Source: Planctomyces sp. SH-PL62 | GTDB taxonomy: Bacteria > Planctomycetota > Planctomycetia > Planctomycetales > Planctomycetaceae | Direction of reading: 5' to 3' | NCBI GenBank assembly: GCA_945905295.1 | Contig: CAMDPX010000014.1 | Coordinates: 1-54,694 of the forward strand | Length of the DNA: 54,694 bases | In this document: piece after piece, positions 1 to 54,694 of the stretch | How positions within the stretch are numbered: the first letter of the stretch is position 1 | How the letters are laid out: each line of letters starts with the position of its first letter | Translations under genes and position numbers: made by a program | Notes under the pieces: generated by a model | Databases searched by the model: none | Told to the model about the DNA's origin: nothing | The model's input: only the letters and a program-made list of their open reading frames with translations

Positions 1-1137
1 CCGGCGACGCATACCACGTTGCGGCTGATCTTGACGCTCGACGGCGAGAAGGTCGTCAAGGCGGTGCCGGATATTGGGTATCTGCACTCCGGGTTCGAGA
101 AGCTCGCGGAAGACCTGGACTACAACCAGTACGTCACCATCGTCGATCGGATGAATTACCTCTCGCCGCTGGCCAACGAGATCGCCTGGCATCATGCGGT
201 CGAGAAGCTATTGGGGATCGAGCTGACTCCGCGGTGCAAGTACATCCGCACGATCTTCGCCGAGCTGATGCGGCTGCACGATCATTTGCTCAACACGGGG
301 ACCAGTGCGCTCGACCTGGGAGCGTTCACGGCGTTCCTGTACTTCTTCCAGCAACGCGAGCTGATTTACGACATCTGCGAGTCGGCGTCGGGGCAGCGGT
401 TCCATTCCAGCTACACGCGCGTCGGCGGCGTGCTGTACGACGTGACCACCGACTGGGTCAACAAGGTGCGGAGTTTTTGCAATGGCTTCCGAGCCGTTCA
501 CGCCGAGGTCGATGGCCTGCTGACTCGCAACCGCATCTTCATCGACCGGACCAAGGGAGTCGGCGTGCTGTCGAAGGAGGACGCGATCAACTTCAGTTGC
601 ACCGGCCCGGTCGCGCGAGCCTCCGGCGTGGTCCGCGACCTCCGCAAGGATGAGCCGTATCTCGCGTACCCGGACTTCGACTTCAAAGTCATCTGCACGA
701 ACGGCGGCGACTGCTACGCGAGGTATCTCGTCCGCATGCACGAGATGCTGGAGAGCATCAAGATCATCGAGCAAGCCATCGAGAACATTCCCGCCGGCCC
801 GATCAACGTGGACCCCGAAGGCAAAGCCGTCCTGCCGAACAAGTCAAACGTGTACCAGTCGATCGAGGGCCTGATCCACCACTTCGAGGTGATCATGCCC
901 AACCGCGGCTTCCCGACTCCGACCGAGTCGATCTACGCCGCGACCGAATCCCCGAACGGCGAACTCGGCTTCTACATCACGGCCGACAGCACCTCGAAAC
1001 CCTATCGAGCCCGCTGCCGCCCACCCTCGTACATCCATTTCGCCGTCTTCCCGCACATCATCCCCGGCCTCATGCTCAGCGATGTGGTGGCGGTCCTCGG
1101 CAGTTTGAACATCATCGCGGCGGAGTTGGATCGGTAA
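1..1137 (+). CDS. nuoD: NADH-quinone oxidoreductase subunit D (5' partial)
   Basis: This is the 49-kDa subunit of complex I, which with its partners forms the quinone-binding region of the peripheral arm. The frame is open from base 1 and begins mid-motif with PATHTTLRLILTLDGE, the usual start of mature NuoD after MGPQH, so only a handful of N-terminal residues are missing. Family hallmarks are DIGYLHSGFEKLAE, DRMNYLSPLANE, the ELMRLHDHLL helix, the YTRVGG segment and the C-terminal SLNIIAAELDR, close to the usual FGEVDR ending. It is first in a run nuoD-E-F-G on one strand. The next gene starts within about 55 bases, so co-transcription is likely. The identification is secure. Confidence 0.97.
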   Translation, partial: PATHTTLRLILTLDGEKVVKAVPDIGYLHSGFEKLAEDLDYNQYVTIVDRMNYLSPLANEIAWHHAVEKLLGIELTPRCKYIRTIFAELMRLHDHLLNTGTSALDLGAFTAFLYFFQQRELIYDICESASGQRFHSSYTRVGGVLYDVTTDWVNKVRSFCNGFRAVHAEVDGLLTRNRIFIDRTKGVGVLSKEDAINFSCTGPVARASGVVRDLRKDEPYLAYPDFDFKVICTNGGDCYARYLVRMHEMLESIKIIEQAIENIPAGPINVDPEGKAVLPNKSNVYQSIEGLIHHFEVIMPNRGFPTPTESIYAATESPNGELGFYITADSTSKPYRARCRPPSYIHFAVFPHIIPGLMLSDVVAVLGSLNIIAAELDR

Positions 1138-1192
1138 GATGTGGCTCGGAATCGAGAGGTCGCAGCAATCTACAGGCCACGAAGGGACAACG

Positions 1193-2158
1193 ATGAATAC
1201 CGTGTGGAAGATTGCCCCTGGTGAACGTGCCTGGGTCTGGGACGAGTGCCGCGAAGGCAAGTGCATCACTATCAACTGGCTGAATGACAAGAATTGTGCT
1301 GCCTTTGCTACCAAGGATGAGATCAGACGTGCGTTGATTAAGGCCAAACAGGGCAAAGGAGGCGGAGGTGCCAACTCCATTTGGCAATTCTGTCGCGAAA
1401 TTCAGCAGGGAAATGTCGTGATAGCAAATGAAGGCTTGAGCCGTGTTGTCGGCATCGGCCTAGTGCGTAGCGGGTATCTGCCGCCGGATGATGCTCGCAG
1501 TCCAAGGAAAAACTTGGACTACCATTGTCACGCACGCTTGGTTGATTGGTTCATCGACAAGCCCATCGACTTTTCGAGTCGAATCTTTAACCAGCCCACA
1601 GTGCAGCGGGTTGCACCTGCCATAGTCAGCCGGATCATCAAAGCCTATTCGCGGGAATACCCGGAATTGAGAGAGACGCTTGAAGATCTTTTTAAGCAGC
1701 GGCTCGGCCCAGCCTCGGACGAATCGAGCGTCGAGTCCGCCTATGTGGCACCCGACGGTGATCGCCGTGAAACGGCTTGGCAACAGATCAAGAAACGACG
1801 AGGGCAGCCGCAGTTCCGCGATGCGTTGCTACGACGATATGAGCGGTGTTGTTTGGTGACGGGCTGCGAACTCGTGGACGTGCTAGAAGCCGCTCATATC
1901 GACCCATATCGCGGCGAAGGCAGCAACCATACAGGAAACGGCCTGCTTCTGCGGGCTGACATTCATACCTTGTTTGACTTGGACTTGTTGGGCATCGAAC
2001 CAGACAGCTTGCGGGTTGAATTGCATCCGGATATCGCAAAGGAGTATGGAGCAGTTGTTGGGAATACGCTCTGCTGCGTCGAAAACCGGAGGCCCTTACA
2101 AGAGGCGCTCAAACGGCGGTATCGGCTGTTCCAGAAGCGAAAGGAATGGCCGGCATGA
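1193..2158 (+). CDS. EVE-like plus HNH endonuclease domain protein
   Basis: The predicted protein has 321 residues. The N-terminal part (about 1-115) opens with TVWKIAPGERAWVWDE and contains WQFCREIQQGNVVIANEGLSRVVGIG. This resembles the PUA/EVE-like domains that read modified bases in McrB-type and HNH restriction proteins. The C-terminal part (about 205-280) is an HNH_2-type nuclease: CCLVTGC, then VLEAAHIDPY, then NGLLLRADIHTLFDLDLL. The ATG at 1193 is preceded by GAAGGG and is preferred to an in-frame ATG 54 bases upstream. The gene lies between nuoD and nuoE and overlaps the next small gene by ATGA. Inference: a modification-dependent nuclease of the defence type. The HNH half is clear and the EVE assignment less so. 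Confidence 0.75.
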   Translation: MNTVWKIAPGERAWVWDECREGKCITINWLNDKNCAAFATKDEIRRALIKAKQGKGGGGANSIWQFCREIQQGNVVIANEGLSRVVGIGLVRSGYLPPDDARSPRKNLDYHCHARLVDWFIDKPIDFSSRIFNQPTVQRVAPAIVSRIIKAYSREYPELRETLEDLFKQRLGPASDESSVESAYVAPDGDRRETAWQQIKKRRGQPQFRDALLRRYERCCLVTGCELVDVLEAAHIDPYRGEGSNHTGNGLLLRADIHTLFDLDLLGIEPDSLRVELHPDIAKEYGAVVGNTLCCVENRRPLQEALKRRYRLFQKRKEWPA

Positions 2159-2325
2159 CATTCACTCAATGGTTGAAAATGTTGATTGATAAATTGGTCC
2201 TGAACCGCGTTCCGATAATCGAAGTCGTCGATGACCCGGAATTCTGGGCCATGATCGCTGAGCGTCGAAAGCAGCCATGCCTGACTTCGGAAGAACTGAA
2301 ACGAAAGATGGGACTCGTTCCATAG
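2155..2325 (+). CDS. Small hypothetical protein overlapping the HNH gene
   Basis: This is a 56-residue frame whose ATG overlaps the stop of the HNH gene (ATGA), the usual sign of translational coupling. It begins MTFTQWLKMLIDKL and ends LTSEELKRKMGLVP. The charged C-terminal helix resembles the ends of small prevent-host-death-type or addiction antitoxins, but no family can be named. Its stop falls 45 bases before the nuoE ATG. It could be a partner or regulator of the nuclease, or a cryptic frame. The overlap and amphipathic composition favour a real gene. Confidence 0.5.
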   Translation: MTFTQWLKMLIDKLVLNRVPIIEVVDDPEFWAMIAERRKQPCLTSEELKRKMGLVP

Positions 2326-2369
2326 CACTACCGACGAAGATCGTTCCAAGCCAAGAAAGCCGTTGTGAA

Positions 2370-2846
2370 ATGAGTTTCCTTTCCGAAGACATCCGCCAAA
2401 AGATTCTGGCGGAGTTGCCCAAGTATCCGACGAAGCGGGCGGTGACGTTGCCGGCGTTGCATCATGTGCAGGACGCGCTGCGGTGCGTGCCGCTCGAAGC
2501 GATCAAGGAGATCGCCGAAATCCTCGATCAGCACCCGGCGGAAGTTCACGACACGATGAGCTTCTACGGCTTCTTCCGCGACCCGGAGCACAAGCTCGGC
2601 AAGAATCGGCTGCAAGTCTGCCGCAGCCTGTCGTGCATGTTGCGCGGCGGAGAGGAAGTGCTGGCCGAACTCTGCCAGAAGTATCACCTCCAGCCGGGTG
2701 ACACGACTCCCGACGGCAAGTTCACGCTCGAATTCGCCGAATGCCTCGGAGCCTGCGAAGGTGCCCCCTGCATGTTGGTCAACGACGAATGCCACATGTG
2801 CCTGACGACCGAAACGGCAAGTGGCGTCATCGACAAACTGGTCTGA
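2370..2846 (+). CDS. nuoE: NADH-quinone oxidoreductase subunit E
   Basis: This is the 24-kDa-type subunit of complex I, carrying the N1a [2Fe-2S] cluster in the NADH-dehydrogenase module together with NuoF. The 158-residue protein has the thioredoxin-like fold signature with ligands C84 and C89 (CRSLSC) and C125 and C129 (CLGAC), followed by GAPCMLVND. The N-terminal helix bundle (ILAELPKYPTKRAVTLPALH) is also typical. The ATG at 2370 is preferred. An upstream in-frame ATG at 2277 would overlap the preceding small gene and add residues unlike the family. Expression is probably shared with the rest of the nuo cluster. Confidence 0.95.
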   Translation: MSFLSEDIRQKILAELPKYPTKRAVTLPALHHVQDALRCVPLEAIKEIAEILDQHPAEVHDTMSFYGFFRDPEHKLGKNRLQVCRSLSCMLRGGEEVLAELCQKYHLQPGDTTPDGKFTLEFAECLGACEGAPCMLVNDECHMCLTTETASGVIDKLV

Positions 2847-2909
2847 GCGGCGAGCGGCGAGGGGTGAGGGGCAAGAGGTCGAGGTCAACAACAGCTTTCC
2901 GAAACGCAA

Positions 2910-3395
2910 ATGATGCTTCCGAAGGTCTACATCGAAACGTCTGTTGTCAGTTATTTGACTGCGTGGCCAAGCCGCGAGAAGACGGTCTTGGAGAATCAGA
3001 CGATCACGAAAGAATGGTGGCGGACATGCCGTGAGCGGTTTGAATTGTTCGCTTCGGATTTGGTCGAAACCGAGGCGATGCGAGGTGATCGGCAGGCGGC
3101 CGAAGAACGACTGGACATGCTGGCCACGATCACCGGACTCACAACGACTGAAGCGGCTCAGAGGTTAGCGAAAACGCTCATTCGCGCGGGAGCGATTCCT
3201 GAAGTCGCCGCCGATGACGCCTTGCATGTCGCCATCGCCGCAGTGAATGGCATGGATTATCTTGTGACTTGGAATCTGAGACACATCAATAATGAAACCA
3301 AGCTGTCCGAGATCAGCGAGGCGTGTCGCCTCGCGGGATTTGAATCTCCGATAATCTGTTCTCCACGCGAATTGAAGGAGAAGGAACATGTCTGA
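2910..3395 (+). CDS. PIN-domain toxin (VapC-like)
   Basis: This 161-residue protein is a PIN-fold ribonuclease of the VapC-like group whose first acidic residue is Glu in a VYIET motif (E9). Other acidic positions are E53 in LVETEAM, D102 and D103 in ADDALHVAIA, and the closing DYLVTWNLRHI segment. The family members are Mg2+-dependent RNases acting on tRNA, rRNA or mRNA. The downstream gene starts 8 bases before its stop and encodes the small conserved partner usually found with this PIN subgroup. The pair is lodged between nuoE and nuoF. Function as a toxin is inferred from family and context. Confidence 0.85.
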   Translation: MMLPKVYIETSVVSYLTAWPSREKTVLENQTITKEWWRTCRERFELFASDLVETEAMRGDRQAAEERLDMLATITGLTTTEAAQRLAKTLIRAGAIPEVAADDALHVAIAAVNGMDYLVTWNLRHINNETKLSEISEACRLAGFESPIICSPRELKEKEHV

Positions 3396-3603
3396 ACCGA
3401 AAGTGACGGACCCCATTCTGGAAGAGATTTATCGGTTTCGCGATGAGCATGCGAAGAAGTTCAACTACGACATCGACGCCATCGCCGAAGACATTCGCCA
3501 ACGAACCAAGAACAGCGGTCGAACATTCGTCACGCTGGATGGCAGCGATAAAAAATCAGCGCAGCACGCAAACTCAGATTCACCGAAGACGACAAGCAAC
3601 TGA
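3388..3603 (+). CDS. Small partner (putative antitoxin) of the PIN protein
   Basis: This 71-residue protein opens with SEPKVTDPILEEIYRFRDEHAKKFNYDIDAIAEDIRQR, a strongly conserved pattern in short proteins encoded next to PIN toxins in planctomycetes and cyanobacteria. It overlaps the end of the PIN gene by 8 bases and has AAGGAGAAGG as a ribosome binding site inside that gene, which suggests coupled translation. Toxin-first order is the reverse of most VapBC operons but usual for this subgroup. The C-terminal tail (GSDKKSAQHANSDSPKTTSN) is low-complexity and probably disordered. The antitoxin role is inferred from pairing alone. Confidence 0.75.
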   Translation: MSEPKVTDPILEEIYRFRDEHAKKFNYDIDAIAEDIRQRTKNSGRTFVTLDGSDKKSAQHANSDSPKTTSN

Positions 3604-3621
3604 CAACGGACCAAGGACATT

Positions 3622-4959
3622 TTGAACGTGCCAACTTTTGAACCAGTGTTGTTGAGACGAATCGGCAAGCCGAACAGTGCTTCGCTCGAAACGTATCGTG
3701 CGGATGGTGGCTATCGAGCGCTCGAAAAGGCGTTAAAGATGGCTCCGGCAGAGGTCACAGAAACCGTCAAAGCGTCGGGCTTGCGAGGCCGAGGCGGGGC
3801 GGGGTTTCCGACCGGCGTGAAGTGGACGTTCTTGCCGAAGGACGCGACGACGGTTTATCTCGCGGTCAACGCCGACGAGTCCGAGCCGGGGACGTTCAAC
3901 AACCGCATCATCATGGAGGGCGATCCGCATCAGATCATCGAGGGGATCGCCATCGCCTGCCACGCGATCAAGTGCGGCACGGCGTACATCTATTTGCGGT
4001 ACGAGTTCGGCCGCAGCTATCGAGCACTCAAGCAGGCGGTCGAGGATTGCTACGCGGCGAACTTGCTCGGCAAAAACATTCTCGGCAGCGGCAAAGACCT
4101 CGACGTGTATCTGCATCGCGGGGCCGGAGCGTACATCTGCGGTGAGGAGACCGGGCTGATCGAAAGCCTCGAAGGGAAGCGAGCGTGGCCGCGGATCAAG
4201 CCGCCGTTTCCGGCCATTGAGGGGCTGTTCCGCAAGCCGACGATCGTGAACAACATCGAGACGCTCGCCTGCGTGACGCACATCCTGGATCGGGGCGTCG
4301 AGTGGTTCAAGTCGATGGGGGTGCCTCCCGACCCGGCCAACCCGCGCGATGCCGGCAGCTACGGGCCGAAGCTGTACTGCGTCAGCGGCCACGTCAACAA
4401 GCCGGGTTGCTACGAACTGCCGATGGGCATCACCGCTCGCTCGCTGATCGACGACTACGCGGGGGGCGTCTGGAAAGGCCGCAAGGCGAAAGCGGTCGTC
4501 CCCGGCGGCATGAGCATGGGCTTCCTCACTGAGAAGGAACTCGACACGCCGCTGGACTTCAACGGCCCCGGCAAAGTCGGCTGCCTGGGCCTGGGGACGG
4601 CGGCGGTGATGGTCGTCGATGACCAGACCAACATGGTTGAGGTGCTCTACAACAGTTGCCGGTTCTACTCGCACGAGAGCTGCGGCCAATGCACTCCCTG
4701 CCGCGAGGGAACCGCCTGGATGACGAAAATCCTGGAACGGATCCTCGACGGCCGCGGCCAACTCCGCGACATCGACCTGCTGCTGGAAGTCGCCAACGGG
4801 ATCGGCATCATCCCCGGCACCACGATCTGCGGCCTCAGCGACGGAGCCGCCTGGCCCGTCAAAAACGCCATCAACAAATACCGCAGCGACTTTGAGGACT
4901 GGATCAAGAGCGGGAGAAAGAGCACGCTCGTGAGTCTGAAGATGAAGTCGGGGCACTGA
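3622..4959 (+). CDS. nuoF: NADH-quinone oxidoreductase subunit F
   Basis: This is the 51-kDa subunit of complex I, which binds NADH and FMN and carries the N3 [4Fe-4S] cluster. The 445-residue protein shows the glycine-rich FMN/NADH segment RGRGGAGFPTGVKW (residues 55-68), NADESEPGTF, the GAGAYICGEETGLIESLEG segment, and cluster ligands C354, C357 and C360 (CGQCTPC) with C403 (TTICGL). The start is either TTG 3622 or GTG 3628. AAGGA at about 3613 suits the GTG by spacing, so the N-terminus is uncertain by two residues. It follows the PIN/antitoxin pair by 18 bases. Confidence 0.97.
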   Translation: MNVPTFEPVLLRRIGKPNSASLETYRADGGYRALEKALKMAPAEVTETVKASGLRGRGGAGFPTGVKWTFLPKDATTVYLAVNADESEPGTFNNRIIMEGDPHQIIEGIAIACHAIKCGTAYIYLRYEFGRSYRALKQAVEDCYAANLLGKNILGSGKDLDVYLHRGAGAYICGEETGLIESLEGKRAWPRIKPPFPAIEGLFRKPTIVNNIETLACVTHILDRGVEWFKSMGVPPDPANPRDAGSYGPKLYCVSGHVNKPGCYELPMGITARSLIDDYAGGVWKGRKAKAVVPGGMSMGFLTEKELDTPLDFNGPGKVGCLGLGTAAVMVVDDQTNMVEVLYNSCRFYSHESCGQCTPCREGTAWMTKILERILDGRGQLRDIDLLLEVANGIGIIPGTTICGLSDGAAWPVKNAINKYRSDFEDWIKSGRKSTLVSLKMKSGH

Positions 4960-4999
4960 CCGTTGAACGTATCAAATCTGAAGAGTAGAGGTCGTCACC

Positions 5000-6013
5000 G
5001 TGTATGAATGCAAGTTGCGATTAAAAGGACGCAAGGGACTGCCGACCCGGATTTGCGTGTCTCAACGAGGAAATGTGCTCGTCAGTACGGGGCATGACCT
5101 AGCCCTTCGGATTTGGAATAGCGCGACGGGAAAACTAATTCATTCGTCAAAGTACCTCGACGACGGATTTCGTCAAGCTGGCTCGGTTATGGACGTTTCT
5201 CGGGACGGTCAGTATGTGGCAACTGGAGTGCCCGACCAATCCACGAAGGTGTTTTCGACAAACAATGGCGAACGGCTTGTGAGATGGAACAAGAAGCGCG
5301 CGAACCAACTTTGTTTTTCTCCTGACGGAAGCTGTCTGGCCGCCGCAGTCGGCAAAAACGTGGAATGTTTCCGCGCTGGCGATTGGGTGCCGCTTTCAAC
5401 GCTGTCCGGGCATACGAGCAAAGTTCATTTGCTCGGATACTGCCCGGACGGAAGAACGCTCGTGAGTGCTGCGGGTAAGTATGTCAAACTTTGGGACGTA
5501 TCGACGAACAAGCTCCGAACGACTCTTGAAGGACACAGCAAACAGTTGGGATCGATGGCAATCGCCCCCGACAGTTCGCTGCTCGCAACTGGCGGAGAAG
5601 ACAATCAAGTCATCCTCTGGGATTTGCCTAAGGGCAAGCCAATCGCGACCTATTCCGATCACTCCAGCTATGTTTTTGATCTCGCAGTCAGCCCGGACGG
5701 TGACACGATTGCGAGCGCGGATTATGACGGCGAATTGAGGTTGTGGAGACGCAGCAGCCTGGAGACGTTTGCCACAATGGCCGGTGAACCCTGGATCGAA
5801 AAGTTAGCGTTCTCGCCTGACGGCAAACATCTTGCATTCAGCTCAGGCGAAGAAGGTGTGCGGTTGGTTGAAACGAAGAAGGGCAAGGTCGTGGCAAGTC
5901 TTCCTGAGAGTGTTGATCTCGCCTGGTCACCGAAGGGAGACTGGCTCGCGAGTGGCGACAAGTCCGACATCGTCCTTTGGAACACGTCCGTGAAATCTCG
6001 AAAAGCAAAGTAA
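5000..6013 (+). CDS. WD40 repeat protein
   Basis: This 337-residue protein consists almost entirely of WD40 blades, which form a beta-propeller protein-interaction platform. Repeats are recognised by recurring LRIWNSATGK, VKLWDVSTNK, VILWDLPKGK, LRLWRRSS and IVLWNTS endings with preceding SPDGxxLA or GHSK segments. No signal peptide or membrane span is visible, so it is probably cytoplasmic. The start is GTG 5000, with TAGAGG upstream. It lies between nuoF and nuoG, 40 bases after nuoF and one base before the ParD-like gene. There is no known complex I role for such a protein. Its presence is consistent with repeated insertion of accessory genes into this cluster. Confidence 0.85.
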   Translation: MYECKLRLKGRKGLPTRICVSQRGNVLVSTGHDLALRIWNSATGKLIHSSKYLDDGFRQAGSVMDVSRDGQYVATGVPDQSTKVFSTNNGERLVRWNKKRANQLCFSPDGSCLAAAVGKNVECFRAGDWVPLSTLSGHTSKVHLLGYCPDGRTLVSAAGKYVKLWDVSTNKLRTTLEGHSKQLGSMAIAPDSSLLATGGEDNQVILWDLPKGKPIATYSDHSSYVFDLAVSPDGDTIASADYDGELRLWRRSSLETFATMAGEPWIEKLAFSPDGKHLAFSSGEEGVRLVETKKGKVVASLPESVDLAWSPKGDWLASGDKSDIVLWNTSVKSRKAK

Positions 6014-6014
6014 C

Positions 6015-6254
6015 ATGGTCACATCCCTTTCGCCCGAACTCGAACATTTCCTGCAATCCGAAGTCGAATCCGGCCACTTCGCCTCGCGGGAGGCGGTCAT
6101 TGAGGCGGCGCTGTGGGACATGCAGCAGCGTCGAGCCGTTGCGCCAGCAGCCGATTGGATCGAAGAGATTTCAGGTTCGATGCAAGACTTTCCCGAATTT
6201 GAGCAAGTCCTCGAATACGGCCGCGAGATTCGTCGACAGCAAGTCATGCCGTAA
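6015..6254 (+). CDS. ParD/CopG-like antitoxin
   Basis: This 79-residue protein has the ribbon-helix-helix opening typical of ParD-type antitoxins: VTSLSPELEHFLQSEVESGHFASREAVIEAALWDMQQR. The family binds operator DNA as a dimer and neutralises a RelE/ParE toxin through its C-terminal tail. No ParE-like gene follows. The next gene is the VapD-like RNase, so the cognate toxin is absent, replaced or elsewhere. It starts one base after the WD40 stop codon, implying co-transcription. Either an orphan antitoxin or an unusual ParD-VapD pairing is possible. Confidence 0.75.
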   Translation: MVTSLSPELEHFLQSEVESGHFASREAVIEAALWDMQQRRAVAPAADWIEEISGSMQDFPEFEQVLEYGREIRRQQVMP

Positions 6255-6279
6255 CAGTCGAGCAAATGGAGAAACTGCC

Positions 6280-6657
6280 ATGACCACACTCACAATGCCG
6301 CGACGTCCCTCAACGGGACTCGTTTCAAACAGCAACTTGCCGCCTGATCTGACAAAGGAGGGCCGCGTGTACGCCATCGCTTTCGACATGGACATCGAAT
6401 CGCTCCGACTGACTTACGGCGATCCGTACAACAACGCCTATTCCGAAATCCGCAAGGTGCTGGAGCAGCATGGCTTCAAATGGCAGCAAGGGAGCGTTTA
6501 CTTCGGCGGCCCGGAGATCAACGCCGTCACCTGCGTCCTGGCCGCGATGGACCTCGCCAAAACCCTCCCCTGGTTCGCCGCGTCTGTCCGAGACATCCGC
6601 ATGATGCGCATCGAAGAACTCAACGACCTGATGCCCGCCGTGCAGGAAGCGAAATGA
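6280..6657 (+). CDS. VapD-family endoribonuclease
   Basis: The core (from about residue 30) reads VYAIAFDMD, then NNAYSEIRKVLEQHGFKWQQGSVYFGG, INAVTCVLAAMDLAKTLPWFAASVRDIRMMRIEELNDLMPAV. This is the full VapD signature, a Cas2-like ferredoxin fold known from Haemophilus and Helicobacter as an RNase toxin. Two starts are possible. ATG 6280 has GGAG 8 bases upstream and gives 125 residues. GTG 6367 has AAAGGAG 6 bases upstream and gives the canonical 96-residue form starting at YAIAFD. The family assignment is secure and the start is not. It follows the ParD-like gene. Confidence 0.88.
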   Translation: MTTLTMPRRPSTGLVSNSNLPPDLTKEGRVYAIAFDMDIESLRLTYGDPYNNAYSEIRKVLEQHGFKWQQGSVYFGGPEINAVTCVLAAMDLAKTLPWFAASVRDIRMMRIEELNDLMPAVQEAK

Positions 6658-6673
6658 TTGTGAAAGGAAAGAC

Positions 6674-6910
6674 ATGCCGACGATCTTGATCGAAGGCCCG
6701 TATCGGTTTTTCTTTTACTCGGCGGATCGCGATGAACCGCCGCACGTTCACGTCGAACGAGACAATTGCGTTGCCAAGTTTTGGCTGGAGCCGGTACGGT
6801 TGCAAAACAGTCGCGGTTTCTCGCGAGCGGAATTGATCCGGGTTCGTCGGTTGGTAGAACACAACGACTTCCGATTTCTGGAGGCATGGCATGAGCATTT
6901 TGATGACTGA
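6674..6910 (+). CDS. DUF4160 protein (first copy)
   Basis: This 78-residue protein has the DUF4160 pattern: GPYRFFFYSADRDEPPHVHVERDNCVAKFWLEPV, followed by RAELIRVRRLVEHNDFRFLEAWHEHFDD. The conserved PPHVHV histidines are typical. DUF4160 genes are nearly always paired with DUF2442 genes, and the pair is often catalogued as toxin-antitoxin-like with no proven activity. AAGGA lies just upstream of the ATG. The 3' end overlaps the DUF2442 gene by 20 bases. Confidence 0.85.
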   Translation: MPTILIEGPYRFFFYSADRDEPPHVHVERDNCVAKFWLEPVRLQNSRGFSRAELIRVRRLVEHNDFRFLEAWHEHFDD

Positions 6911-7190
6911 ACTTCAAGCGGCACGAGCCATCAGTGTTGAGGTCACGGAAGACACGCTCTCCGTCGATCTCACCGATGGCCGCTCGGTCAGCGTGCCGCT
7001 GGAGTGGTATCCTCGCTTGTTTCATGGAACTCCCGCCGAGCGACAGAACTGTCGATTGATCGGCGACGGCGAAGGAGTTCATTGGGCCGATCTCGACGAA
7101 GACCTCAGCATTGAAGGTTTGCTTGCCGGACGAGCGTCAGGCGAATCCGAGAAGTCGCTAAAACGGTGGCTTGAGAATCGAAAGTCGTGA
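6891..7190 (+). CDS. DUF2442 protein (first copy)
   Basis: This 99-residue protein has the DUF2442 core: VEVTEDTLSVDLTDGRSVSVPLEWYPRLFHGTPAERQNCRLIGDGEGVHWADLDEDLSIEGLLAG. In this family the HWxxLDEDIS segment is nearly invariant and a helix-rich tail follows. It overlaps the preceding DUF4160 gene by 20 bases, so the two are probably translated together. An internal ATG at 6903 is an alternative start. Biochemical function is unknown; pairing with DUF4160 suggests a two-gene module. Confidence 0.85.
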   Translation: MSILMTELQAARAISVEVTEDTLSVDLTDGRSVSVPLEWYPRLFHGTPAERQNCRLIGDGEGVHWADLDEDLSIEGLLAGRASGESEKSLKRWLENRKS

Positions 7191-7196
7191 TGTCAG

Positions 7197-7457
7197 ATGC
7201 CTCGTATTTCCGCGTTTTGTGGCGTCGAAATTTACATGTGTTTCCGCGATCATGCGCCGCCGCACTTTCACGCGATTTACGGTGAGCATGAAGCGTCGGT
7301 GGCGATTCAGTCGGGAGATGTGATCGAAGGGGAGTTGCCGAAGACGGCAACGAAACTGGTCACGAAGTGGGCTGGGCAACGTCTGGCCGAATTGATGGTT
7401 GATTGGGATTTGGCCCGGCAGGAACAACCATTGAATTGGATTCCGCCGCTGGATTGA
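7197..7457 (+). CDS. DUF4160 protein (second copy)
   Basis: This 86-residue protein is a second, divergent DUF4160 member: MPRISAFCGVEIYMCFRDHAPPHFHAIYGEHEASVAIQSGDVIEGELP, ending AELMVDWDLARQEQPLNWIPPLD. It retains the PPHFHA motif and the RL-E-MVDW helix typical of the group with IPPL C-termini. It begins 6 bases after the first DUF2442 gene and is followed at once by the second. The divergence from the first copy (different motif spacing and tail) argues for two separately acquired pairs rather than a recent local duplication. Confidence 0.85.
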   Translation: MPRISAFCGVEIYMCFRDHAPPHFHAIYGEHEASVAIQSGDVIEGELPKTATKLVTKWAGQRLAELMVDWDLARQEQPLNWIPPLD

Positions 7458-7469
7458 TTGGAGAACCAA

Positions 7470-7742
7470 ATGATTTTGCGAATCACAAAGGCGTCTGTCA
7501 GCGGGCCGTTTCGGCTGCGGTTGGCGTTCAATGATGGTGTTGAAAAGGTCGTCGATCTCAAGGATGAACTCACCGGGCCAATCTTCCTGCCACTGCGACA
7601 CCGTGATTTCTTTGAGCAAGTTGTCTTGGATCGAGTTTGCGGAACAGTGGCTTGGCCCAATGGTGCGGACTTCGCGCCGGAAGCGCTCTACGAATTACCC
7701 AACTGCTCAGCGGTTGATTCCACGGATTTGGCACTCGCTTGA
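7470..7742 (+). CDS. DUF2442 protein (second copy)
   Basis: This 90-residue protein is a DUF2442 member of the short type: LRITKASVSGPFRLRLAFNDGVEKVVDLKDELTGPIFLPLRHRDFFEQVVLDRVCGTVAWPNGADFAPEALYEL. The GTVxWPNGADFxPExLY segment is diagnostic. The ATG at 7470 with TGGAG upstream is preferred over an in-frame TTG 12 bases earlier. It completes the second DUF4160-DUF2442 pair and stands 58 bases before nuoG. Its function is unknown. Confidence 0.85.
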   Translation: MILRITKASVSGPFRLRLAFNDGVEKVVDLKDELTGPIFLPLRHRDFFEQVVLDRVCGTVAWPNGADFAPEALYELPNCSAVDSTDLALA

Positions 7743-7800
7743 AAAAGGACGTCATTAAGCGACTGCCTTCATCGACAGCACACAACGGACTTAGGATGAA

Positions 7801-9438
7801 ATGGCGACAGTACTCGTAAACGGCAAAGAAGTTTCTATCGGCGACAGCGAGCGGCTGAATTGCATTCAGGCGGCGAAGCGGGCCGACATCGAGATTCCGC
7901 ATTATTGCTGGCATCCGGCGCTGACCGTTGTGGCGAGTTGCCGCATGTGCCTCGTCGAGGTCGGCGACAAGAAGCCGGATGGCACTGTGGCGATGGTGCC
8001 CAGAGTCGTGCCGGGGTGTCAGACACCGGTTAAGGACGGGACGGTCATCGTCACGAACTCGGCCAAGGTGAAGCAGGCTCAGGCGGCGACGCTGGAGTAT
8101 TTGCTGCTCAATCATCCGCTCGACTGCCCGACGTGCGATCAGGCGGGCGAGTGTTTTCTTCAGGACTACACCTACAAGTTCGGGCACATGCAGAGCCGGC
8201 TGATGGAGCCGAAGGAGCTCAAGCCGGACAAGGACTACATCGGCGACCAGATCACGCTGTTCACCGACCGCTGCGTGATGTGTACTCGCTGCGTGCGGTT
8301 CACTCGCGAAATCAGCGGGACCGGCGAACTGCAAGTCATCAACCGCGGCAGCCACGAAGAGATCGACATCTTTCCGGGGATGCCGGTCAACAACAAACTC
8401 GCGGGCAATGTCGTCGATCTCTGCCCGGTCGGAGCGTTGTGCTCGAAAGATTTCCTCTACAAACAGCGAGTCTGGTGGCTGAAGTCGGCCGACAGCGTCT
8501 GCCCGGATTGCTCGGCCGGTTGCAGCATCAAGGTTGATCAGAACAACGAGACCGTCTTCCGCCTGAAGCCGCGCAGCAATCCGCAGGCTCAGGGGGACTT
8601 CATGTGCGACGACGGCCGCTTCGGTTGGAAGTACATCCACTCGGATCAACGTCTCAAGCGGCCGGAGATGTCGCAGGGTGACCGCCGCAGCGCCGTCGAT
8701 TGGGACACGGCGTTGACCGCGACTCGAAAGGCACTCAAGGATGCTGCGACGAAAAATCCCAAAGCCGTTGCGGCGGTTCTCTCGCCGTGGATGACAGTGG
8801 AAGAGGCATACTTGCTCGCGAAGCATTTGAAGAGTCTCAGCGCTGATGTCCGCTTGGCGCTTGGCCCGGTGCGAATCGAAGGTCAAGACGACCACTACCC
8901 AAAAGACGTCCGGGGCAATGCTCAAGAGCAGGTCAAGTTTACGATCCGCGCCGAGAAGTGCCCGAACCGCCAAGGGGTCGAGGCGGTCCTGCAACACTTC
9001 CAGGGCTGCGTCATCAACATCGGCGATATTTTGGGTGACGCCGCCGAAGGCCGCATCGACACGCTCTACTTTGTCGGTGGAGACCCGCGCGGCGGTCTCG
9101 ACGAATCACACGCTGTCGCATTGGCGAAAGTTAAAACGCTGATCGTTCAAGACATTCTTCCGTCTCCGGTCTCCGCGCGAGGGCACATTCTGCTGGCCGC
9201 CGGCTCCTTTGCTGAACGCGAGGGGACTTTCGTCAATCATTCCGGCCTTGCCCAAGCCATCAAACGTTCGATTCGCTCGCCTGAAGACGCGCGACCTGAT
9301 GGTCGGATCTTGTGGGAGTTGGATGGTCGAAAGGGACTGTTCAACAGCCGCGTTCTCCGCCAAGAGATTGCTCTTGAGATTCCACGGCTGGCAGCGTTGT
9401 CTGACGAGTCCCTGGAATTCAACGGAGTTTCGGTGTGA
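7801..9438 (+). CDS. nuoG: NADH-quinone oxidoreductase subunit G (short form)
   Basis: This is the 75-kDa subunit of complex I, carrying several Fe-S clusters that pass electrons from FMN towards the quinone site. The N-terminal half has C36, C47, C50 and C73 ([2Fe-2S]); H105, C109, C112 and C118 (His-Cys3 [4Fe-4S]); and C158, C161, C164 and C208 ([4Fe-4S]). A further CPDCSAGC segment precedes the molybdopterin-oxidoreductase-like domain. At 545 residues it is shorter than enterobacterial NuoG (about 900) and has only a reduced C-terminal domain. No nuoH follows in this window, so the membrane-arm genes lie elsewhere or upstream. Confidence 0.95.
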   Translation: MATVLVNGKEVSIGDSERLNCIQAAKRADIEIPHYCWHPALTVVASCRMCLVEVGDKKPDGTVAMVPRVVPGCQTPVKDGTVIVTNSAKVKQAQAATLEYLLLNHPLDCPTCDQAGECFLQDYTYKFGHMQSRLMEPKELKPDKDYIGDQITLFTDRCVMCTRCVRFTREISGTGELQVINRGSHEEIDIFPGMPVNNKLAGNVVDLCPVGALCSKDFLYKQRVWWLKSADSVCPDCSAGCSIKVDQNNETVFRLKPRSNPQAQGDFMCDDGRFGWKYIHSDQRLKRPEMSQGDRRSAVDWDTALTATRKALKDAATKNPKAVAAVLSPWMTVEEAYLLAKHLKSLSADVRLALGPVRIEGQDDHYPKDVRGNAQEQVKFTIRAEKCPNRQGVEAVLQHFQGCVINIGDILGDAAEGRIDTLYFVGGDPRGGLDESHAVALAKVKTLIVQDILPSPVSARGHILLAAGSFAEREGTFVNHSGLAQAIKRSIRSPEDARPDGRILWELDGRKGLFNSRVLRQEIALEIPRLAALSDESLEFNGVSV

Positions 9439-9669
9439 CCTCCGAGTCCGCGAAGTGGAGCAGTTCGACTTGAGCGGGAATGCGTTTTCGTCGCGGTTTG
9501 CTCTGCCGATTCTGCGTGTGCGAGAGACCTTTCCGGTTGCTCCGCCGGAAAGAGATTCCTTTGTCGCTTGCGACGATCGAGACCGATATCACGGATGGTC
9601 TGATCGGTTCGTGTCGGCACGAGTTGCCGGCCGATTTGTCTTCACGCAAGCTGACGAAGGGTGCGGAGC

Positions 9670-10647
9670 ATGTTGGACGCTCTCAAGTTTTGCCTCATCC
9701 GCAAAGTCGCGGGGGTTTTGGCAGTCGCCACGTTGATGGTCGGAGGCGTTTCGATCGCCAACGCGCAGGTCGTTCCTGGCACCGGTGAAAGGCTGACGGA
9801 GATCGGCGACGACTTCGAAGACGAAAAATGGGGCTACGTTCCCAATCTTCCCAAGAGCAGCAACAACATTGATCATCAGGTTCGTTATCCGTCGGGCCAA
9901 TCCAACAACAATCGTTGGTTCGAGAGTTTGCTACGCGGCCAACCCGACATTGTCGAGCGTGTGGAGACTCCGGCTGGTGGCCTGCCCAATAGCAAAGGGG
10001 CGATGAAGCTGCGCTCGGTGCAGACCGGCATTCCCGGAGCGCCCAGTTTCAAGATGCAGCAAGACGACTTCATCATGAACGGCAACAACCGCTTTGGCGG
10101 GACGATTCCCAATATGTGGACGCCAAACGTTGTCGCGCGGGTTTACATGCCTCCGTTCGAGCAATGGGAGCGGCGCACCGGTTCGTCGTTCGGCTTCCGT
10201 ATCGAGACGATGACGCACGTATGGAAACCGGCGACCGGAAAGCTCTTCAAGAAAGTCGGTAAGACGCGGCAACTCGACCAAGCCTGGCCGGGGATGTTCG
10301 TGCAACTCAACTGCAAGTCCGACAGTCCGAACAAAGAAGACAACGCTGTCTTCGTGATTCGTGCCAATGAAAACGGCAACGATTTCGTGGCTGGTCCAGT
10401 CATCACCGAACCCGGTTGGTGGACGATGGGCATGACGCTCTCGCCAGACGGACGCGTCCATTACTACGCGACCAAAGGAACCGGCCCGTTGCGTCCCACC
10501 GACCGCATCGCCAGCACGATGCCCTATGGCGAACCGAACCTGCAAATGAACACGCTCTTCTTCAACGTCATGAGCGCCGACAACGGTCGCACCTGGTCCA
10601 CCGATTGGATTGTGGATGACGTTGAGGTGTTCATCGCCCGCCGATAG
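9670..10647 (+). CDS. Secreted hypothetical protein
   Basis: This is a 325-residue protein with a clear signal peptide: basic KFCLIRKVAG, the hydrophobic core VLAVATLMVGGVSI, and cleavage after ANA. The mature part begins GTGERLTEIGDDFEDEKWGYVPNLPKSS and is rich in Trp, Asn and Gly with many short strands. Segments such as SSFGFRIETMTH and WWTMGMTLSPDGRVHYYATKG suggest a beta-sandwich of concanavalin-like or jelly-roll type, though no family is recognised. ATG 9670 is chosen; GTG 9661 is also possible. It begins 231 bases after nuoG and converges on the DUF6268-like gene. Confidence 0.8.
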   Translation: MLDALKFCLIRKVAGVLAVATLMVGGVSIANAQVVPGTGERLTEIGDDFEDEKWGYVPNLPKSSNNIDHQVRYPSGQSNNNRWFESLLRGQPDIVERVETPAGGLPNSKGAMKLRSVQTGIPGAPSFKMQQDDFIMNGNNRFGGTIPNMWTPNVVARVYMPPFEQWERRTGSSFGFRIETMTHVWKPATGKLFKKVGKTRQLDQAWPGMFVQLNCKSDSPNKEDNAVFVIRANENGNDFVAGPVITEPGWWTMGMTLSPDGRVHYYATKGTGPLRPTDRIASTMPYGEPNLQMNTLFFNVMSADNGRTWSTDWIVDDVEVFIARR

Positions 10648-10752
10648 TTCAACGTCCGCTGCGGCGGATCACGCTCTTCGTGATGAGCTGTATCAACAAA
10701 CCGCGCCGGCGAAGCGTTCGGCTCGTCACGCGGGGCGGTGGCGGCTACGTCC

Positions 10753-11916
10753 TCAGAACGTCACGCCGAGGCGCACCAAGGCGGTGCTCGGCAGATCGGT
10801 GTCGCCGAGTTGCGAGGTGTATTCCAGGCGGCGGCTGAAGACGTAGCCGCCCTCGACGAGCCAATTGCGGCCGCTGGTCCATTTTCGCTCGTAGCCGACC
10901 AGCAGTCGGTAATCGCTGAGTGTCGCGACATCGTTGAGTCCGGAGGCTCGGCGAATCGCCCAGGTTCCGCCGCCGAACTCGCCGACCAAATAGGCCCAGT
11001 GAGCAGAGCAATCGTCGTGCGAGAATCGCCGAGCGATACGCGGGCGGGGAGCACACAACTCGAATTTCCAATCTTCGTTGGGATTCCACAACACACCGGC
11101 GCTCGGGATGGCTTTCACGTCGTCGCGGTCAAGGTACAACACGCCTCCCGTGAAAGTCAGCGTGTCCGAATACTTCCAGAAGGCGAGCACACGCCCCGGT
11201 AGACGGAAAGCTTTACGGCCGGTGTTGTGTGAGTCGGTGAAGAAACTCGGTGCGATCGCCGCTTGCACAAACCACCGCTCGCCAATCGGCAATGCCCCGA
11301 CGGTTTCAAACGAGAAGTCATACAGCTGCGCCGGCAGATCGGTCGTCGTTGGCCCGTCCAATGCGTAGCCAGCGAGACGGGGGACGAACCACAACGCTTG
11401 AAACTTGGGAAACTCGATCGAGCCACGTGCCTCGAGGCTGGTGATTCCCAATCCATTGGAACTCGGAGCGATCCAGGTTGCGGTTCCAACCGTCTTCTTC
11501 CACTCAATCCAAGGAGACTCGCCATCGTTGTCGGAGAAGAGCGGGTCATCGCTCGTCGACATCTCGTCCGAGGGAGTCAGCGACTCCTCACGCGGCAGCA
11601 GGTCCTCCGAATCTTTGCTGAGCGGATACTGATTCTGATACGCGGTTCGCCGAATCGGATGCTCTCGGTCTTCGAGTGACTCAGAGAGTTCATCATCGTG
11701 CCAGACGAATCGGACTGGAGACCGCGGTTGCTCATCGGCGGGGTTTGCCGATTCTCCGGACGGCTCGTACCAACGAGGAACCCAGTCTTCGGCTGACAGT
11801 GAGTGACCGGTGACGAACAAGCTGGCCCATGCCAATGCGGAAAATGCCTGCCGTCGCGGTTTCCCTGGCGATCTCAGTCGGTCGAGCCAGCCATGTCTCA
11901 CGAACGAAGTCCTCAC
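10753..11916 (-). CDS. Outer-membrane beta-barrel protein (DUF6268-like)
   Basis: This 387-residue protein has an N-terminal signal region (FSALAWASLFVTGHSLSAEDW). A low-complexity acidic stretch (about 45-135) follows. The remainder consists of alternating hydrophobic strands, for example FPKFQALWFVPRLAGYALDG, FEVGALPIGERWFVQAAIAPSF, WLVEGGYVFSRRLEYTS and the terminal VRLGVTF. The final Phe and the strand periodicity are typical of an outer-membrane barrel. Planctomycetes have large families of such proteins (DUF6268), and the assignment rests on this general resemblance. It is divergently transcribed from the DUF1207 gene, with the 203-base gap probably holding both promoters. Confidence 0.75.
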   Translation of the reverse strand: MRTSFVRHGWLDRLRSPGKPRRQAFSALAWASLFVTGHSLSAEDWVPRWYEPSGESANPADEQPRSPVRFVWHDDELSESLEDREHPIRRTAYQNQYPLSKDSEDLLPREESLTPSDEMSTSDDPLFSDNDGESPWIEWKKTVGTATWIAPSSNGLGITSLEARGSIEFPKFQALWFVPRLAGYALDGPTTTDLPAQLYDFSFETVGALPIGERWFVQAAIAPSFFTDSHNTGRKAFRLPGRVLAFWKYSDTLTFTGGVLYLDRDDVKAIPSAGVLWNPNEDWKFELCAPRPRIARRFSHDDCSAHWAYLVGEFGGGTWAIRRASGLNDVATLSDYRLLVGYERKWTSGRNWLVEGGYVFSRRLEYTSQLGDTDLPSTALVRLGVTF

Positions 11917-12119
11917 GAATCAGCGCCCTTGTGGTCTCGACTGGAGAATCGTCCGGTCAGCCGGAGCTATCGAGCAAAACCGGAAGGGTTTGCCGTGTCT
12001 GTCCGAAAGGAGCCGTCGGCATACGCCGCAACTCCGGCATTTTGCCCAGTGTTTCCGTGCTGAGTCGGTTCGGCACAATCGCTGGCGTGGTCCTTTCGAG
12101 CACAAGCCGTCGATAGGCG

Positions 12120-13196
12120 TTGAGTCAATTCTCTCGCGACCACCGCCTTTCGGCGGATCGGTTCGTGCGTCAGGAGGGCGCGATTTTGAGACGGCAGGGA
12201 TGGCTTTGGGGGCTCGTGCTGGCGGCGATGTTTCGCTCGTTGTTCGCCCCAGCGATGGCCGGAGATGTCACGGTCGAGACTTGGTTTGACGATGCCGCCG
12301 CGTATCCACCGCTGCGATTGATCGACAACCGCTCGGACGAAGACTTTCAGCGGTCGTCCGTGGAGTTCGAACCGTTGCCGTTCGAGGAACTACCGGAATT
12401 CGATGGCGATCCGACGTCTCTGTCGGAATGGGACGGCCTCGAGTTCCAAATCATGCCGACCGGCCTGATGTATAAGTCATACCTCGCTGGCGAAAAGGAG
12501 CCACGCATTCAAGGGGTCTGGCTGTCCGAGAAGAAGCGGGGCTTGGTCTGGGAAACCCAACTTGGTGGTCGAGCCGGCCTCTTGCGACACGGGACTTTGG
12601 ATGCGATTAACCCGATGGGCTGGCAGTTGGATGTGGAAGGGGGCGCGCAAGTTCGCATCGACCCAAATCAGGAATCCGATGTCGAAGCGGTGGACTATCG
12701 CTTTGGGTTTCTCTCGACCTGGCGACATGGCCGAAACGGGGTCAAGGTCGGCTACTACCATCTGAGTTCGCACCTCGGTGACGAATTTCTGATCCGCAAT
12801 CCGGACTTCGTGCGGCTGAACTATGTGCGCGATTCCGCGATCGTCGGCTGGATGTATGACCTCACAGCCGACATGCAGGTTTATGCCGAAGTGGCTTACG
12901 CAGTGGGACACCAAGGCGGAGCCAAGCCACTCGAATTCCAATACGGCTACCAATACGCACCGTTGCAAGCGTTTGATCTTCACGGTGCTCCGTACTTCGC
13001 GATCAATGGTCACACGCGAGAAGATCTCAACTGGATCACCGGTGTCAACACAACTGCGGGCTGGCTGTGGCGCGGCGAGCAAACAAATCACACCTTCCGA
13101 GTCGGCATGCAGTACTACACCGGACCAGCCATCCAATACTCCCTTGTCGGCCGTAACGAAACGCTGCTCGGCGGCGGGCTCTGGTTTGATTACTGA
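12120..13196 (+). CDS. DUF1207 envelope protein
   Basis: This 358-residue protein has a signal-anchor segment (RRQGWLWGLVLAAMFRSLFAPAMAGD). A body with the DUF1207 pattern follows: FQIMPTGLMYKSYLAGEKEPRIQGVW, then WETQLGGRAGLLRHG, NPMGWQLDVEGGAQVRI, and NGVKVGYYHLSSHLGDEFLIRNP. It ends RNETLLGGGLWFDY with an aromatic terminal residue. DUF1207 proteins of planctomycetes are probably exported and barrel-like, but their role is unknown. The predicted start is TTG 12120. An internal start nearer the hydrophobic segment (about 12183) would give a more ordinary signal peptide. Confidence 0.78.
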   Translation: MSQFSRDHRLSADRFVRQEGAILRRQGWLWGLVLAAMFRSLFAPAMAGDVTVETWFDDAAAYPPLRLIDNRSDEDFQRSSVEFEPLPFEELPEFDGDPTSLSEWDGLEFQIMPTGLMYKSYLAGEKEPRIQGVWLSEKKRGLVWETQLGGRAGLLRHGTLDAINPMGWQLDVEGGAQVRIDPNQESDVEAVDYRFGFLSTWRHGRNGVKVGYYHLSSHLGDEFLIRNPDFVRLNYVRDSAIVGWMYDLTADMQVYAEVAYAVGHQGGAKPLEFQYGYQYAPLQAFDLHGAPYFAINGHTREDLNWITGVNTTAGWLWRGEQTNHTFRVGMQYYTGPAIQYSLVGRNETLLGGGLWFDY

Positions 13197-13372
13197 CGAC
13201 CGACTGTCCTCTCAACGTTTTTGACCTTTGGAACTCCCCTCAATGACCACTGCAATCATTTTCCTTGTGCTACGTTTACTGAGACGTTCGACAAGTCCTT
13301 TTCAGCGACTTGCGGCGGACGCGAAATTCCTCCTTCATTCGTCAGCTCTGATCCCGTATCCTGTCCGCACCC

Positions 13373-13726
<354 letters not shown>

Positions 13727-13729
13727 AGG

Positions 13730-13765
13730 AAACGGTCGTGTACTTCGGTATGCGGCCGTTTTTTG
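13730..13765 (+). terminator. Intrinsic terminator of ssrA
   Basis: AACGGTCG at 13731-13738 pairs with CGGCCGTT at 13753-13760 (one wobble). Inside, TGTAC and GTATG extend the stem onto a C-UUCG-G tetraloop (CTTCGG). A run of six T follows directly after the stem. This begins 5 bases beyond the tmRNA 3' end. Confidence 0.85.
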
Positions 13766-14113
13766 TTGTATTCGCGGTCCTCTTGAGTGGTCGCTGAGTT
13801 CATCCGCGCCGCGTGCCGCTTTCTCAAAGTGTTCGGGCAGGACTTGGCGGTCGTGAGCGCCGGCAAACTCTTCGGAGTGTCCGAGCCACGCGGCGGCAAC
13901 GTGACCGGGGACGATTTCGGCCAGTTCGGTCGCTCTGGATGCCCGGAGATTGTTCCATGCTCGTGGCCACGGCTCGAATCCCGCGCGGCGGATGATCTTG
14001 TGCAACATGGTCCGCTGGTTGGCCCCGCGCCAGCCATCGCCGTTGCGAACCGAGAGTGGTCGATTCTTCGCGATGATCCACACGGCTCTGCGCACACGGA
14101 TCAGCTCACACAC
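13730..14113 (-). pseudogene. Tyrosine recombinase (integrase) C-terminal remnant
   Basis: The minus strand encodes TMLHKIIRRAGFEPWPRAWNNLRASRATELAEIVPGHVAAAWLGHSEEFAGAHDRQVLPEHFEKAA. This is the C-terminal catalytic part of the planctomycete type of tyrosine integrase (usual form HNLRxSRxTELAE...VxxWxGHSxxxAxxHYLQVTxEHF). The expected His before NLR is Asn and the active-site Tyr (HYLQ) is Asp (HDRQ), so it cannot be active. The N-terminal two thirds are missing. The frame runs out through the ssrA terminator and tmRNA on the opposite strand. Position against the tmRNA 3' end is the classic attachment site, so this is the scar of an integrated island. Confidence 0.75.
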
Positions 14114-14455
14114 GGATCATGAAAGACGAGAATCACGCATCTCTGCGATTCCTCAGAAAAACCTTCTCCATGAAACACCGACGTTTCACCTCTACCACTT
14201 GAATCCCGGAAGAACCGAAGAATCAAGGATGGCGCGGTCAATGAAACTTGGATGAAGGCTCAACGAGTGCTCGAGGAAGTTTCAAAGATGAAGGCTGCGT
14301 GAGTACACGGCCAAGAATGCTGTTGGGCGAAAAGTTCTTCGTGTCTTCAGCAACGATTGGCCGAGCCTTCATTTGACGGAAGTAAAATTTGGCCAGACCG
14401 GTTCAGCAGGGAAGGGCAGCGGCCACGAGACATCATCTGTCGTGAAAGGAATCGC
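14114..14455. other. Intergenic region before plcP
   Basis: This 342-base stretch has no supportable gene. A short run near 14226-14302 reads KDGAVNETWMKAQRVLEEVSKMKAA before a stop, possibly debris from the integrated element. I looked for a PhoB-type box ahead of the lipid operon and saw no convincing pair of repeats. The ribosome binding site AAAGGA (14445-14450) lies at its end. Confidence 0.4.
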
Positions 14456-15328
14456 ATGAGGCCGATTCGGTCGATCTTCGTCAGCGACCTGCATCTGGGT
14501 TGCAAATACGCCAACGCGTCGGCGTTGCTCAGCTTTCTCAAGGAGCAGCAGCCACAATATCTCTACCTGGTCGGCGACATCATCGATGGTTGGCGGCTGC
14601 GCCGTGGCTGGTATTGGGACGACTCGTACAGCTTTCTGATTCGCCGCGTGCTAGGAATGCTCAAGACCGGCACGATCGTGCGATACACGCCAGGCAATCA
14701 CGATGAGTTCTTGCGGCACTTCATCGACAGTCTCGGCAGCGTGCAGATCGCGGATGAGTTCATTCATCACACGGCCGACGGCCAGCGTGTGCTGGTGACG
14801 CACGGCGATCAGTTTGATTCGGTCGTGCGTCACGCACGCTGGCTCACGCTGCTGGGAGACGTGGGCTACAACGCGCTGCTCGCGTTGAATCGCTGGTTCA
14901 ATCTGGCTCGGCGGCGATGCGGGTTCGGCTACTGGTCGCTGAGTGCGTCGATCAAGCGGCAGGTGAAACAAGCGACCAACTTCATCAGCGACTTTGAGGA
15001 CGCGGTGACTCGGCACGCCGCGTCGAAGGGCTGCGACGCCGTCCTCTGCGGACACATTCACACGCCGATCATCTCGCAACGGAACGGCGTGCGGTATCTC
15101 AACAGCGGCGATTGGGTGGAGAGCTGCTCCGCGATCGTCGAGTACTTCGACGGCACGTTTGAGTTGATTCAACGCCCGTCGCATCGCGACGAATTGATGC
15201 CGGCCGCGAGCGACACGGGCTTCTTCGGAGAGGCCACTCCGTTCGCAGAGACTTGGCCGTGTGAGTCAGGCGAGCCGGAGGGCGTTAGTCCCCGGACGAC
15301 GATCGTCGGCAATTTGTCCGGGGCCTAA
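14456..15328 (+). CDS. plcP: Metallophosphoesterase, PlcP/LpxH type
   Basis: This 290-residue calcineurin-like phosphoesterase has the metal ligands in SDLHLG (D11, H13), GDIIDGW (D41), GNHDE (N81, H82), THGDQFD (H116) and CGHIHTP (H200, H202). By sequence it looks like UDP-2,3-diacylglucosamine hydrolase. However, PlcP phospholipase C of Sinorhizobium and marine bacteria belongs to the same superfamily and supplies diacylglycerol to lipid remodelling. Being first in a run with btaA and btaB points to PlcP; that part is inference from context. The ATG at 14456 follows AAAGGA. The last residues (about GEPEGVSPRTTIVGNLSGA) and the stop lie in a palindromic repeat. Confidence 0.8.
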   Translation: MRPIRSIFVSDLHLGCKYANASALLSFLKEQQPQYLYLVGDIIDGWRLRRGWYWDDSYSFLIRRVLGMLKTGTIVRYTPGNHDEFLRHFIDSLGSVQIADEFIHHTADGQRVLVTHGDQFDSVVRHARWLTLLGDVGYNALLALNRWFNLARRRCGFGYWSLSASIKRQVKQATNFISDFEDAVTRHAASKGCDAVLCGHIHTPIISQRNGVRYLNSGDWVESCSAIVEYFDGTFELIQRPSHRDELMPAASDTGFFGEATPFAETWPCESGEPEGVSPRTTIVGNLSGA

Positions 15329-15344
15329 CGGCCTCCGGCTCACC
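15269..15344. repeat. Palindromic repeat family A, copy 1
   Basis: The arms begin GGCGAGCCGGAGGGCGTTAG and close with CCTAACGGCCTCCGGCTCACC, pairing over about 26 of 28 positions around a short loop. The element covers the 3' end of plcP and provides its stop codon (15326-15328). Copies A2 and A3 lie in the PVC cytochrome gene and a half copy closes the window. Confidence 0.85.
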
Positions 15345-15364
15345 CAAGAGCGAAAGAGAGAACC

Positions 15365-16558
15365 ATGAAACTCAACGACTGGTGGCAAGGGCGAGTGTTT
15401 CAATTCGTGCATCAGCACAACCTGGTCTACAACACTTGCTGGGAAGACCCGCGACTGGATCGGTTAGCGTTGGAGTTGTCACCGAGCGACCGCGTATTGG
15501 TCATCACGTCAGCCGGCTGCAACGCGCTGGATTATGTGCTGCAAGAACCCGAGCACGTCTTTGCGGTGGATATGAATCCCGCTCAGAACTCGCTGCTGGA
15601 GCTCAAGCTGGCGGCGATTCGCAGATTGGAATACGAGGACTTCTTCTCCATGTTCGGTCGCGGGCGGATTGCGAAGGCTCGCGAGTTGTATGCCGACACG
15701 CTTCGTTCCGAGTTATCACCGGGCGCGCGGGAGTATTGGGATCGGCACATCGACTTCTTCTCTGGCCAGCGACGGCGGTCGTTTTACTTTCGAGGCAGCT
15801 CCGGCTGGTTCGCGTGGCTGGTCAACCGCTACATCGACCGTGTTGCTCATGCGCGAGACAGCATTGAGGCGATCTTGCATGCCGGCTCGGTTGAGGAGCA
15901 GCAGTCGATTTATGAGTCTCGATTGCGGTCGCTCATTTGGACGCGGTTCATCCGCTGGACTCTCGGCCGCGACACAACGCTGTCGCTCGTCGGAGTCCCG
16001 CGTCCGCAGCGTGAGCAAGTGGAACGGCATTATTCCGGCGGCATCGCTCAGTTCGTCGAGGACAGCATCGAGACAGTCTTCACACGGCTCTCGTTGCAGG
16101 ACAATTACTTCTGGCGGGTGTACTTGACCGGCGAGTATTCGCCCACGTGCTGCCCCGAATATCTGCGGGCTGAAAACTTCGAGCGGCTGCGAGGCGGACT
16201 CGTTGATCGCGTCAGCACTCACACGGCGTCGGTCACGCAGTTTCTGACCGAGCAGTCGCCGGCGATCTCGCGGTTCGTGCTGTTGGATCACATGGATTGG
16301 TTGAGTACCTCTCGGCAGCCCCTCCTCGCCCAGGAATGGCAAGCCATCGTGGATCACGCGACTCCCGATGCTCGCATCCTGTGGCGAAGTGGGGGGCTGC
16401 AAACCGATTTCGTGGATCGCACGCGAGTCCGGCACAACGGCCGCGAACGCGAAGTCGCCGAACTGCTGCTGTATCAACGCGGCCTCGCCGACCGCCTGCA
16501 CGCGGACGACCGAGTCCACACCTACGGCAGCTTCCACATCGCTCACATGGCAACGTAG
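15365..16558 (+). CDS. btaA: BtaA: SAM:diacylglycerol 3-amino-3-carboxypropyltransferase
   Basis: This is the first enzyme of betaine-lipid (DGTS) synthesis. It moves the aminocarboxypropyl group of SAM onto diacylglycerol to give diacylglycerylhomoserine. The 397-residue protein matches the DUF3419/BtaA family from end to end: [16 protein letters not shown] near the N-terminus, [38 protein letters not shown] (SAM site), [18 protein letters not shown], and C-terminal LLDHMDWLS with ILWRSGG. It follows plcP by 36 bases, and btaB comes 95 bases later. Its stop codon lies inside palindromic repeat D. Confidence in function is high. Confidence 0.93.
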
Positions 16559-16636
16559 GTCAGGCTTTCCAACCTGACCCGAACGCTCCAATTCACGCCG
16601 ATTCCGGATCGGGTCAGCCTGGAAAGGCTGACCTAC
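16555..16636. repeat. Palindromic repeat family D
   Basis: The left arm GTAGGTCAGGCTTTCCAACC pairs with the right arm ending GGAAAGGCTGACCTAC, and an inner CTGACCCGA pairs with TCGGGTCAG. It fills most of the btaA-btaB gap and contains the btaA stop codon (16556-16558). The btaB ribosome binding site AGGAGG starts just after it. Confidence 0.85.
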
Positions 16637-16653
16637 TTTGGCAGGAGGTTTTC

Positions 16654-17397
16654 ATGTCCGCGATTGCTGATCTTCGCACGTTGTATCGTCTGACGGTCGC
16701 GCCGGTGCGGGGCCGAACTCACGCCGAGCGGATGGAGAGTTTTTATTGTCAACAAGCGGGCGACTACGACGCGTTCCGCGAGCGTCTGTTGCCCGGCCGC
16801 CGCGAGTTGATCCAGCAACTTCCGTTGCGCGAGGGTGCCGTTTGGGTGGATCTCGGTGGCGGAACCGGCGCGAATTTGGAGTTCGTGCGCGACCTCGTGC
16901 CCAAGTTGAGCAAGGTCTACGTCGTGGATCTCGCGTCGTCGTTGCTGGAGCAGACGCGGCAGCGTTGCGAGAGAAACGGTTGGACGAACGTGGAAGCGAT
17001 CACGGCCGACGCAACTCGCTTTGAGTTTCCGATCGAAGCGGATGTCGTCACCTGCTCGTACAGCTTGACGATGATTCCCGATTGGTTCGCGGCGGTCGAT
17101 CGAGCGTTCGAGATGCTCAAGCCGGGCGGCGTCTTCGGTGCGGTCGACTTCTATGTTTCACGCAAGCATCCAGAAATCGGGTATGCCAAACATTCCTGGT
17201 TGACTCGGACGTTCTGGCCGACGTGGTTCGCGTTCGACAACGTGCATCTGCATCCCGACCACGTCCGCTACCTGCATCGCCGTTTTGAGTGTCAGCGGTT
17301 CTTGGAATTCACCACGCGACTGCCGTATGTCCCGTTTGCTCGCGTGCCGTGGTATTTATTCGCCGGTCGCAAATCAAACTCAATCGTGCGAACGTAA
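16654..17397 (+). CDS. btaB: BtaB: diacylglycerylhomoserine N-methyltransferase
   Basis: This is the second step of betaine-lipid synthesis, three N-methylations from SAM giving DGTS. The 247-residue class I methyltransferase has the glycine-rich SAM loop VDLGGGTGAN (65-74), the acidic end of strand 2 in VYVVDLASSLL, ITADATRFEFP, and the motif FGAVDFYVSRKHP. The family end PYVPFARVPWYLFAGRK is well conserved. The ATG at 16654 follows AGGAGGTTTTC. The last 106 bases are overlapped on the other strand by the small receiver gene. Pairing with btaA makes the role very likely. Confidence 0.92.
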   Translation: MSAIADLRTLYRLTVAPVRGRTHAERMESFYCQQAGDYDAFRERLLPGRRELIQQLPLREGAVWVDLGGGTGANLEFVRDLVPKLSKVYVVDLASSLLEQTRQRCERNGWTNVEAITADATRFEFPIEADVVTCSYSLTMIPDWFAAVDRAFEMLKPGGVFGAVDFYVSRKHPEIGYAKHSWLTRTFWPTWFAFDNVHLHPDHVRYLHRRFECQRFLEFTTRLPYVPFARVPWYLFAGRKSNSIVRT

Positions 17398-17747
17398 TCC
17401 AGCAGTCGTCCCATCAGGAACGGTTTGCGAAGATAGCGAAACACACAGGGCGATTGGCTTAGCGGGCCGACATTTTCATCGGCCGTGTAACCGGTCAGGA
17501 TCACGGCGGGAGCGCTCCGGTTGCCAGATTCCTCTTGCAGGCAATCGAGCAAGCCATCGGCACCACCCCACGGCATGTCCACCGAGGCAACAATCACGAC
17601 GGGGGATTCGTGACGAATGATCGGCAAGCACTCGACTCCGCCAGACGCGGTGAGCACTCGGTAGTGCCCGGTTTGCCCCAGATAGCTTTGGTAGAGGTCG
17701 GCCCATTCGGGATCGTTGTCGGCAATCAGAATCGTGGGTTTCATCAC
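17292..17747 (-). CDS. Single-domain response regulator (copy 1)
   Basis: This 151-residue stand-alone receiver domain begins PTILIADNDPEWADLYQSYL. Acidic pocket residues are D10 and D12, the phosphoacceptor is D57 (VASVDMPW), and the conserved Thr/Lys lie in VILTGYT and YLRKPF. No output domain follows. It is a close paralogue of the gene at 44504-44941. The two agree up to RxIEFDLR, after which this copy continues with about 23 residues read antisense to the end of btaB. That tail suggests the gene was dropped next to btaB and borrowed a stop there. GAAAGGAC stands before its ATG. Confidence 0.85.
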   Translation of the reverse strand: MMKPTILIADNDPEWADLYQSYLGQTGHYRVLTASGGVECLPIIRHESPVVIVASVDMPWGGADGLLDCLQEESGNRSAPAVILTGYTADENVGPLSQSPCVFRYLRKPFLMGRLLDYVRTIEFDLRPANKYHGTRANGTYGSRVVNSKNR

Positions 17748-18489
17748 GTTGTCCTTTCAAGTGATAGGTGCCTGGCCGATCTTCCATGAGAAATATGAAG
17801 TCGCCGGGAACATTCGTTGAATTCTCATCAACTCCACGGCGGAGAATTTGTCGTTTCGCCCGCCGAAGACTTTCCAGCAACGTTCTTGGATGAGACGCGC
17901 AGGTTGCATTGAGTTCATGACGAAGTCATTGACTGCACATGGGACAGTTTCACCAAGTATTCACACTCCGCTTGTCGGAACTTCGCCGCCGTCGATCAAC
18001 CTCCGATCCTCATCGGGCATTCGCCTTCCCCTGGGCGTTGACGATGTCACTCGCAAGACGAAGTGCCGCGCAGAGAGCACTCCGGCGGACTGAAGTCTTG
18101 CGAGTCTTTCTGCTGGGGACAGTCCTTTTCGGATGAGGCACCATGTTCGACACGTCTGATGTAGCCGAGATGGACTGTCCCTTTTTTCCTTCGCCGGAAG
18201 GTTGAACGCGAATCGTGGGACACGACGCGGACAAACCGGTCGTGGAACCGGAATTCGTGCCGCGGACTTTGCGGCAGCCTCGCACATCTGCGCATTCACG
18301 CCACCACACTTCGCGAGGCACTGCGACGACACTTGGCCAACAGTTCGTAGCTTGCCGGCGTTCGCGAGGGGCGAGCATTGAAACGCGGTGTGTTTCCCGT
18401 ATCGCTCCGCGGCCTCCCGGAAGGTAGCTCTCGCTCTCTCCTTTTTTTCGCTGAGACAGAACAACATCAAGCCCTAAAGGAGTATTCCG
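17748..18489. other. Intergenic region upstream of the receiver-ATPase gene
   Basis: This 742-base stretch contains no convincing gene. Its left end (about 17748-17850) resembles the DNA upstream of the paralogous receiver gene at 44942-45040 (shared runs around CCGATCTT, ATGAA and GAATTCT), so the leader was duplicated with the gene. Inside is the GGGACAGTCC inverted repeat listed separately. TAAAGGAG sits just before the next start. Confidence 0.5.
18116..18181. repeat. Inverted repeat GGGACAGTCC / GGACTGTCCC
   Basis: GGGACAGTCC at 18116-18125 and GGACTGTCCC at 18172-18181 are perfect 10-bp inverted arms, each followed by a pyrimidine run (TTTTC and TTTTTTCC). The pattern resembles the REP-like sequences left by IS200-related transposases, but no transposase gene is nearby. 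Confidence 0.6.
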
Positions 18490-19425
18490 ATGCCGACGCT
18501 TTTCGTCGTGGATGATTCCGCCATGGACCGCAAGCTGGCGGGATCGGTGCTGGAGAAATTGGAGGATGCCAATGTTTGTTATTTCAGCAACGGCGTACTG
18601 GCTCTCGAGCAACTCCCGCTGTTGAGGCCCGATCTGGTTCTCAGCGACATTCAGATGCCGGACTTGGATGGCTGGCAGTTGATGAGAGAACTGCATCGTC
18701 GGCACCCAAGCTTGCCGGTGGTGCTGATGACGCACCAAGGCTGCGAGGATACGGCGATTCGAGCTCTGGAAGCCTCGGCCGCCGGTTACGTTCCGAAGCG
18801 GAGTTTGCTGCAAGACCTCGGCGGCACGGTCGAGCGAGTCCTCGCGAAAGCGTTCCACGAATGCCAGGCATCGCGTGTGATGCGGCGTGTCAGCCAGCAA
18901 GAAGCGACCTTCGTTCTGGAAAACGACGTCCATCTGCTCACCGCGCTGGCGACGCAACTGAGCGTGTCGGTGCAGAGTCTTTGGCAATGTGACGAAGTCC
19001 AAATCCTGCGGATCGGCATGGCCATCGAAGAAGCCCTGTTCAACGCTTGCCTTCACGGCAACCTGGAACTCTCGTCGTCTCTGCGTGATCAGGACGAGGA
19101 TTTGTACCAGCAACTCGCTCGCGAGCGGGCACAGCAGTCTCCGTTTGCTCAACGACGGATCAACGTGCAGTTTCAATGCGGACTGCGATCGTTCCAATGC
19201 ATCATCCGTGATGAAGGCTCGGGCTTCGATCCGATCTTGCTACCCAATCCGTTCTCCGAAGAATCACTGGCTCGGCCCAGTGGTCGCGGACTGACACTGA
19301 TTCGCTCCTTTATGGACGAGGTGCGTTTCAACGACCAAGGCAACGAGATCACGCTCTTCAAGCGCCGTCCGCCGCTGGCAGCGCGAGTCCACAACCGCGA
19401 TGAACTCACCTACGCCGGCCGTTGA
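18490..19425 (+). CDS. Receiver-HATPase fusion (RsbW-like), copy 1
   Basis: The predicted protein has 311 residues. Residues 1-120 form a receiver domain (VVDDSAMDRKLAG; phosphoacceptor D53 in LVLSDIQMPDLDGWQL; MTHQG; VPKRS). Residues about 150-300 are a serine-kinase-type GHKL ATPase: N box GMAIEEALFNACLHGNLEL, G1 RDEGSGFDP, G2 [15 protein letters not shown]. RsbW-type ATPases bind or phosphorylate anti-anti-sigma factors, so a phosphorelay input coupled to partner switching is plausible. A paralogue at 34557-35507 is encoded with a hybrid histidine kinase. AAAGGAG precedes the ATG. No STAS or sigma factor gene is adjacent. Confidence 0.85.
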   Translation: MPTLFVVDDSAMDRKLAGSVLEKLEDANVCYFSNGVLALEQLPLLRPDLVLSDIQMPDLDGWQLMRELHRRHPSLPVVLMTHQGCEDTAIRALEASAAGYVPKRSLLQDLGGTVERVLAKAFHECQASRVMRRVSQQEATFVLENDVHLLTALATQLSVSVQSLWQCDEVQILRIGMAIEEALFNACLHGNLELSSSLRDQDEDLYQQLARERAQQSPFAQRRINVQFQCGLRSFQCIIRDEGSGFDPILLPNPFSEESLARPSGRGLTLIRSFMDEVRFNDQGNEITLFKRRPPLAARVHNRDELTYAGR

Positions 19426-19449
19426 TGTGATTGACCTCTGGCTTTGGTC

Positions 19450-19520
19450 AGCCGGAACGCGCTTGCGTCCGGTTCGGACACAAGAACCAACGCCAAACCG
19501 GACGCTAGCGCGTTCCGGCT
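19450..19520. repeat. Palindromic repeat family B, copy 1
   Basis: Left arm AGCCGGAACGCGCTTGCGTC, right arm ending GACGCTAGCGCGTTCCGGCT, with further pairing of CGGTT/AACCG around a loop of about 20 bases. It lies between the stops of two convergent genes and could serve as a bidirectional terminator or mRNA end. Further copies are at 24470 and 38280. Confidence 0.85.
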
Positions 19521-19534
19521 CATCATCGCACCGA

Positions 19535-22500
19535 TCATTCTGTCGTCACCGGCTTCGCGGTCTTAGGTCTCGGAGCGACGCGGTTCTTCGGCTGCCAGTT
19601 TTCCAGATTCCAGAGGTGCAGCTTGTTTTCTTCTCCGAGCGTTGCCAGCACGCGACCGTCGGACGACAGAGCCAGTGCTTTCACGGGGCCGAGTTGAGCG
19701 GGGAAGATCGCCGCGTCTTTGTCGAGCCGCAGATTCCAGAGCGTGACTTGTCCCGTCTCATCGCCTTGGGCCAGCCAAGTTCCGTCGGCGGACCACGCAA
19801 CCGATTGGCGATCTTTGAGTCCGTTGTTCAACTCAACGGATCGCAGCAAGCGACCGTTCGAGGTGTCCACAATCCCCAATCCCTTCGAGTTGATCGCGGC
19901 CAACTGCGACCCTTTCCCACCGACGAACCACAGCGGCACGGGCGGCTGTGCGTCGTCGATAATCGGCTGAGTCGCTTTGGAATTGACTCCCGTTTCTTTC
20001 GTCCATTTCGCCCCTTTCTTCTGCCACAGCGTCAGCCGATAGTCGCCACTGCCGTAGGAACCATGCGTCAGCAGAGATCGTCCGTCCGAGGAAAATCGCA
20101 GTGTCGTCAGCCCGCGGTCGCGATTCTCGGATTGTGTCCCTTGTAGCCAGGGAGCCGAGTGCGGTTGCTCTTCGATCGTGGCCTGCACCGCCAGCGTCGT
20201 GGCATCCAAGATCAACAGCCGATGCAACTGCCGCTCGCGGATCGCGACCGCTAACGAAGTTCCGTCCGGTGCGAAAGCGATGGCGGTTGTCAGACCCTCA
20301 TACGCTTCGTGAGATTTGATTTCCGAAAGTGTCGCGGTCTCGAACAATCGCAACACCTTGGTTGCGGATTGGACGGAGCCGGCATAGCCGATCGCCAAGT
20401 GCCGACCATCGGGCGCGGTGGCGATCGCGCTGATGGATTCTGGTGCCAAGCCGCTCAGTGTTCGCGATTCGCCGGTTGGCAAGGAGAAGACTTGCCCGCT
20501 CGACGACAACACTTGATTGGTGGAATCCATAATCGCACAGGTGCCCACCGGGGATCGCAGGTCGTCCCAATGCCGCAACAACGCTTGCGTCGCGATGTCC
20601 CAAACCCACAGTTGCGACGCCGCCGAGTCAGCCGATTTGCGGCGCTGGTCGGCCAAGTCGTTGCCGACGGTCGATGTGGTTGCCGTCAGCGATTCGGCAT
20701 CCCCGTGAATCGACAACTGCACGGTGCGCGGTCCCATTCGGTTCTGCGACGCGGGTCCGGCGACGAATTGAAAACTGGTCGTCAGCGTCCCCAGCAGTTT
20801 CGGACGTTCGGTGCGTTCCTGCGACACGGGAATCGTCTTGAGTCGGCTGATTTGTTTCTTGAGGTCCGCCTTGAGGAAGTCGCTCGCCGCGCTCGCCAGT
20901 TGTTTCTCCAGCGCGACGACCTGCGCGGCCTTCGCCAATTCGCTCTCTTCGGCTGTCGGGTCAGTCGCTTTCAAGAGCGGTTGCCGAGCCGCTGCGCGAG
21001 CCTCGTGTGAAGCGGCGTTCCGCAACTCGGTCTGGGACAGAGCGGTCTCCGATCCGTCGCCGTTTTCTGTGCCGACAGGAATCGACTCACCGCCAGCGTT
21101 CAAGACTGCCGGTGGAGTGATGAATTGAAACGCTCGCTCGATTTCCGGTGGGGATGGGTCGTCATCTCCCGTGTTGCCACGCATGCGTGGCTTGATCCGA
21201 ACCACTCCGGCACGATCGCGAATGAAGAGCCGCTTGTCCCCCTCCAGAAAGCGCACTTCGACAACCACGTCCTTCGAGCCATCATGCTTTTCGACGATCT
21301 GTCCCGTTGCCAAATCCCACACGCGGACGAGTTTGTCTTTGCCACCCGTCGCCACAAAGTGACCATCCGAGGAAACCGCCACCGACAGCACGAGGTCCGG
21401 GTGCTCCAGGATGTTTTTCGGCTTCGACTCTTTCGTCGCGCCTTTCTGGACTGCGGCGGGATTGGTCTTGGTCGGCTTCGTCTCTATCGCGGAGACCTTT
21501 TGGGGATCGGCCGGGTTGGTCTTGGCTGGCTTCGTTTCGCTCTCGCCAACATCAGGTTCCGGAGCATCGGCCGACCACCACCGCACGAACTTGTCCAAGC
21601 AGGCGGCCGCCACGATCTTGCCGTCGGCCGAGAGGCCCACGTCAGTGATTTGATCGGGCGATTCGGACCACGTTCGCGTGACGGTCCCGGTCTTCGTGTC
21701 CCACAAACAAACGCGATGATCGCTGCCGCCGCTGGCGATCCAGAGGTCGTCGGCGGAAATCTCGAGGTCCGTGACGATTCCATCGTGCGCCGGCAGTTTG
21801 GCTCCCAGTTTGATGGCCAGCCGAGCGGCTGGCTCGCGCGCGGCGTCCTCCGATTGAGTGACCGCTGCGACCGAACAGATTCGCAGACTGCCGTCCGCAC
21901 CGCCGCAAAGAATCCATTGGCCCTGCCGATCGGCGGCCAAGGACCAAACTCCGCTTTGCTCGGTGTCGATACTGCCAAGCAATGCCTGAGCCGCACGTCG
22001 CGACTCGCGCGCAAAGCGGTCCAAACCGGCGACAGGTTCGATCGTCCACAATCGCAGCCAGCCAGCGTCCGCCGCACCGATGATCCACTGTCGAGCCGGA
22101 CCATAGACGAGTCCCGTCGTCAGGCCAGTCTTGCCAACGAACTCATGCGACAACTGCCCGGTGGGGACGTCGTGCCAACTTACTCGGCTCAGATTGGCCG
22201 CCGTCAGCACCGCGAGTCCATCCGCAGAGCCGGTCTGCCGTCGCTTCGCGATCAACCACTCACGCAGTTCCGGAGACAACGGCTTCCAAGCCACTTCCGG
22301 AGACTCTGCAACAGTCTCGGCGGTCTTGGCGGGAGCTGCCGGAGCGTTGCCATCGCGAGTCTGGCTCGGATTGGATTTGTCATCGGACTCCGACTTAGCG
22401 GCAATGGCCGTCGGATCCATCTTGGCGGAAGGTTGGCTGGCTGGAGAAACGGCCTTGGTATCCGCTTTGACCGCGTCCCTAGCGGATTCTGAAGGCTTCG

Positions 22501-22678
22501 TCGGGGCCTCCGAATTCGGGGCCGGGCCGGGATCTTTTTTGGCTAACTTCGGATCGATCGTTCGAGTCGGGCCAAAGTCCTGATTGCCGCCACCACAACC
22601 GCCAAGCAGGCAGATCGAGAGCAAGCTCAGTCTCAACCATCGCCTCACGAAACGCGCAAAAGTTTCAGAAGTCTCCAT
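19535..22678 (-). CDS. Large WD40-repeat lipoprotein
   Basis: The predicted protein has 1047 residues. The N-terminus LRLSLLSICLLGGCGGG is a lipoprotein signal with lipobox LGGC, so it is anchored in a membrane facing the periplasm or exterior. A Pro/Ala/Lys-rich linker (about 35-135) follows. WD40 blades then run from about 150 to 480 (SADDLWIASGGSDHRVCLWDTKTG; LVRVWDLATGQ). A helical, partly coiled-coil region is near 570-620 (LEKQLASAASDFLKADLKKQISRLK), and a second set of blades runs from about 690 to the end (LASHLWVWD-like; GQVTLWNLRLDK; KLHLWNLENW). Possibly a two-propeller scaffold. It is convergent with the receiver-ATPase gene and divergent from the kinase gene. Confidence 0.88.
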   Translation of the reverse strand: METSETFARFVRRWLRLSLLSICLLGGCGGGNQDFGPTRTIDPKLAKKDPGPAPNSEAPTKPSESARDAVKADTKAVSPASQPSAKMDPTAIAAKSESDDKSNPSQTRDGNAPAAPAKTAETVAESPEVAWKPLSPELREWLIAKRRQTGSADGLAVLTAANLSRVSWHDVPTGQLSHEFVGKTGLTTGLVYGPARQWIIGAADAGWLRLWTIEPVAGLDRFARESRRAAQALLGSIDTEQSGVWSLAADRQGQWILCGGADGSLRICSVAAVTQSEDAAREPAARLAIKLGAKLPAHDGIVTDLEISADDLWIASGGSDHRVCLWDTKTGTVTRTWSESPDQITDVGLSADGKIVAAACLDKFVRWWSADAPEPDVGESETKPAKTNPADPQKVSAIETKPTKTNPAAVQKGATKESKPKNILEHPDLVLSVAVSSDGHFVATGGKDKLVRVWDLATGQIVEKHDGSKDVVVEVRFLEGDKRLFIRDRAGVVRIKPRMRGNTGDDDPSPPEIERAFQFITPPAVLNAGGESIPVGTENGDGSETALSQTELRNAASHEARAAARQPLLKATDPTAEESELAKAAQVVALEKQLASAASDFLKADLKKQISRLKTIPVSQERTERPKLLGTLTTSFQFVAGPASQNRMGPRTVQLSIHGDAESLTATTSTVGNDLADQRRKSADSAASQLWVWDIATQALLRHWDDLRSPVGTCAIMDSTNQVLSSSGQVFSLPTGESRTLSGLAPESISAIATAPDGRHLAIGYAGSVQSATKVLRLFETATLSEIKSHEAYEGLTTAIAFAPDGTSLAVAIRERQLHRLLILDATTLAVQATIEEQPHSAPWLQGTQSENRDRGLTTLRFSSDGRSLLTHGSYGSGDYRLTLWQKKGAKWTKETGVNSKATQPIIDDAQPPVPLWFVGGKGSQLAAINSKGLGIVDTSNGRLLRSVELNNGLKDRQSVAWSADGTWLAQGDETGQVTLWNLRLDKDAAIFPAQLGPVKALALSSDGRVLATLGEENKLHLWNLENWQPKNRVAPRPKTAKPVTTE

Positions 22679-22857
22679 GACGTCGGTTCCTGGCCCTTTA
22701 AGCGGAATCTTGAAAGCAGAATGGGTATCCGGCGCGCGTGAAAAATCCGTGAAGAAATCGTGAGGGATCGGCGGGGCCGCGCGGCCGCCGCAGTTCGTGA
22801 GAACTCAATCAAGCATTCGCACATTTTTCATGGAACGATGTCAGCATCCCGCCTCTT

Positions 22858-22916
22858 GCTCGTAGTGCCCCCATTGATGGGGCGAGCCTGACCCGATCAA
22901 TCGGGTCACTACGAGC
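22858..22916. repeat. Palindromic repeat G in the WD40/kinase gap
   Basis: Outer arms GCTCGTAGTG (22858) and CACTACGAGC (ending 22916) match perfectly. Within them are two small hairpins, CCCCATTGATGGGG and CCCGATCAATCGGG, giving a cruciform with two side stems. It lies 30 bases before the kinase start, inside its likely promoter or leader. Confidence 0.8.
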
Positions 22917-22945
22917 GATGATGTCTAGCAGAGCTTGGAGTCCAC

Positions 22946-24448
22946 ATGACCGCGACCGCGACCGTCAACACACAGGGATTAGTGGGAGAGATCATTGGCA
23001 GCGGCCGTTACGACATGCGCGAACTGCTGGGCGGCGGCAGCATGGGGTATGTCTATCGAGCGTATGATCGGCGGCTGGAGACGGACGTCGTCGTCAAGAT
23101 TCCCCGGAGGCACAAGCTCGGTAATCCGGATTCACTGAAGCGGTTTCGCCAGGAATCCAAGTTCCTGGTGAAGCTCAATCATCCGCACGTCGTCAGCATT
23201 TTGGATGTCGGCGAACACGACGGAGTGCCGTTCTTCGTGATGCCCTTTATCAATGGAGGCAGTCTTCGCTCGCGGCAAAAGAATGAACTCGGCATTCAGA
23301 AACCGCTCAAGCCGGCCTCGTTGCGAAGTTGGTTGCGCGAGATCGCCAAGGCGCTGGACTTCATTCATTCTCAGGAGTGCATTCATCGCGACGTGAAGCC
23401 GGACAACATCCTGTTCGACGAACACGGTCATGCGTTTCTGAGCGACTTTGGACTGTCGAAAGTCGTACGCTCGGCCGAGACCGACGACCCCAGCCAGACA
23501 GCGGCCGGAGCAATTGTCGGCACGCCGCTGTTCACCGCGCCGGAATTGGTGCTGGGTGAGCCGATCGACGGGCGAGCCGATCAATACTCGTTGGCGTTGA
23601 CGGTTTATGACACTTTGGCTGGCACGAATCCGTTCTTGGGAGCGAGTTCGAGCGCCACTTTGGTTAATCAAACCGCGATCGACCCACCGCCATTGATGGA
23701 ATGGAATCCGAGCGTCAGCCACGAAGTTTGGCGAGTCGTCCGAAAGGGATTGGCCAAATGCCCCGAGGACCGTTTCCGTACGTGCGTCGCTTTCGCCGAC
23801 GCGGTTTTGGCGGCGTTGCCGGCGAGTGAATCCTCGCAGTCGTCCGCGACGCGCACCGGGCCGAAGAATTCGGGACGTCGCTCGTCAGCGACGAATCGGA
23901 TGGCCGAGACGTCGATCAGTTTGCGACTCGAGGACGGCGCGCCAGGTCGCGAATTGTCACGCAGCGCGATGTCGATGGTCCGTTCGCCATCGAACACCGT
24001 TTCGGCCACTCAGAAAACACAATATGTGGTCACTGCTCGGACGCCGATCGTCAAAGCCAAGACCAACTGTCCGGGCTGTGCGGCCAATCTCAACCTGCAG
24101 CCGGCGTTTGCAGGCAAGAAGGCGACTTGCCAGAAGTGCGGATGCCGATTGCTGATCTCGGCCGACTTCAGCGAAGTCCGCCAGTTCGAATTGGTCGCCG
24201 TCCGCAACGTCGCCGAGTCGTCCGCGACGAACAGTCCGTCGTCCACCGCGAATTCAGGTGAATTCGATCTGGTCTTGGGCCAAGTGGTCTTTGGTTGGAA
24301 GCTGAACCGCCAATGGGCACTGGGACTCGCAGGGCTGCTGATCCTGTTATTGTTGTTGCTTACGATGTATTTCACAGACAAAGCGTCGCAGAGTGAACGT
24401 GTTCGTTTGCGGGAGCAGTTCCGGGCGAGGACCATGGAAGGGGAGTAG
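22946..24448 (+). CDS. Membrane Ser/Thr protein kinase with zinc ribbon
   Basis: This 500-residue Hanks-type kinase has the G loop LLGGGSMGYVY (about 27-37), catalytic Lys K51 (VVVKIPR), HRDVKPDN (H147-N154), DFG (167-169), the activation segment ending GTPLFTAPE, and DQYSLALTVYDTLAG. A Ser-rich linker (about 290-365) follows. Next come a CPGC/CQKC zinc ribbon (C375, C378, C395, C398) and one transmembrane helix near 450-468 (LGLAGLLILLLLLLTMYF). The kinase and ribbon are therefore cytoplasmic with a short exterior tail. The next gene encodes tandem FHA domains, which bind phosphothreonine and may be its partner or substrate. Confidence 0.93.
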   Translation: MTATATVNTQGLVGEIIGSGRYDMRELLGGGSMGYVYRAYDRRLETDVVVKIPRRHKLGNPDSLKRFRQESKFLVKLNHPHVVSILDVGEHDGVPFFVMPFINGGSLRSRQKNELGIQKPLKPASLRSWLREIAKALDFIHSQECIHRDVKPDNILFDEHGHAFLSDFGLSKVVRSAETDDPSQTAAGAIVGTPLFTAPELVLGEPIDGRADQYSLALTVYDTLAGTNPFLGASSSATLVNQTAIDPPPLMEWNPSVSHEVWRVVRKGLAKCPEDRFRTCVAFADAVLAALPASESSQSSATRTGPKNSGRRSSATNRMAETSISLRLEDGAPGRELSRSAMSMVRSPSNTVSATQKTQYVVTARTPIVKAKTNCPGCAANLNLQPAFAGKKATCQKCGCRLLISADFSEVRQFELVAVRNVAESSATNSPSSTANSGEFDLVLGQVVFGWKLNRQWALGLAGLLILLLLLLTMYFTDKASQSERVRLREQFRARTMEGE

Positions 24449-24469
24449 TCGGCGGCGTTCGAAGTTTTG

Positions 24470-24539
24470 AGCCGGAACGCGCTAGCGTCCGGTTCGGACA
24501 CACGACCAGCAACAAACCGGACGCTAGCGCGTTGCGGCT
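24470..24539. repeat. Palindromic repeat family B, copy 2
   Basis: Arms AGCCGGAACGCGCTAGCGTC and GACGCTAGCGCGTTGCGGCT, with one mismatch in the last block. It lies between the kinase stop and the FHA gene start (24570), so any shared transcript would carry this hairpin between the two genes. Confidence 0.85.
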
Positions 24540-24569
24540 TATCAGCGGGGCGAACAGAGGGAGTTGCTT

Positions 24570-26960
24570 GTGTTTGGTGAACTACGGCCAGTCGATGGCG
24601 GGATGCCGATTCTGCTGGAGAAACCGTCGATCACAGTCGGCCAGGATCGCACCTGCGACGTCGTGATCGAGCATCCGTCCGTGTCGGCCAATCACTGCCT
24701 GATGGAGTTTCGCGAGGGCCATTGGTTCATTGAAGACCTGGGCAGTCGCGGCGGAATCGGCGTCAATGGCGAGAAGGTCGAGAGTGCTTGGGTTCCCGCC
24801 TTGAGTGTGATCAATATCGGGAACATTGAGTTTGACCTGCAATACTCGTCCAGCCAGGCGGCCTCGGATAATCAGCGAGCCGTCTCACCGGAAATCCTGT
24901 CTAAGCTCGATCGGGCCATGAAGTTGGTCCAGCCGCATAAAGAGCGGCGGACTCAAGTGTGCGGCGATCAACCCGCACCGCCTGAGTTGCTCAAGACACC
25001 GCTGGGAGTGCTCAAGCCCGATCACGGCGGACACCCAATCCCGCTGCTGTATGACGAACTCTATCTGGGCCGCGATCCCGATGGTGATGTCGTCCTGCCT
25101 TATCTGGCGGTCGCCAAGACTCACTGCGTATTGAGGTTTCAGGACGGCTATTGGTTGGTGCGCGACCTCAACAACAATGGCATCAGCATCGACGGTCAGA
25201 CGGTCCAAGAAGGCTGGCTCAACCCCGGAGCCGTGCTCGGGGTGGCGACACATCGTTTTGAATTGGCCTATGCGACATCCGCCGGTGCGGCACCACCAGA
25301 ACTGGCCGTGCCGATCAACGAATTCGATGTGACGGACGAAGACTCGTCCGTCGAAGGCTATGTCGCGAGGCAAGCTTCCGAAACCGAAGAAGTGGAAGTC
25401 GATGAGCCAGTGCTCATCGAGAGCGAGGACGGTCACGTTTACAACGCTTCGCGCTTCGACATCGACGTCGAGCTGGATGCCTACAACGCCACGCTCACCG
25501 GAAGTGGAGTCCAATCCGGCGCAGCCAAGCGTCCGGACATCAGTCCCAGTCCACCATTTGTTGTTGACGAACCTCTCCAAGCGTTCGATGTTATGCTGGC
25601 CTCGATGGATGAATCGCTGCCAGCGATCGACGACCAACCTTCGCAGATTACCGAGGCGATTGCGGTCAAGCTGCCGATTTCGGAAGCGAAAGTCGTTGAA
25701 TCACCGGGGGGCGAGCCGAAAGCTGTCAAATCTCCCACGCGCGACAAAACGACTCCGTCCTCGCGAAAACCCCGGACCCAAAGCAGCCCGATCACGAGGC
25801 CTGCGGCGGTCGAGTCTCCACTGCCAAAGCCATCGCCGATCAAACCACTGGTCGTCACGAGGCAACAGGTCAGCGTCGTGGAACTGAAGCACGAACGAAT
25901 CGTCCAATTCCTGAAGGATCGCGAGTTCGACGGTCTGTTATTGTCACGGCCTGCGAGCATCGCCTGGTACACCGGTGGAGCCGATGTTCCGCGCGGTCTC
26001 TCCGGCGAAACGGCCGCGGCTTTGCTCATCACTCCAGTGGGCGGAACGCTGTTGGCTCGCAAGGCCGACCGCGATTTGTTGCTCAATCACGCCACTGCAG
26101 ATGTTGTGCTGCAGCATCGTGAGTGCGTCTGGCCAACAGAGGCACGCGGTCTATTCGCCGATTGGCTCGGAACGAAAAAAATCGCCTGCGATCAACCGTT
26201 CGAGTCATGTGACGATGTGTCGTCGGAGGTCTCGGCTCTGCGATTGCCACTGCGGCCGCAGGAAATCGAGAACTTGCGGAAGCTGGGAATTCGGCTGGCT
26301 CGCACCGTCGAACGAGCGGCGCGGGAATTCCAACGCGGCGACACCGAAGCGCACATCGCAGGTGATGTCGCGTTCCGATTGATCCGGCACGAAGTCCTCC
26401 CGGTGCAGATTCAAGTCTGGGGCGATGGTCGCGGCCGGAGTTGTCAGAACTGGAGCTATGGACGCGAGTCGGTGGACCACGACTGCACGATCTCCGTCGT
26501 CGCGCGACGGTACGGATTGCACGTCGCGGTGTCGCGGACCGTCAGCTTTGGTGTTCCCTCCAAGGAACTCCGTTGGACATTCCCGGACATGCTCATGGCT
26601 CACGCCACCGCCATGACCAGCTCACGCGACCAAACGGAATTGTCAGCCGTGTGGACCCAGGTCGAGAGTGTGTGCGAGACGCTCGGCGAAGGTGATGACT
26701 GGCGTGCGACCGATCCCGGTTGCGTGACCGGCTATGAACTGTGCGAGGCTCCGATCTCTGCGAAGAACTCGCTGCGGTTGCGGGCCGGCATGCCTGTCAT
26801 TTGGCGATCACTGATCGGCCCCGCGCGAGCCGTCGATACGATTCTGGTTCGCGAAGCGGACAGCAAAGTGATCACGCAAACCGGCGAGTGGCCTCAGATT
26901 GGTGTAGCCATCAACAACGAACCGTTCTTCGTCCAGACCGTGCTGCAACGAACCGCTTGA
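24570..26960 (+). CDS. FHA-FHA protein fused to degenerate M24 peptidase fold
   Basis: The predicted protein has 796 residues. FHA domain 1 spans about 15-95 (ITVGQDRTCDVVIEHPSVSANHCLMEF ... DLGSRGGIGVNGEKV). FHA 2 spans about 145-230 (LYLGRDPDGDVVLPYLAVAKTHCVLRF ... DLNNNGISIDGQTV). An acidic and then Pro/Ser/Lys-rich linker reaches about 430. The rest has a creatinase N-like domain (VVELKHERIVQFLKDREFDGLLLSRPASIAWYTGGAD) and a pita-bread M24 fold (LRPQEIENLRKLGIRLARTVERAAREFQRGDTEAHIA). Positions that should hold the two Asp metal ligands and the His are not conserved, so it is probably a pseudoenzyme. GTG 24570 fits the AGAGGGAG site better than TTG 24564. Confidence 0.85.
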   Translation: MFGELRPVDGGMPILLEKPSITVGQDRTCDVVIEHPSVSANHCLMEFREGHWFIEDLGSRGGIGVNGEKVESAWVPALSVINIGNIEFDLQYSSSQAASDNQRAVSPEILSKLDRAMKLVQPHKERRTQVCGDQPAPPELLKTPLGVLKPDHGGHPIPLLYDELYLGRDPDGDVVLPYLAVAKTHCVLRFQDGYWLVRDLNNNGISIDGQTVQEGWLNPGAVLGVATHRFELAYATSAGAAPPELAVPINEFDVTDEDSSVEGYVARQASETEEVEVDEPVLIESEDGHVYNASRFDIDVELDAYNATLTGSGVQSGAAKRPDISPSPPFVVDEPLQAFDVMLASMDESLPAIDDQPSQITEAIAVKLPISEAKVVESPGGEPKAVKSPTRDKTTPSSRKPRTQSSPITRPAAVESPLPKPSPIKPLVVTRQQVSVVELKHERIVQFLKDREFDGLLLSRPASIAWYTGGADVPRGLSGETAAALLITPVGGTLLARKADRDLLLNHATADVVLQHRECVWPTEARGLFADWLGTKKIACDQPFESCDDVSSEVSALRLPLRPQEIENLRKLGIRLARTVERAAREFQRGDTEAHIAGDVAFRLIRHEVLPVQIQVWGDGRGRSCQNWSYGRESVDHDCTISVVARRYGLHVAVSRTVSFGVPSKELRWTFPDMLMAHATAMTSSRDQTELSAVWTQVESVCETLGEGDDWRATDPGCVTGYELCEAPISAKNSLRLRAGMPVIWRSLIGPARAVDTILVREADSKVITQTGEWPQIGVAINNEPFFVQTVLQRTA

Positions 26961-26968
26961 TGGTCAAT

Positions 26969-27040
26969 GTAACCCAAAGCATGAGCGAGGGCATCGGGAA
27001 CTCTCGCGTAGGATCGTCCCTCGCTGACGCTTCGGGTTAC
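26969..27040. repeat. Palindromic repeat family C, copy 1
   Basis: Left arm GTAACCCAAAGCATGAGCGA, right arm ending TCGCTGACGCTTCGGGTTAC, with GGG/CCC continuing inwards. Read as protein on the minus strand it gives the NPKRQRG-type string often seen in spurious planctomycete translations. A degenerate half copy is at 47293. Confidence 0.75.
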
Positions 27041-27049
27041 TTCTGCAAG

Positions 27050-27480
27050 CTAATAAATCGTCCCGGCGATGCCGACTCGTGTTTCGGGCATTCTTCGCTT
27101 GAGTTCCTGCGCGCTGGGCAACGAGACGCAGGTCTGATCGAGTTGGACGAATCGCAGGCTGGTCTTCTTGACGATGTAATTGAGCCCCGGATCGTTGATG
27201 CCCGACACCTTTTGCAGGTTCAAATCTTCCAACCGCTACGAGTCGGTGAGGAATCACAGTCCGATCACGCGCATCGGGGCCGGAGGTTCCAATGTCTGCG
27301 GCGCAGCGGAGGCGGCGGCGAGATTCCACAGACGCAGTTTTCCATCTTCGTCCGCACCCACGAACCCGTTGCCGTCAGTATTGAACGCAGTGGTGATGAT
27401 GGACTTCGAATTCGGAACGCCCGGCAACTCATTAATGCGCTGGTCCGATTCGACCTTCAGGCTTCATTCCGAGCCATTCA
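27050..27480 (-). pseudogene. Decayed LRR and WD40 gene fragments
   Basis: Two disconnected minus-strand fragments lie downstream of the HEAT/WD40 gene. The first (about 27262-27472) reads SLKVESDQRINELPGVPNSK, then GNGFVGADEDGKLRLWNLAAASAAPQ, and stops at a WD40-like end; a TGA precedes it immediately. The second (about 27050-27229) reads EDLNLQKVSGINDPGLNYIVKK and TSLRFVQLDQTCVS, which is a leucine-rich repeat pattern, followed by ELKRRMPETRVGI and a stop. Neither has a start signal or complete domain. They look like the remains of one or two genes related to neighbouring WD40 and LRR proteins. Confidence 0.6.
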
Positions 27481-27486
27481 GAATCT

Positions 27487-30400
27487 TTACTTCACGTCTA
27501 ACCGTTTGATGGGTTTTCCTGATTCGAGGCTGAAAATTACTACTTCGGTACTTTCCGAGCTACCAGCGGCAAACTGCGTCCCATCGGAGTTCATGGCAAA
27601 CGCTTCGAGGGGCGAGATTCTGGTTTTGCAGACCACGGAGGACTCCCCGGATTCCAGATCCCACACAAAAATATCGCCCCCCGCGTCGGCTGCCAGCACT
27701 CGTTTACCATCGGGGAGGAATCGCACTTCAATCGGAATGATTGGGTGTTCCAATTCGACGGCGTTCACTTTCAACGATCCCGATTTCGCCGCAATGTCGA
27801 AGAGAATCAATCCTCCATTTTGCTCCGCACCAACCAGCCAGTTTTCTGCGGAATTGAACGAGAATTTGACGAACGTTTTTGCGTTTTGTACGCGGGGAAT
27901 TTCTCGAATACGTTCGCCGGACTCAACATTCCAGACCACCACATCTCCGGTCGTATTGGAAGCTGCCAGCAGACTTCCTTTGGGACTGACGGTCAGCGAT
28001 TGCTTGAAGCGCGGATCCAGTTTCAATTGACCGGCCTTTCGGCCAGCCTTTAGATCCCAGACGATGACGTTGCCTTCTCGGTCCATCGTGGCCGCGAATT
28101 CTCCACTTGGCGTCGTGTAGAGTGTGACGATTGGTTGTCGATGCTCCTTCCATCCAGTGGACGGGTCGGGGCGTGCCGACAAGTTCCACGGAATCAAAGA
28201 GTCTCCCAAAACCAGGACTAATCCGTCTCTCGCTCGAAATCTGGGAGACTTTCCGCCTTCTTTGGAGAATCGCTGTGACACGCTCTCGCCATTGACGTCC
28301 CAGACTTCCAGCATGCCCATCGTTCGTTCGGCGACCAGCGTGCTGCCGTCGGGACTCATCGTCAGCTCGGCCACTTTGCCTCGCACCAAAACTCGCGTCG
28401 TGGGACCGACCCAGAGCGTGTACCCAGCGGTCCCAAGCAGGCAACTTAGCAAAAGTCCGGCCAAGCCACTCAGCGCTACCTTGCGCGTCGGCATGAACAA
28501 GAACACCCACTTGGGAATTAGCGCCCCGACGTAATTGCGAGATTTGGCACGGCGGACGATCTCTTTAACCGTTTTGTGCTCGTTGACCAAGTTGCTCAGC
28601 TCGTCGATCACTTTCGACGCACCGCTGCGGACCATTGGGTCCGAATCTTCGAGCATCACCGCCAACGCTTTCAGGGTTTTGGAATCTTTGAATTTCGCGA
28701 CGGCGTTGATTGCGTGATAACGCACCTCAGGCGATTCATCCTTAAGCATCGCCATCAAAGCCGCGAGCGTGTTGCGGTCCTGAATCAATCCCAGAGCGAT
28801 GACCGCCTGGCAGCGGATCGACAACTCCTCTCGCAAGGCTTCCTCAAGAAATGGACAAGCGTCGCGAGATTTCAGTTCACCCAGTGACCGCGCTGCCGTG
28901 GCACGAACCTCGCGAGAAGGATCCTGACGCAACACTCCGCCAAGCACCGGCACCAGCGAGGGATCCCCGGACTGGCCGAGCGTCTCCACGACGCGCCGAC
29001 GCAAGGCTGGCTGTGACGCCTCCAGTAGAGAGATCAGCGCAGGTGTTGCCGCGGGAGACCTCAGCTTCTTCAACGCAAGCACGGTCTTGAACGTCACTCC
29101 ATCGTGTTTCGACTGTAGCAGTGGGAGCAATCCTGTCGCGGCTGCGGTATCTCCGAGTTTTCCAACGGATTCGACGACCGCCTCCACGAAAGGGGCGTCC
29201 ATTGCGACCAGCAATTCCCAGCCTTGCAAAACCTTCAACAGATCGGGGATCGCTTTGGAATCACCCAATTCGCCCAGTGCGTTCGCCGCATAACTTCGCA
29301 CGGTGGCATCTTCGTCTTGCAGCGCACCAAGCAACGGACGCAGCGCGCGTGGATCCACAAGTCGCACCAGCCCGGACGCAGCGTTCGCTCGCACAGTCGC
29401 GTCAGAATCCTTCAATAAGTAAATCAATTCTGGCACGGAGTTTGGTTCTGCGATCCGTGCCAATGCCTCGGCGATCTGCGCCCGAATCAGAGGGGACACA
29501 TGGTTCAGGCGTGCGACCAGCGGCGGGACAGCCTGCTTGTCGCCAATTCGGCCCAGCACCACGATGGAGTCCGAGATCAATTCGGTCTCATTAGACTCCA
29601 GTAAACCGAGCAATTCTTGCAAGACTCGCGAACCAATTGTCACAAGCGTGTTATTGACCAGCGGCTTCCACTGCGGACGCTCCTGACCATACCGCAAGAG
29701 CGGCAAGACGACCCGGCGATCACCGATGGACCTCAATGCCGCAAAAACGGCTCGGACAACATCCGCGTCGCGATCCAGCAGTCCGCGCAGTACGGTGCCC
29801 ACTGCCGAGGGAGCCCCCAATTTGCCAAATGCCGTCAGGGCACCTTCGCGGATCATGGCCAGTGTGTCTTCGGCATGTTCGTTCAGAATTTCCAAGACTT
29901 CCGGGTCTTGCGATTCTCCCAGTTCAATCAGCGACAGTCTCCGTGCGACATTTTCTTTGTCGTTGAGGACATTGCCAGTTTCCAGTTGCTTGCGAATTTT
30001 CCGCAACTTGGAGGAAGCGAGTCTGCCGGAGGGAGTCGGCACGGCATCGTTCGGAACGGGCAGTTTCGCCGCCGCTTCAATAACCCGCTGAAGGTTTTGG
30101 TCGTCGGACGTTCGTCGGATCACGGCGGACTCGGTCGATTGATTCTCGGACGACGACGGTCGATGCGCAGTGGGCACGACTGATGGTTGGTCTCGAGCCG
30201 GTGCAGAATGACTTCCGCTGCTCGCGGAGTTGTCCGGCGAGTTCGGCACCGCGACGGCTGCTGAGCACTTTGGGCACTTCACACGCTTGCCCCGCAGGGC
30301 GACGCTCACTCGAATGGACGCGCCACACGCACAAGCGACACGCAATTTGTCGCCGCTTGGTGGGCCCGCCGTCCCGCGGTCCAACGTTCCGGTCTTCGTG

Positions 30401-30534
30401 TCTGATTCGAATTTGTCCGGGACCGACCCAGACACAGTGGGCCGCACCAGTGATTGGTTGCAGGATTGGCAACGCGTCATGTCTGGCGATACTTCCGCGA
30501 GACAGCGGGGACAAATAGCCGTCGTCGTGGGCAT
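27487..30534 (-). CDS. Zinc-ribbon/HEAT/TM/WD40 protein
   Basis: The predicted protein has 1015 residues. Two zinc ribbons open it (CPRCLAEVSPDMTRCQSC at about 8-25; CACGASIRV...KCPKC near 68-89). HEAT/PBS-lyase-type repeats follow from about 185 to 680 (for example DPEVLEILNEHAEDTLAMIREGALTAFGKLG and SPEVRYHAINAVAKFKDSKTLKALAVML). One transmembrane helix near 705-725 (VALSGLAGLLLSCLLGTAGYTLWV) and a C-terminal WD40 propeller (GMLEVWDVNGE; NVIVWDLKAGR; DVVVWNVESGE; DIFVWDLESGE) complete it. This gives a cytoplasmic HEAT scaffold and an external propeller joined across the membrane. The role is unknown; the company of kinase and FHA genes suggests signalling. Confidence 0.9.
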   Translation of the reverse strand: MPTTTAICPRCLAEVSPDMTRCQSCNQSLVRPTVSGSVPDKFESDTKTGTLDRGTAGPPSGDKLRVACACGASIRVSVALRGKRVKCPKCSAAVAVPNSPDNSASSGSHSAPARDQPSVVPTAHRPSSSENQSTESAVIRRTSDDQNLQRVIEAAAKLPVPNDAVPTPSGRLASSKLRKIRKQLETGNVLNDKENVARRLSLIELGESQDPEVLEILNEHAEDTLAMIREGALTAFGKLGAPSAVGTVLRGLLDRDADVVRAVFAALRSIGDRRVVLPLLRYGQERPQWKPLVNNTLVTIGSRVLQELLGLLESNETELISDSIVVLGRIGDKQAVPPLVARLNHVSPLIRAQIAEALARIAEPNSVPELIYLLKDSDATVRANAASGLVRLVDPRALRPLLGALQDEDATVRSYAANALGELGDSKAIPDLLKVLQGWELLVAMDAPFVEAVVESVGKLGDTAAATGLLPLLQSKHDGVTFKTVLALKKLRSPAATPALISLLEASQPALRRRVVETLGQSGDPSLVPVLGGVLRQDPSREVRATAARSLGELKSRDACPFLEEALREELSIRCQAVIALGLIQDRNTLAALMAMLKDESPEVRYHAINAVAKFKDSKTLKALAVMLEDSDPMVRSGASKVIDELSNLVNEHKTVKEIVRRAKSRNYVGALIPKWVFLFMPTRKVALSGLAGLLLSCLLGTAGYTLWVGPTTRVLVRGKVAELTMSPDGSTLVAERTMGMLEVWDVNGESVSQRFSKEGGKSPRFRARDGLVLVLGDSLIPWNLSARPDPSTGWKEHRQPIVTLYTTPSGEFAATMDREGNVIVWDLKAGRKAGQLKLDPRFKQSLTVSPKGSLLAASNTTGDVVVWNVESGERIREIPRVQNAKTFVKFSFNSAENWLVGAEQNGGLILFDIAAKSGSLKVNAVELEHPIIPIEVRFLPDGKRVLAADAGGDIFVWDLESGESSVVCKTRISPLEAFAMNSDGTQFAAGSSESTEVVIFSLESGKPIKRLDVK

Positions 30535-30751
30535 AGTCTCATACCTTCAAGCTGCCGTCATAATCGCAGGGTGAGAAAGCCATCGAGACCCACAATTGAT
30601 GCCCATCTTGCGGTGATTCTCGCTGAATTGACTCGGCCTTCGGTTCAACGGTTTAGAGAAAAAGGCCAAGGGCGGGCGGGCGACGCTCATCGCGTCTTCC
30701 GTTCCGCCCTCAGCACAACACAGGGGGGACACATGGATCAACTGTCTCAAA

Positions 30752-32050
30752 TTACTCGAATTTGCCCTTCGTCAAACCTTTGAAATTCAAGATCGTGCCG
30801 GTGTACACCTCAAAGGGGTTAATTTCGCAGAGCCCATCGGTGTAACCGTCTGTTTGACTCGAACCACCGGTCACAGGCAATCCGGGGTTGAAGAAGGTAT
30901 CACCGTTGAGATCCCTCAACTCCTTCACACTGCCGTCTGCCATGAGAATGTTTGCCTTCCCGCCATGCACGGCCTGCCAGTCGCGAGTATCCTGAAGGAT
31001 CAATTTACCTGCCAGAGTGCCCGTTCCTCCCGTGCCAGCGTAATTGACTTCATTCGTCGTCGTGATCAGGTCGCCGATGGATGGAAACTTCGTTGGGAAA
31101 TACTGGCTGGCCGAATCAGTCACAGTGACGAGTGTGACCCTGCCGCCTGTGCCTCCGGCGGGATCCCAAAAGGCTGGACCATCGTTGGCAGCTTCACCCA
31201 AACGGGCACCGGCCACCAACTCGCTGTTGATTGTCGTCACTAAGACCGCTTCGTCGATGTCACCAGCAGCGGAGTCTCCCAGCAGAGGGATATTGCTCGC
31301 CGGGACGTCGGACGCCTCAATCATCCGCTGAGTGAGCGGCCCGGTCGTATTATTGACTTCTTTGAAGCCTGTAATACTGGTGGTACTTCCGGTGAAAGGG
31401 TTTGGATAGAGAGTCGCCCCACCGATGACGTTCAGTACCGGCGTAGTTGCGGTGCTTGTCGCGAACTTCACACCACTGCGCGACAGGTGCCAGCTTGCGG
31501 AATAGTTGGTATTCATCCCCAACTCATTCACCATCTTTTGCGTCGCCAATTTAAGCGTAGAAGTTGTATCCTTCGCAGTGATGCTTGTTCCATCAAATGC
31601 GAAAAGATCGGACACATTATACTTTGACGGATCCGGATTACACGCCAAGCGATTACCGTTCGAGGTGTTCTTGTCGCCATTGGCGTCGTTCAGTTTTTCA
31701 GTGCCACGGACGGGGTTGGTGGGGCATCTCATCTGATCCGGTTTGCCAGCCTTCAAGCTCACAACGTCGGCGACCCACCCATTCTTGTCCATCAAACCGT
31801 CGCGGTACATATCCCATTGCCCCGTCGACAAACGCGTAACGGGATCTTTGGTCGCGAAGACATGCATCGCGATACCAATCTGGCGGAGGTTGTTCTTGCA
31901 CTGAGTATTACGGGCCGCCTCGCGAGCCTGCTGGATGGCTGGCAACAGCAAGGCAATCAAAATGGCGATGATCGAGATCACCACCAGCAGCTCGATCAAC
32001 GTGAAACCACGCCGAGCCGCCACCAACGACATTCGCTTCGAGATCTTCAT
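30752..32050 (-). CDS. DUF1559 pseudopilin-like protein
   Basis: The 432-residue protein starts [59 protein letters not shown]. This is the type II/IV prepilin cleavage motif (G-FTLIE) with the hydrophobic helix and the planctomycete DUF1559 extension. Near the C-terminus is the H-x9-DG signature ([12 protein letters not shown]). DUF1559 proteins are among the largest families in planctomycetes and are presumably processed by a prepilin peptidase and exported; their exact role is unsettled. The ATG at 32050 has AAGGAG 7 bases upstream, so an in-frame ATG at 32119 is unlikely. Confidence 0.93.
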
Positions 32051-32516
32051 CTGGACTCTCCTTGAGGAAAAACTACTCGGCCGAGCGGACGACCGGATTC
32101 GGTCACACATTCCGCTCAACCCCCTGAACCTGGTCGATTCCCTTCATCACTTCGCGATTCCTTCGCTGCTGACTTCTGGCCTGCGCCGCTCGCTAGTTCA
32201 TCGCGAGCGGCCAGCATTCACCGGCACAACTGTTGAGAGCCGGCTGGAGATTTCGGACGGGACGGTACGAGTCACGCTTGAGGCACTGATGAACCAACGG
32301 TGAAGACTTCGCGAAGAGGCGGGACTCGTGATCCGTGTCGTTCGCAACCTTGTTGTTCGCAACTCTGCGAACTCGACTCTCAACGGATCGCAAGCTATCC
32401 GGCCGAGATGAAGCCTTGACGAAGAGCCGATGAATTCACCAAATGGTTTGACAGTTCTCGACAGAGCCGCGTAGACATCCCCGCGAAAGCTAACCCCATT
32501 CAACAGGATTCATGCC
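32051..32516. other. Divergent intergenic region DUF1559/arsC
   Basis: This 466-base gap has no supportable gene. It must hold the promoters of the two divergent genes. A sigma-70-like pair for arsC is listed separately. Short inverted runs occur (AGTTCATCGCGAGCGGCC and TTCGCAACCTTGTTGTTCGCAA), but none forms a clear operator, and no ArsR-type gene is present. Confidence 0.4.
32448..32477 (+). promoter_or_regulatory. Possible sigma-70 promoter of arsC
   Basis: TTGACA at 32448-32453 and TAGACA at 32472-32477 are separated by 18 bases and lie about 40 bases before the arsC ATG. The -35 is a consensus match and the -10 differs at two positions. This is a pattern match only. Confidence 0.35.
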
Positions 32517-32963
32517 ATGAGCAAACCCACGGTCTTATTTCTTTGCACAGGAAATTCCGCCAGAAGCCAAATCGCCGAGGCATGGTTGCGAAAATACGCC
32601 GGCGACCACTTTGAAGTCCTCAGCGCGGGGACCGACCCGAAAGGCATCAACCCACTGACCACTGAAGTGATGCAGGAAGTCGGCATCTCGTTGGAAGGAC
32701 ATCGCTCGAAATCCCTCGGCGAGTTCCTGGGCAAGATCACGGTGAATCATGTGATCGTGGTCTGTGGACAAGCGGAACAAGAATGCCCGCGCGTCTGGCC
32801 CTTCGCCTTGAAACGACACTTCTGGCCGTTTGATGATCCCGCCGCCGCCGTTGGCTCGCACGAAGAGAAGCTCGCCGCATTTCGACGTGTTCGCGACCAG
32901 ATTGAAACCCGCATCAAAGAGTGGCTGTTTCAGGAAATCGCCGCCAACGGTGACATCCCTTGA
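32517..32963 (+). CDS. arsC: Arsenate reductase, thioredoxin-coupled ArsC type
   Basis: This 148-residue protein has the low-molecular-weight phosphatase fold. The P-loop is [14 protein letters not shown] (C10-x5-R). The second redox pair, CGQAEQEC (about C83 and C90), marks the thioredoxin-coupled class that reduces arsenate to arsenite through a cysteine relay. The WPFDDPAAA segment is also typical. No arsB, acr3 or arsR gene is adjacent, so it is a lone reductase here. It is divergent from the DUF1559 gene and has a promoter-like sequence upstream. Confidence 0.92.
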
Positions 32964-32975
32964 TCGAACGACGAA

Positions 32976-33203
32976 TTAACGTCGAGACGGATCTTTCCAG
33001 AACCAATCGCCGTCGTCCCAAATCAATCCGATGATCGGAAAACTTGCGGCTCCGAACAGTCCGCCAAACAACAGCACTTCCCCGATGAGTCCTGCGGCGC
33101 TCCCCCAAAACGGGGAGAGCACCAGCGTGACTAAGAATGCGACTACCGCTCCGCCAACGCCACCGATCAGCGAATAAACCAGACTTCGCAGCAACATGGC
33201 CAT
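32976..33203 (-). CDS. Small membrane protein
   Basis: The predicted protein has about 75 residues with two hydrophobic spans: LVYSLIGGVGGAVVAFLVTLVL and AAGLIGEVLLFGGLFGAASFPIIGLI. It ends with the acidic/basic stretch WDDGDWFWKDPSRR. No family is recognised. The start at 33203 gives MAMLLRSLVYS; a longer frame begins at 33239. It is convergent with arsC, with 12 bases between the stops, and may share a transcript with the next minus-strand small gene. Confidence 0.6.
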   Translation of the reverse strand: MAMLLRSLVYSLIGGVGGAVVAFLVTLVLSPFWGSAAGLIGEVLLFGGLFGAASFPIIGLIWDDGDWFWKDPSRR

Positions 33204-33254
33204 TGGTGAGTTCCAGGCTGAATCGTGGTTTCGGATCACAAGCGACCGGAGTGT

Positions 33255-33458
33255 TCAGCGTTCCCGCTGTCGGTTTCCAAACAGGGCACGGCTAAAGAGA
33301 GTGCAGAGCGTCGTGATGATCGTTGCGGTCACCGACCAGGCATTGATTCCCGTGCGCAAGAGCAACGTCAGGGCAACGGCTGCTCCAAACATCTGCGCGG
33401 TCCCCAAGAGGAGACGAATAACAGCCCAAAAAAAAGTGTTTCGCTCGGTCATTCGCAT
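33255..33458 (-). CDS. Small membrane protein
   Basis: This 67-residue frame reads MRMTERNTFFWAVIRLLLGTAQMFGAAVALTLLLRTGINAWSVTATIITTLCTLFSRALFG, then a basic tail. Two membrane helices are evident. The frame is open further upstream, but that part is antisense-like and out of character, so the start is placed at the ATG cluster near 33458. It precedes the other small membrane protein by 51 bases. Function is unknown; the hydrophobic pattern supports coding. Confidence 0.5.
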   Translation of the reverse strand: MRMTERNTFFWAVIRLLLGTAQMFGAAVALTLLLRTGINAWSVTATIITTLCTLFSRALFGNRQRER

Positions 33459-33573
33459 CATCCGAGAACTTTGTGGCAGTGCGTAGCGTGTGTTGATGCC
33501 CGCTAGGGACGACGCGCGAACAGATAGCGATGGGATGTGAAATTTTGATGAAGCGAGACTTTGGGAGACAGCC

Positions 33574-34545
33574 TCATCCGTGAGACTTTCGAGATAACTC
33601 GTCCGCAGCAAACAGCCGCACGCACAGCAAGCGCAGCGTTTTTCGCAGTTGGGTATTTTGCTGGCACGCGGCGCGATACTCCCGTTGCTGACCGTCATCA
33701 GCGAGCGAACTGCTGCGGCCATCAATCACCAGCCGGTGCATCCGACTCAGCAGCGGAATGATCGTGTTCTCGAAATGCTGCCGCAGATCATTCGCGGCCC
33801 GCGCGATGTCGCGGCTCAGATAGCGGGCACGCAGCGGATCAATTCGAGAGGCGTTGGACTTGGGCAAGAGCAATGTCCGGGTATCCGACTGCGTCGATAC
33901 CGGCGATGGATCAGATTCAGGCGACGGCTTCTCAGGTTGCGAGAGCGCCAGCGTCGCCTTGTGAAGTCCCTCGGCCGCCCGCGTGAAGCTCGGACGAAGT
34001 TCCAGAGCCTTCTGGAAATGTGTGATCGCGAGTGTCAAATCGCCCAGTTCGACATACACGCTCGCCAAGTTCTCATGGGCCTCGACCAGGTTCGGATTCA
34101 GGCGTAACGCTTCTCGAAAGGCCGTCTTCGCGGATGGCCAGTGCTTCAATCGCCGATGAGCGATCCCCAAGTTGTGATAGGCCGCCGCCGTCGGCTGGAG
34201 CTTGACGGCTTTCGCGAGCACATCCACAGCCTGCGAAGACTTTTCGAGTTGGTTGTACGCCGCGCCGAGATTCACGAATCCGGCTGACTGCTCCGGAGCG
34301 AGCAGCGTCATTTGCACAAAGTGCCACAACGAACCCGCGGCGTCCCCCGAAAGCAGCAACGCTCGGCCCAGGATTTCGTGCAACTCCGCCGTTGGTTCTT
34401 CGCTCTTGAGTGCCCTGCGACTGACCTGAATCGCCGGGCCATACTGTTTCTCGCGGACCAGCCGCCGCGCGAACGCCAACGGACTTTCGCCAGTCTCGGT
34501 GAGCACCGGATCGTGAACTCGTGCGGAGTCGGGCGTGGATGACAT
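33574..34545 (-). CDS. TPR repeat protein
   Basis: The predicted protein has 323 residues. Tetratricopeptide repeats occupy about 20-210: SPLAFARRLVREKQYGPAIQVSRRAL, AELHEILGRALLLSGDAAGSLWHF, AGFVNLGAAYNQLEKSSQAVDVLAKAVKLQP, AAYHNLGIAHRRLKHWPSAKTAFREALRLNPN and VEAHENLASVYVELGDLTLAITHFQKALELRP. The C-terminal third (LRARYLSRDIARAANDLRQHFENTIIPLLSRMHRLV) is helical and unlike TPRs. The ATG at 34545 has GAGGT upstream and lies 11 bases after the receiver-ATPase stop, so this is the last gene of the HK/RR operon. It presumably serves as a protein-protein adaptor. Confidence 0.88.
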   Translation of the reverse strand: MSSTPDSARVHDPVLTETGESPLAFARRLVREKQYGPAIQVSRRALKSEEPTAELHEILGRALLLSGDAAGSLWHFVQMTLLAPEQSAGFVNLGAAYNQLEKSSQAVDVLAKAVKLQPTAAAYHNLGIAHRRLKHWPSAKTAFREALRLNPNLVEAHENLASVYVELGDLTLAITHFQKALELRPSFTRAAEGLHKATLALSQPEKPSPESDPSPVSTQSDTRTLLLPKSNASRIDPLRARYLSRDIARAANDLRQHFENTIIPLLSRMHRLVIDGRSSSLADDGQQREYRAACQQNTQLRKTLRLLCVRLFAADELSRKSHG

Positions 34546-34556
34546 GGACGTGACCT

Positions 34557-35507
34557 CTACAAAACGGTGCTCATTTCCGGCAGGACGTCCATGTCCGATT
34601 CGAGCAACAGGTTGCTGGGCAGCGTGGTCTTGTGCTTGATCAACAGAATTTCGTTGCCACGCTCGTTGAACTGCACCTCGTCCATAAACGAGCGGATCAA
34701 CATCAAACCACGGCCGGTCGTTCGCTCCAGCGAGTCTTCCGAAAATGGGCTGGGGAGTTGCTCGGGATTGAAACCCTTTCCCTCGTCGCGAATGACGCAT
34801 TGAAACATGGTTGGCGTGCATTGCGCATCGACAAAGATACGGCGATCGGCATACGGCGATTGAGTCACTCGCTGGCGGCTGAGTTGCTGGAACAGATTCT
34901 CGTCCGCCTCGCGCAGTTCCGAATCGAGTTCCAGATTGCCATGCAGATAGGCGTTGACCAGCGCCTCTTCCAGAGCCATTCCGATGCGGAGAACTTGAAC
35001 CGGATCGCACCGCCAGATCGTGTTGACGGAGTCTCGCAAGTGCGTCGCCAGCGACAGCAGCAATGCCAGCTCGTTCTCGACCACGAACGACGAGTCCTGA
35101 TGATGCAGTCGCTGCATGACGCGCGACGCCTGCCGGTCGATGTACGTGATGGAAAGCACTCGTTCGACGGTCGCCGCGAGGTCTTGCAGCAGTCGTCGCT
35201 TTGGGACATACCCGGCCGCGCCCGCCTCCAACGCCTGGCCAGCCATGTCTTCACTGCCACGCGACGTCATCAGCACCACCGGAATCCGCGGATACTTGCG
35301 ACGGACCTCCAGCACCAGTTGCAAGCCGTCGAGGCCCGGCATTTGGATGTCCGTGACCATGACGTCGGGACTCTCGATCGACAGTTGCTCGAGAGCGGCC
35401 AGTCCGTCGCCGGCATAAACCACGGAGGCTCCTTCGAGCTTCTCCAGCACGGTGCCCGCCAGACGGCGGTCCACCGGCGAATCATCAACGATTAAGAACG
35501 TAGGCAT
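34557..35507 (-). CDS. Receiver-HATPase fusion (RsbW-like), copy 2
   Basis: This 316-residue paralogue of the 18490-19425 protein has the same layout: receiver domain 1-120 ([15 protein letters not shown]53 in [27 protein letters not shown]) and GHKL ATPase about 150-300 ([52 protein letters not shown]). The start overlaps the end of the hybrid kinase gene by 16 bases, with AGGA before the ATG, so expression is coupled. The kinase HPt domain is the natural phosphodonor for this receiver. The ATPase output would then act on an unlinked anti-anti-sigma-type partner; that last point is inference. Confidence 0.88.
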
Positions 35508-37762
35508 GATGGTTCCTGAACAACGGGGGGACTTGGCCGGGACAAAGCGGCTTGCAGACGCACGGCCTCGAATTGCAGTTGGAAGATCGCCGTGGCGAGC
35601 GAATTCCAATCGTTCTCTTTCGCCAGCCGCTCGACGAGATAGGCGGCTTCGAAGGTGGGTTTGCCGCCGACGTTGTCGGCCGAGTTCTTCAACGTGTGGG
35701 CCGCACGCATCAGCCGATCCGGATCTCGTTCTTTCAACGAACGCTCGATCTCTGCGAGCAGATCGGGGACAAGCTGCCGCACGATCTCAGAGATTTCGCC
35801 GAACAACGCCTCGTCGCGGTTCATCCGTTCGAGGGCTGATTCACGTTCCGGCAGCGACTCGCCGGAATCCGTTCGCGGTAAAAAGTCCGCCACAGGCCCC
35901 TCAGTGGGGGCGGAGTGACCTGTGGCGGGGCCATTGCCACCGCCGGGAGGACGGTGGCAGGCGGGAATTTGCGGCTCACGTTGACCGACTAATTCATCGG
36001 GAGGCCAAGTCGGTTTAAGTTCGTCGTCGATCGACTCGGCCACGGTGTGCTGGGGGCCGTGTCCTCGCAACTGTCCGTCGAGCACGCGCCGCAGTTCGGC
36101 GCGCTGAATCGGCTTGATCGCGTAGTCGTCGCAGCCAGCGTTGAGGCAGCGTTCTTTGTCTTCGCTCATCGCGTTGGCCGTGAGTGCGACGATCGGCTCT
36201 TGATAGCCTTTCGATCGCAGCAACCGAGTGGCCGAGTAGCCGTCGAGGACCGGCATCTGCATGTCCATCAACACGACATCGAACGGCTGGCCGCGACGGA
36301 ATTCTTTCCACGCCAAGTCGGCCGCCATCTCACCGTTGTGAGCGACCGTGACTTCAGCTCCCCAGCGTTGCAGTAGGACGCTGATGAGTCGCTGATTATC
36401 CGGGCTGTCCTCCGCCAACAGGATGCGGCAGGGCGTCTCAAAGAGAGCGGACTCTTGCTTGCGCGAGGGTTCTTCCTGACACACCGCTTCGCTCGGATTC
36501 TCAATCCAGGGCGTGTCGTTCAAAAAGCCGGTGTCGATGACAACTGCGAATTGACTACCGTGCCCGAACTCACTCGCGACCGTCACCTCACCTCCCAGCA
36601 TCCGCGCCAGCCGGCGGCTGATCGACAGCCCCAATCCAGTGCCGCCGTACTTGCGCGTGGTCGAACCATCGACCTGCGTGAACGGACTGAAGAGCTTGTC
36701 CATTTGCTCGCGCGACAGCCCGATGCCCGTGTCGGCCACGACGAATCGCAGTTGCGGCCGATCACTCCGCCGATCCAACACTTCGACTTGCAGCTCCACA
36801 TGACCGCTCGACGTGAACTTGATCGCGTTGCCAATCAGGTTGATCAGAATCTGTCGCAAACGCGTCGGGTCGGTTCGCACGAAAGCGGGCAGGGGGCTGT
36901 CGTACCGCACTCGCAACGGCAGTTGTTTCGCGTCCGCACGGACGCGCATGACAGACAACACATCGGCCACGATTTGCACGGGCGAAATCGGCAAGCATTC
37001 CACTTCCAGCTTACCCGCCTCGATCTTCGAGAGATCCAGAATGTCGTTGATGACTTCCAGGAGATGTTCACCGTTCCGCAGGATCGTCTTCAATGCCGAG
37101 CGTCGTTCGGTCTCGTCGTTGCCGCCGTCCAGCAAGTTCTCCGCGAAGCCCAGGATGGCGGTCAGCGGCGTGCGGATTTCATGGCTCATGTTCGCCAGGA
37201 ACTCGCTCTTCGCGGCATTCGCGGCTTCAGCCGTCTCCTTCTGTTGTTGAATCGTGTCGTTCGCCTGACCCAGCAAATGCGTTTGGGCGAGCAACAACGT
37301 ATGCGTATCCAACAGTGTGAATCGGTCGTTCGGTTCCATCACGACCAGCGGCTCGTAGATCATGCCGCTCGGCCGATTGAGCGCGAACCGAGTCGCTTCC
37401 GCCACCTCGCACTCCGCCGGCAGCACCCAAGTCTCATCGGCCAGTTGATTGAGCAAGTCGAGGATTGGCCGTTTGAGAAACAACTCCAAGCCAAACGGTT
37501 GACTGAGCCGTTCTTGGAACTTGCCTCGCGAGATGACCCCGATCAATTCACCGTCATCGACGACAAGCACACCGGGCAAGTCCGCATGAGTCTCAAACGC
37601 ACGCGCCACGACCGACGAACGATCGGTCGGAGCAAGTTGCATGTCCTGTCTCGGAAGCTGAACCAGCGTTGTTGGCGAATCCTCGTGGCCGATGCTGGCG
37701 GCAGCGGTTCTAACACCGGTTGTCTTTCCGACGTGCGGCAATCTCATTGAAGCGATCATCAA
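35492..37762 (-). CDS. Hybrid histidine kinase (CBS-like, HisKA, HATPase, REC, HPt)
   Basis: The predicted protein has 756 residues. The N-terminal part (about 40-160) resembles paired CBS domains ([27 protein letters not shown]), followed by a coiled linker. HisKA has H194 in MSHEIRTPL. The ATPase has [17 protein letters not shown] and [10 protein letters not shown]. The receiver (about 445-560) has D500 in [13 protein letters not shown] and K550. The HPt has H689 in [14 protein letters not shown]. No transmembrane segment is seen, so the kinase senses cytoplasmic signals, perhaps nucleotides through the CBS-like region. The linker between receiver and HPt (about 600-625) is encoded by palindromic DNA. 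Phosphate would pass H194-D500-H689 to the receiver-ATPase encoded next. Confidence 0.92.
35887..35960. repeat. Palindromic insert in the kinase REC-HPt linker
   Basis: CGCCACAGG (35888-35896) pairs with CCTGTGGCG (35919-35927), and TGCCACCG (35935-35942) pairs with CGGTGGCA (35952-35959). The two adjacent hairpins encode a Gly/Pro/His-rich stretch ([22 protein letters not shown]-like, minus strand) in a flexible linker of the hybrid kinase. Confidence 0.65.
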
Positions 37763-37834
37763 GCAAGTCTCCGAGTCTCGATGTTTGCTGTATCAGTCCG
37801 TCGAACTAATCCTCATCCCAGCAATGTTCGCAAA

Positions 37835-37948
37835 CCCCACCGAGCTTGCCTCGGTGGATTTGGGCTTCTGCACTACGCGGCAGTTCACTCGAATTCATGA
37901 TCGACGCAGTGCAGAAGCCCGCTAACCACCGAGGCAAGCTCGGTGGGG
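37835..37948. repeat. Palindromic repeat family F, copy 1
   Basis: Arms CCCCACCGAGCTTGCCTCGG and CCGAGGCAAGCTCGGTGGGG match perfectly at the outside. An inner GGGCTTCTGCACTACGC pairs with GCAGTGCAGAAGCCC. It spans 114 bases, nearly all of the gap between the hybrid kinase start and the small gene ending at 37964. A second copy is at 53615-53725. Confidence 0.88.
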
Positions 37949-37963
37949 ACGCTTGTTAGAGGA

Positions 37964-38194
37964 CTAATCGAGTTGGCTGACCATCTGGTCGATCCGTTTG
38001 GAACAGGCGACCCATTCGCGATACAGCTTGGTGGTGAATTCTTCGCTCTCCGCGAGCGTGGCCGGATCGGGCCGCGCCGCATCCACCAGCCGTTGAGCCT
38101 TCGGAGTCACGTCGTATTGAAAATGGTCCATCAACTGCCGAGCGAGTTTCTCGGTGTGTTTGATGAGATCCGGCAAAGTGCGTGGCTCGTCCAT
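37964..38194 (-). CDS. Small conserved-looking hypothetical protein
   Basis: This 76-residue protein starts MDEPRTLPDLIKHTEKLARQLMDHFQ and ends WVACSKRIDQMVSQLD. It is charged, helical and soluble, with no signal peptide or known motif. The frame continues upstream as far as 38446, but that part crosses palindromic repeat B3 and reads as a repeat translation, so the ATG at 38194 is chosen although its ribosome binding site is weak. It is probably transcribed apart from the kinase operon because repeat F1 separates them. Confidence 0.6.
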   Translation of the reverse strand: MDEPRTLPDLIKHTEKLARQLMDHFQYDVTPKAQRLVDAARPDPATLAESEEFTTKLYREWVACSKRIDQMVSQLD

Positions 38195-38541
38195 CTCGCT
38201 GACCCCGGCAATCGACCAGCCGCAATGATGTTCGACCGCCAAAAAGATCAATGAGTGATTCCGTGAAAACTCAATGAAGAGCCGGAACGCGGTAGCGTCC
38301 GGTTTGCAGTTGTTCTTGTGTCCGAACCGGACGCTAGCGCGTTCCGGCTGATCAAAGTGAGTGCCATTGGGAGAACGCTCACGGAGCCGCGACGCGCTGC
38401 GCTGCCGCTTTCGCTTCCGGCCAATGTGGTCGCCGCGATTCATCAAAAATTGACCTGTTGGAAACCGAAACTACACGGCCTTGGAATCTGATTCGCCTGC
38501 GGTATAGCCTCGCCGAACCGCAGGCGCTGGAGCGGTCCCCG
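38195..38541. other. Divergent intergenic region with repeat B3
   Basis: This gap of 347 bases separates two divergent small genes. It contains repeat B3 (38280-38349). A TTG-initiated extension of the right-hand gene (38458) is open but has no ribosome binding site. I see no other feature. Confidence 0.4.
38280..38349. repeat. Palindromic repeat family B, copy 3
   Basis: Arms AGCCGGAACGCGGTAGCGTC and GACGCTAGCGCGTTCCGGCT, with one mismatch relative to copy 1. The loop differs from copies 1 and 2, as expected for an independent insertion rather than a block duplication. Confidence 0.85.
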
Positions 38542-39024
38542 ATGTCTGACCTGTCTGAATTACCGGACCTTTGGTTACGCGTGGAAGGGGACACCTTCTC
38601 GGTTTCTTGCCCCAAGCGTTTTCGTGAACACATTCGGTTTTTCACTGCGGATCGTCTGGTCGCCATCGACGAAGCCATACTGCGCTGGGGTCTATTCGTG
38701 GGAGCCGCGCAGGTCTGCCCGCTGCGGTTGGAGTCCTTGCCGACGCACGCTCCGCAATTTGCCATTCGCTTCGACAAACACTCCCGCTGTTGTTTGGTGG
38801 GATTCAGCAGCGAGGTCTTTCACAACGGCGAAGAACTCTCGGAACGCACGGTGTTGCTCCGCATCAACGACACAATCATCTGCGACCCCTACCTGCTGCG
38901 AGTGATCCCGCCCCCCGATCCCTCAAGCCTGCTGCAAGGCATGGTCGAACAAATCCTGCCCGCGAATGCCGGCGCTTCCGGGTTCGCGGACGCGGAGACG
39001 GATTTCTTGCTCAACGTCCGCTGA
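38542..39024 (+). CDS. Hypothetical protein
   Basis: The 160-residue protein starts MSDLSELPDLWLRVEGDTFSVSCPKRFREHIRFF; the middle reads CCLVGFSSEVFHNGEELSERTVLLRINDTIICDPYLLRVIPPP and the end is acidic. No family is recognised. It looks like a soluble alpha/beta protein. GGAG lies 9 bases before the ATG at 38542; an open frame back to TTG 38458 would add 28 residues. It ends 30 bases before the membrane C39-like peptidase gene, so the two are probably co-transcribed. Confidence 0.65.
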   Translation: MSDLSELPDLWLRVEGDTFSVSCPKRFREHIRFFTADRLVAIDEAILRWGLFVGAAQVCPLRLESLPTHAPQFAIRFDKHSRCCLVGFSSEVFHNGEELSERTVLLRINDTIICDPYLLRVIPPPDPSSLLQGMVEQILPANAGASGFADAETDFLLNVR

Positions 39025-39054
39025 GCGAACGGTTCCGAAAAGGAGTCCCGCGTC

Positions 39055-39897
39055 ATGGAGGATCTTTGGTTCGGGATCGCGATCAACGTGAGCGCGTCCG
39101 CAGCATGCGGCTACGCGGTGCGGCAGTGGAGTCGTCAATGGCCGCTGCCCTGGGTGGACGTCGCGGGAGTAGTGCTGGCCACCGCACTGGTGTCGTACAT
39201 CGCCTTCGTCTGGGATCATCCGTGGCTGGCGAGTTGGTTGCCGTTCTCGAACTTGATCATGCTGGGGAACTGGCTGCCGATATTCGCCGCCGTGCTGATC
39301 GGCTTGACGTGTCGCCGATTACGGGGCCGTCCTCGATCCCGAACCATCGCCGTCGTGTTCTTGACGGTCGCCGGACTGGGAGCTTTGGTTCGGCCGCTGT
39401 TCGGAGTTGCTCCCACCTGCGAGAACCGTTGGGACGGAGAGATCTGTTTGCAGTCCACCTCGCAGACTTGCAGCGCAGCCTCGGCGGTGACGGCCTTGCG
39501 GCGCGTGGGTGTTCATTCCTCCGAAGCGGAGATGGCTCGGCTCTGCCTGACACGTCAGGGCACGCACTGGTCCGGTCTTTATCGTGGGCTGAAGAAGAAA
39601 TTGCCGTCGGGTTGGCGAATCGAGTTTTTGCACGCCAAGACGCTCGCGGCTCTTCACACCGTCTCGCGCGATGAGCCGGCGATCCTGACCGTCGAACTTC
39701 CGCCAGACGTTCCTGCCGCCTGGAAATACCGACAAGAGAACGGCTGGCTGCCGGGCGTTTCGCACTCAGTCGTTTGCCTCGGCCAAGCCGATGACAACCA
39801 GTGGCTAATCGCCGATCCCGCGAACGGTCTCGAACGCTGGACCACGGACGATTTGCTCTTGCTGTGGCAGGGACAGGGAATGCGGCTGACACGTTGA
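39055..39897 (+). CDS. Membrane-anchored C39-like cysteine peptidase
   Basis: The predicted protein has 280 residues. The N-terminal third carries three to four membrane helices (about 5-18, 33-53, 60-83, 96-115). The C-terminal domain has a papain-like triad in C39 style: Q137-T-C139 in STSQTCSAASAVTALRRVG, H237 in GVSHSVVCLG and D254 in WLIADPANGLERW. The C39 family cleaves leader peptides at double-glycine sites when fused to ABC exporters; here there is no transporter and no adjacent substrate. The role, possibly processing of an exported peptide, is not established. It follows the small hypothetical gene by 30 bases. Confidence 0.8.
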   Translation: MEDLWFGIAINVSASAACGYAVRQWSRQWPLPWVDVAGVVLATALVSYIAFVWDHPWLASWLPFSNLIMLGNWLPIFAAVLIGLTCRRLRGRPRSRTIAVVFLTVAGLGALVRPLFGVAPTCENRWDGEICLQSTSQTCSAASAVTALRRVGVHSSEAEMARLCLTRQGTHWSGLYRGLKKKLPSGWRIEFLHAKTLAALHTVSRDEPAILTVELPPDVPAAWKYRQENGWLPGVSHSVVCLGQADDNQWLIADPANGLERWTTDDLLLLWQGQGMRLTR

Positions 39898-39910
39898 TTG
39901 GCGTGCGGAC

Positions 39911-40000
39911 CGCCTTCGCTGGTGGCATTGGGACGACTCGTACAGTTTTCACATGCGGCACATCTTGGGAATGCTGAAAAGCGGCACGAACGTCCGTTAG
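39911..40000 (+). pseudogene. Fragment of a plcP-like metallophosphoesterase
   Basis: Reading RLRWWHWDDSYSFHMRHILGMLKSGTNVR then stop, this is clearly homologous to residues 47-76 of the PlcP-type protein at 14456 (RLRRGWYWDDSYSFLIRRVLGMLKTGTIVR), also at the DNA level (TGGGACGACTCGTACAG is identical). Nothing upstream or downstream continues the gene. It is the relic of a second copy. Confidence 0.75.
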
Positions 40001-40041
40001 CTGGCAATTCGGAGACTCTCGGGCAGCCACCGAATTCGTGA

Positions 40042-40140
40042 GGGCTTGTCGCAAAACGTGGGGCACGTTTCCAACGTGCCCGTGTTCGTCGGGGTTTGAG
40101 CACGATGAAATCGTGCTCCACGACTTCTTTCGACAAGCCC
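40042..40140. repeat. Palindromic repeat family E, copy 1
   Basis: The outer arms GGGCTTGTCG and CGACAAGCCC enclose CGTGGGGCACG...CGTGCTCCACG and two inner hairpins, GGCACGTTTCCAACGTGCC and GAGCACGATGAAATCGTGCTC. A second copy of the core is at 51708-51764. Confidence 0.85.
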
Positions 40141-40286
40141 GTGAGAGTTCGGTTTTCACCAGACGAACTGAAGTCTCACGACTTCAGCTACCTTTTGCCG
40201 CTCCAGAAATGAACCAGCCTTCCGAGGCTTTTCAGCTTCGGAAGGCTGATCAAATTTGGCCACTCAGCGATTTCACGCCAGGCGGA

Positions 40287-43200
40287 TCAGAATCCTCCGC
40301 CGATTTGCAGGCTCTGCGACAACAATTCGGCGGCCGTCAGCAGCGACAGGCCTTGAACCGGAGTCAGCACTCCAGCAGAGGTCAGGGCTTGAACCTCATT
40401 CTTGAAGGCTCCGATCATGTTGTAGGCCACCTTCGTCTTGCCCTTATCGAGTTGATCGAGCGCGTGCTCCAGTTTCTTCAACAGCGAGTTGGTCTGTCCC
40501 TTGTTGAGTGCCCCTTGGGAGTTCAGGTTTTGAACCGCGGCCTGCAACTGGATGATCTGCTCCGATGGCGACAGCACATGAATCGAAACCGAATCAGAGT
40601 CAGTGAGCGCTCCCCCGGAGCCGGTGTTGCCCAGATCGTCGGCGACGATCGAGAGCGTGTCCGTGCCGTGGAAGTTGAGGTTGCCGAGGTAGGTTACTCC
40701 CGCAGCCAGCGTGGCATTCACCGCCGCGATCGGTCCCTGAAGCACGACCGCTCCGGTGCCGTTGTTGAGGACTTGAGCCGCGACCAGCCCACCAAGGATG
40801 TTGGTCGGAACGGTCAGCTTGCCCGAGCCAACCGACAGAGTGACCTGCATCACGCCGGTCCCTTCGTTGACATCGACGTCGGTCACCGCGATGCCGGTGA
40901 CGGTGACGCCGAGATCCTCGACGGTCGTCTGGAGGCCGGGGACCGTCAGCACTGGCGCATCGTTGACCGCATCCACCGTGATGTTGACCGTCGTCGTGGA
41001 AGTGCCTCCCTTACCGTCCGTGATGGTGTAGGTGAAGCTGTCACTGCCATTGAAGTTGAATGCTGGCGTGTAGGTGAAGCTGCCATTGCCGTTGTTTGCC
41101 AGTGTGCCATGACCGACTGCGGTGGTGCTGATGATCGTTCGCGAATCCCCGTTGGGATCCGAGTCGTTTGTCAGGACGTTGAACGTGACCGCAGTCTCTT
41201 CCGTGGTGCTCACATTGTCGGTGACAGCGACCGGTGGAGCATTATTGATCGTCCCCGGCGAACCGATCTCATTCGCGTCCGTCAGAGCAATGAAGGCTCC
41301 ATTGATGCTGGCAACGCTCAGTTGCGAGATGGCGGCGATGTTCAAGCCGGCCGCGTTGTCAAAGGTCGCGAACGAGGGGCCTGCGGGAGATGCTCCGAAG
41401 GTCACGCCGGCTTTCAGCGTGCCGGTGCTGGTGTAGAGATTGACGGCGTCGCCGCCAGTGCTCAGCCCGACGCCTCCGCCGGTGTAGTTTCCAATCTGAA
41501 GGCCCGCCGGGGCGTAAGCGCTGAACCAAGTGGAGCGGAAAGCGGCCGACTTGCCCGCGAGATCATTCGTTTCGAGGAAGATCACCGACTCACCGGGCGC
41601 GATGCTCGTGATGCCGTTCAGGGCGACCGACGCAGCGAAGGAACCCGAGCTGTCGTCCATCTTCCAACCGGTGATGTCGATCGCGAAGGCGGTGGAGTTC
41701 GTGACCTCAAACCAATCGGCGGCGACGGGGCTGTTGCCGCTCGACCACGGTGCCACTTCGGAGACGAACAGTTTGCCGACGGTACCGGGCGAGCCAATCT
41801 CATTCACGTCGTTCACGGCAACGAGGGCACCGTTGACACCCACCGCGCTCAATTGCGAGACGACGGTGTTGTTCAGCGCGGCCGCGTTGTTGAAGGTTCG
41901 GAATGTGACCGTGGGAGACACGCCAAACGTCACATTGGCCTGCAAGACGCCGGCGCTGTTGAAGAGGTTGACGGCGTCGCCGCCAGTACTCAGCCCGACC
42001 CCTCCGCCACTGTAGCTGCCAATCTGAAGACCCGCTGGACCGCTCCCGCCGAACCACGTATTCAGGAAGGCCGTTCGAGCGGCGGTGAGGTTGGCGGTCT
42101 CCACGAAGATCACCGACTCGCCGGGAGCGATGCTGGTGACGCCATTCAGAGTCACCGCTGCGGCGAAGGTGTTCGAGTTGTCGTCCATCTTCCAGCCAGT
42201 GAGATTCACGGCGCTGTTGCCGGTGTTCGTGATCTCAAACCAATCGGCACCAATGGGGCTGTTGCCGCTGGACCACGGAGCCACCTCGGAGATGAACAGA
42301 GACGGGTGAGAAGGGTCTTCATTGATCACATCGGTGACCGCGAGTGAATAGGCGGCGGTCGCATCCGGCGTGGTTCCAACGGTCAGGTCATTGACCTCCA
42401 CGGTGACGCTGTAGCTGGACTTGGTTTCGAAATCGAGATTCGTCCCCGCCTTGAGATACAGCCCAGTGCTGTCCACCTCGAAGAAGAGGGCGTCCGTTCC
42501 GGAGACGCTCAAGTTGTTCGTTCCAAGTCCGTCATCGGTGACGATGACGTCCGCCACCTTGATGCGTGTGACGGTGCTAGTGTTCTCGACGATCGAACTG
42601 ACCTGATTGGTCAGCGTGAGAGCCGTGGGAGCTTGGTTCGGGACAGAGGACGGTGCATAGACCCAAAGCTGCGCGTGATCGAAATCTCCGCCGCCGTTCT
42701 CGCTGACGACGTACAAAAAGCCGTTGCCGTCCATCGTCAGACCTTCGTGCTGCTGGGCCGGAACGGACAACGGATTACCGGGATCGGAGACGATCGTCAG
42801 TGAACTGAAAACGTTTCCAAACCGATCAACGTTGACGATCTTCCCCTCTTCCTGGCTGAGCAGCAGCAGGTTGCTGAAATCGGCACGCCCGGTCAGCGGT
42901 GACAGGTTCGAGAGAGCGAACACATCCGCCAAGTCCAGCAGGTTGACCAGGGCCGGATCGAACAGGTTGGTCGAGTTCACGCTCGTGGGCGAACCGTTGG
43001 TCGCGGTCCCCGCATTGAAGTCGATACCCGTTTGGAAGACCCCTTGCGGCGCAGTCTCCTTGACGGCGATGAAGCCGCTCGTCAGTGGGTCGTAGGAGAT
43101 CCCTTCAATACCGATGTTGGGGACGAACGTGCCGAGATCAACAGTGAGTACGTCGCCTCGCGTGAGCGTCGTGCCGGAAACGTAGGTCAACAAGCTGACC

Positions 43201-44204
43201 TGCCGGTCGCGCTCTTCAATCATCACGAACTGGCCGCCGCCGACATAGGTCAGTCCTTCCGGGTCATAGAACTCCGTCCCTTGTGGGCTGCCGCCGAGAG
43301 CCAACGTCATGGAGTCAATCAACTGCCCGGTCTTCGTCACCTGCACGATCGACGTTCCACCGTCGCCGACGACGAACAGCGTGTCGGTGTCCCAGTTGTA
43401 GGTCACCGCCGAGACTTCCTGAGCCAACAGGCTGTTGGCGGGCGGAGTGGTCCGTGTCGGTTCGGGCAGATCGAACCGCCCGACGCGGACGTAGGTCGAG
43501 AGATCTATCGAGGTAAACGTGTTGCCTGGAGAACCAGTCTCGGCACCATTCGACGCAAGGAATCCCCCCTTGGCCCCGGCGACACTCAGACTGGAGACGG
43601 TCGGCAGCGGAAGTGTCGCGCTCCCCAGGCCGGCAGTGTTCTCGAAAGTGGCGGTGGCCGCGGCCGCGCCGAAGCCGACGCCAGTGATCCTGGTTCCGCC
43701 AGCATCGAAAAGATTCACCGCATCGCCCGAACTGCTGAGTCCCACACCCGAGCCTCCATAAGCCCCAATGAGAATTCCGGAAGGGGGAGTTGGACTCCCA
43801 AACCAAGCGGACGAGAAGGCCGCGATGATCGCCGCGTCGGTCGTGCCGGCGGCATTTCCCTCAAAGAAAACCGCCGACTCGCCGGCGGGAATGCTCGTCA
43901 CTCCGCGAAGCGCCACCGCTGAGGCGAATGAGTTCGAGCTGTCATCAAACTTCCAGCCGCTGATATTCACAGCGCTGGCACCGATATTCGTCACTTCAAA
44001 CCAGTCAGCGGCATAGGTGCCGTTACTACTTCCCGATGGATGCACTTCGGAGATGACGACCTGTGCCGACAACAGCTCGCGCGGCTCCAACGATTCAAGC
44101 ATCCGCGGGCAAGCGATGTCTTGCGTCGAGCGTCGTCGCTTTGCGTAACGCCCATTGCCACGGGTGAAGAGCTTGCGAAAGAAGGAAGCATTAAGAAACG
44201 ACAT
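40287..44204 (-). CDS. Giant lamin-tail-domain surface protein
   Basis: The predicted protein has 1305 residues. It opens with a basic region and LESLEPRELLSA, the motif that starts many planctomycete surface proteins. Three lamin-tail domains are recognised by VISEVHPSG/FISEVAPWSSGNSP, ADWFEVTNxG and WKMDDxSNxFAxAVxLNGVTSIxPGESVIF (about 48-210, 640-790, 815-965). Between the first two is a SdiA-regulated-type propeller (AVTYNWDTDTLFVVGDGG; EGLTYVGGGQFVMIEERDR) and a cadherin-like repeat. A tandem cadherin-like domain (FNVLTNDSDPNGD) and a helical C-terminal region follow. Lamin-tail modules in bacteria are extracellular and may bind surfaces or nucleic acid. A cell-surface location is inferred. 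Confidence 0.88.
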   Translation of the reverse strand: MSFLNASFFRKLFTRGNGRYAKRRRSTQDIACPRMLESLEPRELLSAQVVISEVHPSGSSNGTYAADWFEVTNIGASAVNISGWKFDDSSNSFASAVALRGVTSIPAGESAVFFEGNAAGTTDAAIIAAFSSAWFGSPTPPSGILIGAYGGSGVGLSSSGDAVNLFDAGGTRITGVGFGAAAATATFENTAGLGSATLPLPTVSSLSVAGAKGGFLASNGAETGSPGNTFTSIDLSTYVRVGRFDLPEPTRTTPPANSLLAQEVSAVTYNWDTDTLFVVGDGGTSIVQVTKTGQLIDSMTLALGGSPQGTEFYDPEGLTYVGGGQFVMIEERDRQVSLLTYVSGTTLTRGDVLTVDLGTFVPNIGIEGISYDPLTSGFIAVKETAPQGVFQTGIDFNAGTATNGSPTSVNSTNLFDPALVNLLDLADVFALSNLSPLTGRADFSNLLLLSQEEGKIVNVDRFGNVFSSLTIVSDPGNPLSVPAQQHEGLTMDGNGFLYVVSENGGGDFDHAQLWVYAPSSVPNQAPTALTLTNQVSSIVENTSTVTRIKVADVIVTDDGLGTNNLSVSGTDALFFEVDSTGLYLKAGTNLDFETKSSYSVTVEVNDLTVGTTPDATAAYSLAVTDVINEDPSHPSLFISEVAPWSSGNSPIGADWFEITNTGNSAVNLTGWKMDDNSNTFAAAVTLNGVTSIAPGESVIFVETANLTAARTAFLNTWFGGSGPAGLQIGSYSGGGVGLSTGGDAVNLFNSAGVLQANVTFGVSPTVTFRTFNNAAALNNTVVSQLSAVGVNGALVAVNDVNEIGSPGTVGKLFVSEVAPWSSGNSPVAADWFEVTNSTAFAIDITGWKMDDSSGSFAASVALNGITSIAPGESVIFLETNDLAGKSAAFRSTWFSAYAPAGLQIGNYTGGGVGLSTGGDAVNLYTSTGTLKAGVTFGASPAGPSFATFDNAAGLNIAAISQLSVASINGAFIALTDANEIGSPGTINNAPPVAVTDNVSTTEETAVTFNVLTNDSDPNGDSRTIISTTAVGHGTLANNGNGSFTYTPAFNFNGSDSFTYTITDGKGGTSTTTVNITVDAVNDAPVLTVPGLQTTVEDLGVTVTGIAVTDVDVNEGTGVMQVTLSVGSGKLTVPTNILGGLVAAQVLNNGTGAVVLQGPIAAVNATLAAGVTYLGNLNFHGTDTLSIVADDLGNTGSGGALTDSDSVSIHVLSPSEQIIQLQAAVQNLNSQGALNKGQTNSLLKKLEHALDQLDKGKTKVAYNMIGAFKNEVQALTSAGVLTPVQGLSLLTAAELLSQSLQIGGGF

Positions 44205-44503
44205 AGTGACTCCTCATGAGTGAATGACTCGCGGGCCAACATGGCCACGCAATCGAAAGGTGCTCGCGTTTTACTCAGCAACGTGAGGATCACGAGTACG
44301 CTTGGTGAGGATCACTTGGTCGTTCGATGAATTCCTGAAGAGGCTTACGAGAGACCGGTATCGGAAACCAATCAATGGCTCATGTAACGGCCTGACGAAA
44401 GAAGGCCGCCTCGGCGTTCGACAATGGATCGGTGCAATCGAATCGAGTCATCGAGGCGTGACAGCAACGTGCGGAGACAAAGATGTTGGCGATCCCACCA
44501 ACG

Positions 44504-44941
44504 TCAGTGACACGCAACAACGGGTTTTCGAAGGCGGCAGCTCACGTCCGGTCGACCGGCATCACGGAGGTCAAACTCGATCGCGCGAATGCAATCGAGC
44601 AGCCTGCCCATCAGAAATGGTTTGCGAAGGTAGCGAAACACGCAGGACGCTTCGCGAAGCTGGGCGACATTTTCATCCGCCGTGTAACCCGTCAGGATCA
44701 CGTTGGGATTGCACTGCGGGCCGGATTCTTCGGACAGGTAGTCCAGCAAGCCCTCGGCACCGCCCCAAGGCATGTCCACAGAGGCGACAATCACGGCGGG
44801 GAACTCGTGGTGAATGATCGACAAGCACTCCACGCCGCCGGACGCGGTGAGCACTCGGTAGCCGCACCGACTCAAATAGTGTTCGTACAACTTGTCCAAT
44901 TCGCGATCGTCGTCCGCAATCAAGATCGTTGGTGACATCAC
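44504..44941 (-). CDS. Single-domain response regulator (copy 2)
   Basis: This 145-residue receiver protein begins SPTILIADDDRELDKLYEHYLSRCGYRVL. The phosphoacceptor is D56 (VASVDMPWGG), with VILTGYT and YLRKPFLMGRLLD. It is a paralogue of 17292-17747, near identical over TASGGVECL and VASVDMPWGGAxGLLD. The pocket has the full acidic DDD, where copy 1 has DND. The upstream DNA is also related to copy 1, so the promoter region was duplicated too. It ends RKPVVACH, beyond the shared IEFDLR. The cognate kinase is not obvious. Confidence 0.88.
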   Translation of the reverse strand: MMSPTILIADDDRELDKLYEHYLSRCGYRVLTASGGVECLSIIHHEFPAVIVASVDMPWGGAEGLLDYLSEESGPQCNPNVILTGYTADENVAQLREASCVFRYLRKPFLMGRLLDCIRAIEFDLRDAGRPDVSCRLRKPVVACH

Positions 44942-45207
44942 AGTGGTCCTTTCAAAGTGGGAAGTGGCAGCCTGACCGATCTTGCCCGAGGAACATGAAA
45001 TCGCGGAGAACGCCGTCTTAATTCTGGTCGAGTCCGCGATGGCGATCCTTGCTCGAAAACACGATTCAGAGCCGCTACCACCTGACGATCGGAACCGGTG
45101 CCGTGACCAGCGTGATGAGCCACGCGATCAGTCCGTCGCGCCATCTTCGCCGATGTCACAAAGCCCCATGAATGTCATCGAGTTCGAAGGATCTCTGGCC
45201 TGGTCAC

Positions 45208-45687
45208 TCAGTTGCCAATCAACCCGCCGAACTGCCGCACCGCTTCATAGACGACCGTGTTCGCCGTGCTCGCGAGGTTCAAGCTGCGCACCACTTCGTT
45301 CATCGGCAACTTGAGATTGTTCGCGAGATGCTCGTTGCGGATCGACTCCGGCAACCCGCGCGTCTCGCTGCCGAACAGCAGGATGTCGCCGCGCTGAAAG
45401 TCCGCGTCCCAGACCATGCGAGTCGCGAACTTCGTCAAGCACCAGATTCGTCGTCCTGGCAATCGCTCGCGAACTTCGTCGAAGGAATCGACCGCTTCCC
45501 AATTGAGATGTTGCCAGTAATCCATGCCCGCTCGGCGCAGATGTTTTTCATCGAGCCGAAAGCCCAGCGGACGGATCAGCCACAGCTTGGCTCCGACGGC
45601 GACACAGGTGCGGCCAATGTTGCCCGTGTTCTGCGGGATGTCCGGCTGGTAAAGGACGACGTGCAATAACGGTTCTGGATTTGTCAT
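45208..45687 (-). CDS. trmL: tRNA (cytidine(34)-2'-O)-methyltransferase
   Basis: This 159-residue SPOUT methyltransferase 2'-O-methylates the wobble base of certain tRNA-Leu isoacceptors. Motifs in order are [53 protein letters not shown] and [26 protein letters not shown], which form the trefoil-knot SAM site. The ATG at 45687 gives the normal family length; an upstream in-frame ATG at 45726 adds 13 residues unlike the family. It lies downstream of the NAMPT gene and is separated from it by repeat H. Confidence 0.93.
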
Positions 45688-45764
45688 GGCGAACGGAGTT
45701 GTCTCGATGCGACCTGCACACGGCAACCGAAACGGTGGGTAGCATGTTCGCCGACAGGTCTTCC

Positions 45765-45846
45765 ATTCGTCGTCTCCTTTGATTCGTCGGGCTCCTGAAT
45801 TGCCTATTCGGAGGAAGAGCCCGACGAATCGAAGGAGACGACGAAT
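45765..45846. repeat. Long inverted repeat H (30-bp arms)
   Basis: Arms at 45765-45794 and 45817-45846 match at 29 of 30 positions (left begins ATTCGTCGTCTCCTTT, right ends GAGACGACGAAT) around a 22-base loop. It stands 5 bases after the end of the NAMPT gene in its direction of transcription and could terminate it, or be a small non-autonomous insertion. Confidence 0.85.
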
Positions 45847-45851
45847 TGGGT

Positions 45852-47237
45852 TTACCGAGAACGTTGGCGAATGTCGTCGAAGCTGTCGCGTCGGGAGAGT
45901 CGGCCGTTCTCGAAAACTGTTTGGAGCAGATCAGGAGGATTCGGTAGTTCGGACTCACGCACCGTTCGCAAGTTCCCGTCGTCGTCGCGGATCAATTTCA
46001 ATCGCCCTGCCTTCGACTTCTTACCGCCGTCGGTCACGGGGCGTTTGAAGACATCCCGTTCCTGATCGCCAACAACGATCGATGAGCACTTGAACGCGAA
46101 CCGTTGAGTGTCGCGATTCAGTTTCTGAAGCAACCCGCCGCCTGAGCCAAACGCGATGTTGTCGGCCGACCAACCGGCATCCTTCATCGCCGACAAGATC
46201 TTGCCCAGCATCGTGAAGTCGATGCCGTCCCCTTGGATCACGCGCACCTTGGGATGCAGCACTCGAAAGCCGAGCGAATTAGTGGTCGTCCCGAAGGACT
46301 CGCCCAATCGTCTCAACACTTCAACGACAATGGTTGGCGGATCACCCGAATCAGGCCGCACGACAAGCACGCCATCACGGGCCAAGACAATATCCTTGAG
46401 CGCGTCACCCCAATAATCGCTGCACGCGCGGAAGATATCGAAGCTGTCGCTGACGCATGCGACGAGTCCCGTCGGGTACTGCGTCAGCATGTTTCGCATT
46501 GCGTCGAGCTCTCGCTCTTCGCCCCAACTGGTGATCGTGCTGTGTTCGGCTGCCGGGATGCTAAAGCCGGCCATCTCGCAGCCGTAGAACTGCCGAGCCA
46601 GCAGCAAACCAGGAATTGTGTCGGTCCCCTGAAAGTTGACGAGATGCGCCGCTCCGCCGAGCGCCGCTTGCTCTGGGCAGGTCACGCCTCGAAAGCCGAA
46701 GTCGTGCAGTTTGAATCCGATCAAACTCGGATCGCCGGTCTCACGCAGGAACCGCAGCAGCACTTGCTTCATCGCTCGGCTTTGCGTGGCGACGGTGCTG
46801 GGATACCAGACTTGAACGAGCAACGTCTCCAACCAATTTGTCAGCCAGTACGCTTCGTCGTCGGTGTTCTCGACGGTCATCAGCACGTTGCTTTCGGGGA
46901 CGATCGTCCCTTCCGGCACCGCTTTGATGACGATCGGCAATCGGCCGCCATGCTTGTCGAGGATGTGCTGCCAGCCGACTCGGTTGAAGACATCGCCGCC
47001 GAAGTGTTGCCGAAACAGCGACTCCGCCGCGTCGAGTTTCGCGGCCGTGACGACCTCACCGGCCAGATACCGTTCGAGAAAATACCGCAGCCCAAAGAAG
47101 CAGACCTCCGGATAGGTGCTGCCTGAGCGCGACTCGAAGTACGAATAGACTCGCCGAGTCCCCGGCGGGTATTGCTTGAAGTGCGAGACCTTGTAGCTGT
47201 CGGTCAGCCAGCAGATGTTGTTGAGCCAGTCGTGCAT
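45852..47237 (-). CDS. nadV: Nicotinamide phosphoribosyltransferase
   Basis: This 461-residue protein catalyses nicotinamide + PRPP to NMN, the salvage route to NAD+. It matches the NAMPT family over its length: [89 protein letters not shown] and [25 protein letters not shown]. No other NAD-metabolism gene is near. Bacterial NadV occurs sporadically and is often horizontally transferred or phage-borne, but base composition here looks like that of neighbours. The start ATG at 47237 gives [16 protein letters not shown] as expected. Confidence 0.94.
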
Positions 47238-47292
47238 GTGGAGTGCCCAGCGTGCGCCTGATCGCTGATGAGTGAAACGTCCGGTGGAAAAC

Positions 47293-47326
47293 TAACCCGA
47301 AGCGTGAGCGAGGGCGAGCGTCCCTC
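47293..47326. repeat. Palindromic repeat family C, half copy
   Basis: TAACCCGAAGCGTGAGCGAGGG matches one arm of C1 (26969), followed by a short GAGGGCGAGCGTCCCTC hairpin; the other long arm is missing or degenerate. Confidence 0.55.
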
Positions 47327-47403
47327 TGTCAACGCTCCGTTGATTCTGGCAACATGCCCGACCAGATTGCCGATCCATCCTCGTTCGCAGTTCGCGTGAC
47401 CCC

Positions 47404-48501
47404 ATGCGTATCCTCACGGCTGCATTTGTGCTGATGCTGCTCTACATGCACGGTGACGGCACTTTGCTCGACCAACCGTTGAGCATGTTTCGTGACGGCG
47501 GCCAGCGGTACTTCGGCGAGATTCTGTTTCTGATGCTGGGCATGATCGGCAGCCTCCTGATCCGTCAGTTGTTGGTCGCTGGGAGCTATGCGAGCGTCAC
47601 GGTCTTGAGCTTCTCGTTCGCGCTGCTGCTGGTCGTGGCGATCACGCCGTCCGTCGATCGGCTTCACGACGTGTGTGCGTTCGGGCTGCTGGGCCTCGTC
47701 GGAGGCTATTACACCGTGTGGTTGGGCTTGGAGAAACCGAACTGGCTTTGGCCGCATCTCGCCGCGCTGACGATCGTCGTACTCGGTGCCTGGTTCGGCG
47801 AGTACGGCTTCTGGCAGAAGTCGTTCATCCTTTACGTCGTGCTGCTGATCAACGTGCAGTACTCGCGCATAACGCTGATCTCCTGGCGGCAGAGCTTTGA
47901 TTTGTCGGAGATCGCGAGTTGGGGCGGGCTCCGAACCTGGTCTGTGCTGTTTGTCCTGGTGTTGTGTCATGCCCACCGTGACGCCAGGAATCTCGATTTG
48001 CCGCTGAGCATGTTTCGTGACGGCGACCAGCGCTACATCGGAGCGATCCTGTTTCTGCTGCTGGGCGGGATCGGAGCGATTCAGGTCCGAAAGCTTTTGA
48101 GCCTGCGAGCGTATGCGGGGGTCGGCACCTTGGGCATGGCGTTCGTGTTGCTGTTGATCGTGGCTCTGACGCCGTCCAATGGAGGCTTCCACATACTCTG
48201 CGCGCTGGGGCTGCTGAGTCTCGTCGGGGTCTACTACACGATGTGGCTGAGATTGGAAAAACCGAACTGGCTCTGGCCTCACGTCCTGCTGACGGCGGTC
48301 ATTCTGTCCGGTGCGATCTTTGGAGCCTATGGGTTCTGGCAGAAGGGGTTTATTCTCTACCTGCTGTTGCTGCTCAACGTGCAATACTCGTTCTTGAAGC
48401 ACATCTGCCCGGCCACAGGTGTGCGATACACGCTGATCCCCGTTGCCAACAAACGGCTGCCGCCTCGCCGAACGGTTTATCACTTGGATCGCGAAGGGTG
48501 A
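47404..48501 (+). CDS. Internally duplicated membrane protein
   Basis: This 365-residue protein has two halves of about 145 residues with the same sequence pattern (about 14-158 and 190-336). Both contain LPLSMFRDGxQRYxGxILFLxLGxIG, VALTP/AITPS, CALGLLxLVGxYYTxWLxLEKPNWLWPH and YGFWQKxFILYxxLLxNVQYS. Each half has four to five membrane helices, so the whole is a pseudo-twofold transporter- or channel-like protein. No family is recognised. The opposite strand is also open for a long way, but the hydrophobic pattern and repeat symmetry place the gene here. It ends 5 bases before the cytochrome gene and may be co-transcribed with it. Confidence 0.78.
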   Translation: MRILTAAFVLMLLYMHGDGTLLDQPLSMFRDGGQRYFGEILFLMLGMIGSLLIRQLLVAGSYASVTVLSFSFALLLVVAITPSVDRLHDVCAFGLLGLVGGYYTVWLGLEKPNWLWPHLAALTIVVLGAWFGEYGFWQKSFILYVVLLINVQYSRITLISWRQSFDLSEIASWGGLRTWSVLFVLVLCHAHRDARNLDLPLSMFRDGDQRYIGAILFLLLGGIGAIQVRKLLSLRAYAGVGTLGMAFVLLLIVALTPSNGGFHILCALGLLSLVGVYYTMWLRLEKPNWLWPHVLLTAVILSGAIFGAYGFWQKGFILYLLLLLNVQYSFLKHICPATGVRYTLIPVANKRLPPRRTVYHLDREG

Positions 48502-48506
48502 ACTTC

Positions 48507-51500
48507 ATGCTGAGTCGAATTGTTCGTTGCGGGTGCGTCCTGCTGTGCTGGTCCGTGCTGTTGGGGACCGCATTGACACAAGACAAATCGCAGGATGCGG
48601 CGGACAAGGACTACTCGGCCGAGCTACCTCGGATCGCATCGAAGTCGCCGGAGGATTCGGTCAAGGCGATGAAGCTCAAGGCCGGCTTTCACGCCGAGAT
48701 CGTCGCGGCCGAACCGCTGATCCGCTCGCCAATGGCGATGGACTTCGACGAATTCGGCCGGGCGTTTGTCGTCGAGCTTCCCGAATACAACCAATACGGC
48801 AGCGCAAAGCCACACGGCAAAGGAGCGATCAAGTTGCTGGAGGACACGAACGGCGACGGTCGCTTCGACAAGGCGACGGTCTACGTCGATGACCTCAACT
48901 ATCCGACAGCCGTCGCCTGCTGGGACGGCGGCATCCTGGTCGGTGTCGCACCGGACATCCTCTTCTGCAAAGACACTGACGGAGACGGCAAGGCCGACAT
49001 CCGCAAGAAACTCTTCACCGGCTTCGGAATGGATAAGGCCGGCGAAGGGATGCTCAATTCGATTCGCTGGCGAATCGACAATCGGTTTCACATTCCGACC
49101 GGCTTGGACGGTGGAGAGGTTCTGGCGATTGGCGAGCCGGAGGGCGTCAGCCCCCGGACGACTCCGAATGCTCTGGCGGCAAACAGTCCGGGGGCTGACG
49201 CCGCCCGGCTCGCCAAAGATCGCGTGATCAACGTCCGCGGCCAACACCTCCTTCTTGAACCGCGGGGGATGACCCTCACCGCCACCAGCGGTGGCGGCCA
49301 GCACGGCATGAGCCTCGACGATTGGAGCCAACGAGCATTCGTCTGCGGCAACAGCGAGCCGGTGCATCTCATCATGTACGACGGCCAATACCTCGCGCGG
49401 AATCCGTATCTGCAAGCTGCCGCTGCCGCGATCAACATCGCTCCGGAAGGAAAATTCACGAAGCTGATGCGGATCAGCGATGTTGAACCGTGGCGAGTCC
49501 TGCGGACTCGGCTGCGAAAGAAAGGAATCATCCCCGGCTCGGATGAAGGGGGCACTCCGTCCGGCTTCTTCACCGGCGCGACCGGCATCACCGTCTATCG
49601 TGGCGATGCCTGGCCGGCCGAGTATCGCGGTCAACTCTTCGTCGGCGAGGTCGCGAACAACCTCGTGTACCGCGCACGACTCGAACCCAACGGCGTCGGC
49701 CTGACCGCGCATCGAGCCGACACCGACGCCGAGTTCCTCGCATCAACAGACAACTGGTTCCGCCCAGTGCAGTTCGCGAACGCTCCCGACGGGACGCTGT
49801 ATGTGATCGACATGTACCGCGAGCTGATCGAGGGAGCCGCATTCCTCGCTCCGCAAATTCTGAAACACATGGACGCCAGCGCCGGAGCCGACAAGGGCCG
49901 CATCTATCGCATCGCTCCCGACGGCTTCCGATTCAAACCCGCTCCACGTCTCGGCGATTTGCCGACTATTGAACTGGTCAAACTCTTCGAGCATCCGAAC
50001 GGCTGGCATCGCGACACGGCCTCGCGGTTGATCTATCAACGGCAGGATCGAGCGGCGATCGAGCCGCTGCGACAAATGGCGATGACATCGAAGTCTGCTC
50101 TCGCGCGAGTGATGGCGATGTACTCGTTGCATGCGCTGTCGGCGCTGGACCCTTCGCTCGTTATCACCGCGCTCAGGCGAGCCGAAGGGCGTCAGCCCTC
50201 GGACGATTTGCGAACGACGAAAGATGTCCGGGGGCTAACGCCCGCCGGCTCGCCGGAAGAGCGTCAGCATTTGCTGCGTCTCGCGGAATCTTTTGCCGAT
50301 CAAGCCGAAGTCCGCGAGTCGGCGCTGCCTCTCGCAAACGATCCCGATTTGCGAGTCCGCTACCAAGCGGCCTTCACACTCGGAGCCTTCAACGGCGACG
50401 CGGCCACGCAGTCGCTGAAAACACTCGCCGCGCGAGACGGTGCGGATTCGTGGATGCAATTGGCGATCCTCAGTTCGGTGGGCAATCGCCGCGGTGAGTT
50501 TCTGGCCGCGCTGCTTTCCGACCACGGGGCCCGTAAGACCGCTCACGTCCGAACGCTGCTGAGTTCCATCACCTCTCAAATCGGAGCTGCGAATGCGAAG
50601 GACGATCTCGCGCTGTTCGTGCGGCAAATCGACAGTCTTTCGGCCGATGAGAAGCCGTTGGCCGAAGAGCTCGTGAAGAGTCTGGTCAGCAAACAACCGG
50701 CCGTCCGCGATTTGTTGGCCGGCGCGACGGGGGGAAAAGCGACCGCGATTCTCAATGCGATGATTCGGGATGCTCAGATGGTGGCCCGTGATGAGAAGAA
50801 AGCTCCGGCCGACCGAGCGGCTGCCGTGCGGACGCTTGCGACCGCGAACCTCGCTGAATTGAAAACGCTCTTTGCCGAATTGCTCCAATCGCGTCAGCCG
50901 CAGCCGGTGCAAGCGGCGGTCCTGGAAACGCTCGCTCGGTTCGACAGCCCCGACGTTCCGCCGTTGGTCATCACGGCGTGGCCTTCGCAGACACCACAGT
51001 TGCGAGCGACGTCCGTCGAAACGCTGTTCACTCGGCCGAAGTGGGTCGTGGCGTTTCTGGATGCCGTCGAGAAACAAACGATCGCCCGCGCCGATCTCGA
51101 TCCGGCTCGCGTCACGCTGCTTCAGAAACACAACGATGTCCTGATTCAAACTCGCGCCACCAAACTCTTCGCCGGAGCCACACTCGCGCGGCGGCAAGAG
51201 GTCGTCGATGCGTATCAGAAGTCGCTCGAACTGAAGGGGGACGTTGATCGCGGTCGCGCTCACTTCCGCAAGACGTGCGCGGCGTGTCACAAGCTCGAAG
51301 GTTTTGGCGAATCGATCGGTGCGGAACTCAACGCGATTCGCGACCGAGGCACCGCTGCCGTGTTGCTCAACATTCTGGACCCGAACCGTGAGGTGAAGCC
51401 GCAGTTCTTGAACTACGTCGTCCAACTCGACAGCGGCCGCACGCTGACCGGCATGATCGTCGCCGAGACCGCCAACAGCTTGACGCTCCGCAAACCGGAC

Positions 51501-51641
51501 AACACCAGCGAAACCATCCTGCGAGTCAACATCGACGAACTCAAAAGCACCGGCCTGTCGTTCATGCCCGAAGGCTTGGAGAAGCAACTCGACATCGCCG
51601 CAATGGCTGACGTGTTGGCGTATTTGAATTCGATCAAGTGA
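48507..51641 (+). CDS. PVC-type haem-binding dehydrogenase/cytochrome c protein
   Basis: This 1044-residue protein has a signal peptide (IVRCGCVLLCWSVLLGTALTQ). An N-terminal propeller of the planctomycete membrane-bound dehydrogenase type (about 40-440) follows: GFHAEIVAAEPLIRSPMAMDFDEFGRAFVVELPEYNQYG, EDTNGDGRFDKATVYVDDL, FGMDKAGEGMLNSIRW, LYVIDMYRELIEG. HEAT-like repeats come next (about 490-890). The C-terminal cytochrome c domain has CAACHKLEGFG (C924, C927, H928) and LDPNREVKPQFLNYVV. It is probably a periplasmic electron-transfer or sugar-oxidation protein. Two palindromic repeats add in-frame peptides near residues 209-236 and 557-583. ATG 48507 follows GAAGGG. Confidence 0.93.
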   Translation: MLSRIVRCGCVLLCWSVLLGTALTQDKSQDAADKDYSAELPRIASKSPEDSVKAMKLKAGFHAEIVAAEPLIRSPMAMDFDEFGRAFVVELPEYNQYGSAKPHGKGAIKLLEDTNGDGRFDKATVYVDDLNYPTAVACWDGGILVGVAPDILFCKDTDGDGKADIRKKLFTGFGMDKAGEGMLNSIRWRIDNRFHIPTGLDGGEVLAIGEPEGVSPRTTPNALAANSPGADAARLAKDRVINVRGQHLLLEPRGMTLTATSGGGQHGMSLDDWSQRAFVCGNSEPVHLIMYDGQYLARNPYLQAAAAAINIAPEGKFTKLMRISDVEPWRVLRTRLRKKGIIPGSDEGGTPSGFFTGATGITVYRGDAWPAEYRGQLFVGEVANNLVYRARLEPNGVGLTAHRADTDAEFLASTDNWFRPVQFANAPDGTLYVIDMYRELIEGAAFLAPQILKHMDASAGADKGRIYRIAPDGFRFKPAPRLGDLPTIELVKLFEHPNGWHRDTASRLIYQRQDRAAIEPLRQMAMTSKSALARVMAMYSLHALSALDPSLVITALRRAEGRQPSDDLRTTKDVRGLTPAGSPEERQHLLRLAESFADQAEVRESALPLANDPDLRVRYQAAFTLGAFNGDAATQSLKTLAARDGADSWMQLAILSSVGNRRGEFLAALLSDHGARKTAHVRTLLSSITSQIGAANAKDDLALFVRQIDSLSADEKPLAEELVKSLVSKQPAVRDLLAGATGGKATAILNAMIRDAQMVARDEKKAPADRAAAVRTLATANLAELKTLFAELLQSRQPQPVQAAVLETLARFDSPDVPPLVITAWPSQTPQLRATSVETLFTRPKWVVAFLDAVEKQTIARADLDPARVTLLQKHNDVLIQTRATKLFAGATLARRQEVVDAYQKSLELKGDVDRGRAHFRKTCAACHKLEGFGESIGAELNAIRDRGTAAVLLNILDPNREVKPQFLNYVVQLDSGRTLTGMIVAETANSLTLRKPDNTSETILRVNIDELKSTGLSFMPEGLEKQLDIAAMADVLAYLNSIK
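49131..49214. repeat. Palindromic repeat family A, copy 2 (inside the cytochrome gene)
   Basis: Arms GGCGAGCCGGAGGGCGTCAG and CTGACGCCGCCCGGCTCGCC pair around a loop of about 30 bases. It is a multiple of three (84 bases), stays open and encodes about 28 residues beginning GEPEGVSPRTT in the propeller domain. Confidence 0.87.
50176..50254. repeat. Palindromic repeat family A, copy 3 (inside the cytochrome gene)
   Basis: Arms GGCGAGCCGAAGGGCGTCAG and CTAACGCCCGCCGGCTCGCC. It encodes roughly RRAEGRQPSDDLRTTKDVRG and LTPAGSPEE in a frame different from copy 2, showing that the element is tolerated in more than one reading phase. Confidence 0.87.
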
Positions 51642-51707
51642 CATGTCACCGGGAATCCTCTTCCCGATCCAAACCAATGAGTGACCCCAAAAGGTTGTGA
51701 GCAAGGT

Positions 51708-51764
51708 GTGGGGCACGTTTTCAACGTGCCTGAAAATGAGCACGATGAAATCGTGCTCCACGAC
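51708..51764. repeat. Palindromic repeat family E, copy 2
   Basis: GTGGGGCACGTTTTCAACGTGCC, a short spacer, then GAGCACGATGAAATCGTGCTCCAC. The core is nearly identical to E1 but the outer GGGCTTGTCG arms are absent. It lies in the leader of the glycosyltransferase gene. Confidence 0.83.
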
Positions 51765-51800
51765 TGCACACAGCGTTCAACCGCCGCATCGAGAGACCCC

Positions 51801-53588
51801 ATGAAGATCCTGTATTTGTCGTGTCACGAGGTTCTCGAATTCGACGAAATCTCCATGTTGTCCGACATCGGCGTGCAGGTGTTTTCCATCGGGGCCTATC
51901 TCGATCCCGCGAGTCCGAGCGGAAGTGGCTTGCGACCCGCTCTGCCGGACTTGTGCCGGGACGAAGAGGATCTGCGGGCCTATCACGAACTGATCAAGCC
52001 GGGTGCCGATGGACCGTTGTGTATGACACCTGAGTTCGTTGCGCGCTTTGATGCCGTCATCGTGATGCACATCCCCGAATGGATTGAAAACAACTGGAAG
52101 GCGTTCGGCGACGTGCCGGTCATCTGGCGGACGATCGGGCAGTCCTGGCCGAGCATCGAGAAACACCTGCAACCGTTTCGCGACGCCGGGATGAAGATCG
52201 TCCGGTACTCACCGCGCGAACGATGCCTCGAAGGGTATTGCGGCGAAGATGCGGTCATTCGATTTGGCAAACCGACCGAATTGGCTATGCCGTGGACAGG
52301 GACGAATCCGCGGGTCGTCACTTTCAATCAGAAGATGCGCGGCCGGGCCGATCGCTGCTGTTACGACGTCTTTCGTGAGGCGACAGCTCCGTTTGACTGC
52401 GACCTGTTCGGCGGCGCAAACGAAGACGTTCCCGACATCGCTCGCGGTGTCGTCTCGCAGGCTGAGCAACATCAAATCCTGAGTGACCGCCGCGTCTACT
52501 TTTTCACGGGGACTTACCCGGCGAGCTATACGTTGGCCTTTATCGAAGCCTGGTTGGCAGGGACTCCCGTCGTGGCGATTGGACCTCGGCTCTGGGAGAA
52601 CTTCCCGGAATATCACGGCGAGCTCAACGAGATTCCGGACCTCATCCAAAACGGTGTGAATGGATTCGTCAGCGATGACATCGCCGAGCTGCAACAGCAC
52701 ATTCGCCAGTTGCTCGATGACGACGAACTCGCGCATCGAATTTCGCAGGCGGGGCGGGAGTCGGCCAAGCGTCTCTTCGACAAGACCGTCATTCAGGAGC
52801 AGTGGCGAGAATTTTTGAAGCGGCATGTTCCGCTGACGAAACCGCGGCGAGCTGCAATCGGACACAGAGACATGGCTGATTGTGAGGCATTCATTTCTGG
52901 GCGAGGTTGGTTCGATCAGCGTTATCGGACTCGGCTCGATGGACGCTTCCCGACGATGAAGCTGGCACTCAATTTGTTTCTGCAACGCCAGGGACGCACG
53001 ATCGTCGAAACCGGCTGCGTTCGTTTGGCCGATGATTTCGGAGCGGGGTGCTCGACGGTTCTGTTTTGTGAGTTTCTGCAACGCTACGGCGGCTGTCTGT
53101 TGAGCGTCGACAACAACCAAGATCATCTTGAGCTGGCGGCAGAACTGACTGCGGAATGGCTGTCGACGAGAGAGCTTTTTCTGGGGGACTCTGTCTATTT
53201 TCTCGAATCGACCGTCCGAGCTTATGCGCGGTTTCCCGGAACGATCGACCTGTTGTATCTCGACAGTTTCGATTACCCGCTGCATCAGATTTTGGAAGCG
53301 TGTGCTCGGGACGGACTGAACCCGGTTGACGACGAAGCGATCGCGGCGCGGTATCCAGAACTTGTGCTCCCGCCACAAGAACACTGCTTGGCGGAACTGA
53401 GAGCCGCTGAATCGCTGCTCAACGAAGACAGCATCGTTTTGATTGACGACAACGAATTGGCCGGCGGCGGGAAAAGTCGGCTGGCTCGCAAACAGTTGCG
53501 AGATTGGGGCTGGACCTGTCTGCTCGACTTGCAACAGACCATTTGGGTTCCGGGCCGAGCGGGAAGTAACGGTATCGGAAGTTGCTAA
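51801..53588 (+). CDS. Glycosyltransferase fused to class I methyltransferase-like domain
   Basis: The predicted protein has 595 residues. The N-terminal half (about 1-350) is a GT-B-like glycosyltransferase: MKILYLSCHEVLEFDEISMLSDIG, VIWRTIGQSWPSIEKHL, FFTGTYPASYTLAFIEAWLAGTPVVAIGP and NGFVSDDIAELQQHIRQLLDD. The C-terminal part (about 385-590) has MKLALNLFLQRQGRTIVETG(CV)RLADDFGAGCSTVLF, GGCLLSVDNN and IDLLYLDSFDYPLHQILEAC, with IVLIDDNELAGGGKS at the end, a Rossmann-like SAM-methyltransferase pattern. Together they suggest assembly of a methylated surface polysaccharide. The next gene is an FkbM methyltransferase, in keeping with such a locus. ATG 51801 is preceded by GAGAG. Confidence 0.8.
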   Translation: MKILYLSCHEVLEFDEISMLSDIGVQVFSIGAYLDPASPSGSGLRPALPDLCRDEEDLRAYHELIKPGADGPLCMTPEFVARFDAVIVMHIPEWIENNWKAFGDVPVIWRTIGQSWPSIEKHLQPFRDAGMKIVRYSPRERCLEGYCGEDAVIRFGKPTELAMPWTGTNPRVVTFNQKMRGRADRCCYDVFREATAPFDCDLFGGANEDVPDIARGVVSQAEQHQILSDRRVYFFTGTYPASYTLAFIEAWLAGTPVVAIGPRLWENFPEYHGELNEIPDLIQNGVNGFVSDDIAELQQHIRQLLDDDELAHRISQAGRESAKRLFDKTVIQEQWREFLKRHVPLTKPRRAAIGHRDMADCEAFISGRGWFDQRYRTRLDGRFPTMKLALNLFLQRQGRTIVETGCVRLADDFGAGCSTVLFCEFLQRYGGCLLSVDNNQDHLELAAELTAEWLSTRELFLGDSVYFLESTVRAYARFPGTIDLLYLDSFDYPLHQILEACARDGLNPVDDEAIAARYPELVLPPQEHCLAELRAAESLLNEDSIVLIDDNELAGGGKSRLARKQLRDWGWTCLLDLQQTIWVPGRAGSNGIGSC

Positions 53589-53614
53589 CGCGGCGATCGC
53601 CCTCAACAAATCGC

Positions 53615-53725
53615 CCCCACTGAGCTTGCCTCAGTGGCTCGCGGGCTTTTGCACTACGCGCCGCATATCCGATGAAAGAGGTCGTAGTGCAAAAGCCCGA
53701 ATCCACCGAGGCAAGCTCGGTGGGG
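53615..53725. repeat. Palindromic repeat family F, copy 2
   Basis: CCCCACTGAGCTTGCCTCAGTGG with CCACCGAGGCAAGCTCGGTGGGG, and inner GGGCTTTTGCACTACG with CGTAGTGCAAAAGCCC. It fills the gap between two convergent gene ends and could terminate both. Same family as 37835-37948, with changes in paired positions. Confidence 0.88.
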
Positions 53726-53739
53726 TTTCGGAGCTTCGG

Positions 53740-54648
53740 TTAGTGTTTGGTGAATAGGATATTGTCGAAGTTTCCCTCGTCGCCAAGTTCGGCGAACAGG
53801 TGGCTTAGTTGAGAGATGGGGTAACGGACGAATTCCGTCGCACGCCATCTCCAGAAGTACGACCAATACGATGCGGCGATGTCGATGAACTCGCGCTGGC
53901 TGAGTCCGGATCGCTGAATTCCGTAGGGCCAGAATTCGGCGAAGACGGGAATATCGCGCGAGAAGAGTTGTTTCCCCCCTGCGAAGACCTGGCCTTCGTG
54001 ACCTTGAGTGTCGATCCACGCGAGCGAGACCTCGTCGCAGGGTTGCAGGGCATGGACCAGCAAGTTGTCGATCGTCTCCACCGGCACTCGGATCACATCG
54101 CGCTGCGACTCATCACAGCGGTCAAGCGGTCCCGCTGCCGCATGGCCGTTGCGGATGCGATGATCGCCGAAGTTGACGGGGCTTAATTCGAACTCCATCG
54201 TCCCCGCGTGATCCGATGCGCCGCCGCACAACGCCCGGTAACGGTCCTCCGAAAACCCATTCTGCCGAGCGTTGTGAACCAGCAGCGAGTAGTTGCGCGG
54301 ATCGGGTTCGATCGCCACGGCGCGGGCGAATTCTCCCTGGCAGAGCATGCCAATCGAAATGACCCCCATGTTCGCGCCAATGTCGAGAACGGTTCCCTGT
54401 CCCTGGGGCGGCAATCGGTGAGAGGATCGCAAGAACGAAAGAACGAGTGCGACCCAGACGGCCTCGAATTCGCGGTTGACGTACAAACTGCGGCCGATGA
54501 TTTGGTCGGAGGTGAAGACCGTGAGCCGTCCTTGGCGGGTCGGAACCGTAATCCGTTCTCGGAACTTGCCGGCCCATTGCCAACGCCATTCTCGAGAGCG
54601 TTGCTGCCAACGCGCCAGTCGCTGTCGAAAACGGTCTGATGTCAGCAT
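53740..54648 (-). CDS. FkbM-family methyltransferase
   Basis: This 302-residue protein has the FkbM-type pattern: VLDIGANMGVISIGMLCQGEFARAVAIEPDPRNYSLLVHNARQNGF, then GTMEFELSPVNFGDHRIR, VPVETIDNLL, WIDTQGHEGQVFAGG and ELGDEGNFDNILFTKH. These SAM-dependent enzymes O-methylate sugars, macrolides or lipids. It is convergent with the glycosyltransferase-methyltransferase gene, separated by repeat F2, and probably acts on the same class of polysaccharide or glycolipid. The N-terminal 60 residues are basic and Trp/Arg-rich, with no signal peptide. Confidence 0.88.
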   Translation of the reverse strand: MLTSDRFRQRLARWQQRSREWRWQWAGKFRERITVPTRQGRLTVFTSDQIIGRSLYVNREFEAVWVALVLSFLRSSHRLPPQGQGTVLDIGANMGVISIGMLCQGEFARAVAIEPDPRNYSLLVHNARQNGFSEDRYRALCGGASDHAGTMEFELSPVNFGDHRIRNGHAAAGPLDRCDESQRDVIRVPVETIDNLLVHALQPCDEVSLAWIDTQGHEGQVFAGGKQLFSRDIPVFAEFWPYGIQRSGLSQREFIDIAASYWSYFWRWRATEFVRYPISQLSHLFAELGDEGNFDNILFTKH

Positions 54649-54667
54649 GTGCCGATCACTTTCATTA

Positions 54668-54694
54668 GGCGAGCGGGGCGGCGTCAGCCCCCCG
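54668..54694. repeat. Palindromic repeat family A, partial copy at the window end
   Basis: GGCGAGCGGGGCGGCGTCAG and the following CCCCCCG are the first arm of a family A element; the second arm is beyond the window. Confidence 0.65.

Follow-up and report, generated by a model that had tools for sequence, protein, structure and literature searches.

The window, by which we mean the whole 54,694-nucleotide stretch of DNA analyzed here, harbors a plus-strand gene for a protein in which two FHA domains are joined, via a linker, to a metal-less domain of the M24 peptidase type. The reading frame begins with a GTG at 24570, preceded by a Shine-Dalgarno-like GAGGGAG, and terminates with a stop codon at 26958-26960. 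The gene, which we refer to as FHA-M24, and its neighbors are arranged as follows.

19535-22678, minus strand: WD40 protein, divergent from the kinase
22946-24448, plus strand: Ser/Thr kinase with a CxxC...CxxC zinc ribbon and one C-terminal transmembrane (TM) segment (motifs, Pfam)
24570-26960, plus strand: FHA-FHA-linker-pseudo-M24 protein, 796 amino acids, GTG start (open reading frame, Pfam, Shine-Dalgarno-like stretch)
24570-24857, plus strand: FHA1, residues 1-96, with Arg to Gln and Asn to Gly changes in the pocket (VGQDRTCDVVIEHPSVSANHC...SRGGIGVNG) (Pfam, model)
24996-25289, plus strand: FHA2, residues 143-240, with the pocket Ser changed to Ala and Arg and Asn present (LGRDPDGDVVLPYLAVAKTHC...NNNGISIDG) (Pfam)
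25314-25859, plus strand: linker, residues 249-430, rich in Ser, Pro, and Thr toward its end and little conserved (identity, dN/dS)
25860-26957, plus strand: metal-less pita-bread domain, residues 431-796, made of a creatinase N-lobe and an M24 C-lobe (Pfam, AlphaFold2)
27487-30534, minus strand: HEAT-repeat/TM/WD40 protein, convergent neighbor, found at the same locus in genomes G006, G007, G054, and G010
30752-32119, minus strand: DUF1559 pilin-like protein (N_methyl), also conserved at the locus

Pfam matches FHA twice (E 8e-27), Creatinase_N at residues 441-541 (E 2e-4), and Peptidase_M24 at residues 567-741 (E 1e-5), all above the gathering score. Together with the AlphaFold2 model and its structural matches, these domains bear out the original prediction of tandem FHA domains on an M24-type fold. 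Full-text searches, with most of the subscription literature outside their scope, gave no paper in which FHA is combined with M24, creatinase, or a pseudoenzyme, and the status of the architecture as undescribed is accordingly provisional.

The kinase gene ends 121 bp upstream of the FHA-M24 gene on the same strand and its catalytic motifs (VVVK, HRDVKPDN, DFG, and APE) are intact, in agreement with the kinase neighbor noted earlier. This linkage is retained in the other readable intact loci, both within the genus and beyond it. In G054, a member of a distant genus, the DUF1559, HEAT/WD40, FHA-M24, and kinase genes follow one another in this order on a single strand, separated by short gaps, with 43% identity for the kinase and about 30% for the HEAT/WD40 gene. 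In G007 the kinase ends at one contig edge and the FHA-M24 gene starts at that of a second contig, which is consistent with adjacency, and in G006 the fused gene lies 42 bp from the upstream end of its contig, placing the kinase position outside the sequence. In G008 (L042), the cluster kinase is separated from the FHA gene by two further kinase genes, 2024-3856 and 3853-5112, both on the minus strand; one of them bears its own N-terminal FHA domain with GR and VSRLH. Related kinases in other genomes often adjoin WD40 genes (L149, L159, and L160). Relatives of the HEAT/WD40 protein also occur in the congeners G002 and G011, where no fused gene was found, and this protein is therefore not an exclusive partner.

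Several other elements of the window may be mentioned. The cluster is bracketed by genes for REC-HATPase_c_2 (RsbW-like) proteins, at 18490-19422 (plus strand) and 34557-35606 (minus strand). A dispersed motif, GCTAGCGTCCGGTT, occurs at 19496, 24481, 24515, and 38325, and the copies at 24481 and 24515 are inverted to form a hairpin between the kinase and FHA-M24 genes; the motif was not seen in the sibling loci checked. The minus-strand gene at 40287-44204 encodes a large protein that combines three lamin-tail domains with one SdiA-regulated domain and with domains of the bacterial Ig/cadherin type.

The pita-bread domain and its metal site

Residues 431-796 were modeled with AlphaFold2 from an alignment of 36 rows, giving a pLDDT of 91.9 and a pTM of 0.90, and the model was compared with known structures using Foldseek and VIA-align 2. 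The matches comprise prolidases, aminopeptidase P, creatinase, ectoine hydrolase, DddP, and Spt16-N, with Z scores of 28-33 over approximately 315-340 residues; specifically, the model matches prolidase 5cnx with a Z of 32.7, creatinase 1chm with 31.8, Spt16-N 5ce6 with 29.3, and E. coli AMPP 1m35 with 28.6. The superposition on aminopeptidase P and Spt16-type folds that had been proposed as a check thus found the M24 fold present, and the creatinase/aminopeptidase-P-type pita-bread fold of this region is settled as far as prediction goes. Prolidase and aminopeptidase P (M24B) have in common with it both the fold and the order of Creatinase_N followed by M24, with family profile E values of 1e-19 to 3e-20. 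They differ in that the fused branch is devoid of all five metal ligands and of the substrate His.

The metal site was assessed against Pyrococcus prolidase 1pv9, in which the ligands are D209, D220, H284, E313, and E327. In the FHA-M24 protein, D220 is replaced by Ala, H284 by Cys, and E327 by Val, while D209 becomes Ser or Val according to the alignment used and the counterpart of E313 is missing, in a gap that depends on the alignment. None of the five D, D, H, E, E ligands is therefore in place after alignment, so that the loss, first proposed for the two Asp and the His, extends to the whole site. The substrate-site His (H192 in 1pv9) is replaced by Asn. An alignment artefact as the source of the ligand loss was ruled out, since phmmer against 1pv9, a MAFFT alignment of 97 rows, and the fold all agree that there is no D/D/H/E/E set.

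The tandem FHA domains

The phosphothreonine (pThr) pocket of FHA domains involves the Arg of a GR motif, the Ser of VSRxH, and the Asn that precedes an NG-type turn. In all six fused or formerly fused proteins, the Arg of FHA1 is replaced by Gln, Asn, or Ser and the Asn by Gly, Asp, or Thr. FHA2 in the fused proteins retains the Arg and Asn, with the Ser changed to Ala and one residue deleted before the Asn, and the full pocket is complete in neither domain of the FHA-M24 protein. FHA1 is degenerate also in three standalone tandem-FHA proteins (G014, G041, and G046), and its weakening is thus a recurrent trend.

The individual FHA domains are modeled with confidence (blocks mostly 84-96), and their mutual arrangement is uncertain (pTM 0.53). 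The structural search made with this tandem model covered FHA1, with FHA2 being assigned by sequence. Among the matches listed for FHA1 by VIA are EmbR (2fez, Z 17.4), GarA (7rj3, Z 17.1), and OdhI (Z about 17).

Because both FHA domains miss pocket residues, simple phosphothreonine reading by the tandem is doubtful. The phosphothreonine binding that was originally proposed is accordingly weakened, with an FHA1 that has lost Arg and Asn and an FHA2 that has lost Ser weighing against it and the Arg and Asn of FHA2 still in its favor. From these retained residues, phosphopeptide binding by FHA2 is possible and, as such, counts against the scaffold role that we favor below. A genuine pThr-dependent adaptor, in which the autophosphorylated kinase or a substrate is bound by FHA2, or by FHA1 as well, and an effector by the pita-bread domain, strikes us as unlikely. 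Beyond the pocket residues of FHA2, it can draw on the intact motifs of the neighboring kinase and on the fact that EmbR, GarA, and OdhI, the nearest listed folds of FHA1, are mycobacterial and corynebacterial kinase partners. It has to contend with the pocket losses, including the one-residue deletion in FHA2, that run through all of the fused proteins, and with the contrasting case of a standalone tandem-FHA relative, G017, in which Arg, Ser, and Asn are all present in both domains.

The closest parallel for such a tandem is EssC of type VII secretion, which has N-terminal twin FHA domains that are likewise missing the pThr-recognition residues and are joined to a larger protein (PMC4925161). 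EssC differs in being an ATPase with TM helices, and its FHA domains are not known to retain Arg and Asn in the manner of FHA2. It is absent among the 50 matches listed for the tandem-FHA model, an absence that is not evidence against the resemblance. As to where the FHA half came from, the standalone tandem-FHA genes of five genomes adjoin REC-HATPase_c_2 regulators, which suggests derivation from a partner-switching-type regulatory setting.

Distribution, constraint, and role of the fused protein

A search for the same fusion, also proposed with the original prediction, found it to be rare. Within the 170 genomes of the family, the full FHA-FHA-M24 architecture is found only in this genome (G000), G006, G054, and, split by a stop codon, G007, with a further copy in G008 cut by a contig end and a decayed copy in G010. 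A widespread fusion is thereby ruled out. A tally of 99 of 99 genomes includes generic FHA matches and so does not measure how common the pita-bread family is, and families f4, f5, f7, and f9 are matched at the FHA level only. The long frames L037 (1044 amino acids), L044, L046, and L047 show no Pfam domain N-terminal to their M24 part.

Constraint was estimated as dN/dS (NG86/YN00) against four congeneric sequences, giving within-genus values, rough because dS is near saturation in several pairs, of 0.03-0.13 for FHA1 and 0.09-0.20 for FHA2; the pita-bread domain stands at 0.15-0.20 and the linker, where identity is 23-39%, at about 0.4-1.0. The contrast between domains and linker is robust and is the dependable part of this result. 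The low values place every folded domain under purifying selection and show that the gene is kept, and they rule out a pseudogene. The gene is nonetheless not essential, given the rarity of the fusion and its decay in G010, where large internal deletions affect the kinase, FHA-M24, and WD40 genes at one locus (L041 / L075) and reflect either gene decay or a join introduced in assembly. In G007, the FHA tandem is separated from the linker-M24 part by an in-frame TAA with an ATG directly after it (L003:898-906, and the same in L106), and the two halves could therefore be made as coupled proteins. This patchy distribution, the deletions in G010, and the in-frame stop in G007 are what might be expected of a vestigial gene on its way out, a reading that we regard as very improbable in view of the low dN/dS in all three folded domains, the intact 796-residue frame, and the same architecture in G054 at around 31% identity.

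We favor, with moderate confidence, the view that the FHA-M24 protein is a catalytically dead but conserved scaffold of a membrane Ser/Thr-kinase module. A scaffold is preferred to a classic phosphate reader because the FHA domains have also lost key residues. The pita-bread fold dimerizes in prolidases and aminopeptidases P. By analogy with Spt16-N and PID-5, the pita-bread domain would serve as a body for dimerization and protein docking. FHA1 would dock a partner independently of phosphorylation, as in EssC, and FHA2 would do so in a weakly phosphorylation-dependent manner, through which some partial phosphate dependence may persist. The assembly might then hold the neighboring kinase and the HEAT/WD40 protein together or present a substrate to the kinase; a dimeric body with four FHA modules near a membrane kinase would concentrate or order the kinase, its substrate, and the HEAT/WD40 protein. 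Of the signaling adaptor originally envisaged, the architecture, the fold, the loss of metal, and the kinase neighbor all stand, whereas the FHA pocket losses tell against the reading of phosphothreonine.

Among the nearest known systems is PID-5 of C. elegans, in which eTudor domains are fused to an aminopeptidase-P-related pseudo-domain and for which a role based on (hetero)dimerization has been proposed (PMC10377022). As in the FHA-M24 protein, reader-type domains are joined to a pita-bread domain that has lost metal ligands, a combination that is thus already known. PID-5 is, however, eukaryotic, has eTudor in place of FHA, retains a single His and a single Glu among the ligands, with which it may bind one Zn, and is thought to pair with an active APP-1 (PMC10377022). 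A second comparison is with Spt16-N of FACT, which matches the model with a Z of 28-29 and is a non-catalytic pita-bread domain for protein binding that may contribute to histone binding (PMC4741192). Spt16 differs as a histone chaperone with other fusion partners and in an unrelated pathway. The FHA-M24 protein provides a bacterial case of the Spt16/PID-5 theme, in which a peptidase fold is put to non-catalytic use and coupled to domains of the reader type.

Ancestry of the metal loss

When 96 relatives (27 parent-type, 65 planctomycete single-domain, and 4 fused proteins) were aligned with 1pv9, an intact metal site was found in none of them. D209, D220, H284, and E313 are each present in 0 of the 96, and E327 only in a 27-protein group defined by an RH/HHQGG/NP/KxED set. 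This group encompasses proteins of planctomycetes from other classes, Diplocloster, a Thermotogota MAG, and Halosimplex, as well as plasmid-borne members from Pantoea, Thermus, Haloprofundus, and Gloeothece. It has an invariant His at 1pv9 position 192, preceded by Arg in 26 of 27, and is also invariant in HHQGG, a further Arg, NP, Lys, and Glu-Asp. In the 65 single-domain proteins the His is found in 51, HHQ is mostly changed to A-D/E-Q, and the Glu is gone with the Asp mostly present. The four fused proteins have QN, PN, QN, and RR for RH, TDP, TLP, TDP, and VEP for HHQ, and RS, QS, RS, and QL for NP, with the Glu of ED changed to Val and the Asp present. Their homology to the parent family is clear, and, with the set incomplete, their membership in the presumed enzyme family is doubtful.

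On these alignments, the loss of metal predates the fusion by far and is ancestral to a much wider bacterial and archaeal family; it is therefore not a feature of the fusion. By the same comparison, the fused branch afterwards lost most of the replacement polar set. The fused clade has support of 99/93 within a 100/100 group that also contains standalone planctomycete proteins, and both this branching and the absence of ligands place the FHA-M24 protein in a ligand-free planctomycete pita-bread subfamily. The fusion joins a tandem-FHA protein to a duplicate of a metal-ligand-free planctomycete pita-bread protein; the branches are long (L035, 1.22), and one or two fusion events therefore both fit the tree. 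The single-domain proteins (e.g., G000:C16, locus L031) are direct relatives that likewise have no metal ligands; they are without FHA and, unlike the fused proteins, most retain the RH motif. Intermediates thus survive with a full alternative polar site (parent), a partial one (single-domain), and almost none (fusion).

Creatinase demonstrates that a pita-bread fold can catalyze without a metal. That the FHA-M24 protein is itself a metal-independent enzyme in this manner gains something from the similarity of its model to creatinase and from the parent family, with its invariant polar set and its placement in sugar operons. We consider it highly improbable, as most of that set (RH, HHQ, NP, and Glu to Val) is gone from the fused branch, including most of the residues that the planctomycete standalone copies retain, and so is the His aligned with prolidase H192, which we take to correspond to creatinase H232.

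The proteins of the parent family on four plasmids that are annotated "M24 family metallopeptidase," L185 (Pantoea), L186 (Thermus), L187 (Haloprofundus), and L188 (Gloeothece), and their unannotated relatives (L089-L105 and L128-L134) have the invariant RH/HHQGG/NP/KxED set in common and are missing four of the five M24 ligands. In NCBIfam the parent proteins belong to no family and give only weak, sub-cutoff PepQ/PRK09795 matches. Many proteins so annotated in Thermus, Pantoea, haloarchaea, and planctomycetes cannot be ordinary M24 metalloenzymes, and, to judge from their residues and, on three plasmids, from the sugar-metabolism genes around them, those with the RH/HHQGG/NP/KxED set are likely misannotated metal-independent enzymes. 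A broader history is offered tentatively, as one that we would not yet expect to hold in full: the bacterial and archaeal "metallopeptidase" family would really be metal-independent enzymes of sugar catabolism, of which one planctomycete branch lost its site stepwise, joined a tandem-FHA protein whose own phosphate pocket was being lost, and took on the role of a scaffold dedicated to a membrane Ser/Thr kinase. The more interesting lead may lie in the deeper metal-less family, the one found in sugar operons.

The parent genes are found amid sugar-metabolism genes on three plasmids, with the order xylA-xylB-M24-Gfo/Idh-SDR in Thermus and GMC oxidoreductase-M24-SDR in Pantoea, and with the gene near arabinofuranosidases in Haloprofundus. 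At L057, L059, L060, and other standalone planctomycete loci, the pita-bread gene is divergently oriented to a conserved neighbor, which encodes about 187 amino acids with no Pfam match and is followed in some cases by an NAD-dependent epimerase.
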